Of a DNA stretch of 64,000 bases, positions 1-64,000 are shown piece by piece (the stretch's first letter is position 1; every line of letters begins with the position of its first letter). The position numbers were made by a program, and so were the translations under genes. Source of the DNA: Phalacrocorax aristotelis. Taxonomy: Eukaryota > Chordata > Aves > Suliformes > Phalacrocoracidae. The stretch spans positions 52,230,621 through 52,294,620 of the forward strand of contig NC_134280.1 of NCBI RefSeq assembly GCF_949628215.1. The letters are read 5' to 3'. The notes below the pieces were generated by a model that was not told where the DNA came from, made no database searches, and saw only the letters and a list, made by a program, of their open reading frames with translations.

Positions 1-708
1 CTGTCCTCAATTTAAATCTTCATTATGCCAAGAAAGTGATAGGACATGTTCAGAATCACAGCCTTCTGCATGTTTCCCTGTGATGTCTTGGCCGTTAGGC
101 TCACTTTGAATACAGCTCACAGAACAGTCCAATGAAAATCAGAACCAAGAGAAGAAATTAATTTGGCCTTTATTTAGTAGCTTAGTGAATAATGATTTTC
201 AGCTTCATTTTCTCCTGTGACAGGATATTTAAATGCCTATTTCCTACCTGTTAAGAATGTCCAAATCACCAGGCTTTTTTGATAATCTATTCAGTGCAGA
301 AAAGACTGGAGACGACTTCTCTCCTCTCCCAAGTAAACACCGTAACAAATGGGCAAGAAAGGCATACCTCCTTCTTCTTCTCTAGCATATTAAACTAGTA
401 TTACCCAAATATTAGGAACTAGTATTACCTACACATCAGGAAGTTTTAATGTTCAGCTTAATATGTCTAACATGCCCTTGAGTTCCAGAAGTAATGCATA
501 GCTTCCACTGTGCAGACTGCATGAATGCCAGCTCACTTGGTGACTGTATACATATATGTAAGAGCATATGAGCAGAAAGAAAAGCAATAAACAATATTTT
601 AAACTACTCACTTTACAAAGAATGCCATTTGAGGGTGAACCTTTTTAACATAAAAATATTTTAATATAACAAATAATTTTAACAATATATTTTGTTTTCT
701 TCTTCTAG
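1..708 (+). other. Intron upstream of the first visible mucin exon
   Basis: This AT-rich stretch has no open frame with mucin-like cysteine spacing. It ends in a pyrimidine-rich tract and an AG acceptor at 707-708 that leads directly into D2 coding sequence. It is therefore the intron before the first exon seen here. The exons for the signal peptide, D1 and the first part of D2 lie to the left of the window. No repeat was recognised in it. Confidence 0.8.
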
Positions 709-3700
709 CTCTGTGACAGCAATGAATTCACTGTTCTAGGAGATATCCGCAAGTGTGGCCTGACTGAAACTGAGACATGCCTCAAGGGTATAGCTGTCAG
801 CCTAAGTGGAGGACAAACTGTAAGTAGCAAATGTAGACACCTAACATTCTGCAGGGATGGTTTCAAAGCTGAATAGACAAGTAGTTTGCAAATGACACAT
901 AACAGCAGAGACAGGAAATCTGCACTGATTGTTTTATCTCATTTGAACATTATTCAAATTCAAAGAAAAATTAGGAATAAAGTAGGTACATCGGAAGTCA
1001 AGATCCTAGCAGTTTTCTGTCATAGAGTTGTCTTTGGGTTTTTGCTTTTTTGTTTTGACAGTCAATGGACCACAATAATAAAGAGCAAAAAATAGTATAG
1101 GAACCAAAATATCATCACAGTCTCCCCCCATTTTTATTTCCTTTATCCTGAACAATACTAGATAGAAAATATTTTGAGTGGATTACCTTTCCTAAATATG
1201 CTTGATAATCATTGCCTTTTCTTGTGGATAGAACATTGTGATCCAGCCTTCTGGCAGTGTATTTGTGAATATGATCTACACACGGTTGCCATTCTCTGCA
1301 GGTAAGTTCCCCTGGAAGACTTCAGTGATTTTCTATTTCAGTTTTTTACTTTTAAATGTTATTACATTGGTTAATCTAAAGCCAAATTCTACCTTCTGTT
1401 ACATTGCAGCAAACCCAAGGTACCCCAATAGAGCATAGTCTCTCATTTTTTAAGTAATAGGGTTTGTCTATTCAAATCTTGTAACTTTAGCCACATTATG
1501 GTCTAATTTTAGCAATAGCTAGTTAAATGGAGATTCAATTCAAGCAAATAGTATCATTGTGCACTTCCAGATCCAAACACTGCCATTAGAGAGGAAAGAA
1601 AAATTCTGATATGTGACAGGACTCCAGTATCTGAAGTTGTTTAGTTCCCTGTGTTCCCTCTGTCCCTTTGCTTGATGCACATTGATCACTGGAGAGTTTC
1701 CCTCAAGAGAGTTCTTCTCAGGTACTACTGCACCTAAACAGAAAGCAAACCATGAAAGGACAGAACAGGTCCAGGTAGGAGTCTAACTGCTAAATCATGC
1801 GATATAATTTCCATCAAGCAAAGGTGGTCTTTTAAATAGCAACAGAAGTGTCTGTTCTTCCCCTTATTTTAAAACACACGACAGAAAGTGGTGGTGGTGG
1901 TGGAGTGTTATATATTTGTTGTTTAGGGTAACATTTTGTTGCTGGATTTGAAGTCCTATATTGATCATTTTTCCCCTGGTTCTTCAGATATTAGGATCAT
2001 ATCAAGCACAGCTGTAGGATCCCTCTATATAACAGTTATTTCAACTGTTCATCTCATATGAAATTATAACTCTTATGTTCTTATGTCCCTAGCAAATGTC
2101 ACCATCTTCAGACCATCATCTTTCTTCATCTTTCTGCAAACAACCTTTGGTCTTCAGCTACAGGTTCAGCTCGTGCCTGTCATGCAACTTTTTATAGACT
2201 TAGACCCATCACATAAAGGGCAGACCTGTGGTAAGTGGTCTTATTGTAACAACTGTCTTTATCAGTATGCTTCATTCTGTAGGAGACTTTCACAGCCCAT
2301 CTGCTTCCTTTTAGGTCTTTGTGGAAACTTCAATGACATTCAGACAGATGATTTCAAAACCACTAGTGGTGTAGTAGAGGGTACTTCAGCTGCCTTTGGC
2401 AATACTTGGAAAACTCAGGCTGATTGCCCTGATGCCAAAAATACCTTTGAGAACCCCTGTACTGTCAGCATACAAAATGGTAAGCTCAGCATATAGTAAC
2501 CTCTCCTATACTCTTTTAAGGTGAAAAGAAGCAATAAGCTGATCAACCACAAAGCATTTAGCCAAAATTACAGTGGACCTTTTGCACACACAATATTTTC
2601 CTCAGTTGACACTAGAAGTCTTCAATTAATAAATAATAACTAGGATAATATTTTGGATCTTCAGAAAATATTCCTTTGGATAAAGCAAGCATTTTTGCCA
2701 ACTTACTTCAGGGAAACAGGAACGACACAGTGTATCCATTCCTGGAAAGAACTGCTTGTCACGTACGAAAAAGGCTGTGCATAGCCCCACCAAAGGCTGG
2801 ACCCAGTGTGGTCCTTCCACTGTTAAACTGAGAACCAGACTTACAATTCAGAGCTTCATAGCTCTCAGGCTCCATTTCAGCCAATGAAATACATAATTTT
2901 GGGGGATTCGCAAGCCACTCTTCTGTTTTCTGAGATGAACTATGGTATTTTTAAGTCATGATGCGAACCTTTTTCAAAATTCAGCTAAGGATGTCTTAGT
3001 TTATTCCATGACAACTACCATGAATTAAGAGCATTCAGTTTATGAAGAGTTCCTATTTCTGTATAGCAGAAGTGAAAGACTGTGTTTCAGCAAATGCAGA
3101 GCTGAATTCTATTGTAAAGTTAAGCTTCAGCAATTTGCCTGCAGGAAGTATAGTTACATTGAGGCAAGAGTTTAGACAATTAAGTGCAATAGAAATTCTT
3201 ATCATGTTTTCAATTCACAGACCAGTATGCTCAGCACTGGTGTGGACTGCTTTCTGACACCATGGGACCTTTTGCTGAATGTCACTCAACAGTGAATCCA
3301 GAAGTTTACCAGAAGGTACCCTTAACATTTTTACATTAAAAAGACACATTTCTGATATTAGCACTTGAAAGAATAGCTTGCCAGTTGGAGGAGATGCATT
3401 CATGACAGTTCTTTTCAAGCCAAGGGTTTATTTTCATAGAATTACTCCTTTGTAAACTTATCTTTCTTTCCATTCCCAGGAGGATAAACTTACAGACGTA
3501 TTCCTGTTGCCCATATTTTTAGGTACTACCCTACATGCCTAAGCTAGGAGTTTGGACTCCTTATCAGGTCAAAGGACAAAAGCCATCCTTCCTGAGATAT
3601 AAGGAAAGCTTTAGTCAGAATTTTAACTAGCCCTTTGCTTAGTTGCTCGGAACCACTCTCAGAAGGCTTTTGCATATATCCAAGGACAAGGCAAGAAATG

Positions 3701-6700
3701 TGTGTAAGAAGCAGCAAAGAGATTTAGATAAGATGTGAACAAAAATGTTCCAGGAATTCAAGGTGATGAAGCTTTGGAACAGACTGCCTGGGGACTTTAC
3801 AACATCCCCCTGTTACTGGAAATCTGTAAGATTATGTTCAACAAACATCTTCTGGAATGGTAATGTTATAATGACCTTACCCAGCATAGCAGCACACTAA
3901 ATGACTTCTTGTTTTCTTCATTCCTCTGATGCAGAGAGCCCAACAACCTAAGCCTAAGCCCTAAAAGTTGGGTGGCATCAAATACCCTCTACTTGTTCTA
4001 AGTATATATGACACAGTGGCTACGAACTGGAAATACTTGGAAACTTACCAACACCTGACAAAGTAAAAAAGAACAAGAAAAGCAAAAAATAGTTTTAAAT
4101 TGTGGATCTCTAATTACCTTCTCTCCTTGCAAAGGATCTTTTTTGAAAGTGCTCAATGAAATGTTCAAAAGAAAAACAGGCATATGTTTACTCATGCATA
4201 TGGATTATACTCACTTTCAGCTCTAATGAACATGACACTCTCAAAAGTAGAGTGCCATGGCTTTGACATGACAATCTAATGATCATATGTCATCCTCTGT
4301 CCCTAGAACTGCATGTTTGACACATGTAACTGTGAGAAGAGTGAGGACTGCATGTGTGCTGCCCTTTCCAGCTATGTCAGGGCCTGTGCTGCTAAAGGAG
4401 TTCTCCTCACTGGATGGAGGAGCAAAGCCTGCAGTAAGTTCTACATCCCTTTGCCTCTTGAAAATGATCATCCAGAAGGCCCCACACAGCAGCTCTCAGG
4501 GATTCCCACAGTAAATTGTGTTAAATGGTGTTTTAAGTATAGTGTTGACTTTCAAAAATTTGAGGAGGAAGGGACTACCCTAAAAGAAAAGCAGTAAATG
4601 GGAAGAAACATAAAAAAGAGGCTTTCTTAAATTACTTGCTCAGAACCAGCAGAAGCAACAAGGACCTCAATACCCTTGCAGTAGGAATAAAATAAGTAGG
4701 GTGTGTCTCAATTTACTTTGACAGAAAATATAAAAATAACAATGAAGAAAAAACACACTATGCATTAATATAGTTGAACTTTTTAATTTTTTTAACCTGG
4801 ATAAAACAGTTGTATTTGTGACACATTTATAGGGCAAAATTTTGCTGTAGCAGTACAAAAAAAACCCAATATTACACCATTGAGGATATTAGTAAAGCAC
4901 ATGCACATACATTGCCAAGTTTATCGTATATACTTTACCTCAAATACTGCATATATACCTACATTGATTCTTAAATGAACTACAAATGTAACTCACCTTT
5001 TTACTCCTAAGCAAAATACACCACCTTGTGTCCGAAATCCTTGAAGTACACTTACAATGTCGATTCCTGTCAACCCACGTGCCGGTCTCTGAGTGAGCCT
5101 GATGTCACATGCAGCATCAAGTTTGTCCCAGTTGATGGCTGCACCTGCATAAATGGAACCTACATGGATGAAAGTGGCAAATGTGTGCCTGCTTCAAGCT
5201 GTCCTTGTTACTACAAAGGAACGCCTCTGTCTTCTGGAGAAGTTATTCATGATAATGGTGTTGTCTGGTAAGAGATTTGTAAACAAAAGAATGAGGTTGG
5301 ATATAGACAATCATGAAACCATATACACATTATGCAATCTATTAAAATCAAATGGATTTCAATTTAAAAATATCACAGATCCTTTAAAATTGTTAGGGCT
5401 ATTCATGTTTGGAAGATTATATTTAGACTGCTACAGGAATTCAGCAAATCATACTGTTGTGGATTAGCCTTTGCCATCAGCCAAACACCCACCCAGCCAG
5501 TCACTCACTCATTCCCCACCACACATACTTTTCTTATACATGACTAAAAGATTTGTTCCATGGTGAAAGGCACGTGATAATTCCATTACAGATTACTCCC
5601 TTTATGAAAGGAATCTGAACTATTCTGAAGGACAGTTTTTAACCAGGCAAATGGACAGAGCAAACCTGTCTTTATGTAGAATATACTTGTATTTTGGTCT
5701 GTTGTAATAGAAAATATTTTTGAATAGTACAGCCTATTCTGATAACGGACACATTTTCACCATTTTATCACACAGTAATTTTCATTATTTCAAATTCATT
5801 AGGAAACACACTGAAACTTAACAGAAGCAAAAACATATCCATTCTTTTTTTTTTTTTTATAGCACTTGCACCTATGGAAAGCTGAGCTGCATTGGAGAGA
5901 AACCTGAACCAGGTAATATATCACTTAAGATTTTCTTTAATTCTCCCTTTCCATCTTCACCCTTTTCAGTTCTCTCTCTTTTTTTTTTTTTTTTGTCATA
6001 GTGATGCAAATTGTACAACTCTGAAATCAAAGAAGAAAATGAACTGATGTCTTCTTTAATGTAGAGGATATTCCCAAAATATAAAGAAACATTGTCTTAC
6101 CTTTCAGATGTCTGAAACAAGTTATAACCCTCTGGGTTACCCAGGGGAAAAGAATACTTAGTCACCTCACTAAACATGAGGTGAAAACCATCCACATTTT
6201 AAATAAAATAGAAGTAGCAAAAGCCTAAAACAAATACAAAGTAAACCAGGATCTTTGTTTTTTTATTTTTATTTTTATTTTTTTTTCTGAAAGGAAGTGT
6301 TTAGTGAAGCTAACTAAATATTAATTCCTATGACTAGCATAAGCACAAAAATCAGATGAGCATGACTTTAAAACAATATTCAGTTTCTCTTTTTGGTCAA
6401 ATGCACTATATTAAGGTATCCCATAAAGGAGGTTTTATTTTCTTCAGTCCACATTAAGAAAACACAAAGATATACATACATGGTTGACCTCATGTTTCTC
6501 ATGGGTTTTGTCTCTTTCAGTCTGTATACCTCCCATGGTCTATATTGACTGTGGCAATGTCACTGCAGATGTAGTAGGAGCAGGATGCCAGAAGAGCTGT
6601 CAGACTCTAGATATGGAATGTGTAAGTATAGACTCTTTACACCCAGCTGAAAGCATATTAAACTAGATCTCTTTTACAGTTACCAGCTGCAGCTGGACTC

Positions 6701-6901
6701 CTCCATCAGAGAAATGTTTCAAGTCATGTTTTCTGTATGGTCTTTACAGTACAGTACCCGCTGTGTCTCTGGCTGCGTATGTCCTCATAACCAAGTGTTA
6801 GATGGCAAAGGTGGCTGTATAGCTCCAGAAGACTGTCCCTGTGTTCACAACGGGAATTCCTACAATCCAGGAGAATCAATCAGAGTTGGTTGTAACAACT
6901 G
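709..6901 (+). CDS. MUC5AC: MUC5AC exons 1-10 of the window: rest of D2 and most of D'
   Basis: Exons: 709-819, 1232-1301, 2093-2230, 2315-2479, 3221-3315, 4307-4433, 5012-5267, 5863-5912, 6521-6621, 6750-6901 (residues 1-422 of the visible product). The first four complete the D2 VWD domain, including the CGLCG motif split across the 2230/2315 junction. Exons 5-6 carry the C8 domain (cysteine cluster [11 protein letters not shown]). Exon 7 is a TIL module (CPKSLKY to SSCPC), followed by a short E segment in exons 7-8. Exons 9-10 give the D' TIL module ([10 protein letters not shown] to EDCPC) and the start of E'. In this family D1-D2 act in the Golgi to assemble D3-linked multimers. Every junction keeps the frame. 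Introns are short and AT-rich. Confidence 0.88.
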
Positions 6902-9900
6902 GTAAAAACATATTGAAAAATATCATTTTCAAGCATCTGAAAGGGAATAGTTCGAGCTCTAGGTGAACTACAGCATTTCACTCTAGCAGTATTGAGATTT
7001 ATCGGAAGGAATCCTACATAAGTTGATCCACTTAGTACCTAAAAAGCAACCTCTGTCTGTTTTTCACAATGCCACACAGCACAGAAATTGCAAGTGGTCA
7101 GAAGAACAATGTGGTTTGCATGTTGTCATATTCATTCGCGTCAAGAAAGCTTTTCTTCTTGCAGGCAATCCCTACATTTCAATACATCCAACAGGATTTG
7201 GAAATGTAACATTAGGGTAAATTTAGGTTAGAAATTATCTTCTAATTCAAATTATTCATGACATCATGAAGTAACACAGTCTTTGGGTAAATCCCAAACA
7301 CTCTTGAGCTATGCTGCATTTCTGAGAATAAGCCAACCTTATTTTTTCATTATAGGTTTAACACATTGTAAAATCAGATTGATGTGCATGCAGGAATGTA
7401 CATATAGCTATACCATGTGTATGCCTGGTTTTTATATCTGGAGTGCTCTTCATCCTATGTAGCACATGCAGAAACAGAAAATGGCACTGCTCCGAGGAAC
7501 CTTGCCTGGAAACCTGCTCTGTTTATGGAGATGGACATTACACCACCTTTGATGGCAAACGCTTTGATTTTGAAGGCGACTGTGAATATGTTCTGGTCCA
7601 GGTAACAGATTCCTTCCCAGATTTTTGCACTATTGAAGTACTTTGCATTTTACATATGACTATGTGGTATAGTTAACACTGAATATCATTCCCCTGTTTC
7701 AGAACTACTGTGGTCAACAAGGTATGAATCAGGGAACATTCAGAGTCATCACTGAGAACATTCCCTGTGGCACTACAGGAACCACCTGCTCTAAGTCTAT
7801 TAAAATTTTCCTGGGGGTAAGTATTTTCTTTAATAAGTTGTACCCTGGCCTAATGTGCCAAAATGAAAGAACAAGCTGACCCAGATATAATGCATTGTAG
7901 AAGTGTCCTCCAAGACAGTGAAAATGTTACTACACTTCTTTGCTCACTGCCAACAATTCTGCTTTCTGCTAGTGAAATCAAAGGAGAGAATTCTGAAGAG
8001 AAATTGCTTGACATGAGGTTGTTGAATGGAATAATTTTGAGGATAATAGAGTTGTTATTTCAACATTTACTGGCAGTATCTAAAACTGTACCCAGTGGGT
8101 GACTTTTTAAATTGGCCTCTAACTTTTTCTTTTCCTGTCCTAGAACTATGAGCTGGTACTCAGTGATGAACACTCTGATGTCATCCAGAGGGCACCTGGA
8201 GGAAAAATGCCATTCCAAATCCGTTCCATGGGCATCTACTTGGTGGTTGACACTACTGTTGGTCTCATACTCATGTGGGACAAGAAAACCAGTATATTCA
8301 TCAAACTTAGTCCCAGCTTTCAGGTACATTTTAAAATAAAAAAAAACTGGATAAAATTATTTCTGAAACATATTAATGTTATCTCTCAAAGAAAAAAATG
8401 AAAATTTAGGCTGTAACCAGAAGACTGAAAGAGTAGCAATGGCATATTATTATCCTGTACTGTTGACTTAGACTGTGTACTACTCATTTACCTTAAATTA
8501 TGTTATTCAGCAATGGCGTAATAGCAACTATGTCAGTAGCTTTCTTCATGAAAAGCCCTCACCAAAGAAGTATGTTCAGGATTAGATAAAACTAATTAGC
8601 TCGATACTAAGAACAAAAACCATGAGTCTACTCTGCTTCCTGTCCAACAACAAGTTAGAGACATCTCTTCATTAAAGGTATTTTATGAAAATGTCCAAGA
8701 CAGTTGCTGAAGAGGCCCAGATAATCTTAAATAAGATTCATCCTGAGGTCTGTTACTTGCAGATACTGAGAAACCATACCTTACTGATCTTTGTCATTTT
8801 ATGTTTATTCCTATGCAGGGACATGTCTGTGGACTTTGCGGAAACTATGATGGCAATGGAAATAATGACTTCACTACTCGCAGTCAGTCTGTGGTAGGAC
8901 ATGTGCTGGAGTTTGCAAATAGCTGGAAGGTGTCTTCTAGTTGCCCAAATGCCAATCGTACCAAGGATCCATGCACTGCGAACCCATACAGGAAAGCCTG
9001 GGCACAGAGGCAATGCAGCATTATTACCAGTGAAGTGTTTGCGAACTGTCACTCCCAGGTATGACAAAAACTTCAGTCTTAAATTGTCTTGAGCCAGAGA
9101 TTACATTAATTTTTATGTGGGATAGCTGAAAAATACACTAAAATACACTTTGTCACACTCAACAAAGGGAAGTCAGACCAAGTTCTAGGGAGTATTTTCA
9201 CTTTCGGTTTCTCAGTTTGTGCCTTGAACAAGTACACAAAAGAAATGGATAGTCGGGGGTTTTTTTTAATAGAAGGGACAATCACTGATAAATTTCAGGA
9301 TATGTTTATTTTCTAATGGCATAATTTTCTATTAATATAAATATTTGCCACCTGATATATATGACTGTGTGCTAGCTTGTAGTAATGTAACAGAGTTCTT
9401 TCTGCAAATGTATCTTCAACACCAAATAGTTCTTAGCATTGCAACTTATTAGTAATAACTTTATTCTACATTTTCTTCTTGATTTTTGAAATAATTCTCA
9501 TGGTTTTTTCCTTTCTTATCTTTCTCACACATACAGAGTTGTCAGTTTCAGATATTTTATTCAGCTTTTTTAGGACAGTGAATGCCTTTTTAAAGAGGAC
9601 CAGTGCATGAAAACTCAAATGTTTTCTCCAACAGGTTGAACCAAATGAATATTATCAAGCATGTGTGGATGATGCTTGTGCATGTGACACTGGAGGAGAC
9701 TGTGAATGTTTCTGTACAGCAGTAGCTGCCTATGCTCAAGCATGCAATGAACTGGACATCTGCATTTCATGGAGAACCCCATCCATTTGTCGTGAGTCTC
9801 ACCCTACTACTTTATGAAGGGGTCCAGGGGGACAGAAAACAGAGAAGAAAAAAAGAAAAACAAGTAGAATGAAGAAAGGAAGAAGGATAAAATTGTATTT

Positions 9901-12900
9901 GTAAGAGGCACTGCTGTATTCTAAATCCAACAAAAAAACACAAAGCAAGTTGGGTAAATCACTGGAAGCCAATCTATCTTGTTAAAATGAAACCATTGAT
10001 AGTAACTTTAACAGTGGTGCCATTAGTGTCTGATCTACTTGTCACCCATGGTACACAACTGGTGAACTATAATGCATCAAGCTCAATGTAAATAAATATT
10101 AGTGCATACTAACTACAATCAGTGATTCAAGTATTTGATTTTTCATGCTTAATTGGTCTCAAAGGGTGGTAGGATTGTAACAATTTTATTAAATTAGAAA
10201 TAAGACCATACACTGTTCACTACCTATGTGATTGTGCTGATTGTATGGAATTTTTACTCAGCAAAACTGAAAGACTGTAAAGCAGAAAGATCAAAGGTCT
10301 TTTTCTGTCATTTCTCCTTTCTCTAGCTCTGTTCTGTGATTACTACAATCCACAAGGGGAATGCGAGTGGCACTACAAGGCATGTGGAGCCCCTTGTATG
10401 AAGACCTGTAATAATCCAAGCGGGAACTGCCTTCATGAGTTGAGAGGTTTGGAAGGTAAACATAATTATGCATATCTCATTCTACTTATAAAAAGCTAAA
10501 ATGCAATATCATTAACAAAATTTATATTACTCAGTATATTATGTTTGTCTTAGAAATTATAAGAGGTTTTCTAACTAGTGTCTTATTCCCTAATGGATCA
10601 TGAACCTGTTTGGAGTGAAGATGAGGACAATATGCTCCAAACCTTAATGTGCAATCAAGGACTAGCAGTAACAGGGTCTGACATTCCACTTACCATATGG
10701 GATAATATGGGGAAAGCTGATATAAGCAGAGTATAGGGTTATTTGTACTTATGAAAAGCCTAGTATCAACATAACTAATTTTTTATTGCAGGCTGCTATC
10801 CACACTGTCCAAAGAATAAGTCCTATTTTGATGAAGAAACCATGACTTGTGTTTCTAATTGTGGTTGTTATGAAAATGGAAAAAATTACAAACCAGGAAT
10901 GCAGATGCCTTCCAAGCAGAATTGTCAATCATGGTAGGATTAGTAAAGATTTTTAAACATTGATTTTAAAGTTGTGGAACATAATTCATCATGCTTTAAT
11001 ATTTTTGCTTGCTAATAGGAACTAGGCCAGTCATAGGCTGTTGAATAGTCTGAGACAGCAACAGTCTGAGAATTTTTGTTAAGATATCCCTAAAATCATT
11101 ATGTGAAATTATTTAGAAGTTGGCAGGCAACTGATCTTCATTGTTTTGAGCTTTTTTCTGTCATTGCAATGGTACTTGCATATTTGCAACTGTCAGCAAG
11201 TATTCCTATACATTCTGTCAGAATTGAGGACATGTTGGGACAAGTGCTGCTAAGCATTCTATCAAATAGCAGAAAGTTAGCAGAACCAGTTGTGAAGCAG
11301 TTAACACCTGTCCTAAGATACCTTTAAAGTAGCTACACTTGAACACTGTAGGCAGTGCTAGCCAGAATGCCAAAGAGCTTGGCACAAAGACCATCTGAGT
11401 TAACCCAACCTTCACAGCAAGTTTTGCAGTTCATAGACAACTTTGTATGCATCATCTATTAACATTGCCTGTTAACAGCACTAAACCTAACCTGTTAAAT
11501 ACATATCTGTATTTACTTAAGTTTATTTACTCTACAGATATCCATAGTCACTGTAAATAAATATATCAAGATTCAGTCCTTACCAGATGATAAATTCCCT
11601 TTAAAAACAGAATGCATTCTTGCATTCTCTTCCATTTGGAAGTCTGATGGAAATTCTCTGTGTAGACAACCTCAACACCCAGTGATACAGTAATCCTTTC
11701 TCAAATGATACACTTACTGCACTTTTCCTTCCAAAAAATAAGTGTACCTATCAGGGAGATAAGAACATTTTAAATCACCTCTCCCCACATCTTTGCCCAG
11801 CCTCCAAAAGCACTGATAAGGATACTGCATGTTTAGTATGCTGGCATAGAAGAGTTGCCTTTTTAGCAGAAAACTGAATGATCCCACCTAACCTGAATTT
11901 GTGCAGAACTGAATATCTACCTCAGAGATGATAGGGTCTTTCTACATTTAAATGTACAATGAATAGCAAAGGATCGATAGGAAAAAATTGAAACAATAAA
12001 ATGATGTCATGAACCAATATATTCAAATTCATCATCACCTTTTTTCTCTTTTCCAGTGAATGCACACATGATGGCGAAAAATGCAGATATAATGAATATG
12101 GTATGTTGACAAAGTTGGTTTTATTTGAATAGGATGCATTCGATGTACTCGGCTCTGTGTTTCAGATACCGAGGAATAACACTCTCTTCTGATTTACAGA
12201 ATGTGTCTGCATTTATGAGGGAAAGAAATACAACTATAAAGATGTGATCTATGATACTACAGATGGCATAGGAGCATGTATTGTTGCAACCTGTGGTCCC
12301 AATGGAACAATTCAAAGGAGTTACTTTGACTGTAGTACCTCAATATCACCCACAACATCTCACTTCAGCTCTACACCACCTGCCACTACTTCCACAGGTA
12401 CATCCTTTATAGACCATAGGTGCATATGCTGCTCAGTAGTGAGTAAAATATAGCTCCAAACCATGCCCACGCTTACAACATAAATGACAGAAGTCTCATT
12501 TGTTATTAGCATTTGGCTTTAATCAGTATTCAGTAACCAAACTAATAAAAAGAAATAAAAATAGAAAAGAAAACCACTTCCAAAACACTAAAATGGAAAC
12601 CACTGCACAGTGGTTTGATACTATTATTTCATAGTGAATGAGAAAAAACGGTATCAGATTTATTATCTGTAATTGTACCTATTTCTGGAATAATCTTTAC
12701 TGAATGAATAATTTGTTATTTTTCCTATTAAATTACAGAATTATTAATTTCTGTAAAATTCCTGGTAGGGTTCATGGTATTCATAATTACAGTACTAAGT
12801 GGATTGCTCGGGTATTGGCATTGAAATACTGAAATTTTAATCTCTAGAATTCCTTTTCAGCATTCTTCAGGTTGGTAATCTCTAGTTACTATGGGCACAT

Positions 12901-15900
12901 GCTGTTTAATGAAATAAGTATCCAGTATAAAATTTAGAACTACAAGTTTTGAAAACACAGAAATCATCAGCACTGCTGCAATTCGTTAGCCATTTTCCAG
13001 CCATTTCACAATGAGAATTCACCTGCAAAACTTATGTACGGCTCACCAACCAATACATGGTTTCTTAAGACCAGAGCTAAAGTACAAAGTTAAGGGGTAC
13101 TAATAATGCTGCATTAGTCATCTTTTACTTCAAATAGAGAAGCAAAGAAAATGCAGCATATTACATGAGGAGTTCACTGATTTGAAGAAAAAAGTACCTG
13201 TGAATCTTGATACATAGACTAAATGTTATTCTTTCCACTGGATTTTAATCCAGGCTTTGACATTCCAGAGAGACTAATAAATATTGAAGCAAGAAACAAA
13301 CCAAACAATTACACTGAATCAAATGCAAAAAAAATGTGATTTCCCCCACCCCCAATGCGTACAAATTAGGCTTAAGACTTATTGCAGCACTTTGTAAAGG
13401 ATAAATGGCATTCTCTTAGGAAGAAACAGTTCCAAGTACATCAGTATGTTAAATTGGTGGGTCATGGATTTTCTTCTCTACTTCATATTACATTACAGGT
13501 ACACTAAACTGATGCACAATTTACAGGCTCACAAAGTAAGAAAATTATCTAAGGAAAAATTTCAGCCAATTTAATGTAATAAAAAAGAGAAAATCCACAG
13601 GAATTTAATCGAAGTTTTGTGGTCTCTTCTTTTTCTCTTTCACAGTGTCACCAACTACATCAGTATGCGTTCATGAAGTCTGTGAGTGGTCAGAATGGTA
13701 CGACGGAAGTCTGCAAACCCCTGGCTACGATGGTGGAGATTTTGAAACCTTTAATGATTTGAGAGCTAAAGGTTATGAAGTCTGTAAAACTCCAAGGGAT
13801 GTTCAATGCAGAGCAGAGAAATTCCCTAATATACCACTGGAAGACCTTGGCCAAAATGTAGAATGCAGTACAATATCTGGGCTTATATGTTACAACAAAG
13901 ATCAAATTTCAAAAATGTGCAACAATTATGAAATCAGAATCTTATGCTGTGTTTTTGAACCATGCTCCTCCACAACACATTTCAGCATGTCAACACCAAT
14001 CACAACTGCAGCTACGAGCACAGAACCACCAAATCCAACTGAAGAAATTAGATCATTTTCAACCACTACAACATCATCAGTTTCTACAACTTCTGAAAGT
14101 ACAACATTCACACCATCAGTGACTAAAAAAAGAACCACAACCACAACCGAAACAACAACACCTGTCACCACCTCTCATTCAACACCTAGTAGTTGCACTG
14201 AAGAAGAATGTTACTGGTCAATGTGGTATGACGTCAGTTACCCAGGATCTGGATACAATGATGGAGATTTTGACACAATAGAGAAAATTGAAAGTAAGGG
14301 ATACAAAGTATGTGAAAACAGACAGGAAGTTGAATGCAGAGCAGTAAGGTTCCCTAACACACCATATCAACTCCTGGAGCAACATATAATATGTAATACA
14401 GAAGAAGGGTTGATATGCTACAATAAAGATCAATTGCCACCAATCTGTTACAATTATGAACTAAGATTTAAATGCTGTGAAAATCGAACAGTACTGTGCA
14501 ACTCAACTACAGCTCTCCCAACAACGACACAAATCTCACACACAACAATGCTGACTACAGGAATTCTAAGTACAATATCCACAAAAGAGACAACACAACA
14601 CTTGCAAACAAAACCAAAGACAACTGCAATACCAACAACACCACCAAAAACAGAACACATTAATAGACCAACATCAAAACCGACAACACAAACCCAAAAA
14701 GAAACAGAAACAACAATGAAAAACTCCACCACAGTCACGACCTCCACCTCCACGTCCTACTCCCCCACCACCCTGCCCACCTCCTCAGAAACCACATCGC
14801 AAACCTACACCAGCACCACCAGCCCCACGACGACACCTACCCCCTCCTCCACCAGCGTGACCTCCACCACCACACACTCCACTACGCCCTGTGAAACCGA
14901 GGAGTGCTCCTGGAGCGAATGGTTCGACGTCGACTTCCCCTCCTCGGGGCCCAGCCAGGGAGACTTTGAAACCTACCAGCACATCCGGGCCGCCGGGAAG
15001 GAACTCTGTCAACGTCCAAAGGAAATCGAGTGCCGGGCGGAGGACTACCCCGAGCTTCCCATCCAAAACGTCGGACAGGTCGTGCAGTGCGACGTCCACT
15101 TTGGGCTGGTGTGCAAGAACGAGGACCAGACTGGCAAATTTAAGATGTGCCTCAACTACAAGATCCGCGTCCTCTGCTGCACACTTCAGAACACTTGCCC
15201 AACCACCCTGCCGACCACCACCAGCCCCACCACCACCACCACCACCACCAGACCAACCAGCACCGCCCCAACCTCCACCACAGTCACGACCTCCACCTCC
15301 ACGTCCTACTCCCCCACCACCCTGCCCACCTCCTCAGAAACCACATCGCAAACCTACACCAGCACCACCAGCCCCACGACGACACCTACCCCCTCCTCCA
15401 CCAGCGTGACCTCCACCACCACACACTCCACTACGCCCTGTGAAACCGAGGAGTGCTCCTGGAGCGAATGGTTCGACGTCGACTTCCCCTCCTCGGGGCC
15501 CAGCCAGGGAGACTTTGAAACCTACCAGCACATCCGGGCCGCCGGGAAGGAACTCTGTCAACGTCCAAAGGAAATCGAGTGCCGGGCGGAGGACTACCCC
15601 GAGCTTCCCATCCAAAACGTCGGACAGGTCGTGCAGTGCGACGTCCACTTTGGGCTGGTGTGCAAGAACGAGGACCAGACTGGCAAATTTAAGATGTGCC
15701 TCAACTACAAGATCCGCGTCCTCTGCTGCACACTTCAGAACACTTGCCCAACCACCCTGCCGACCACCACCAGCCCCACCACCACCACCACCACCACCAG
15801 ACCAACCAGCACCGCCCCAACCTCCACCACAGTCACGACCTCCACCTCCACGTCCTACTCCCCCACCACCCTGCCCACCTCCTCAGAAACCACATCGCAA

Positions 15901-18900
15901 ACCTACACCAGCACCACCAGCCCCACGACGACACCTACCCCCTCCTCCACCAGCGTGACCTCCACCACCACACACTCCACTACGCCCTGTGAAACCGAGG
16001 AGTGCTCCTGGAGCGAATGGTTCGACGTCGACTTCCCCTCCTCGGGGCCCAGCCAGGGAGACTTTGAAACCTACCAGCACATCCGGGCCGCCGGGAAGGA
16101 ACTCTGTCAACGTCCAAAGGAAATCGAGTGCCGGGCGGAGGACTACCCCGAGCTTCCCATCCAAAACGTCGGACAGGTCGTGCAGTGCGACGTCCACTTT
16201 GGGCTGGTGTGCAAGAACGAGGACCAGACTGGCAAATTTAAGATGTGCCTCAACTACAAGATCCGCGTCCTCTGCTGCACACTTCAGAACACTTGCCCAA
16301 CCACCCTGCCGACCACCACCAGCCCCACCACCACCACCACCACCACCAGACCAACCAGCACCGCCCCAACCTCCACCACAGTCACGACCTCCACCTCCAC
16401 GTCCTACTCCCCCACCACCCTGCCCACCTCCTCAGAAACCACATCGCAAACCTACACCAGCACCACCAGCCCCACGACGACACCTACCCCCTCCTCCACC
16501 AGCGTGACCTCCACCACCACACACTCCACTACGCCCTGTGAAACCGAGGAGTGCTCCTGGAGCGAATGGTTCGACGTCGACTTCCCCTCCTCGGGGCCCA
16601 GCCAGGGAGACTTTGAAACCTACCAGCACATCCGGGCCGCCGGGAAGGAACTCTGTCAACGTCCAAAGGAAATCGAGTGCCGGGCGGAGGACTACCCCGA
16701 GCTTCCCATCCAAAACGTCGGACAGGTCGTGCAGTGCGACGTCCACTTTGGGCTGGTGTGCAAGAACGAGGACCAGACTGGCAAATTTAAGATGTGCCTC
16801 AACTACAAGATCCGCGTCCTCTGCTGCACACTTCAGAACACTTGCCCAACCACCCTGCCGACCACCACCAGCCCCACCACCACCACCACCACCACCAGAC
16901 CAACCAGCACCGCCCCAACCTCCACCACAGTCACGACCTCCACCTCCACGTCCTACTCCCCCACCACCCTGCCCACCTCCTCAGAAACCACATCGCAAAC
17001 CTACACCAGCACCACCAGCCCCACGACGACACCTACCCCCTCCTCCACCAGCGTGACCTCCACCACCACACACTCCACTACGCCCTGTGAAACCGAGGAG
17101 TGCTCCTGGAGCGAATGGTTCGACGTCGACTTCCCCTCCTCGGGGCCCAGCCAGGGAGACTTTGAAACCTACCAGCACATCCGGGCCGCCGGGAAGGAAC
17201 TCTGTCAACGTCCAAAGGAAATCGAGTGCCGGGCGGAGGACTACCCCGAGCTTCCCATCCAAAACGTCGGACAGGTCGTGCAGTGCGACGTCCACTTTGG
17301 GCTGGTGTGCAAGAACGAGGACCAGACTGGCAAATTTAAGATGTGCCTCAACTACAAGATCCGCGTCCTCTGCTGCACACTTCAGAACACTTGCCCAACC
17401 ACCCTGCCGACCACCACCAGCCCCACCACCACCACCACCACCACCAGACCAACCAGCACCGCCCCAACCTCCACCACAGTCACGACCTCCACCTCCACGT
17501 CCTACTCCCCCACCACCCTGCCCACCTCCTCAGAAACCACATCGCAAACCTACACCAGCACCACCAGCCCCACGACGACACCTACCCCCTCCTCCACCAG
17601 CGTGACCTCCACCACCACACACTCCACTACGCCCTGTGAAACCGAGGAGTGCTCCTGGAGCGAATGGTTCGACGTCGACTTCCCCTCCTCGGGGCCCAGC
17701 CAGGGAGACTTTGAAACCTACCAGCACATCCGGGCCGCCGGGAAGGAACTCTGTCAACGTCCAAAGGAAATCGAGTGCCGGGCGGAGGACTACCCCGAGC
17801 TTCCCATCCAAAACGTCGGACAGGTCGTGCAGTGCGACGTCCACTTTGGGCTGGTGTGCAAGAACGAGGACCAGACTGGCAAATTTAAGATGTGCCTCAA
17901 CTACAAGATCCGCGTCCTCTGCTGCACACTTCAGAACACTTGCCCAACCACCCTGCCGACCACCACCAGCCCCACCACCACCACCACCACCACCAGACCA
18001 ACCAGCACCGCCCCAACCTCCACCACAGTCACGACCTCCACCTCCACGTCCTACTCCCCCACCACCCTGCCCACCTCCTCAGAAACCACATCGCAAACCT
18101 ACACCAGCACCACCAGCCCCACGACGACACCTACCCCCTCCTCCACCAGCGTGACCTCCACCACCACACACTCCACTACGCCCTGTGAAACCGAGGAGTG
18201 CTCCTGGAGCGAATGGTTCGACGTCGACTTCCCCTCCTCGGGGCCCAGCCAGGGAGACTTTGAAACCTACCAGCACATCCGGGCCGCCGGGAAGGAACTC
18301 TGTCAACGTCCAAAGGAAATCGAGTGCCGGGCGGAGGACTACCCCGAGCTTCCCATCCAAAACGTCGGACAGGTCGTGCAGTGCGACGTCCACTTTGGGC
18401 TGGTGTGCAAGAACGAGGACCAGACTGGCAAATTTAAGATGTGCCTCAACTACAAGATCCGCGTCCTCTGCTGCACACTTCAGAACACTTGCCCAACCAC
18501 CCTGCCGACCACCACCAGCCCCACCACCACCACCACCACCACCAGACCAACCAGCACCGCCCCAACCTCCACCACAGTCACGACCTCCACCTCCACGTCC
18601 TACTCCCCCACCACCCTGCCCACCTCCTCAGAAACCACATCGCAAACCTACACCAGCACCACCAGCCCCACGACGACACCTACCCCCTCCTCCACCAGCG
18701 TGACCTCCACCACCACACACTCCACTACGCCCTGTGAAACCGAGGAGTGCTCCTGGAGCGAATGGTTCGACGTCGACTTCCCCTCCTCGGGGCCCAGCCA
18801 GGGAGACTTTGAAACCTACCAGCACATCCAGGCCGCCGGGAAGGAACTCTGTCAACGTCCAAAGGAAATCGAGTGCCGGGCGGAGGACTACCCCGAGCTT

Positions 18901-21900
18901 CCCATCCAAAACGTCGGACAGGTCGTGCAGTGCGACGTCCACTTTGGGCTGGTGTGCAAGAACGAGGACCAGACTGGCAAATTTAAGATGTGCCTCAACT
19001 ACAAGATCCGCGTCCTCTGCTGCACACTTCAGAACACTTGCCCAACCACCCTGCCGACCACCACCAGCCCCACCACCACCACCACCACCACCAGACCAAC
19101 CAGCACCGCCCCAACCTCCACCACAGTCACGACCTCCACCTCCACGTCCTACTCCCCCACCACCCTGCCCACCTCCTCAGAAACCACATCGCAAACCTAC
19201 ACCAGCACCACCAGCCCCACGACGACACCTACCCCCTCCTCCACCAGCGTGACCTCCACCACCACACACTCCACTACGCCCTGTGAAACCGAGGAGTGCT
19301 CCTGGAGCGAATGGTTCGACGTCGACTTCCCCTCCTCGGGGCCCAGCCAGGGAGACTTTGAAACCTACCAGCACATCCGGGCCGCCGGGAAGGAACTCTG
19401 TCAACGTCCAAAGGAAATCGAGTGCCGGGCGGAGGACTACCCCGAGCTTCCCATCCAAAACGTCGGACAGGTCGTGCAGTGCGACGTCCACTTTGGGCTG
19501 GTGTGCAAGAACGAGGACCAGACTGGCAAATTTAAGATGTGCCTCAACTACAAGATCCGCGTCCTCTGCTGCACACTTCAGAACACTTGCCCAACCACCC
19601 TGCCGACCACCACCAGCCCCACCACCACCACCACCACCACCAGACCAACCAGCACCGCCCCAACCTCCACCACAGTCACGACCTCCACCTCCACGTCCTA
19701 CTCCCCCACCACCCTGCCCACCTCCTCAGAAACCACATCGCAAACCTACACCAGCACCACCAGCCCCACGACGACACCTACCCCCTCCTCCACCAGCGTG
19801 ACCTCCACCACCACACACTCCACTACGCCCTGTGAAACCGAGGAGTGCTCCTGGAGCGAATGGTTCGACGTCGACTTCCCCTCCTCGGGGCCCAGCCAGG
19901 GAGACTTTGAAACCTACCAGCACATCCGGGCCGCCGGGAAGGAACTCTGTCAACGTCCAAAGGAAATCGAGTGCCGGGCGGAGGACTACCCCGAGCTTCC
20001 CATCCAAAACGTCGGACAGGTCGTGCAGTGCGACGTCCACTTTGGGCTGGTGTGCAAGAACGAGGACCAGACTGGCAAATTTAAGATGTGCCTCAACTAC
20101 AAGATCCGCGTCCTCTGCTGCACACTTCAGAACACTTGCCCAACCACCCTGCCGACCACCACCAGCCCCACCACCACCACCACCACCACCAGACCAACCA
20201 GCACCGCCCCAACCTCCACCACAGTCACGACCTCCACCTCCACGTCCTACTCCCCCACCACCCTGCCCACCTCCTCAGAAACCACATCGCAAACCTACAC
20301 CAGCACCACCAGCCCCACGACGACACCTACCCCCTCCTCCACCAGCGTGACCTCCACCACCACACACTCCACTACGCCCTGTGAAACCGAGGAGTGCTCC
20401 TGGAGCGAATGGTTCGACGTCGACTTCCCCTCCTCGGGGCCCAGCCAGGGAGACTTTGAAACCTACCAGCACATCCAGGCCGCCGGGAAGGAACTCTGTC
20501 AACGTCCAAAGGAAATCGAGTGCCGGGCGGAGGACTACCCCGAGCTTCCCATCCAAAACGTCGGACAGGTCGTGCAGTGCGACGTCCACTTTGGGCTGGT
20601 GTGCAAGAACGAGGACCAGACTGGCAAATTTAAGATGTGCCTCAACTACAAGATCCGCGTCCTCTGCTGCACACTTCAGAACACTTGCCCAACCACCCTG
20701 CCGACCACCACCAGCCCCACCACCACCACCACCACCACCAGACCAACCAGCACCGCCCCAACCTCCACCACAGTCACGACCTCCACCTCCACGTCCTACT
20801 CCCCCACCACCCTGCCCACCTCCTCAGAAACCACATCGCAAACCTACACCAGCACCACCAGCCCCACGACGACACCTACCCCCTCCTCCACCAGCGTGAC
20901 CTCCACCACCACACACTCCACTACGCCCTGTGAAACCGAGGAGTGCTCCTGGAGCGAATGGTTCGACGTCGACTTCCCCTCCTCGGGGCCCAGCCAGGGA
21001 GACTTTGAAACCTACCAGCACATCCGGGCCGCCGGGAAGGAACTCTGTCAACGTCCAAAGGAAATCGAGTGCCGGGCGGAGGACTACCCCGAGCTTCCCA
21101 TCCAAAACGTCGGACAGGTCGTGCAGTGCGACGTCCACTTTGGGCTGGTGTGCAAGAACGAGGACCAGACTGGCAAATTTAAGATGTGCCTCAACTACAA
21201 GATCCGCGTCCTCTGCTGCACACTTCAGAACACTTGCCCAACCACCCTGCCGACCACCACCAGCCCCACCACCACCACCACCACCACCAGACCAACCAGC
21301 ACCGCCCCAACCTCCACCACAGTCACGACCTCCACCTCCACGTCCTACTCCCCCACCACCCTGCCCACCTCCTCAGAAACCACATCGCAAACCTACACCA
21401 GCACCACCAGCCCCACGACGACACCTACCCCCTCCTCCACCAGCGTGACCTCCACCACCACACACTCCACTACGCCCTGTGAAACCGAGGAGTGCTCCTG
21501 GAGCGAATGGTTCGACGTCGACTTCCCCTCCTCGGGGCCCAGCCAGGGAGACTTTGAAACCTACCAGCACATCCGGGCCGCCGGGAAGGAACTCTGTCAA
21601 CGTCCAAAGGAAATCGAGTGCCGGGCGGAGGACTACCCCGAGCTTCCCATCCAAAACGTCGGACAGGTCGTGCAGTGCGACGTCCACTTTGGGCTGGTGT
21701 GCAAGAACGAGGACCAGACTGGCAAATTTAAGATGTGCCTCAACTACAAGATCCGCGTCCTCTGCTGCACACTTCAGAACACTTGCCCAACCACCCTGCC
21801 GACCACCACCAGCCCCACCACCACCACCACCACCACCAGACCAACCAGCACCGCCCCAACCTCCACCACAGTCACGACCTCCACCTCCACGTCCTACTCC

Positions 21901-24900
21901 CCCACCACCCTGCCCACCTCCTCAGAAACCACATCGCAAACCTACACCAGCACCACCAGCCCCACGACGACACCTACCCCCTCCTCCACCAGCGTGACCT
22001 CCACCACCACACACTCCACTACGCCCTGTGAAACCGAGGAGTGCTCCTGGAGCGAATGGTTCGACGTCGACTTCCCCTCCTCGGGGCCCAGCCAGGGAGA
22101 CTTTGAAACCTACCAGCACATCCGGGCCGCCGGGAAGGAACTCTGTCAACGTCCAAAGGAAATCGAGTGCCGGGCGGAGGACTACCCCGAGCTTCCCATC
22201 CAAAACGTCGGACAGGTCGTGCAGTGCGACGTCCACTTTGGGCTGGTGTGCAAGAACGAGGACCAGACTGGCAAATTTAAGATGTGCCTCAACTACAAGA
22301 TCCGCGTCCTCTGCTGCACACTTCAGAACACTTGCCCAACCACCCTGCCGACCACCACCAGCCCCACCACCACCACCACCACCACCAGACCAACCAGCAC
22401 CGCCCCAACCTCCACCACAGTCACGACCTCCACCTCCACGTCCTACTCCCCCACCACCCTGCCCACCTCCTCAGAAACCACATCGCAAACCTACACCAGC
22501 ACCACCAGCCCCACGACGACACCTACCCCCTCCTCCACCAGCGTGACCTCCACCACCACACACTCCACTACGCCCTGTGAAACCGAGGAGTGCTCCTGGA
22601 GCGAATGGTTCGACGTCGACTTCCCCTCCTCGGGGCCCAGCCAGGGAGACTTTGAAACCTACCAGCACATCCGGGCCGCCGGGAAGGAACTCTGTCAACG
22701 TCCAAAGGAAATCGAGTGCCGGGCGGAGGACTACCCCGAGCTTCCCATCCAAAACGTCGGACAGGTCGTGCAGTGCGACGTCCACTTTGGGCTGGTGTGC
22801 AAGAACGAGGACCAGACTGGCAAATTTAAGATGTGCCTCAACTACAAGATCCGCGTCCTCTGCTGCACACTTCAGAACACTTGCCCAACCACCCTGCCGA
22901 CCACCACCAGCCCCACCACCACCACCACCACCACCAGACCAACCAGCACCGCCCCAACCTCCACCACAGTCACGACCTCCACCTCCACGTCCTACTCCCC
23001 CACCACCCTGCCCACCTCCTCAGAAACCACATCGCAAACCTACACCAGCACCACCAGCCCCACGACGACACCTACCCCCTCCTCCACCAGCGTGACCTCC
23101 ACCACCACACACTCCACTACGCCCTGTGAAACCGAGGAGTGCTCCTGGAGCGAATGGTTCGACGTCGACTTCCCCTCCTCGGGGCCCAGCCAGGGAGACT
23201 TTGAAACCTACCAGCACATCCGGGCCGCCGGGAAGGAACTCTGTCAACGTCCAAAGGAAATCGAGTGCCGGGCGGAGGACTACCCCGAGCTTCCCATCCA
23301 AAACGTCGGACAGGTCGTGCAGTGCGACGTCCACTTTGGGCTGGTGTGCAAGAACGAGGACCAGACTGGCAAATTTAAGATGTGCCTCAACTACAAGATC
23401 CGCGTCCTCTGCTGCACACTTCAGAACACTTGCCCAACCACCCTGCCGACCACCACCAGCCCCACCACCACCACCACCACCACCAGACCAACCAGCACCG
23501 CCCCAACCTCCACCACAGTCACGACCTCCACCTCCACGTCCTACTCCCCCACCACCCTGCCCACCTCCTCAGAAACCACATCGCAAACCTACACCAGCAC
23601 CACCAGCCCCACGACGACACCTACCCCCTCCTCCACCAGCGTGACCTCCACCACCACACACTCCACTACGCCCTGTGAAACCGAGGAGTGCTCCTGGAGC
23701 GAATGGTTCGACGTCGACTTCCCCTCCTCGGGGCCCAGCCAGGGAGACTTTGAAACCTACCAGCACATCCGGGCCGCCGGGAAGGAACTCTGTCAACGTC
23801 CAAAGGAAATCGAGTGCCGGGCGGAGGACTACCCCGAGCTTCCCATCCAAAACATCGGACAGGTCGTGCAGTGCGACGTCCACTTTGGGCTGGTGTGCAA
23901 GAACGAGGACCAGACTGGCAAATTTAAGATGTGCCTCAACTACAAGATCCGCGTCCTCTGCTGCACACTTCAGAACACTTGCCCAACCACCCTGCCGACC
24001 ACCACCAGCCCCACCACCACCACCACCACCACCAGACCAACCAGCACCGCCCCAACCTCCACCACAGTCACGACCTCCACCTCCACGTCCTACTCCCCCA
24101 CCACCCTGCCCACCTCCTCAGAAACCACATCGCAAACCTACACCAGCACCACCAGCCCCACGACGACACCTACCCCCTCCTCCACCAGCGTGACCTCCAC
24201 CACCACACACTCCACTACGCCCTGTGAAACCGAGGAGTGCTCCTGGAGCGAATGGTTCGACGTCGACTTCCCCTCCTCGGGGCCCAGCCAGGGAGACTTT
24301 GAAACCTACCAGCACATCCGGGCCGCCGGGAAGGAACTCTGTCAACGTCCAAAGGAAATCGAGTGCCGGGCGGAGGACTACCCCGAGCTTCCCATCCAAA
24401 ACGTCGGACAGGTCGTGCAGTGCGACGTCCACTTTGGGCTGGTGTGCAAGAACGAGGACCAGACTGGCAAATTTAAGATGTGCCTCAACTACAAGATCCG
24501 CGTCCTCTGCTGCACACTTCAGAACACTTGCCCAACCACCCTGCCGACCACCACCAGCCCCACCACCACCACCACCACCACCAGACCAACCAGCACCGCC
24601 CCAACCTCCACCACAGTCACGACCTCCACCTCCACGTCCTACTCCCCCACCACCCTGCCCACCTCCTCAGAAACCACATCGCAAACCTACACCAGCACCA
24701 CCAGCCCCACGACGACACCTACCCCCTCCTCCACCAGCGTGACCTCCACCACCACACACTCCACTACGCCCTGTGAAACCGAGGAGTGCTCCTGGAGCGA
24801 ATGGTTCGACGTCGACTTCCCCTCCTCGGGGCCCAGCCAGGGAGACTTTGAAACCTACCAGCACATCCGGGCCGCCGGGAAGGAACTCTGTCAACGTCCA

Positions 24901-27900
24901 AAGGAAATCGAGTGCCGGGCGGAGGACTACCCCGAGCTTCCCATCCAAAACGTCGGACAGGTCGTGCAGTGCGACGTCCACTTTGGGCTGGTGTGCAAGA
25001 ACGAGGACCAGACTGGCAAATTTAAGATGTGCCTCAACTACAAGATCCGCGTCCTCTGCTGCACACTTCAGAACACTTGCCCAACCACCCTGCCGACCAC
25101 CACCAGCCCCACCACCACCACCACCACCACCAGACCAACCAGCACCGCCCCAACCTCCACCACAGTCACGACCTCCACCTCCACGTCCTACTCCCCCACC
25201 ACCCTGCCCACCTCCTCAGAAACCACATCGCAAACCTACACCAGCACCACCAGCCCCACGACGACACCTACCCCCTCCTCCACCAGCGTGACCTCCACCA
25301 CCACACACTCCACTACGCCCTGTGAAACCGAGGAGTGCTCCTGGAGCGAATGGTTCGACGTCGACTTCCCCTCCTCGGGGCCCAGCCAGGGAGACTTTGA
25401 AACCTACCAGCACATCCGGGCCGCCGGGAAGGAACTCTGTCAACGTCCAAAGGAAATCGAGTGCCGGGCGGAGGACTACCCCGAGCTTCCCATCCAAAAC
25501 GTCGGACAGGTCGTGCAGTGCGACGTCCACTTTGGGCTGGTGTGCAAGAACGAGGACCAGACTGGCAAATTTAAGATGTGCCTCAACTACAAGATCCGCG
25601 TCCTCTGCTGCACACTTCAGAACACTTGCCCAACCACCCTGCCGACCACCACCAGCCCCACCACCACCACCACCACCACCAGACCAACCAGCACCGCCCC
25701 AACCTCCACCACAGTCACGACCTCCACCTCCACGTCCTACTCCCCCACCACCCTGCCCACCTCCTCAGAAACCACATCGCAAACCTACACCAGCACCACC
25801 AGCCCCACGACGACACCTACCCCCTCCTCCACCAGCGTGACCTCCACCACCACACACTCCACTACGCCCTGTGAAACCGAGGAGTGCTCCTGGAGCGAAT
25901 GGTTCGACGTCGACTTCCCCTCCTCGGGGCCCAGCCAGGGAGACTTTGAAACCTACCAGCACATCCGGGCCGCCGGGAAGGAACTCTGTCAACGTCCAAA
26001 GGAAATCGAGTGCCGGGCGGAGGACTACCCCGAGCTTCCCATCCAAAACGTCGGACAGGTCGTGCAGTGCGACGTCCACTTTGGGCTGGTGTGCAAGAAC
26101 GAGGACCAGACTGGCAAATTTAAGATGTGCCTCAACTACAAGATCCGCGTCCTCTGCTGCACACTTCAGAACACTTGCCCAACCACCCTGCCGACCACCA
26201 CCAGCCCCACCACCACCACCACCACCAGCCCCACCACCACCACCACCACCACCAGACCAACCAGCACCGCCCCAACCTCCACCACAGTCACGACCTCCAC
26301 CTCCACGTCCTACTCCCCCACCACCCTGCCCACCTCCTCAGAAACCACATCGCAAACCTACACCAGCACCACCAGCCCCACGACGACACCTACCCCCTCC
26401 TCCACCAGCGTGACCTCCACCACCACACACTCCACTACGCCCTGTGAAACCGAGGAGTGCTCCTGGAGCGAATGGTTCGACGTCGACTTCCCCTCCTCGG
26501 GGCCCAGCCAGGGAGACTTTGAAACCTACCAGCACATCCGGGCCGCCGGGAAGGAACTCTGTCAACGTCCAAAGGAAATCGAGTGCCGGGCGGAGGACTA
26601 CCCCGAGCTTCCCATCCAAAACGTCGGACAGGTCGTGCAGTGCGACGTCCACTTTGGGCTGGTGTGCAAGAACGAGGACCAGACTGGCAAATTTAAGATG
26701 TGCCTCAACTACAAGATCCGCGTCCTCTGCTGCACACTTCAGAACACTTGCCCAACCACCCTGCCGACCACCACCAGCCCCACCACCACCACCACCAGAC
26801 CAACCAGCACCGCCCCAACCTCCACCACAGTCACGACCTCCACCTCCACGTCCTACTCCCCCACCACCCTGCCCACCTCCTCAGAAACCACATCGCAAAC
26901 CTACACCAGCACCACCAGCCCCACGACGACACCTACCCCCTCCTCCACCAGCGTGACCTCCACCACCACACACTCCACTACGCCCTGTGAAACCGAGGAG
27001 TGCTCCTGGAGCGAATGGTTCGACGTCGACTTCCCCTCCTCGGGGCCCAGCCAGGGAGACTTTGAAACCTACCAGCACATCCGGGCCGCCGGGAAGGAAC
27101 TCTGTCAACGTCCAAAGGAAATCGAGTGCCGGGCGGAGGACTACCCCGAGCTTCCCATCCAAAACGTCGGACAGGTCGTGCAGTGCGACGTCCACTTTGG
27201 GCTGGTGTGCAAGAACGAGGACCAGACTGGCAAATTTAAGATGTGCCTCAACTACAAGATCCGCGTCCTCTGCTGCACACTTCAGAACACTTGCCCAACC
27301 ACCCTGCCGACCACCACCAGCCCCACCACCACCACCACCACCACCAGACCAACCAGCACCGCCCCAACCTCCACCACAGTCACGACCTCCACCTCCACGT
27401 CCTACTCCCCCACCACCCTGCCCACCTCCTCAGAAACCACATCGCAAACCTACACCAGCACCACCAGCCCCACGACGACACCTACCCCCTCCTCCACCAG
27501 CGTGACCTCCACCACCACACACTCCACTACGCCCTGTGAAACCGAGGAGTGCTCCTGGAGCGAATGGTTCGACGTCGACTTCCCCTCCTCGGGGCCCAGC
27601 CAGGGAGACTTTGAAACCTACCAGCACATCCGGGCCGCCGGGAAGGAACTCTGTCAACGTCCAAAGGAAATCGAGTGCCGGGCGGAGGACTACCCCGAGC
27701 TTCCCATCCAAAACGTCGGACAGGTCGTGCAGTGCGACGTCCACTTTGGGCTGGTGTGCAAGAACGAGGACCAGACTGGCAAATTTAAGATGTGCCTCAA
27801 CTACAAGATCCGCGTCCTCTGCTGCACACTTCAGAACACTTGCCCAACCACCCTGCCGACCACCACCAGCCCCACCACCACCACCACCACCACCAGACCA

Positions 27901-30900
27901 ACCAGCACCGCCCCAACCTCCACCACAGTCACGACCTCCACCTCCACGTCCTACTCCCCCACCACCCTGCCCACCTCCTCAGAAACCACATCGCAAACCT
28001 ACACCAGCACCACCAGCCCCACGACGACACCTACCCCCTCCTCCACCAGCGTGACCTCCACCACCTGTAGTCCTAACTCTAATTGCCAAACTACCTTGCC
28101 CAGCACTACTAGCGTTACCACTGTTACTACTACATCTGTACCATGCTGCACCAACACTTCTTCTACCATTGTTTCACCATGTTTCTGTAAAGTTCAGGAT
28201 GAAATTTTTTCACCTGGTTAGTTAATTTTCTTTTATCTTTATATATGTCTCATCTTTACTGCTTAGTGTTTATTTTTCATAATATTTAATTTTAATTTTG
28301 ATATATTCTTTAGTTTTACTTGGATATTTTTTACCCCCATTTTTTGTTTTTGACCTTGTTTTTTGTTTTTTTGTTTGTTTTTTTTTTTTTTTTTTTTAGG
28401 TGATCTGATTTACCAGAGAATGGATAGTGATGGATGTCGTTTTTATGCCTTCTGTGGTCCAAGATGTACAATTGAACGACATGCTGTGTATTGTAATGTT
28501 ACTACTACTCTAACCACTACTTCCTTTGAATGGTCTACTGTAACGACATCAGTTCCTCCCTCTTCCACTTCACGTATTGGCTGTGTTTCTCCTTCTTACC
28601 CTCCCCTACAGGTATGTTGTTGGTGCATTATGTCATGTTTTTTGAAATAATATCAATGTTAGGTTGATAACAGAAGAGAACTGTTTGTAGTCTAAACCTT
28701 ATCTGCGCAGATTTCTAGGGTAATTTTGCTAGTGATGGGCAATATACATGGCATAAATTTGTATGTGCCTTCTTTATACTTTTTTTTCATAGTGAGAAAG
28801 CATGCTCCAATAATATTTTCTAATTACTCTAGTTCTAGTAAAACATTTTCTGATGCACTTCATTGCATAAATAACAAACCTTCTTACTGCAATAACAGAG
28901 GAAGTTTTCTTGTGTATATTATTTCTTCACTAAATAGAAAAATTTAAGGTACTGTGGGAACTTGTATCTGTTTTTGTTCTCATGTCCTCTTACCTGTACT
29001 TCTGTGCACAGTCTGTTATTCTGGGGTTTTTCTTCTTTTTTTTTTTTTTTTTTAATAGAGATGGGCAGTGCTGATAGTGAAGTACAGCATACATAGCTAG
29101 TATAAAGGACATCAGTTCCCTTAAACCAAGACCTATCCCCCCCCCCAAACCTCAGAAGAGCTCCTCGTGCAGAAGAAATAGCTGGAATTAAGGTTCTCCC
29201 CTCCTCTTTAGCATACAAAAAAATTTAATTAAGTAGAATATTGACAACCTTGTACTATCAGTGAAGTTTTCACTTGTAGTCTTTGCTACAGATTTGGACA
29301 CCCAAACAGTTTCTGATCCTCCGTATCATTGTCAGAATTATGAATACCTCTAGCCAACATTAGAAATCATTAGTACCACAAATTGAAGAGAAGTAACACA
29401 TATTAATTTCCTTTCCAACACCACCATTACTGGAAACAGTATGCTGTTAAACTAAATATATGAGTAAAGTTCATATCTGTTCATCATCTGTCAAACTCCT
29501 GTGACAGCAATTTTTGTTCATTTTGCAGCCTGGACAAAGATACAAATTATCCAACTGTACAGAACTCATCTGTAAGGGAGACAACAAGGTAGAACTAATT
29601 CCAACACACTGCCCACCTCTAAAGGAAATTACGTGTGCGAACAAATATCCGGCAGTACTGGTACCTGATGAAAATGGCTGCTGTTACCGCTATGAGTGTC
29701 AATGTAAGCACCAGTAGATTAAGGAATAACCTTTTTTGAGGAAAGCAAAACTTTGAACAGAGTATATAGGCATTTTGTTTTCTTAGGGTTTCTCTATAAA
29801 TTGTAGCAAGTTCACTTCAGTTTCTAAATTCTTTCTACATTAATTTTCATGTTAGTCTTCTAAACATTTTCTCTCTACCAGGTGTGTGCAGTGGATGGGG
29901 TGATCCTCATTATATTACTTTTGATGGAATCTACTACACTTTCCTTGAAAACTGCACTTACGTCCTGGTGAAACAGATTGTACCTAAGTATGACAACTTC
30001 CGTGTTTATATTGACAATTACTACTGCAATGCGGAAGATGGACTTTCCTGCCCTAAATCCATTATTATTTACTACAAATCTGCAAAAGTGCTGCTGACTC
30101 GTGAACTCAGGAATGGTGTGATGACCAACGTGGTAAAATACACATTTTTTTATTTATCTATTTTTGCAAAAAAGAAATAAGGTTTATAGGCCTTACTGAT
30201 TCTTGTTGAAATACAGTCTGTTAGTATATCTTTTCACAGAGGTGATGAGGGCAGAGGATATCATTAGAAAAATAAAAATTACAAAAGTTTCTAAGAACAA
30301 AATGTCAGAAACAGCTTAGCAGTATGCAGATATTAATATATTATGTGCAGGTATGTGTGTATATAAATAACACTAAGAAACAGGCAAACTGATAGAGAAG
30401 ACAGAAAGAATGCTTATACTGGTGCTTGATTCATGTTTCATGAAAACTAGTGCATTGTGCTATTCATTTATGTAAACAAACGTTATGAAGAAACGTGAAC
30501 GCAAATCACAAGCATGATTCTTCTCTCATGGTGAAGATGGGTGTGTATCCCTTATCAGCTGGATGACTAGGGATTGCTTCCTCTTCATAGGGAACTTCAG
30601 GCACCAAACAGCCAGGACATGATTCCCCCTCCAATTCCCTGCTGGGGAGAGAGGTATAGATAAAGAACAGGGGTGACTGGGGGTGTCATTTCACCTTCAT
30701 GATCCTAAAATAATGCTGGCAAGCCAGTGAAAACAAAAAGTCAGTCCTACTGTTAAACTGGAGAATTTATTAGTTGACTGGAGAACATGAAGAGGTGGGA
30801 GAAAAGTTTGTCTCAATATGCACTCTCCCCCTACAAAGCCATGCCAATTTCTCCTTACCTACAGTTAGAAAGACATGGTGAAGTAATTAGTCCAGTGATT

Positions 30901-33900
30901 CCCTGTGAAAGAAAACAGTAACTGACAGTTTTAACTCTTACTTTATCCCAATTGAATAAGAAGAAAGTTGCTGAATAATTGCTGACAAAAAGTTATTGTG
31001 CAAATATGTCTACTTTCATTAGTTCTTATAAGATACAATCTGCAAATGGAACAGCTTAGATTAATTAATAAATATTATTACTGCATAAAACTGGCACCAG
31101 GGACATTTGACGTGATTTTGAATCCAGACAACTCTTCCAATGCCAAGCAACGTGTAGTATAGGGACAGTGTGATTCTGCAGCAAAATTATTACATAATAA
31201 TGGCAGGAATATTTCTATAGTTAAAGAAAACTACCACTCATTTTCATATGAAAAATGTTTACAACAAAGGAAATGATGAGGGATACAAAGAAAATACTTG
31301 GATTTAGAACGCTGTGCATTAGCACACAATCTGCACAAACTCAGTACATGAAGGCCACTTAGATTATTATCACACTGTAGCACTCCAGCAATACAAGCTA
31401 ACATATTAATGCATATATATGCTGTTGTTGCAATGGCAATGGGCATCGGATGAGATGCAAAACAATATGGCATTATACATGATTATGAAGATTAGAAAAT
31501 ACATTATTTAAAACGATTAGGCAGAAGCAGTGCTTATTTTGAAATTGTGTTTTTTTAACCCTGCATTCAGATGTACTTCAACGAAGTGATTGTCAAACCA
31601 GGCTTCAAAAAAGATGGTATTTCTTTCTCCACACTTGGCATCAATATGATTGTTGATATACCAGAGATTGGTGCAACCATCACTTTTAGTGGGCTGATTT
31701 TCTCCGTGAAACTCCCATACAGCAAATTTGGAAACAACACCGAAGGACAGTGTGGTAAGACAGATACACTAATTGGAGGTGGGACTCTTTTCCCACCCTA
31801 GCATGATTATTCTCACCCACTCTGGCTATGGTCTCATGATTGTCAGAAATTTTTAACAGCAGTAAAATGGAAATGAAAACAGTTCTGCTCTTCAAGTTCT
31901 GTAGGATCAAAAGCTCAGTGTTTCAGCAACCTGGTTTGTTTTTTTTATTATTATTTGGGTTGGGGTTTTAGGTTTATTTGGTTTTCCCTAACCTAAATTA
32001 AAGTTCATATAACTGTAAAGAAAGCCCTCCCTATGAAGCAAAGCACCTTATACACTTCATGAGCACATCACTTCTAAACATGATATCAGCACCATAATGT
32101 ATTTTGCATCTTTGATATGGCTTATGAGATTTACATAGCTTGTTTCTTCCAGGAACATGTACAAATGATAAATTAGATGAATGCCGCTTACCAAGTGGTA
32201 AGATCATTTCTTCCTGTCCCCAAATGGCTCATCACTGGATCGTTGCTAACAACAAGTCATGCCATGGAGTACCGCCTCCATCACATATAACCACACCTCC
32301 ACCAAAGCCTCCATGTGAAACACCTCTCTGCAACCTTATCTGGAGCAAGTAAGAAAAAAATGAATGAATTCACTCTCTCTAGAAAAAACTGTCTCAGTAT
32401 CTTACAAGAAGAGTAAGAACTATAGCCCTAGCATGCGATAATACCTGAAAATATCAGCTTAATGACAGGATATATACAGTAAAAGGCCTTTACAAAAGAA
32501 ACGGCTCTTCTTTAACGACTTACATGCCAAAGATAACTGAGCAAGGAGAGGTGAAGTCAGGAAATCAGGGATGCAGCAAGCACTAAAATCCATACTTCCT
32601 GGGTTGGAATCACAAAGATTTATGTTACCTTTCTCCCTCCCTTCCAGGATATGCTCACTCACTCTTACTTACACTGTTTAAAGACTGAACTCTATATTTG
32701 AAGTGGGCCTTCAGTACAAACCATAAAGAGCCAAGTGTCCTTCATTCTTTGTACATGTTATGTAAAATATGGAGTTCCAAAAGTGTGAAGTCTTGTTTTC
32801 AGCAGTATTTCCTACACTGTGTGAGCTCTGACAAAAGCTTTTTTTCAGCTGGGTCACTTATAAAGGTCCTCTTACACATGCTGCTTCAGTGTCTAATAAA
32901 TTCTGAGTTTTGTATGTGCAACATTTCTATCTCTTGGCTACTTTAATCATCCCTTTTTCCTCAATCTGATACACTTGCCTTTTTCATGAAATTTCAGACT
33001 GATGCAAAGTTGTGTATACATACAGAAACACTATGACCTTTAGACTCTTCCGAAAAAAAAACGGAGCTTCAAATTTCCTAACCTTTCCTTTCCTGACTCT
33101 ATCTCCCAGATTATTGGCTATTCTTAGGGTTATTTTTTCTAGTAATATATTCCTTGCTGAAGCAGACAGTCACATGCCATTAACGTGATGGATTTTATAC
33201 AATGGCTAGTTAACATAAAAGGGGTTTGGTTTATTTCCTGTCTGCAGGAGTTTTGCAGAATGTCATGATGTGATACCACCAGAACCATTTTTCAAAGGCT
33301 GTGTTTTTGATGGATGTCGCATAGCAAATGAATCCATGCAGTGTTCCAGTTTGGAGATGTATGCTACAGAGTGTGCTGCTAGAGGTGTCTGCATTGATTG
33401 GAGAGGAAAGACTAACAATACATGCCGTAAGTACTGCAGAACTCAAAAATGCATGTGAGAAATGGTCGTAATTAGTGTTTTATTCAGTAAACACCTCTTA
33501 CATCTAATAGTTGACTACTGTCTACAAAAATACAGAGACAACCTTACTCATAGAAGCTACAGGCAAAGCTGTAGTCACTTTTGCTGCAAAAATGCATTTA
33601 CTGTCAATTTTTGATCTTTTTTCTTTTTCCATACAGCATACAACTGCCCAGCAAGCACAGTATACAAGGCATGTGGGCCCATTAATCCTGTTACCTGTGA
33701 CCCACGGTATGGAAAGACAAAAAAAAAATCCCACCTCAAAACAACTGCTTATCTTTTTCATTTTTTCTGTTTTTACTTACCTACTTTCCTTAGAAGATGG
33801 AGTAACTTCATAATAAAATTTCTTGTGAATTTGGATAATTTATTCAAGATTTATAAATATCAATCAGCTCTATGAATATGTGCTTCCTGTTGCACTTCAG

Positions 33901-36900
33901 AAAATGCAAATTCTTTTGTCTCCCTTGTATCTGACATGGCGACCTTCTACATATGCTGCTGTCTTTCCTGCTTCACTGCAAAAACATTGTACTCACATAC
34001 AACATTTCTCCCACTCTAGCTCTGTTGAGCTTCCTGGCTATGGAGTAACTGAAGGATGTTTCTGTCCTGAAGGGAAGACACTCATAAGTGAACAAAACAA
34101 CACCTGTGTCTCTGAATGCTGTAAGTAATCCATACCTAGTTTGGGGAATAAATGGACATCAGGATTGATAGTCAGGAGGCCTGTGTTCTACTGCTATCTT
34201 CTATATGGTCAGACCATGGGTTAATCAGCTTCTTTAAACTCCTTTAGCCTCCCCATCCACAAATCGAATAATAATCAATATTAATTTTTTTCAATCTTCC
34301 TTTCTTACATGAGACCTACCAAGATGGTAGAATTCTAAATTTCAGAACAACTATTCTGCATTTTCATTTTCTTGCTAGTTTTATCTTCACAGTATTTCTG
34401 TTTGAAGCTTCACAAATTTACTCCTTTATGTCAGTTTTCAGTGATGTAAATCTCCTTTTCTTTTTTCCTTCCAGCTTGTAGGGAAGCAAATGGAGTATCC
34501 AGATGGGTGAGTATCACAATCAATGCAGTTTATCAAGCACCCACAAGTGAAGCAAGAGGATATTTAATGTTTCACAAAAACAAAGTTTGCTAAGGCTGGG
34601 GGAGACTTCAGGCTTTTTCAAATGTTCGTTCCCCTCTAGTCTTAAATAAAATTGAGTTCCAGAGCAGAAACCACATTATTCCCTAAGAAATTTAACAGTA
34701 AGTTATAGGATATTCTTTCAATAACCATCACCTCACAAACTGAAAAGAAAAAAAAAAAAAAAGAAGAGAAAAGGAGAAAAAAAAACCACAACAACCCAAA
34801 CCCATATACATGGTAATAGTAGAACTTTGGCATATGTGCTTCTTTTATTTCCACAAATTTGGCTTGCTAAAGTTACTGGAGATGAAGGGACAGATGGATA
34901 ACAAAGCTTACCTGTTGCTGATAATGTTGATAGTCTGCATTCTTAGTTCCTCAGCTGGATACAAACTATAGAAATATCTCTCTGTAACCTAATGTGCAAA
35001 TGTGCATGTTGTATAATAATTTCTTATTCAAAAATGCATACCAAGCTCAATCACTTCTCCTTTACACCTCTTGTACCCCCCATACTAATGCTACTAATAA
35101 ATAGAAAGTGATAGCTCTGTAAACATGCTCAGAACCTTCAGTGGCCTCCAGTATCTTCCCCTAATGAGCTTCAGTTTGAAGGTTTCTTATAAAATCTAAA
35201 AATACTAGAAATATGACAAGGCTGATGTAATCAGGTATCACTGTATCCATGAATAAATCAACTAGAAACAAATAGAATTATTTTGATTTGACTTTATATA
35301 TAACATTTTTCTTCCTTTTTTTTTTTTCTTTTTCTTTGTTATATAGCCAGGAGAAAAATGGACACAAGATTGCCAGGAATGTGTCTGTGACAAAAATACT
35401 CTCAAAGTGCATTGTACAAAGCACAAATGTTCTCTGACACAGCAAGTATTTTGTGATGAACCAGGTTACATGCCTGTTCAGGTACAGATACCAGAAGATC
35501 CATGCTGTAGCAGGACTGAGTGCTGTAAGTACTGTCTTAGTTCTTTATCACGGGGAATATACTATATTCATTTTGGAGAACTACAGCAATAATTTATCTT
35601 TTTTTTAATACTCTGCATTGATTTCATAATGGTTTTCTTCCTCATTCCACTTCTTAGGACCTTCTAGCTGAGCATTTACCAGATGCCTGAAAAGAATAAA
35701 TTTAAAGATTAAAAGATTTTACGTAGTTAGACACCAAAAAGTAACCGGAAATGTCCTATAATTTAACACTGAAAACTTTTATTGCTGCTACCACCTGAAA
35801 CATTATTAAAACACTATTCAAAGCATTTTCTGTTTCAAAGACCAGTGTAAAAAAAAGAAAAATCTTAATTTTAAGAAACATCTTGAACATTTAAAAATTA
35901 CTCAGGAAAGCTCCTGAACCCCTGAGAGTCATCAGATTTCCCAATTGATACAAATTTCTCTTGGGAAGTATCTCTTTCCAGCAATCACCACTCTATTCTT
36001 CTCAGACAATGCTTTGTTTTACAAAGGTTATGGAAAAGCCCATTCACTTTAAAAATAGCTGGACAAATATACTGAATTAGTCAATAAACTAGCTTGTGTA
36101 AACAATACCATATTTGCCCCATGGGAAAACTGCTGAAGTTCATGCAAACTAAAATTACTTTCACTAAAAAATTCTGAGTTTATTATTTTCTATATTCTCT
36201 TACATTACATAGACTGCAACACTAGTCTCTGCCCTGAAGTCACACCCCAGTGCTTAGAGGGACAGGAAGTAGTCACAGTAATGCAGCCTGGAAAATGCTG
36301 TGCTACCTTTGAATGCAGTAAGTTCTATGTACCTTCCTCGTGTTATTCACAGCTTTATTTTTCTAAGTTTATGAATACAAGGATCTTAAAAAAGAAAGAT
36401 GTAAATTATTTGTGTTATCGTATTGGGCCAACAAAGCCGCAGTTTTGTTCACATACTTCTTAAAGTTTACACCGCTATGACACCATCTTTCTTCCTTCTT
36501 TGCAGGACATGGCTGTGTAGTCAATGAAACTTACTATGCAGTAAGTACACAGAGTAACTCACTATAAAAATACACCTTCACATAATTCACAATGCAATGT
36601 TTTTGTGACTCCTATCATGGACAATATTTTGCAGCAAGGCCTGAGATAAAACATTATTACTTGTTTAATCAAGGTCAGCATACCAACACCCTCCCTACAA
36701 GCAGAAGCATTTTCGTCTCTCCTTCCTGCATTAGCAGAATTTAATTCCAAAATGGATATTACCAACAACAGAAACTCTGCTTAAATAAAACAAGCAAAAT
36801 TGTGTTTAAAGATAGTTTAGCTCCTACGTAGTTCAGCCCTGTATTGTCTGTGACATATATACACAAAGTAACTTGCTTTTACTGGCTAATAAATGACTTT

Positions 36901-39900
36901 GTTTTCCTGACTTCCCCTAGCCTGGAACTGTCATTCCATCAGGCCCCTGTGAAGAATGCACCTGCTCTGAATCCTCTTTCTCAAGCCCTCACCATGGTAC
37001 CGTCAAGTGTGAGCCTGTTATCTGTGACACGTACTGCCCAGCAGTGAGTGCTATTTTGCTGTCAGTAATTCCTACCCCACTCAGTTCAAATATCAACTGG
37101 TTAAGGTCAATGTCCTGACTCAATGTCATTTCCTCTCTATTTCTTTCAAAACAGGGTTATAAGTATACAAAGGAACCTGGACAATGCTGCGGCACATGCA
37201 AGGCAGCGGCTTGTATAGTGACCATGGGAGATATTACACATGTGCTCCAAGTAACTATCCCTGTTTTAGTTCACTTTTGGCAAACTCTGCTGGTCTTTTC
37301 ACTCTTTCCTCTCCTTGTCTTTGTCACATTTATTTGCTGCATCTTTTCTCATGTTAGACAAATGCTTATTTAGGCAGGGAATGGATTGTCTCACACAGCT
37401 TCAACAATCATTTGAGGCGTGAAACCCCAGTTCTGACTAAGATTTCTGGAAGAAACTGTGACACTGAACAATGGCTTTCAGAAATCAACATAGAAAAATA
37501 CATAGGTGAAAGCAATGGGCCCTTATTGCCTTCAGCTCTGAAAATACAGCTCCCATTTTGCTCAAAGGATAATTTTATCTGTGAAGGCAGTTTTCTGCTC
37601 CAAACAGCCACTCTCAGGTTAGCTGAGAGCTTTAGGACAGGATGAGTCAATGAAGCCAACAGAAATTCTGCCATGTATCTAAATGGACATATCCATAAAT
37701 TCTGACAACAAAACCATTGAAACATGAATTAATCTTTCCAAATGAGTCCACATACTTTTCCTATTCACACAGAAAGCATGTCCATATCCAGATAAAAATA
37801 CAGCCTCTTCTATTGGTTAATGAAAAAGACTTACAGCAGTATGGTAATAAAAGTAACCATTAGCTGAAATTTAAGGAAATTATTTAGAATAATCAAACTG
37901 CAATAGGCAGCAATGATAAGACACTGGTGGGGTTTTTTGTTTGTTTCATTTTTATGTAAGAATGTTTTTATTCAGTTTAATTTTAACTACTTTCAGGTTG
38001 GAGAATTCTGGAACCCACCTGATCATAACTGTACAGTTTATACATGTGAAAATTATGATGACCAGTTCATTCAAGTCATCTTACAGAAAAAGTGCCCTCT
38101 CTTCAACCCTGATGAATGTAATCCAGTAAGTAGTCTTCTACCAGTTCTCATGTTTGAAAGTGTTGCAGTGGCTGACATCAGTGATAGACAGATCATGGTG
38201 TCCAAGGGAAAAATCTAGCAGAAGCATCACACAGGAAGTAGCTCTCATTTTACCCTCTCCGAATCTCATCCCCATCAAATTGCATTTAAAAAAAGCAAAT
38301 CAAAATGAATCAAATTGAAAAATAATGGGACTTTTATTCCTAAATTATTTAGGATTATAAATTCTTCTTTAGAATTCACTTATTGAGAGCAAAATTGAAA
38401 GAAAATAAGCTACTTCAGCTCACAACATCATTCAACTTAATACAGCTCAGGGTAGGTTAAAACCAGCCCCACACATCTGGGGAGTCAGTTATTTCATTAA
38501 TTACACACACAGAATACACACAGAGAAGAGTATAGATTGGAAAAGACCTTTAAGATCGAGTCCAACTGTAAACCTGACACTGCCAGTTCACCACTAAACC
38601 ATATCCCTAAGCACCAATTCTAACGCCTTTTAAATACCTCCACGGGTGGTGACTCAACCACTCCCCTGGGCAGCCTGTTCCAATCCCTGAAAGTCCTTTC
38701 AGTGAAGTAATATTTCCTAATATCCAGTGTAAACTTCCTCTGGCACAGCTTGAGGACATTTCCTCTCATCGTGTCACTTGTTACTTGGGAAAAAGAGACC
38801 AACACCCGCCTCACTACAACCTCCTTTCAGGTAGCTGTAGGGAGCAATAAGGTCTCTCCTCAGCCTCCTTTTCTCCAGGCTAAATAATCCCACCTCCCTC
38901 TGCTGCTCCTCATAAGCCTTGTTCTCCAGAATCTTCACCAGCTTCATCGCCCTTCTCTGGACACGCTCCAGTAGCTCAATGTCTTTCTTGTAGAGAGGGG
39001 CCCAAAACTGAACACAGTATTTGAGGTGCGGCCTCACCAGTGCTGAGTACAGGGGCACGATCACCTCCCTGCTCCTGCTGGCCACACTATTCCTGATACA
39101 AGCCAGGATGCCATTGGCCTTCTTGGCCACCTGGGCACACTGCTGGCTCATATTCACCTAGGTATTGACCAATACCCCCAGGTTGTGTTACCAATTGTGT
39201 TACCCTGTCTGACATCTGTCAGAAAGTCACCTGTACTGACTTTTGTCATTCTAAATACCCCACATGTGCTACAAGCTTTATTTCTGAAATTTTATTACTG
39301 AACTCTGCTGACAGCAATGCAGTTCTGGTCTCCCTCAACATCAGCTTTCAAAAAACCTCTTACTAGTATTGAATTGAATTAGTTATATGCCCTTAACATT
39401 TAGCCTTACTTGAAATTAAATTTAGCCTTGCTTGAAATTAAATTCCATGTCAATACAAAGAACTTCCTGGTGCCAGAGAAACTTAGAAAGCAGGGAAAGT
39501 CTCTGCTTTAGTATGCAGATATGAAACCTGAGTTATCTTTTTCTGTTTTCCCACTCAAGGATGACATCAAGCTATCTGACGATGGCTGCTGTAAAGAGTG
39601 CCGAGTAAAACAGAAGAGTAAGTAATGATAATTTGTGCCTTATTAGGTATATTAGTCCACCTTGCATGGTAGATGCATAGACAGAAAAGGTGAACAGACC
39701 AAGTTTGGGACCACTGCCTCACACTGGGTGAGAAAGGAAACAGATGGAAAAAGAAAGGAACAGAACACTTCCAGCATGCACTTTAGGGCCTTGGAAAACA
39801 TGGAGAATTTCCCAACCCCTACTGTTAAATGTTAGGTTTTTTGTGGGAGGGAGAGGACTACAACTATTACTCAACTTCCAAAGATACATCCTCTTCAAGT

Positions 39901-41048
39901 AAGAAAGTGAAGCCAGTCCTGGGAGGTGGGTGTGCATTGAGCAGTTACCGCAGCTCTTTATTTCCGCATCCTGCACTGAAGTTGTGTAAGCGAAAGGGGA
40001 TTTTTCATTCATTGATAACAGAAGCAGCAGGAGTCATCATCTGGCCCTTGGCAATTAAAAGAGAAATGCACTGTGACCTAATCTCCTATTTCAGCTCCAT
40101 CCATCTCAGTTTTTTACTACAAACTATCATACACAGATATCTATCTATATGCACATATATTTTAACTTATTTTCCCTTGGTTTGTGACACCCCCAGGTTG
40201 TATGAAGCACAATACTACTACTGTCATCAAGTATCATGGATGTGAATCTCCTGCACCTATTGAGATGACATACTGTGAAGGCAGCTGTGATGCTTACTCA
40301 CGGTAGGTGATATAAAAGATAATTTTGGTTTCACCTTCTACTCTTTACACTAGTTACATAAAGCAAGTCACAAGTGATTTTCTAGTATTCCAACATCCGC
40401 CCAGTCATCAGCTGTTTCCATTGTGCTAACTAGAGTTTTTCACAGACATGATGTACTAGCTTAATTACCTCAAGACTCACAATATTTTAACAGTCTGTTC
40501 AGTGTCATAGTGATTAGACCTAAATGTTGATTTTGCCCGTGTAAAAGTGAAGTTATTTCTTTCTTAACGTTCTCTTATTTTGGACTGGCTTAATATGTGA
40601 ACTGGATTAATACATTTACTTTTAATGAAGAGCTACGTGCATCCACTTTTACAATGAGGAGCAACTTATATTTCACCACAATACTGTAAGAACAGTAATA
40701 TCGAGCAATAGTCCCAAATGCAAGCACAAAACTTCTGGTTAATATTTAGTAATGGGTGGGAGGGGCAGTGGTATTTCTCACATAATTTCTGAATATTTCT
40801 CTTTTGTTGCTTTTGCAATCAGATATTCTCCAGAGGCGAACACGATGGAACATAAATGTTCGTGTTGTCAGGAAATCAAAACCAGCCAAAGGAAGGTGAC
40901 TCTGACATGCAGTGACGGAACCTACCTTGATCACTCATACACCTATGTGGAGAAATGCAGCTGTGTGAGCACTGAGTGCATTCCCCAAGTCAGCACCCAA
41001 CAGGCAACAAACCAGCAAAAGACCTCTCAGGAACAAGTGAAGGTCTAA
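709..41048 (+). CDS. MUC5AC: Secreted gel-forming mucin MUC5AC, 5'-partial, 38 exons, at least 6,544 residues
   Basis: This gene encodes a secreted polymeric mucin that forms mucus gel on epithelia. The 38 exons listed in the block entries have GT/AG borders and matching phases and total 19,635 nt, an exact multiple of three, ending at TAA 41046-41048. Order is rest of D2, D', D3, CysD/PTS exon, D4, VWC modules, cystine knot. The MUC5AC call comes from remembered human sequence: the D2 run [12 protein letters not shown], the D3 runs MGIYLVVDT and [16 protein letters not shown], the D4 start [14 protein letters not shown], and VYKACGP followed by [11 protein letters not shown]2 and MUC5B fit less well. 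The signal peptide, D1 and the start of D2 are missing only because the window begins inside the gene; several hundred residues are probably absent. No internal stop or frameshift was seen, so the gene looks intact. A lineage-specific MUC5AC/5B paralogue remains possible. Confidence 0.9.
1888..1902 (+). repeat. Trinucleotide repeat (GTG)5
   Basis: Five GTG units in an intron between two D2 exons. Confidence 0.8.
3750..3862 (+). mobile_element. Possible old CR1 fragment in an intron
   Basis: The stretch containing gctttggaacagactgcctg and, further on, tcttctggaatgg resembles a conserved part near the end of avian CR1 LINEs, in + orientation and heavily diverged. The match is from memory and short, so it is tentative. 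The rest of the 3316-4306 intron shows nothing else recognisable. Confidence 0.35.
7463..12397 (+). CDS. MUC5AC: MUC5AC exons 11-19: D3 domain and start of PTS
   Basis: Exons: 7463-7601, 7703-7816, 8144-8323, 8819-9058, 9635-9791, 10327-10455, 10792-10933, 12057-12100, 12200-12397 (residues 422-870). Exon 11 finishes E' and opens the D3 VWD ([12 protein letters not shown]). Exons 12-14 complete it, with the CGLCG motif in exon 14 ([12 protein letters not shown]). Exons 14-15 hold C8 ([14 protein letters not shown]). Exons 16-17 hold TIL ([12 protein letters not shown] to CGCYENG), and exons 17-19 hold the E3 region with [12 protein letters not shown]. Exon 19 then turns into Ser/Thr/Pro-rich sequence. 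In gel-forming mucins D3 makes the intermolecular disulfides of the N-terminal multimer. All expected modules are present, and the exon chain has no gap compared with the human domain as I remember it. Confidence 0.9.
12398..13645 (+). other. MUC5AC: Intron before the giant central exon
   Basis: This 1,248-bp AT-rich intron runs from a GT donor after 12397 to the acceptor ctctttcacag ending at 13645. No coding module, repeat family or RNA gene was recognised in it. Confidence 0.75.
13646..28216 (+). CDS. MUC5AC: MUC5AC giant central exon (14,571 nt): 26 CysD domains in PTS sequence
   Basis: This single exon is open over 14.6 kb and encodes residues 870-5727. It begins in phase after acceptor ...cacag and ends with CCT G before the donor gttagt. 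Contents in order: CysD 1, a short AT-rich PTS, CysD 2, a second AT-rich Lys/Gln/Thr-rich PTS, 24 near-identical PTS-CysD units (array entry), and a short Cys-containing Ser/Thr tail. CysD modules (Mucin2_WxxW) are compact domains thought to cross-link mucin chains non-covalently and to carry C-mannosylation at WxxW. PTS segments are densely O-glycosylated in the Golgi. Human MUC5AC has nine CysD domains, so 26 is a large expansion. The length and the identity of the units make assembly collapse or expansion a real possibility. Confidence 0.9.
13666..13965 (+). other. MUC5AC: CysD domain 1 (diverged, AT-rich)
   Basis: About 100 residues from [12 protein letters not shown] to LCCVFEPC, with ten or so cysteines in the CysD pattern and a WSEW motif. 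Related to the first CysD of MUC5AC/MUC5B, which opens with the same VCVxxVC pattern. Codons here are AT-rich, unlike the array CysDs downstream in the same exon. Confidence 0.9.
14194..14499 (+). other. MUC5AC: CysD domain 2 (diverged, AT-rich)
   Basis: About 102 residues from [13 protein letters not shown] to CCENRTVLC, with the CysD cysteine pattern and a WSMW motif. It differs from both CysD 1 and the array CysDs. It is preceded (13966-14193) and followed (14500-14723) by non-repetitive Thr/Ser-rich PTS sequence written mainly with A- and T-ending codons (ACA, ACT). Confidence 0.9.
14724..28065 (+). repeat. MUC5AC: Coding tandem array: 24 CysD-PTS units of 549 bp plus a 148-bp partial unit
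   Basis: CysD starts recur at 14890, 15439, 15988 and onward to 27535, always 549 bp apart except 573 bp (25870 to 26443) and 543 bp (26443 to 26986). Each unit encodes 183 residues. One part is a 103-residue CysD with a WSEW motif and 11 cysteines. The other is an 80-residue PTS in which 58 residues are Ser or Thr. Translations in three different frames are the same in almost every unit, so nucleotide identity is close to complete. Differences seen: Arg-to-Gln at 18830 (unit 8) and 20477 (unit 11), Val-to-Ile at 23854 (unit 17), an extra 24 bp in the PTS after CysD 21, and 6 bp fewer after CysD 22. Sampled lines are about 60-65% GC and the ACC-rich strand is G-poor. The pattern suggests recent expansion by unequal exchange with homogenisation. 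Confidence 0.95.
28066..28611 (+). CDS. MUC5AC: MUC5AC post-array tail and exon 21: linker before D4
   Basis: After the array, 28066-28216 returns to AT-rich codons and encodes a short Ser/Thr-rich piece with scattered cysteines ([29 protein letters not shown]). Exon 21 (28400-28611, residues 5727-5797) continues it with [20 protein letters not shown], then a small Thr-rich patch. This matches the module that links the PTS region to D4 in MUC5AC. The 28217-28399 intron ends in an unusually long T-rich tract (about 28353-28397). If this intron were retained, a stop would follow at once (TAG 28219-28221). Confidence 0.85.
29529..34120 (+). CDS. MUC5AC: MUC5AC exons 22-28: pre-D4 Cys module and D4 (VWD, C8, TIL)
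   Basis: Exons: 29529-29703, 29882-30132, 31571-31754, 32153-32348, 33248-33426, 33637-33706, 34020-34120 (residues 5798-6183). Exon 22 is the short Cys module ending CCYRYECQ. Exons 23-25 are the D4 VWD, from [14 protein letters not shown] to EGQCGTCTND. A short Pro/Thr spacer ([14 protein letters not shown]) follows in exon 25. Exon 26 carries the C8 domain (CVFDGC to GVCIDWRG). Exons 27-28 carry TIL ([12 protein letters not shown] to EGCFCPEG). D4 is a conserved part of the C-terminal region and includes the GDPH cleavage site. All seven junctions are in phase. Confidence 0.9.
29899..29910 (+). other. MUC5AC: GDPH autocatalytic cleavage motif in D4
   Basis: Codons GGT GAT CCT CAT encode GDPH at the start of D4. 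In human MUC2 and MUC5AC this motif is cleaved between Asp and Pro in late secretory compartments, leaving a reactive C-terminal anhydride and fragments still joined by disulfides. Only the motif is seen here; cleavage is inferred from the family. Confidence 0.8.
34475..39617 (+). CDS. MUC5AC: MUC5AC exons 29-36: VWC-type modules
   Basis: Exons: 34475-34506, 35347-35524, 36213-36317, 36506-36540, 36921-37043, 37155-37250, 37997-38125, 39560-39617 (residues 6183-6435). They encode cysteine-rich segments with VWC signatures. The first has CQECVC and ends [10 protein letters not shown] second half follows with CNTSLC to KCCATFEC. The next module has CEECTC to QCCGTC, and the last runs from NCTVYTC to DGCCKEC. 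The paired exons (one very short, one longer) follow the usual VWC layout in gel-forming mucins. The modules lie between D4 and the knot and probably act as spacers in the C-terminal dimer. Intron 38126-39559 contains the CR1 copy. Confidence 0.85.
38520..39190 (-). mobile_element. CR1 LINE fragment, 5'-truncated, reverse-transcriptase C-terminal end
   Basis: On the - strand, 39157-38774 encodes the familiar C-terminal part of the CR1 ORF2 reverse transcriptase (residues such as [21 protein letters not shown]). The reading continues in another frame at 38814-38620 ([16 protein letters not shown]), so the frame is broken near 38800. The 3' end lies near 38520, where a diverged 3' UTR is seen. 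The copy is about 670 bp, truncated at its 5' side and dead. It sits antisense inside a mucin intron. CR1 is the main LINE of birds and supports an avian source. Confidence 0.9.
40197..41048 (+). CDS. MUC5AC: MUC5AC last two exons: C-terminal cystine knot (CTCK) and stop
   Basis: Exons 40197-40302 and 40823-41048 encode residues 6435-6544. The knot runs from about [15 protein letters not shown] through TYCEGSC, then HKCSCCQE, to [11 protein letters not shown]. It has the CTCK cysteine pattern, including the adjacent CC pair. A hydrophilic Gln-rich tail of about 27 residues follows and ends at TAA 41046-41048. In mucins and VWF this domain forms disulfide-linked dimers in the endoplasmic reticulum before N-terminal multimerisation. 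Confidence 0.92.
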
Positions 41049-41500
41049 AATTAGAACTAGAGAGAAGTCGTCAAACAAGGTTTGAACATAAGGCTAAAAA
41101 GAACCTTTGAAAAAATATGGAAGTGTCAAAAGCAGCTAAAATTTTGGATGAACAGGTGATATTTTCTGCATACAGGCTCAATATGTCTGTCTGCTTTGTT
41201 TCAGTTTTAATTACCAATATATCTCCCATTGTTTTTCATGCCCTTTCTTTTACACCTTGAGAGGTACAGCATAAGGTCATTTTGACGTTTTCTGTTTGTT
41301 TGTTTATCTTCTGAGAAGTGCTGTACCATAAGACTGAGAGCTGGATTTACCCTTACACAAAGTCTATTGTTAGAACAACATTCTCTTCAGGCTTGAAGCT
41401 TGCCTGTGGTGGCGTAATATAGACACTTAACAATATCTAATATTTCCATTGATGTAGACTGACCTTTTTGATAACATTTACATTCCAGTTCATTGAGACA

Positions 41501-41506
41501 AATAAA
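41501..41506 (+). terminator. Polyadenylation signal AATAAA (proximal candidate)
   Basis: Exact AATAAA about 450 nt after the stop codon. A possible early poly(A) site; usage is unknown. Confidence 0.4.
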
Positions 41507-41890
41507 AAGCTAAAGTCCACAAAACAAACAAACAAAAAAAACCCAAGGAAAACTGTACCTCTGTTTCTTTATTTTTCTTGTTGCACTAAGGAAAACTTAG
41601 ACTGCAGAAAGCTATACCTTCTCAAAACTATAAACTTCAATATTTTGAGCAATTTATAATGGGCATATTTCCCTATATATTCTCATGAGAGAAAGAAGTC
41701 CTATCATGAGAAGCTGCTGCACACTACTATTTGTTTACATAAAACCATCAGAATAGTAAATGTATGAAAATATGGACATTTTTTGTTTTTTGTGGTTAAC
41801 TGTTTACAGAAGTAGAGTATATATATTTTTTTGCCAACAAGGGCATATGAAGGATTTTTGTAAACAAAAGTTAATACTAATACTAATAAT

Positions 41891-41901
41891 AATAAAATAA
41901 A
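41891..41901 (+). terminator. Overlapping AATAAA signals (middle candidate)
   Basis: Two overlapping AATAAA hexamers (41891-41896 and 41896-41901) in an AT-rich context, about 840 nt after the stop codon. Confidence 0.45.
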
Positions 41902-42119
41902 ATGTAAATTCTTTCCTAGGAAGCTTTTAAAAGTTGAACCATTGCTATTTATTTTATTTTTGGAAAAATGATTTATTGGGTTATTTCTTTCAGAATTAAC
42001 GTTATGTCATTTCTTAGTCTTAGTCATATTATCTGGGTGTGGTATATTTTCTTCTTCTATTTTGTTTTGGAATATTGTTTTATTTTTGTCCTTTATGAAA
42101 AGAAGTAATAATGATGATT

Positions 42120-42125
42120 AATAAA
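42120..42125 (+). terminator. Polyadenylation signal AATAAA (distal candidate)
   Basis: Exact AATAAA followed within about 20-30 nt by GTGTCTCCTTTG, a GU/U-rich downstream element. This is the best-formed of the three candidates. Confidence 0.55.
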
Positions 42126-42145
42126 TTCTAAGCATTTTACAGCGT

Positions 42146-44505
42146 GTCTCCTTTGACTTTTCACTGAATCCCTCACATGAGAGTTGCTGAAGCTGTGAAA
42201 TATTTGCTTCTCATCCTACTACAGCCATTTCTCAATAGCTCCAGGTCAAATGTCAATCTACACTGTGGTACCTAACCCCCTGTAGAGCTTTGATACTGCT
42301 TTGAATGAAAGCCATTCAAAAGCAGAGTGTTCCAAGCACATCACTTCAGATACTATCAATTAGTGAGCTTCCAGTAAGCAAGAAGGTCTTTGAGTCTGTA
42401 CATATTTTGTAGCTCTGAAAGTCCTTTACCTGACAGACAGAAACTATCCAAAGTTTTCCAAACCAGCCAGTCTCATATTTTAGACCCCACCGCAACGTAC
42501 CTAAATCTCAAACCTGAAATCGCACTGTTGTAAATCTACAAGTTTTGACAGGTTACTATGCAGCTTTAGTCGCACTATACTTTGAACCAGCCACCACAGA
42601 TCTGACTGTAGATTGTGTAATGCCAAGCAACATGTTTTACACAATTTACAAATGACTGCTCTAGGATCAGTAGGGGGAACAGTAAAAAATTAAAGGTGAT
42701 GACCTTTCTCCTAGCCTGCAGCTTGGACAGCTCAGTAAAGGGAGTAACAGGGTAACAACAGGCTTTCTGCAGGTGCCCTTCCTGCAGAAAGCAGCCCGCT
42801 TTCTCACCCATTTTTTCCTTCACAGAACAATAACAACCCATATACTCCCCACTCAGAGGTGAGCACTGAGTGATCCCTGAGGATCACGGGTAACGACATA
42901 TTTCCTGCTGGCAAAAATCCCCACTACCTCCCAGCTGACAAATTGTTACTTCACTGTCTGCTTTTTCCAGCCCTTAGGCTCTACTGCTTTCCAGTGCGGC
43001 CCCTGGTGGCATATTGCTCTGTTCCCTCCTTACCACCTAACCACCAGGCCTCCCAACCTAACAGAATTAAACCAGAGTTTTATAATAGAACAGGAGACTA
43101 GTTCTATTTGAACATTATTAATGTAATAATCAAACAACTATAAATGCACAGAAAGTACATTTTTGCAAACGGTGCAGTGCTCATGGCTGTCACATTTGCT
43201 TCTGCTCCTTACTGTTTCAATCCTCCTTCTTGAGTCTCAGATTTCTTTCAGCATTCGTTATAACTCTTATTTGTAACTATAATTTGGTTATAAGGAATCA
43301 GCAAATGTTTGCACTGTTACAATAAGTGTTGTTACCAACAGTTATTCACATAGTTAAAATCTTTTAAACAGACAGAAACTTACTTTGTCTGCTGACTCCT
43401 CTCCTGCTGTTACAGCCACGCATGCAAATAAAATCCCACTTTTGCCTCCCTCTGTTTTAAGAAAGCAAAGGCTGTCCAGGCAATCAAAAATGGAGCCATT
43501 AAACATGAGCAATTATAGATGTCTCATGTACTAGAACTCACAAAATCCTGCAGACAGCTGCAAGAGTCTAGCAGCCAATCCTGAAAATAAATCATTACTT
43601 CTGCACGACCACCAGTCTAACCACAAGGATATCCCCATATCTGTTACTGGTTTTCACTGACTTCAAAAAAATAAATGCCAGAAATATTTGAAGGAAGCCT
43701 GATTCCAAGGCAAATTTGGAACCGGCCTAAGTTTTTGAGAATATCGGATGTGGACTCTGCAGCTGTTCCCTCACTCAGCAAGGAGCCAGTCAAAACCTCT
43801 CATTCCACTTTAGCTGATCTCTAGGAAGGTTTGGGGCCAAACCTGAGCTTTATTGCATTGCTCAGTGTCACACCTACTGAGCACATGACTGCCAGCTGCA
43901 ACACCGGCACAGTATGAGAATTGGCAGACAAAATATGACTGTGACATAGAATCTGTGGAAAATGCATATTAAATACCACCATGGAATGACCTCCTTCCAC
44001 AGCAGAACTAACTTTCTTATTTATATTAGTTTCTGGTTGCTCTGTATTCTGGAGAATGAGATTGTTCTACTTGATGCAGTCCTATCAATTGCTCTGCTTG
44101 TAATGCTTTCATGTTATGACCTCATTCTAATGGAATTCAGGTCTATTATTCAGATATCTGCTCTTTTACAGGAAATTAGCATTATAATTGCACTAAATTT
44201 GTGTTGACTGAAGATAATGCAAAACAATACTGAATCACATACCTCATGGCAAGGTGTAGTTGCATTCAATTCATGATGCTGAAGTTGTTACAGTACACTT
44301 GATCTAACAGAGACAAGTAAAAAACTTTTACTTTCAGCAAGGAAGCTATGGGAACAACATAATACATCCCTTAGTAATCCTAGACAGGATTTTAATGACC
44401 AGTACTTCAACAGTCTTTCCATCTCAGTTGCGATTCCACCAGAAGTAATTTTGCAACCTAAACTATTCTCAGGTTTCCAATATATTCTGGGCTTTTTTAT
44501 AAAAG
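42146..44505. other. Intergenic, no gene seen
   Basis: Sequence between the mucin 3' end and the first LTR. The open frames are short, lack homology that I recognise and have no splice or promoter context. No known repeat was recognised. Confidence 0.6.
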
Positions 44506-45032
44506 TCATGGTTTAACCCCAGCCAGCAACTGAGCACCACACAGCCATGCACTCACTCCCTCCTCTGGTGGGATGGGGGCAGAACTGGAAGAGTAAAAGT
44601 CAGAAAATGTGTGGATTGAGGTAAGGACAGTTTAATAATTGAAATAAATAATAATATTCAAAGCAAGTGATGCATGATGCAATTGCTCACCACCTGCTGA
44701 CCAATGCCCAGCCAGTCCTCAAGCAGTGGCACCCCAGGCAGCTTTCCCCTAGTTTATATATTGAGCATGACATCATATGGCATGGAATACCGCTTTGGTC
44801 AGTTTAAGTCAGCTCTCCTGGCTGTGCACTCTCCCAGCTTCTTGTGCATCTCCAGCCTTCTCAGTTGGTAGAGCATGAGAAGCTGAAAAGCCCTTGATTT
44901 AGTGTAAGCTCTACTTCGCAACAACTAAAACATCAGCGTGTTATCAATGTTATTCTCATACTAAATCCAAAACACAACACTATATCAGCTACTAGGAAGA
45001 ACATTAACTCTATCCCAGCCAAAGCCAGGACA
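44506..45032 (+). mobile_element. Solo LTR of an avian endogenous retrovirus-like element, copy 1
   Basis: Begins tcatggtttaaccccagcc (the first TG appears lost) and ends with the CA of ccaggaca. It is flanked by AAAAG at 44501-44505 and AAAAG at 45033-45037, a plausible 5-bp target-site duplication. It shares its start, a central block (gagcatgacatcatatggcatggaatac) and its end with copy 2 at 61330. No retroviral coding sequence lies beside it, so it looks like a solo LTR. Confidence 0.75.
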
Positions 45033-48000
45033 AAAAGAAAGAAAAGGTTTGTTAGTCACTCTAAATGTATATTACATTATTACAGATTCTATATTTATTT
45101 AGATGCACATGTGTATGTGTGTAAAGACCAGCTAAGGTATATACAGGACAAACTCATCAACAATCCTATCTCCCATTTATCTTTTATCTTCTGTCTGAAA
45201 TGGTTAGCCCCAGAGGCTTCACACACACAGCCTGTTAATTCAGAGCAATTATTAACCAGAATAGAGTAGCCTGCAATTTCATTTCAATCTAGCAATCTGG
45301 AGGTCCTGAAGAAACGGCACCTCTGAAGCAAGCTTTCCAGCAGAATATATTTAGCAGAAAAATCACAAAATCCAGCTTTTTATATAAACAAAGAATAGCC
45401 CCTTACCATGTTAGCTTGTTACTAATTTATTAGATCTGCTCTTAAATTCTTTCCTGAACAATTCTTCTATGTCACTATCTTTGCAAGAGGAACAGTGGTC
45501 TAGAAGGAAAAGGAGAAATGCCACCAAAAAGTGTATGAAATTCAGTCAGCCATCATACCACATGGATTCACATGTCCCCTCCGCCAGTGCAAGAACTCAC
45601 CCATGAAAGCAAGCCCTTCCATAGCAGTGGGCAACCAAGGTGTCAGTTGTATCTATGTAAAACCAGCAGTCACTGCTTAATGACACCCTGGAATAGAGAG
45701 GAGACTTCTGTGGGATCATCAAAAAGGCAGGTAGCAGAGAGAACACAATAAAAAAGCCCACCTCATGGGAATACTTGATCTTACAGATTGCCTTTATATG
45801 TTAAATGCAGAGATTTATTTGTGCAAAAATCTGGGCCAAACTTTGTTTATACTTAAACTCTTACAAGTTCTCCTGTGATACAATGGCACTATAAAATTGA
45901 TTTAAAACATCAGCCACCTATTTGGCACAAGGAAGTCTTCAGATGATTAAAAAACTACATGATCTACTCTAAATCTCCCCTTCTCAGCTCTCCAGGCTCA
46001 GAGTATGCCACAGGGACAGGGAAAATAATAGCTCAAGTCTGCCCAATTCCTGCAAACCTCACAAAGCTCATGAACTCTTTTGCCTCAGGGTCAAAGAAGC
46101 CATTTTTGCACTCCCAAAGCAGAATTTCACACAGAACAGCAACCCTAAGCCACAAGGCCACCAAAGCTAGCCGGCACTCCAAGAGACACAGAAAAACTTG
46201 TCAGCAGTACACTGACGTAAGTACAGTGAATATGATATTAGCAGGATCTCAATTTACCTCACAGGAAAATACAAATATGTGCTGTGACTAATCTCTGAGA
46301 CATTCAGGGAAGTACAAATATGGCTTGGAGACTCTTTTTAAAAGTTCTTTCACTCCAACTGAAAAAATTACTAAACATCTCAAATGCCTTATTAAGCACA
46401 CCTCACTTACCCAACTGAGGAAGCACATTTGAACAATACACAAGGGTTAGAAATAAATAAATAGCAAAAGTTACCAGAGAGAAACAGATACTTTCTCCTA
46501 CATTGGTTCACTCATTCTGGTATGGTCACATTGGTGTTATTCCATGATTTTTCTAGCACATGTGACAGCAGCATCATATGCTTCATATGCTGGGAATCAA
46601 ACACATGGCAGAGCGTGACGATTACTATCTTTCTTGCATATATGGTAGCAATGATAAAGAAGCGGCCATCTTTCTAAAGGCAGTTTTATTTTTTCAAGAT
46701 ATCAATTCACTTTAAGCGATTTGAGATTAATCTGATCTGGTGATATGGCCAAACGAAGCATTCAGAAACTGCCCTTAATAAAGCCTCCTTGAAGCAAATT
46801 GCTTCAATCCTGGTGACTGTGTTTTTTTAAAGCGTCTATCAAAAGTAGAGTTAATGCAAAGCATTACAAATAATTTCTCACACATAATATAGTCACAAAT
46901 GCTATTAAATAATAAAGAATTAAACCACACTGTGCCCCACACAGCTCTTTGAAAATTCCTTTTACAAGGTCTCAGAGTAAAGAGTACAGGATGAAACAAA
47001 TTTATTTGAATGTGCCACAACCTAGTCTTCCATGAGATAAGAGCGTTTTGGGAGGGAGGAAAGAAAACAGTCACCCACTGCCTTTAGAGAGCTTTTCCCA
47101 CTCAAAACACCATAACAGCTGTCACAAACTGTTGAAAATAATGCTGCAAAAGAGTGGCAGCACAGGAGCTGTGAGGGGCTGGGCAGAAGATGATTGTGTT
47201 CTTCCCAGGGTCTAACCCAAAACTCACCAAGCTCCAGGAATACCCTCCTGAGAAATACTGAGAAATACAACAGAGAGGACCCCCTTTCCCAGGTGGCTTT
47301 CAGGTGCACTATCTGAAACCTACAGGGCCACCACAGGATGTGGGGTCCCAGCAGCAGGAAATGCATTGCTCCTGGGTAGCCGGCAGCTGAGCAGCTAAGG
47401 TGGCTGGCCAGAGGTGTGCCACGCTCCCTAGCTGTCATTAAGACTGGGTAAAGCCTGGGGACGATGTCTGCCTGAATGAAAGGTGTTGCCTGCCTCCCAG
47501 AGAAAGCGCAGACCTTCATGGGGGCTGCCGGGCATAGTTTACCCTAGCGCAGCCCCCCGGAACGGAGGGGTGTCTGGCACCACCCAGGCAGCACCCTGTA
47601 CCCACACACAAAGGGTGCCTGCAGCTCCAGGGATGACAATTCACCATCATCACCACTTCTTCAGGAGAAAGGCAGCGAGGTATGTATCTGCAGCGCAGTA
47701 CTCCTACCTCTTTGGAAACCTGTTCTGAGAGGACTTGGCAAGTTTGCTGCATTTCTGCTCCTGGGACAGCAACCAAAACTGTGCCTGAGAGGCCTGGTAC
47801 TTTTATTTCCCCTTTCTTTTAAGTGTTCCTTTTTTTTTTCCCTGACAGGAATTTAGGATGGAACAACCCCATCCCCTCACGCAAGCAGGCACCACAAAAG
47901 AAATCATAGGCTTTCCACCCCAAAACAACTTAGTGGAGCACAAGCTAATCTGCCTTACAAACATAACCTGTTAACTCATACCCAAGATTATATGTAAAGG

Positions 48001-48110
48001 GTGGAAAAGTGCTGGTGGAAAGCTTCCCCCAAACACCCCTCAGGCCCTAGCAGGGGTGCCCTGGCCCTGGCCCTGCAGCAGCCTCAGAGCCAGCCTCCCT
48101 AGATGCCTGC

Positions 48111-48136
48111 AGCCAGGGCACGGCAATGCCCTGGCT
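48111..48136. repeat. Perfect 10-bp inverted repeat with 6-nt loop
   Basis: AGCCAGGGCA (48111-48120), loop cggcaa, then TGCCCTGGCT (48127-48136), an exact reverse complement. It lies in the GC-rich intergenic patch. Function unknown; it may be chance. Confidence 0.6.
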
Positions 48137-51100
48137 CCCTCCCATATCCTCTGTGGCAAACCATGCATCATGCAGTAGTCATACAGGTGGTATAAATACA
48201 CAGTATTTATACACAGGTGAACAAAGCAAGTAACCCCACTATTCTCCATAAAGTCCAGTTTCTAACATCATTGGGGTTTTGTACAGTTTTTAGGTTCTTT
48301 AATGGTTGAAAGAGTGAGAAAAATGTCTCCAGCTGGTTTTTAAAAGTACATCCTTTTTCCAAGCTCTTTGTTTTCATCAACAAGTTTTGCTGGTTGATCC
48401 TGGGTGCCTGGCAGAGCAAAGCTGCATAGGTACTGCATTTTACAGCCATCTGTGCACCTTAGCAGGTGTTCCCCTGTCTCTGCCCGGTGCACATTTCTGT
48501 TGCGTTCACAGGACCTTCATCCAAGGCTGAGGATTCTATTAGTTTAGACAACGGGCTGAATCAGGACAATATATGAAAGGCTCAAAGCTGTACTTATTCC
48601 TCTCGTGAAGCGTGCCAAACAGTGTTCTGGCACTGCTGAGAATCTCATGTGTCATACCAATGAACTCAGGTATCCTGACTGCAAAAGTATTGACTGTCAG
48701 GATCAAACAGGTCACTTACAAGGGAACAGTAGAATGTACAAAAGGACAGCCTGTTTGCCACCTTACTGAAAGAGCAATTCTATCCTCATATTTCTTGAGG
48801 CTATGTCTGTCTTGTTATTTATTATTTGTTTCATTCTTAATACCCATTGTATCATGCAGCTTAATGTATATTTCTGCTGATTACTATATTGCATTTCTTC
48901 TGTTACATGATACAGGCTACTGACTTTCATTCTGTTTACTGACATGTATGTGCTTTCTTACAGTTTTTAAATACATATTTTTAAGCTTTTTTTAAAATAA
49001 TGTGTGTTTATTTTTTAAATGAAATCCATAAGCTTTTACTTTTCTAAAGAAACTATGTTATTAGTCTCCAGGAAATATAGCTAGCTGCTTTCAGAGTCAC
49101 ACAGAAAGTTTCAAAGCTGTGCATTTGATTTATTCACATAGCAGCAGTCGCATATATCGTTGATCTAGCTTGTCAGATTTGAACCTCCACACAATCCAAT
49201 AGCAAACAGTTTTTCTTGAGGCAACAGGTTATTTTGTTCACTTCTCCCAAAAAGTTTTGTGTCATCTAGGATGTGACTCAGATATTTCAGCTGTGTTAGG
49301 CAATCTGCATTGACATATGTATGAATTCTCACGTTAAGAGTTCTTTCTGTGGTTAGTGCACAAGGATCCCAAAGGGGAAAGGATCTACAGGGAAAGGTTC
49401 TACATGGAAATTGCAGATTTACTGTCTATTGTTGTTTGCTATTTCATCCAGACTTTTTCCTCTTATTTTCAGTAATCAGGCTGGAGCTACTTGTATCATT
49501 ACTTCTCTGAAGTCTACCCAGCCTTCTCTTTCTCAAATGAAGGTCATAGGTAATACAAAGTTTTTAGGTACAGATAATGTTTTATCTCTGCTGGCATAAT
49601 TAGAAAAATTAGGCAAGCTTTTTGGCACAGAAGCCCTCCAGTCAGCTTCAAAAAAAGGTGACTAAATATTTTGCCATCAGAGAGTTATTGCTTATCTAAG
49701 TCTGCCTAAGGAAGTGGTGAAATCCAGCCAAATCCTACTCTCCTGGCCCATTCAGCTGAAGCCAGGAGGACTGGATCTGCAGCCAAGACAGAATTTGGCC
49801 TGCAGTCATCTTCAGGAAAACATTTGAATCATTGACACTTGAAGAAAAATCCTGCTTTATTTTAGCAATATGTTTAAAGGTTTGGTTTCTCTGTGTACTT
49901 CTATTCCACTATAGACACTCTAAACAATTAGTACCACTACTGTAATATGTATATATATGTTGCTAGATGTAAAAGGGATTTGTAGGACTCACTCCCACTA
50001 GCTGTACGGGTGCAACATTTTTTTACTTCAAGTAGAGCATATTGTAGTGTTACATTTACATGTCTGTACACTGCATAAGACACATACATACGCAACAACC
50101 TTGTAGATAAATTCTAAACAAGCAGTCAGTATTTCACCTGTAAACACATCCAGCAAGGCTCCTGGATCTTGAGGGAGTATTCCCAGCATTAACATTCGTG
50201 TGTTTGGGGCAGTAGTGATTGCTTATTTTACTGAATCTGGTTTCACGGTAGATTGTTTCAGGGTCCTTCACTTCTATCCATGAATGTGACACCATTAGTT
50301 GCTGGTAGCAGACAAAGTCCTCCTTCTAACTGGAAAAACTGCTTTGCCCTTGAATTCTGCAAAGGTTGAGAGTAGTTGTCATTTTATCCCTGATAATAAA
50401 TCTCCTATTCATTTTGGCAAAAGCTTAGATATTTAACAGGCGCCACACAAACTGAATCCGTGAAGAGCAAACAGTCAGACAGAGACTGCCATTGTGGATG
50501 AGTTATATTACCTTCAGCCTTGTGCCTAAAAATGTTCTTGAGGTGTGGTCTTGGCTCTACCCCAACACAATGCACATGCTGACAGATCAGAGCCTTGTAA
50601 AATAATTGCTGGTAGATAAAGTAAATCCTCATCAAAAATGTAATCTCTGATGAAAAGAACAATATAAGTAATCAAGACCCTCTCTTTGGAAGCCATGTGA
50701 AGGCTACAGGAACACAGAACAAGAACTGGGGTTTGTGGTTGAAAAATTTCTGTAGAAAGCATGCAACAGCATGAATAACATTCCTTTATAGGATGGAATG
50801 AGTAGCAAGGAAAGGGTGATCATACTCTGTTCTCTCTCTCTGTTTCACCCACCCCCCACATTGTCTGTAATTTTATCCTGGTTTTCTGAAGAATATTTCC
50901 ATTTGGGGGCTGTGGGGTACTGGTTCTTAGCTGTCAGCTCAGCAACATTCTGGAAAATCCATTAAATTCTGAAGTCATTAATAGCTGTGTTGGAACAACT
51001 GGGATTACCGATGCCTGTAAAGTCAGATTCCACTTAATACCCAATTCTATTCCACACACTTATTCAGAAAGGTAGTTTAAGAACATATGCATTTCAGAAT

Positions 51101-52072
51101 AAACTAAATATTTGCTTTGGTATTAGTGTTACCCTAACAGCTAAGAAGCCTGCTCATACGGACCAGGATTTTCCTGTGCTAGGCACTATAACATAATATG
51201 GTCTGAATCAATTCTTTGAAATATGCACATACATGCTTTGCCAAACTAAATCAGAGTTTCATTTTGTTTACATCTCTGCCTTGTCCTATTATTATTTATC
51301 TAAATATTTATTAAGCCATGGTGGTGTTTGTAGTAGAATGGCATAGAATTACTCTCTGCTGTACCTTACAAACATGAAACTTGAGAATTCTTAGAGATAA
51401 AAGGTAACATAAAGACACGGAAGGCAGGAGAGAGAGAACAGTAATAGGCATCTAAGGTTACCTATGCTATTTATGAAGCTTAAAGGAAAGAGACTATTGC
51501 TTGAAACTGGGATTCTGATAGTTATTTCTGTAGTAGTGTGGCCCCTGCTCTGCTAGTTTTAGGACAGTAGTCACAGTGTTCCTGAAGTGAACAGTAGTCA
51601 TGAAACAGAAGGGAGGGATCAAAGCTGACTAGGGACAGAAACTTTTCTTAAACTCCTGCAAGCAATGTCATTTAAAGGAGACTGAGATACAAGGATGTCC
51701 GTGCACCACCTACAAGACAAATAAAATTCAGAAGCATGACGTCCTTTCCATAGCTTGCCCAGAACAGTACAGAAAGGAATTCTTTACACCAAGTTGTTTA
51801 ACTCTTTCAGTCACAAAGGCCAGCCAGTACCTTTAGTTGTGTTTAATTTAGTTTACTTCCAGGATCTGGAGGTACAAAATCGTTATATTATCCCATTCAT
51901 TTTTTTCCCTTGCTACCTCACACACATTCTCAGCTTCCTCACTCATCCATACCTAGCCGCTTCTCTCTGACACCTCTCTGATTCTGTCTTCTCACTTAAT
52001 CTTTCTACGTATTCTCCCTTTATAATCCCCGAGTCCCACTTTCTTCCTCTCCCCTCTTTCCCAGTCAGTGCT

Positions 52073-52100
52073 CCACTTTCCACTTTCCACTTTCCATTTC
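52073..52100 (+). repeat. Short 7-bp minisatellite (CCACTTT)3
   Basis: Three exact copies of CCACTTT (52073-52093) followed by a degenerate CCATTTC, within a pyrimidine-rich stretch. Confidence 0.7.
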
Positions 52101-52188
52101 CCTTTGGCTTCTGTAAGAGGAAGCTGTCACACTCGTAGTCCACTAGCAGCAACAGCAAAGGGTAAAAAGAAAAGGGCAGTGAAGAGGA

Positions 52189-52215
52189 AGCTCATCTGCT
52201 GGCAACAGATGAGCT
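52189..52215. repeat. Perfect 10-bp inverted repeat with 7-nt loop
   Basis: AGCTCATCTG (52189-52198), loop ctggcaa, then CAGATGAGCT (52206-52215), an exact reverse complement. Intergenic; no RNA gene could be assigned. Confidence 0.6.
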
Positions 52216-55200
52216 GCACCAGAAAGTCATTAAGAGAATTAAATTGGTCGGTTTTCAAGGTCTTTTAACTCCTATTTTAAGTTTGCTTCTTCTCCATACT
52301 GACTGCAACCATGGTTCATATGCCCTTTTAACTTAACAACAACAACAAAAACCACCACAAGAACAAATCCATATAGACAGCTAACCCAAAGGCATCACAT
52401 CAGGATCCTCTGAGCCACCTATTTGTGGAGTACAGGAGGGTATTCTTCAGAATTATCACTTTGTGCTTGCTCAGCTCTGTCCTTAACGTGCTATGTTGGC
52501 CACTGCTACAGATAGGGTATTGGGCTGGATGGACATTTCCTCTCATCAACTGTGGTCATTCTTTTACTAAATGAGCAGAGTGGAAGTAGTTCTCATCTGG
52601 GTAAAATGAACACCAACTTACCTACTGCTCTTCTTTTATGTTAGTGTTGGAGGGGGAAAACCTCCAAGATATTAGCAAAGCAAACATGTATTTATCAAAA
52701 AGGTTTGATTCTGTTTCCCAGTATCTAGTTTACTTTCCTGCTGAAGTACAGAAAGGTTAAGAGATTGCTTTGGCATCCATTAAATGCTTTACCAGACAAT
52801 AGAAATACTGGGATCTCTCTGAGCTAAATATAACGCCCTAGGATGGTGTCAGCAGTTGTATGAACAACTTGAATTCCAGTAAATTCTAATGAACAGTGTT
52901 TTGCTTTTCAAATGTAGTTGTCAAGATATGCTTTTTAAATAGACACAGGATGCCCCCAAATTCCCTTCTGCTGCAACATGTTGATTTGTTAAATGATACA
53001 TCAAGCCATTTATTCTCTTGCCACATTCCAAACAGCTGGATCATTCCAATTGAAATATTTCCACCTTCTTCTTCCAAAAATACTTGGCACAAGTAGATCA
53101 AAAGTCTATAAAATGTCAACTAAATTATTAAAATCTTGACAAAGTGATAGCAATTGGAAAGACAGTCTTATAATCGCATCTGGCAGTGCTATAGGGAAAA
53201 GTTATAAGAAAAATTCAGAAACAAATCAAAACTAGAGTCAGTCATGTTCTAGCTAATGTATAACTGATGGTTCAAGATAATAATTCATGTCAGTAGATAT
53301 GCAGTCATTCAGCTTCCACGATTCTGCATTATACGTTGCCTTGGGATAGGAAGCATCTTGCCAGCATTGTAAGCCAGCATGTGGAAGGATACAGTCATTA
53401 TCAAAGTATACATTATTGAAGGATTAATAAAATTTGTATGACTTCCATAGAACTCTCCTCATTGATTTCAGTGGAAGGTCAATAATATTCTACATATATT
53501 AAATTCTTACCCAGCTGTGAAGAACAGAGGATGTCTAAGGTTAATCACAAACATACAAGTGCAAATTCTTACGTTTTAGCAAATTAACATAATTTAAGAA
53601 AAATATGAATTTGCATAGATCTTTGTCATCACTTTCATTATCTGGGTTTCTGGACCAGAGGCAAAACATCCAAAGACAGTTCTTTTCCCAAGGTGTTATT
53701 CACTAAATCAATTCAGATAATCTTCCTGCCTGTAAGCCCACAGGAACAACTTTCCCACATTAACATTCAAGGGCCATTGAATAAAAAATGTCTGAGAAAA
53801 AATATTTTTAAAATAAGTTTTGGTGTAGAACTGACTAAATTACATGCATAAATATATTTACATTCCTTTCTCTTTATGAGCAAATATTAGCTAGAATAGT
53901 GACTAATTAGCAGGTACACCCAAAAGATCAACCATGAAAGTTTCCTGACGTTCTATTCTCTTACCTCTTCTCTTCTCCTTGGTTTCAAAATATAACATAC
54001 CAAACATTTTGCTCCATTCATAATTTTTATATGGTTTGATCTACAAATATCCTAGCAAATAATTCTAGAGCCAGGTGTCTTCTTGGGTACAGCTAACATC
54101 TCTGACATACAGAATGAGCTCATTCAGTTCTTTCATGAGTGGTCAAACTGGAAATTCTTTCCCAAAGTCCTACTTGCCTTTGATCTTGATATGTACAGGA
54201 TGTTGCTTCTGTTAGGAGCAAGGTAGCACAAAGTGGAAAAACCCACTGGATTGTCCAGAATGTATACGCAGCATACTCCATGGTCAAGACCACCTTAGCC
54301 TTCACAATTAAGGTGTGTTTGATGTTAATCCAGCAATACATTTTATTACATACAAGAGCCCCAAAAGGTTGACAAGATTATATTCAGACTGAATACAATA
54401 GAAAAACTCCTTATCAACTTGAAAGGGAGCAGAAGTCAATTTATCTCTCAAATGTATAAAATGTGCCTAGAAAGTCCTTGAGTTGGCCAAGTTTGTGGCT
54501 TGATACTTTAAATGTTACTTTGAAATTATTGTTTGAAATATCATAGAACCACTGTCCCAAACTCAGGGCTGCTGTGATACTGACCTGTAAACCACAAAGG
54601 ATAGACGTAAGGCATTCCATATGCCTCCACATATGGAAGGACATGGCAGAGCAGATATTTGGTTTCATCTGAGCATTTCTCAGTACAGTCAAAGCAGGAG
54701 GTGAAAGATTGCTTCCTCAAGTGGAACAAGAGAGGACTAGTTCCTTTGCTCAGATTAGGACAACCTGAAAGATACTTTAATTTGCTTCTAGTGCCAAGAT
54801 ATAACAAAGTCATTGCAGGCCAAAAAGCCCATTCCTACCCTCTGCACACCAAAATCTGGGGAAAAGGGTTAGCATTTTTAATTAGCAATTTTCAATAATT
54901 AGGGTTTTTTACACCAGTAGCAACTGGTATCAAGTTCCTATCATACCAGTATGTAAACATAGAATATGTTAGTTCCTTCTTGAGACTTTTATAATAAAAT
55001 TATTTTAGCTAGGCAAAATATAGAAGGGAAATCTGACACCCAGAGGAATTTTTCATGTTGGCATTCTTCAAGGAAATCATAAAGTTGAAAATAAGTCCAA
55101 AGACCCCTGACTCTCAGCAGACTGCTATAGCCACTTCTGTAAGAGACCATAGCCCCACCAGATTCCTATTAACAATCACACCACTGCTTCAATTCTGAAT

Positions 55201-58200
55201 GAGAACCAATTTATTTTTATACCTTTTAAAATAACTTTTCTACTATATGCCAAGATTCTTACTGTGAATTGTGTCCTATCTGTGTTCGTACTCAGACATA
55301 AGCAGAAATACCAAATACCCAGCTGTTGTTTTCTAAGTACTTTGAATGAGTTGCAAGTTGTTTGAAACAGTTCAACTCCTTTACCTGCCCCATCAACAGA
55401 TGGGTTAGGAGAGCTTGACAGTTGTTTAAAACACTCCATCTTAGTCCTAAGCACTTGGTATATTAATTTAAGTATTATGTTCTATGTAGACAATGAGCTA
55501 CATTACCTCAGGATAGTATCAGTATGGGATACCCTAAGAGACATGTAATGAAAAGATCTGTATCCTCCTTTTTTCATTATGGAAAATTTCAAGCACTTCT
55601 ACAGGCAATGCTATTTAATAAGCTACTTTGATATTTACTCATGACGTAGATACTATCAAAAAATAGCATTAACAGGCTTGAGTAGTTACTTGAGCTACAA
55701 TAAGCTGCAGCTGGGAATTGATATCAAAGCTGGAAGACATGTCTGTATGGAACACAACTGTTCTGCTTCTCCAGTTCCTTTCCCAATATCTTATCTTCTT
55801 TTATACCCATATTAAATCCCTCTCCACTTCCCCATTTCAGAAGGGCAAGACATGCTTCTGCAGCCAGAAAGAGTGATTGAGAAGAGAGGCTGCTTCAAGA
55901 GTACGTGGCAAGCATGTGGCCAAGGATCTTATTTCCATGAAGGGTCAGAAAGCATGAAAACATTAGATGCTCTTGTGTGGAGGGGTTTACGAAACAATAG
56001 GCAGGGTGAATACTGGAGTACAAGTAGTGGTGTTGCAGGCAGCACTGGTTGCATTTAAAAGGAAGTTGGAAGGCCCATTTGTAGGACGTTTAGGTGAGTA
56101 CAAACAGCTTGGTGTTGCAGAGGATGCTGTTTGCTGTCTGTGGGTAACAGTGGGGTTGAAGAGTTAGGCATAGGAGTGAGGGCTGCTGTAGATTAGGCAG
56201 CTGAGGTGCATGGAAATGCATCAACGAAGAAAAAAAAGGAAAAGAGTGGTGGAGAAGATTCACAACAGTGTGTAGCCCTTCAGACCATTGCTAGCTGTTT
56301 TCTGACAGAGAACCAACAAGCTCAGCAATGAGATGGCAGCAAGATCTTTATTCCCAGGGATTGGTTTTCATATTGAAGTCTATCCTCCTTCCATAGGATC
56401 CAAACATTTCATACCTTAAACCACAAATTTTAAGAGATCCTATGTGCGGTGGCATGAGTTTCATAAATAGCCTGTGATGGGCAGGTATTTGGATAATGAC
56501 CTTCAGAGTCTCAGACCACCTCCTGCATTGTATAACCTCCTGTCTTCACTAAGCCACTTTAATACCACAATATCTGCATTTAATCTGATTCTCAAGCTTC
56601 TTATCTGTAAGAAGGGTACCTGAATACCTTTGGTTATGACATATAAGAATGTAAATGAGATCAGAACCTTGCTCATTATGTTCATAAAGCTGCAAAAATA
56701 GCTTTTACTGTCCTTTGCAGCATTTCTACAGATCAGTCAGCACCATTGTTGAACATGGTCCTAATACAGAGTTGAGTTTGGATGAAATAAAATTGCTAAA
56801 GGTGTGGAGACTATCTATAAAAGGTGTGTTTTCAGTTCACATACACAAGAATTTGGAGAAACAATAGATTATAAACCACAAAAAATTATTTATTCCTATA
56901 ACCGTCAAAACTTTAGAAAAGAATTAAATTAATTATGGATAATCTAGCACAAAAGGGCAATGAAATTCTGGAGCCAGGTTGTTCACTGACCTGGTTCACT
57001 GTGGGGGTGATAGAGTGCCAGGGCTGGAGCAAGGAAGGAAGTGGACATGTGTAGCCAGTGCAGGGGAAAAGAGATAGCAGCAGCTCTGCTTTAGGTGGGT
57101 TTGAACTTCTTGGGAACCGTATCTTAATTAATGGGGCAGAACAGCATGTCACAGAGAACAGCAGTAGGAGGAACCATTATAGTCATCTGCCATGATCATT
57201 AGCATCAGCCTTCCCAAAATAGATGGACTTTGCTGCACACTTGGTAGCCCAAAATAAAACTATCTATGTTGAGCTTTTATTTGAAAATTGGGCAATACCA
57301 GGAGTTAGTCTACATAAGACTTTTCTCAACTTGTAGATTCATCTCATACTCTTTATTGGTTATAGAGAGGAAAAGAGGGAGCAGAAAAGCCATGAAGTGA
57401 AAACGGAATCGTTGCTTTGTTTGCTTGCTTAGGATGGATGCCAGGTAACTTCTGTTAATCTGAAGGATAGGGCAGACAAGGAGATCAGGAATGATAAACT
57501 TGACCTCTTAGGCAGAAGTTCAGCTGAACCTCTACACTCAGCCAGCACCGCAGACAGGAGTCTGGTCCCCACATACAGTCTTCAGACTGAACTTACCTAC
57601 CAATATGGCTATAGACTTAGTCTGTCAAGCATTGAGGATATCCACAGCACTAATGAGTATACTCAAATCTGAACAGTTTTTCATGGAACAGACTCATCAA
57701 GTATCACTGAGAAAGCCTCACAATACCAGAAAAAATACCCTGAAATGTGTTCAACAGCAGATTCTGAAGTAGGCAAAGAAATGCAAATGAAAACTTGAGA
57801 GTGCTTTGGAAAAAAAGAATAATTAAAATGAGGGGCTACATGCAATTACTGGGGCAGGAGAAATAATTATGCCAAGCTTGTGGAGAAGAAAAACAAAGGA
57901 AAAGATGAACTATATCTAAGTCTCCCACCAAGGATTGAAAAGGCCACATTTGGCTCATGTGTGTTATTAGTATCCCACAGAATAAGCAATTTATGAAATG
58001 AAGAAAAGATGCACAGGCAAAGCAAAAGAGTGACTACATATAGGACAGTGAATGCCAAACAGATAGCGAAGCATCAGTGGCAATATTAGTCCAGAGGCAC
58101 ACTCAGCACTATGCAGAAGAGGAAAAAAACCTGATATCCAGCCAGACGAATCAGATTGGAGCTATAAACACCATTCTAACACTGTGAGAACCAAGCAAAT

Positions 58201-61200
58201 ACTGAAGGTGAAAAATCTACCAGCTGAGTTTTCAGACAGCAGGTACAATAGAAAAGTTATGCTTTCAGCTAAATTAAGTGCACAATGAACCTAAGGACAT
58301 TAAACCTGGTAAAAATTATTCATCACATACATATATACATTTTTCCAACTTAAAAAAATAGCACCCAACAATCAAAAACACTGAGATAAGACAAGGCATG
58401 GCAGCTTTCTGGCAGCAAAGCTATTAAGATTTTCTGCGTATTTTTAAAGGATGGCACTAAATTAAAAAAAAATAAAAATTCAGCTAGTACAGCTGAGTAC
58501 TCACATATTTAAAGCCAGGAGCAAGAATCACAAGGAGAAAGAAGCTGTTGAACTCAGCTGGGTTATATACTGACCACACAGAAGTCAGGCAAGCTGTGCA
58601 CTTAGGAAGAGTTATTACATTTGAAAACCACAACATGAATGACCACATTTCATTAATTCAATTTGAAATGCACAGAAGCCATTGTTGCCAAGGTATTAGG
58701 CACGAGTTTCATTTATTTTTCTTGCATCTTTCATCCCCCTTAGTTAAGGTAAGCAGAACCAGAGCTCTGCTCTACATTGCCTGCCAACAGTTAAGATACT
58801 AATTACAGGCTCCTCTTCCAAATCCTTTAAAACAGAGTAAAGAAAAGGGAAGACAGCACAACTGTGCACTTAAGGTATCACTCTGTAATTAAGAAACTAT
58901 GACTAATGTCACTGACAAATGAGGCAAGTTACTTGCTTTCTTCTAACCTTCGCTACTCTTAGGTCTTACTCATTTTCCATTTAGACAATCTGATCTCCAC
59001 AGCCAGTTTTCTTCCACATTCTACAGTACCTTGCATAGCCAGTTCTAAAGTTACTGTAACAAACTAAAAAGTGGTAACAACTATACACAACACATAGCTC
59101 ATCTGCCATTTACTGTAAGAATTTAACACTCTCTTCGCATGTGTTTCACCATGAGGCTGTGTGCAGCTTTGTTTTCTGTGGAGAAACCTCTCAGATTTCT
59201 GAAGTGGCCTGATGCATTATACTAAACAGAAAACAGACTGCATCATCTATTCCTAGAACCAGGGAAAGGAACCTATGGCCAGAGAGCATCCACCATTTTC
59301 TTCCATAGTGGCAGTGCACATATTTATTAGGGGGAAGTTAACAGACCAGTGAAAAAAGTGTGGAGAGTGAGAATGAAACCCTGGGTAGGGCTGGAAAGCA
59401 AAACCCTGGTGAGTCACCTGTAAACTGATGGAAAAAAAAGAATGGTTGAGGCTATCAGAGACAGGTGAGAAAAGCATAAGCAGTTGCCAAGGAAAGCAAC
59501 TAAACCTCTACAGAGCTACGTGGAAAGAGTGTACCGGATCCTCTGCTTAAGTTAATGCCAACTTGGTTTACATTAATTGCAGACTGTCATTACTTTACTT
59601 TCCACACCACAATAAATATTCTCTTCTCTGACCAAACCATTTATTTTCCCAGTTCACATGGCAAGCAAGGGCTTCACAGATCTGAGGCATAATGCAGCTT
59701 TACCCAGGTCACAACTATCTCTGGTTTATCACACTTGTAGGAAGTAGTTCTTAACATTAGGAGAGTTATAATTTGAACACAGATGAATTCTGGTTTCATT
59801 AATAGCTTTAATACTACCACTTCCTAACTTCTGAATGCTTGCCTTTGTCACCTTTTTATTATATGATTTACTTTCAGGTTGTAATTATAGTATTTATAGC
59901 ATATATGATATCTACATTTTATCTGGCTTTTGAAATTTTACATTAAATTGGTATAATCAATTTCTCAATTTTTAACACTACTTCTATGCAAGAAACCAAG
60001 AAGAAGAGGTAAAATTGGCAAGATTATGTCCATTGCTAGAATTATGGGTCAAATAATACATATATTGGACTTACTGTTACAAGAGGTACTTTTAGTAACC
60101 AATGCATTGGTATATTTTTTGATACAAGATCAAAATAAGAGTCAGAAGAATAGTTTTCAGCCAGATCCTTGGCTGTTGTAAATAATTTCCAATAACCTTC
60201 TATTAAATGAGCTGGTCTTTGTCAACTCTACAGACCTATCCTAAATTAATTCCCATGTTATTTGATGCTGAGATGTCAAGATGAGCTTCTGGGTTTCACA
60301 CAGCATTAAAATTGAGAAACATGGACAAAAATACAAGAAACAAAACTGTTTTCAACAACTCCCTGAATCTTCCCTCCTGCAAACAAAAGTCCTTCATTTT
60401 AGCGCCAGGCAATACCACAACTGTGATCCCTTAGTGGGTTCCTGGTGTACGTTAACAGTAAAGTCAGCTGCTTAAGTTTCTGTTATTAAAATACTTCAAA
60501 ACATGCTTCTGGGGTTTCTTTCCCCTCATACAACTGAAGAGGAGAGCTTACTCCTCCCCACCTGTGTAGGTAGGTAGTTTTCACTGTACAATCTGGGAAA
60601 CTTTAAAAAAGTCCTCCAACTACTTTTTTTAATCTACAAGAATCACTTGGAACAACCACTCACATGACCAACGAACATGTTTACTTAAACACTTCTGGTT
60701 TTTGTGATACTATCTACAGATATGATTCCCCAGCAATTAGTAAAATCTCATAGCCTGATAACTTTCAAAATTTCATAAGCCACCTAACAGAGTGGCCTGA
60801 ATTTCTTCTGTACCTGTTTTCTTATTACTAATTTCACCCACTCCTTGTGGTGGAAAGGGAGGAAGAGAAAGACCCTGTATGGTTGGATAAGCTCAACACT
60901 GGAACATCATTTGAATGTCACTACTCCTAGAGGTCAGAAATTTCACTCTGAGCAGTAGCAATCATAACAATTCCAGAATACATAAAGTTTTGAGAAAATT
61001 ACCTAAGCAACATCTTTTGAAGAACACCTTCAAATACAACTGGGACAACCTTCACAACAGCTTTATAATACTCTACACTGGTAAATGATTGGTGAAGCAG
61101 CACATTCATGTGCATTGTTGTAGTCACAAAGAGTTACAAGGAGTGAAAACTAAAAACTGTCTTAGACAAAGGAAAAAATATTTTATATTAGCACTCTCCT

Positions 61201-61329
61201 TAATAACTCCAGTAAAAGAGACAGAGCAAAAGAAAAAAACAGCCTTAAGTCCACTGACACACCTAGTCATCCTAGGTACAGACACCCTCCTCACCTTCAC
61301 TAGATGAGTATCAAAAGCACTAATTGCCC

Positions 61330-61948
61330 TGTCATGGTTTAACCCCAGCCAGCAACTAAGCCCCACCCAGCTGCTCACTGACTTCCCCCTCGCCCCCGGT
61401 GGGATGGGGGAGAGAATAGGAAGAGTAAAAGTGAGAAAACTCATGGGTTGAGATAAGGACAATTGAATAGGTAAAGCAGAAGCTGCGCACACAAGCAAAG
61501 CCAAACACAGAATTAATTCACTACTTCCCATCAGCAGGCAAGGCAGGTGTTCAGCCATCCCCAGGAAAGCAGAGCTCCATCGCACATAACAGTTTCTTGG
61601 GCAGACAAACACCATCACAGAAAATATCTCCCCCCACTCCTTCCTACCTCTTCCCCCGGCTTTACATGCTGAGCATGACATCATACGTTATGGAATACCC
61701 CTTTGGTCAGTTTGGATCAACTGTCTTGGCTGTGTCCCCTCCCCTCCTGGCTTCTTGTGCCTCTAGCAGAGCATGGGAAGCTGGAAAAGTCCTTGGCTAG
61801 TATAAGCACTACTTGGCAATACTTAGCACCTACCTATCAACAACTAAAACACCAGTGTGCCACAAACACTATCCTCCTACCAAATCCAAAACACACTATA
61901 CCAGCTACAGTGAAGAAAATTAACTCTATCCCAGCCAAAACCAGGACA
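61330..61948 (+). mobile_element. LTR of an avian endogenous retrovirus-like element, copy 2
   Basis: Starts TGTCATGGTTTAACCCCAGC and ends CCAGGACA, with canonical TG...CA termini, 619 bp. It shares the start, the gtgggatggggg block, the gagcatgacatcatac block and the end with copy 1. It is longer because of a central stretch (about 61480-61650) that copy 1 lacks or has in diverged form. No clear target-site duplication is visible. No coding region is attached, so it is probably a solo LTR. Confidence 0.75.
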
Positions 61949-63496
61949 CTGTAGTACACCCAATGGGAAACAAGAAACTCTCTGCAAATGTTTTAAAGTA
62001 ACACAAGAAGATCCTGGTATTCTGTTATTCCCCTCGTGCAGAGGTGGGTGCAACGGAGAAGAAAAGCAAGCTCTGCTACTTCTGACCATCACATGTAGCC
62101 TATTGCTAAAGGTATATGCACATTAGCTGCTGAAAGCCTAGTTTGTTGGCTGGCTTGTTTAATTGCTTAAGTGAGACTAGGGTATATTTATTTAATACAG
62201 CTAACTGGTCATGCAAACAAGACATCATTTGCCTTCTTTATGTAGAGATGAATTGATATTCATTATAGGTACTGGCATAGAATAAAACAACATTCTATGG
62301 GCAGGAAATTCAGTCTTTTCTTTTTTCCTGGTCTGCTGAAGCATGAAGATATAGATCTAGGGTGTGTAAACAGCTTACTACTGATGATGAAGATGTAACT
62401 TTATTAAACATCCTGGATATTTTGACAGGGAACGTTTCATTCTATAGCAGGGCAATATGTTGATTTAAGTACCCCAACCTTGCCATAATAACCTATCACT
62501 GATCTCAGTACCAAAATCAAATCTAGGTAACACTTCATAAAGGAACTCTTTTTTGTTTCTTTTATAATACTAAATGAATGAGGATCTAATATATTTAGTG
62601 CTAAGCATTATACAGGAATGATGCTGAAACAATGTGATCATGGTCACAGGCCACAATTAATTTAACATTTTTTTTCTCCCACAAAGCTGGTGTAAGGCTG
62701 TCTGATTGTTTGAAATTACTCCTCATATTTCCCATGAGAAGGCAAAACCAGATTATGCAGAGAATTCAGAAGCAGATTTCAAGGTTTAAGGCCATCTCTA
62801 ATAAATGTAGGATACAGTCTAGGTAAAGCTGGCTTAATGTTCCTCAGATAGGTGCCTAATGCTTGTCAGTGCCACACAGAATGGTTTCCATGGTATACAC
62901 TCGGTGTGACTATGTGATCCTGCAGGACCCTTCAAGGTTATTAATCTGGGTTTTTTACAAGATTAGCTGCCCCAAGAGGCACGGAGTGGCTTCCTAATGC
63001 TGGGTGCCCACTTAGGAAATACTCCACACCTCCTCAGACTTCAGAAATCAGTGGTATTTTTTGCTAAGGAGCTGCCTGGCATCAGTTACAGTATTGCAAA
63101 TCTTAGAAGTATTACTTGCATGCCTTCTGCGTAATCGTAAAGAAACACCAGACTAAATTTGTTCCAGGACCTGTTGTTTGTGGAGGAGGAGTTGTGTTTT
63201 ATTTCCAGTCATGTTGTGTTTCTTTATTAGACTGAACCTTTACAAAATATATATGCAAAATATATATATGCAAAAAATATATAAATGCAAAAAAATATAT
63301 GCAAATATATACAAAATATATGTATATGTACATGTATATGTATATGTATATACTCCTCCCAAAATGCAAATAATATCGGCCAGTTTCTGAGGAAGGAAGA
63401 GCATCTTCTGTTTACCTGTTCATTTGCTAAAATCCCCCAAACCGCACCTTCTTAGACTCTCTGAATCAATCTGGGACTGAAGCCAAAGTCACCTAC
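61949..63496. other. Intergenic and upstream region of the next gene
   Basis: AT-rich DNA without a supportable gene. It may contain regulatory sequence for the gene starting at 63577, but apart from the TATA box downstream I recognise no specific sites. It includes the AT-rich simple repeat at 63244-63352. Confidence 0.5.
63244..63352 (+). repeat. AT-rich simple repeat (ATATATGCAAA / TGTATA type)
   Basis: Imperfect repeats of atatatgcaaa followed by alternating tgtata units, about 110 bp, ending about 145 bp before the TATA box of the next gene. Confidence 0.8.
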
Positions 63497-63504
63497 TATA
63501 TAAG
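63497..63504 (+). promoter_or_regulatory. TATA box of the downstream mucin-type gene
   Basis: TATATAAG lies 80 bp upstream of the start codon at 63577. A transcription start about 30 bp further on (around 63527) would give a 5' leader of roughly 50 nt. Inferred from position and sequence only. Confidence 0.6.
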
Positions 63505-63576
63505 TCTGATGGAGCACAGGTGAACTACTCCTGACCAACTTTAGACCTGACATCCCTGTGCCAGACTCCACTCAAG

Positions 63577-63649
63577 ATGGGGTTTGGTAGGGGAATATGG
63601 GTACCAGAATGGGCTTTTCTGTTAGCAGTTTGTTGTATCCATCAGATAG
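63577..63649 (+). CDS. First coding exon of the next gene: signal peptide, probable neighbouring mucin (MUC5B-like)
   Basis: ATG at 63577 has A at -3 and G at +4. The exon encodes MGFGRGIWVPEWAFLLAVCC then IHQI, plus one base of the next codon, and ends at a strong donor (gtaagaag) after 63649. The peptide has a short basic start and a hydrophobic core (WAFLLAVCC), as a signal peptide should. The TATA box 80 bp upstream fits. Gel-forming mucin genes begin with a short signal-peptide exon, and MUC5AC is followed by MUC5B in the same orientation in the vertebrate cluster. This is therefore most likely exon 1 of MUC5B or another mucin paralogue. The remaining exons are outside the window and the identity is inferred from position. 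Confidence 0.6.
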
Positions 63650-64000
63650 GTAAGAAGTTCTTTTTTTTACTGGGAAAAGAAAAAATACTCTGTTTAGATG
63701 TAATAACATATTTTAAACAACTATACTCATTGTTTCAGATTGTTGCATTTTTTCTTTTTCCATTTTCATTAAATATTTCATGTCTGTCTATTAACTGGAC
63801 TGATTTAATTTAATATTGCCTCAAATTACTGCATATAACTATATTTGCAAGGTAGCTTTGAAGATCAACTCGGAAAGAACCATTATTCAAGTCTTAAAAT
63901 GTCAGATTTTCAGTATCTCTTATGCCTGACAAAAACATTTTATTTCTGTTGCATTTTGTATTAGAATTGATTATGAATGTTATGGGTTTTATGAAATTTA
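63650..64000 (+). other. Intron 1 of the downstream gene (partial)
   Basis: AT-rich sequence after the donor at 63650-63651. No further exon is recognisable before the window ends. Confidence 0.5.

What the first reader, a model, noticed from the sequence alone, without database searches (positions are those of the whole stretch)
14724..28065. A 24-copy, almost perfect CysD-PTS array gives this MUC5AC 26 CysD domains in one exon
The sequence shows 24 units of 549 bp, each one CysD (103 residues) plus one PTS (80 residues), after two diverged CysDs. Human MUC5AC has nine CysDs separated by PTS blocks of different length and sequence. Here the CysD/PTS alternation is strictly periodic at 183 residues, so candidate non-covalent cross-linking points occur at regular spacing along some 4,400 residues. 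If real, this is a distinct mucin architecture that should change gel mesh size compared with mammals.
Basis: partly seen in the sequence, partly recalled or inferred. Interest (0 to 1): 0.88.

Follow-up and report, generated by a model that had tools for sequence, protein, structure and literature searches.

The report
Bird mucin with 26 CysD domains
This stretch of a cormorant genome carries a mucus-gel gene whose central exon repeats one sticky-domain-plus-sugar-linker module 24 times almost letter for letter, and many other birds have similarly long, self-homogenised versions, so the finding is real but is a common bird form of a known mucin design.

Summary
Window 14724-28065 holds 24 head-to-tail units (103-residue CysD plus 80-residue PTS) after two diverged CysDs, in one exon of a MUC5AC gene that codes the database protein mucin-5AC of Phalacrocorax aristotelis, a cormorant. 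Of 23 complete units, 18 are identical, three carry one substitution and two differ only by an indel. The reading needs widening: the array is not peculiar to this bird. Of 95 avian MUC5AC models sampled (this one included), 56 have 17-32 CysDs. In 13 of 13 birds tested the sampled array CysDs group by species, while CysD1 and CysD2 group across species: concerted evolution. The window adds a sharp composition border: fourfold-site GC is 0.83 inside the array and 0.17-0.19 in the rest of the exon, as expected from GC-biased gene conversion. Recurrence argues against an assembly artefact, but this bird's copy number is unverified, and 23 of 95 models have five or fewer CysDs, which I read, without proof, mostly as collapsed or partial models. 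Mucins with up to 25 CYS domains, concerted evolution of the domain and the number-and-spacing cross-linking idea are already in print. The effect on mucus is plausible and untested.

The parts
709..12396 (+). 19 matched exon pieces coding residues 467-1335 of the protein (D2 to D3 and linker); the first 466 residues are not in the window
   Evidence: letter-for-letter mapping of P0001; D3 region best match MUC5AC among PDB chains
13646..28216 (+). large central exon, 14,571 bp, 26 CysDs
   Evidence: P0001 residues 1336-6193 read without a break; borders inferred from AG before 13646 and GT at 28217; 26 PF13330 stretches
13666..13965 (+). CysD1, diverged from the unit (47% identical), groups with CysD1 of other birds
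14194..14499 (+). CysD2, diverged from the unit (42% identical), groups with the corresponding CysD of other birds
14724..28065 (+). array of 24 CysD-PTS units, period 549 bp (573 and 543 at units 21 and 22)
   Evidence: fourfold GC 0.825 inside against 0.193 before and 0.172 after in the same exon
14890..15438 (+). first complete unit: CysD 14890-15198, PTS 15199-15438
28066..28216 (+). unique 3' end of the exon, GC3 0.30
28402..41045 (+). 18 matched exon pieces coding residues 6194-7044 (D4, VWC-like and cystine-knot parts); stop codon follows 41045
   Evidence: C8 and Cys_knot (25 bits, cut-off 24) matches; the VWC match was below its cut-off

Best explanation
This is the central exon of MUC5AC of Phalacrocorax aristotelis. 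It is an old type of CysD-PTS tandem array, recurring across neognath orders, that is kept nearly identical within each species by unequal exchange and gene conversion (concerted evolution), with a bias towards G and C. Copy number changes between species while each unit keeps a CysD fold. The protein is a gel-forming mucin in which 24 identical or nearly identical compact CysDs sit about every 183 residues between O-glycosylated linkers. I think it most likely that they act as many equal, weak, reversible contacts between mucin chains, giving a more densely cross-linked gel than the nine-CysD human protein. Shown here: array, gene identity, recurrence, species-wise homogenisation, GC border. 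Inferred: the exchange and conversion mechanism. Inferred from other mucins: glycosylation, contacts, gel effect.
For: Array and exon. Gene: identical to the protein named mucin-5AC of this species; residues 467-7044 map to 38 pieces of the window except 8 residues at split codons; MUC5AC is the best PDB match of the D3 region. Recurrence: 56 of 95 avian models, the shag's included, have 17-32 CysDs. Concerted evolution: in 26 birds array-type CysDs are 0.946-1.000 identical within a species; the commonest one of the 25 others is 0.75-0.88 identical to the shag's; CysD1 (24 of 25 found) 0.82-0.91 and CysD2 (24 of 25 found) 0.79-0.86. In the tree the three sampled array CysDs of each of 13 of 13 species lie on one side of a branch, and the 13 CysD1 and the 13 CysD2-type rows each form a group at 99 or more. 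PTS: 21 of 21 other birds align to the shag PTS above 40 composition shuffles, z 2.6-14.0. GC: at shared residues third bases go AT->GC 23, GC->AT 2 (CysD1 to unit, 44 codons) and 27, 1 (CysD2 to unit, 41); control CysD1 to CysD2 6 and 7 of 48. Constraint: 1562 of 1575 CysDs in the 95 models hold WxxW and 1509 at least 9 Cys (homogenised copies are not independent). Function: strings of 12 CYS domains stiffen mucus and lower mesh size (PMC6861317; PMC4431476; passages).
Against: Copy number rests on one assembly. 39 of 95 avian models have fewer than 17 CysDs and 23 have five or fewer; 13 of the 53 models with a near-complete C-terminus have five or fewer, some on very long contigs (Coccothraustes 2, Parus major 2; king penguin has 8), so some birds may really be short. 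Spacing is not regular in all long models: in Haliaeetus, Falco, Strix and Indicator the modal spacing holds for a minority of gaps. The substitution shared by units 8 and 11 is at a CpG, as is that of unit 17 (sequence), so it may be recurrent mutation and not a trace of exchange. The direction of the GC shift is not polarised with DNA of other birds. The tree has few columns and cannot tell one old array from parallel expansions of the same unit type. Human MUC5AC CysD1 was not seen on its own filament, so self-contact is not settled (PMC11912381, passages). No expression, proteomic, structural or rheology data.
Confidence: 0.77

Rival explanations
1. Assembly artefact: the assembler looped over a short repeat and the true gene has a few units.
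For: 18 of 23 units are identical, no reads were available, and 23 of 95 avian models hold five or fewer CysDs.
Against: Arrays of 17-32 CysDs in 56 of 95 avian models from many species, each with its own unit sequence; scattered single changes and two unit-length variants inside; the GC border needs a long history. Short and long records of one species coexist (Lonchura striata 21 and 2; Gallus 28 against 8, 8 and 5); the short ones named here are also incomplete at the C-terminus.
Confidence: 0.06
2. Recent one-off expansion in the shag lineage, without long-term concerted evolution.
For: Copies are nearly identical, as after a fresh expansion.
Against: The same CysD type and a recognisable PTS recur in other orders, and GC3 near 0.8 is not what fresh copies of an AT-rich unit would have.
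Confidence: 0.06
3. The GC-rich composition comes from an unmethylated, CpG-island-like exon or from codon selection, not from biased gene conversion.
For: CpG observed/expected is 0.79-0.91 in the array against 0.19-0.38 outside.
Against: The shift stops within about 100 bp of both array edges and is absent from the other CysDs of the exon. All three substitutions inside the array are G->A at a CpG, which is what methylated CpGs give, though three is few.
Confidence: 0.2
4. The CysDs serve mainly something other than chain-to-chain contact: enzymatic cross-linking, lipid or other partners, or trafficking through C-mannosylated WxxW.
For: WxxW in 1562 of 1575 avian CysDs; such roles are discussed in passages seen (PMC11912381; PMC6861317), and TGM3 cross-links MUC2 (PMC8752817).
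Against: Poly-CYS alone stiffens mucus (PMC6861317); the roles do not exclude one another.
Confidence: 0.3

Closest known systems
Human MUC5AC
   Same: same order of D domains, CysD/PTS exon, D4 and cystine knot; D3 region best matches MUC5AC in the PDB and the unit CysD best matches the PDB chain 8ov0, Mucin-5AC; CysD number varies between human haplotypes and apes (PMC11344006, passages)
   Different: typically nine CysDs (PMC11912381, passages) and PTS blocks of 8-residue motifs; here 26 CysDs, 24 in a homogenised array of nearly fixed period
MUC5AC of other birds
   Same: diverged CysDs followed by a homogenised CysD-PTS array; 56 of 95 sampled models, the shag's included, have 17-32 CysDs
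   Different: own unit sequence and period in each species; chicken, duck and ostrich have a further CysD before the array
Human MUC5B super-repeat
   Same: CysD plus PTS duplicated as a block (recalled); haplotypes with two added cys domains (PMC11344006, passages)
   Different: a few long super-repeats (recalled) rather than 24 short ones
Alligator and elephant-shrew mucins named MUC5B and fish mucins with regular CysD arrays
   Same: alligator 24 CysDs at 256 residues, Hypomesus 21 at 167, Oncorhynchus kisutch 20 at 162
   Different: D3 only 62-64% identical to the shag's; probably paralogues with arrays of their own
Poly-CysD proteins: Oikosin1 (13), little skate Mucin-5AC (27), engineered rCYSx12
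   Same: many CysDs in one secreted protein (PMC6861317; PMC4431476; PMC11765562; passages)
   Different: not built as a VWD-framed mucin with PTS linkers

Membership tests
MUC5AC (gel-forming mucin) | D3 region closest to MUC5AC among paralogues with solved structures | tested here: met
   whole-chain 486 (MUC5AC), 410 (MUC5B), 392 (MUC2) bits; the chains differ in extent, and piece by piece the lead over MUC5B is small (203 vs 193 and 60 vs 58), larger over MUC2 (164 and 47)
MUC5AC (gel-forming mucin) | N-terminal D domains, central CysD/PTS exon, D4, C-terminal cystine knot | tested here: met
   P0001 sequence and exon map; VWD, C8, TIL and Cys_knot matches; the first 466 residues are seen only in P0001
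MUC5AC (gel-forming mucin) | first CysD closest to MUC5AC CysD1 | tested here: inconclusive
   CysD1 scores 125 bits to a MUC5B CysD and 106 to MUC5AC CysD1
MUC5AC (gel-forming mucin) | position in the MUC6-MUC2-MUC5AC-MUC5B cluster | not testable with these tools
   neighbouring genes not in the window; genome search not answered in seven calls
CysD (PF13330) domain | about 100 residues, WxxW, ten cysteines | tested here: met
   26 Pfam stretches; W8, W11 and ten Cys invariant in the three CysD types of the window
CysD (PF13330) domain | reversible self-association | not testable with these tools
   bench work; no structure was obtained
Concertedly evolving tandem array | copies closer within than between species while neighbouring single copies are orthologous | tested here: met

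The most novel reading that the evidence does not exclude
Bird MUC5AC is a self-homogenising gel ruler: recurrent germ-line gene conversion in one exon keeps the CysDs of an array nearly identical and GC-rich, lets the number of cross-link points jump between alleles and species (17-32 in the long models), and leaves the modal spacing within about 150-190 residues, so that gel stiffness can evolve by copy number alone while the sticky site evolves as one.
Probability: 0.33. Interest if true: 0.65.

Novelty: new member of a known kind. Interest (0 to 1): 0.45.

Why it matters
It gives a natural series for testing an open question in mucus biology: what the number and spacing of CysDs do to the gel. 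Bird models differ in CysD count with similar spacing and nearly one CysD sequence per array. It also warns that many deposited bird MUC5AC models (23 of 95 here with five or fewer CysDs) may be collapsed or partial, and offers a coding array with a sharp GC border for studying gene conversion.

Tried and rejected
Assembly artefact as the whole explanation: disfavoured by recurrence. Recent single-species expansion: disfavoured by GC3 and the spread of the unit. The first protein search ranks by summed score and so favours high copy numbers; two D3-based searches were added to lessen that, and counts are for the union of the three lists (218 proteins). Each list shows only the best 120 (of 531, 590 and 2160), so the census is a sample; isoforms and several records of one species are counted singly; 17 as a cut was chosen after seeing the counts. 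P0012 (28 CysDs), P0009 and P0028 are not among the 95 because they did not pass the D3 filter. Irregular models were kept in the counts. The avian label of the 95 rests on D3 identity of at least 78% over more than 350 residues and on the source names in the tables. The 87 rows at D3 55-78% include at least one bird paralogue (Rhea, 14 CysDs); 14 of 87 have 17 or more CysDs. Ten paper searches of the held open-access library listed no paper that by title or abstract start describes CysD arrays across birds; I opened passages of few of them, and a poultry mucus review (PMC8521165) was seen only in a listing. Chicken papers (PMC1552070, PMC3549977, passages) note CysD/PTS repeats and genome gaps. 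PMC4431476 (passages) already states up to 25 CYS domains, concerted evolution and number-and-spacing cross-linking, which lowered the novelty score. Two papers asked for by id are not held. Rfam gave nothing at gathering scores.
Full report
What is there. The + strand frame 13609-28221 is open for 4,870 residues and holds 26 PF13330 CysD stretches. Two are single and diverged (13666-13965 and 14194-14499; 47% and 42% identical to the unit). Of 23 complete units, 21 are 549 bp and 18 are identical; units 8 and 11 carry the same R->Q change, unit 17 a V->I change, and units 21 (+24 bp) and 22 (-6 bp) differ only by an indel in the ACC run of the PTS. All three substitutions are G->A at a CpG (sequence). 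The unit is a 103-residue CysD and an 80-residue PTS that is 72.5% Ser+Thr and 14% Pro. Ten cysteines and WxxW are invariant in the three CysD types.

Which gene, which animal. A protein search returned mucin-5AC of Phalacrocorax aristotelis, 7,044 residues, 100% identical. Its residues 467-7044 map to 38 pieces of the window letter for letter apart from eight residues at split codons. So the window is from this cormorant (taxonomy; the common name European shag is recalled) or from something with an identical protein. The database protein is probably predicted from the same assembly and is no independent check of the copy number. The array lies in one exon of about 14.6 kb (13646-28216; borders inferred). 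The D3 region matches MUC5AC best in the PDB (whole-chain 486 bits; MUC5B 410; MUC2 392), but those chains differ in extent, and piece by piece the lead over MUC5B is small (203 vs 193; 60 vs 58). Against it, CysD1 scores higher with a MUC5B CysD (125 bits) than with MUC5AC CysD1 (106 bits). Neighbouring genes were not available.

Is it peculiar to this bird? No. Among 218 proteins from three searches, 95 have a D3 at least 78% identical to the shag's and are bird MUC5AC models (the shag's included); 56 of 95 have 17-32 CysDs, 16 have 6-16 and 23 have five or fewer. Among the 53 with a near-complete C-terminus the figures are 33, 7 and 13. Modal spacing is 152-190 residues in 55 of the 56 and 115 in one; in several (Haliaeetus, Falco, Strix, Indicator) the mode covers only a minority of gaps. 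Short and long records of one species coexist: Lonchura striata 21 and 2, Gallus 28 against 8, 8 and 5, Taeniopygia 28 and 20 against 12, 7 and 3. I read most short ones as collapsed or partial, but I had no assembly data, and some near-complete short models lie on very long contigs (Coccothraustes 2 CysDs, Parus major 2; king penguin 8), so some birds may really have few. The lists hold only the best 120 of 531, 590 and 2,160 hits, so this is a sample. Among 87 more distant relatives (D3 55-78%, one a bird paralogue), 14 have 17 or more CysDs; alligator mucin-5B has 24 at 256 residues and Hypomesus 21 at 167.

How it stays so uniform. In 26 birds, array-type CysDs are 0.946-1.000 identical within a species, and the commonest one of the 25 others is 0.75-0.88 identical to the shag's; CysD1 and CysD2, each found in 24 of the 25, are 0.82-0.91 and 0.79-0.86. 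In a quick tree of 93 CysDs (103 columns, poorly resolved inside) the three sampled array CysDs of each of 13 of 13 species fall on one side of a branch: five sets are identical rows, six have starred support, two have 83 and 86. The 13 CysD1 rows and the 13 CysD2-type rows each form a group at 99 or more. The PTS is homologous too: 21 of 21 other birds align to the shag PTS better than 40 composition shuffles, z 2.6 to 14.0 (ostrich not in that test). This is the pattern of concerted evolution. The array CysDs of all 13 birds, ostrich included, form one group (96), so the unit type is older than these lineages; whether the array itself is, or expanded in parallel, the tree cannot say. The change shared by units 8 and 11 fits exchange between units but, being at a CpG, may be recurrent.

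The composition border. GC at fourfold sites is 0.825 over the array (2,636 sites), 0.193 before it (161) and 0.172 after it (29) in the same exon, and 0.355 in the 37 other exon pieces. CpG observed/expected is 0.79-0.91 inside and 0.19-0.38 outside. At residues shared by CysD1 and the unit, third bases go AT->GC in 23 and GC->AT in 2 of 44 codons; CysD2 to unit, 27 and 1 of 41; the control CysD1 to CysD2 gives 6 and 7 of 48. GC-biased gene conversion in a recombining array explains the border best. An unmethylated array or codon selection remain possible; the three CpG changes speak mildly against the former. No DNA of other birds was available to polarise the shift.

How it most likely works. 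Shown: a gel-forming mucin frame with 24 equal CysDs at a nearly fixed period. Known from others: CYS domains are thought to make reversible contacts, and strings of twelve stiffen mucus, lower permeability and reduce mesh size (PMC6861317, passages; PMC4431476, passages). Inferred: the shag protein is a high-valency version, with the PTS as O-glycosylated spacer, and forms a denser transient network than nine-CysD human MUC5AC. Open: human MUC5AC CysD1 did not appear on its filament, and isopeptide cross-links and other partners are discussed (PMC11912381, passages). No structure model was obtained.

What is new. CysD copy-number change is known in human and ape MUC5AC and MUC5B (PMC11344006, passages), a 27-CysD skate protein is listed (PMC11765562, passages), and up to 25 CYS domains in mucins, concerted evolution and number-and-spacing cross-linking are stated in PMC4431476 (passages). 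Ten searches of the open-access library listed no account of the array across birds, its GC border or its collapse in models; subscription papers were not searchable. So this is a new, very regular member of a known kind.

Noticed in passing
window 14785-28054, both strands: Each unit is also open for 182 of 183 codons in a second + frame and in one antisense frame (190 and 180 at the two length variants); probably a by-product of the GC-rich composition.
   Followed up: no
Gallus, Anas, Struthio CysD 2 (proteins P0022, P0029, P0066): Chicken, duck and ostrich have a further CysD between CysD1 and the counterpart of the shag's CysD2; it groups (83-92, not starred) with turtle and lizard CysD 2, so the Neoaves sampled seem to have lost one ancestral CysD.
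   Followed up: partly
P0021 (Patagioenas fasciata), P0039 (Strix aluco): Many CysD spacings of about 60-150 residues in these models look like predicted introns cut inside the repeat exon rather than real short spacers.
   Followed up: no
P0033 (Colius striatus), P0121 (Platysternon megacephalum): Database names look wrong: Colius 'mucin-5B' has a D3 90% identical to shag MUC5AC, and Platysternon 'antigen KI-67' is a mucin-like protein with CysDs.
   Followed up: no
window 41046-64000: Five ORFs tested downstream of the stop gave no Pfam match above its cut-off, and Rfam found nothing in the window; the rest of this stretch was not examined further.
   Followed up: partly
P0065 (alligator, named mucin-5B): 22 of 23 CysD spacings are exactly 256 residues with about 99% median adjacent identity: a second, long-period homogenised array in a related archosaur gene.
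   Followed up: no
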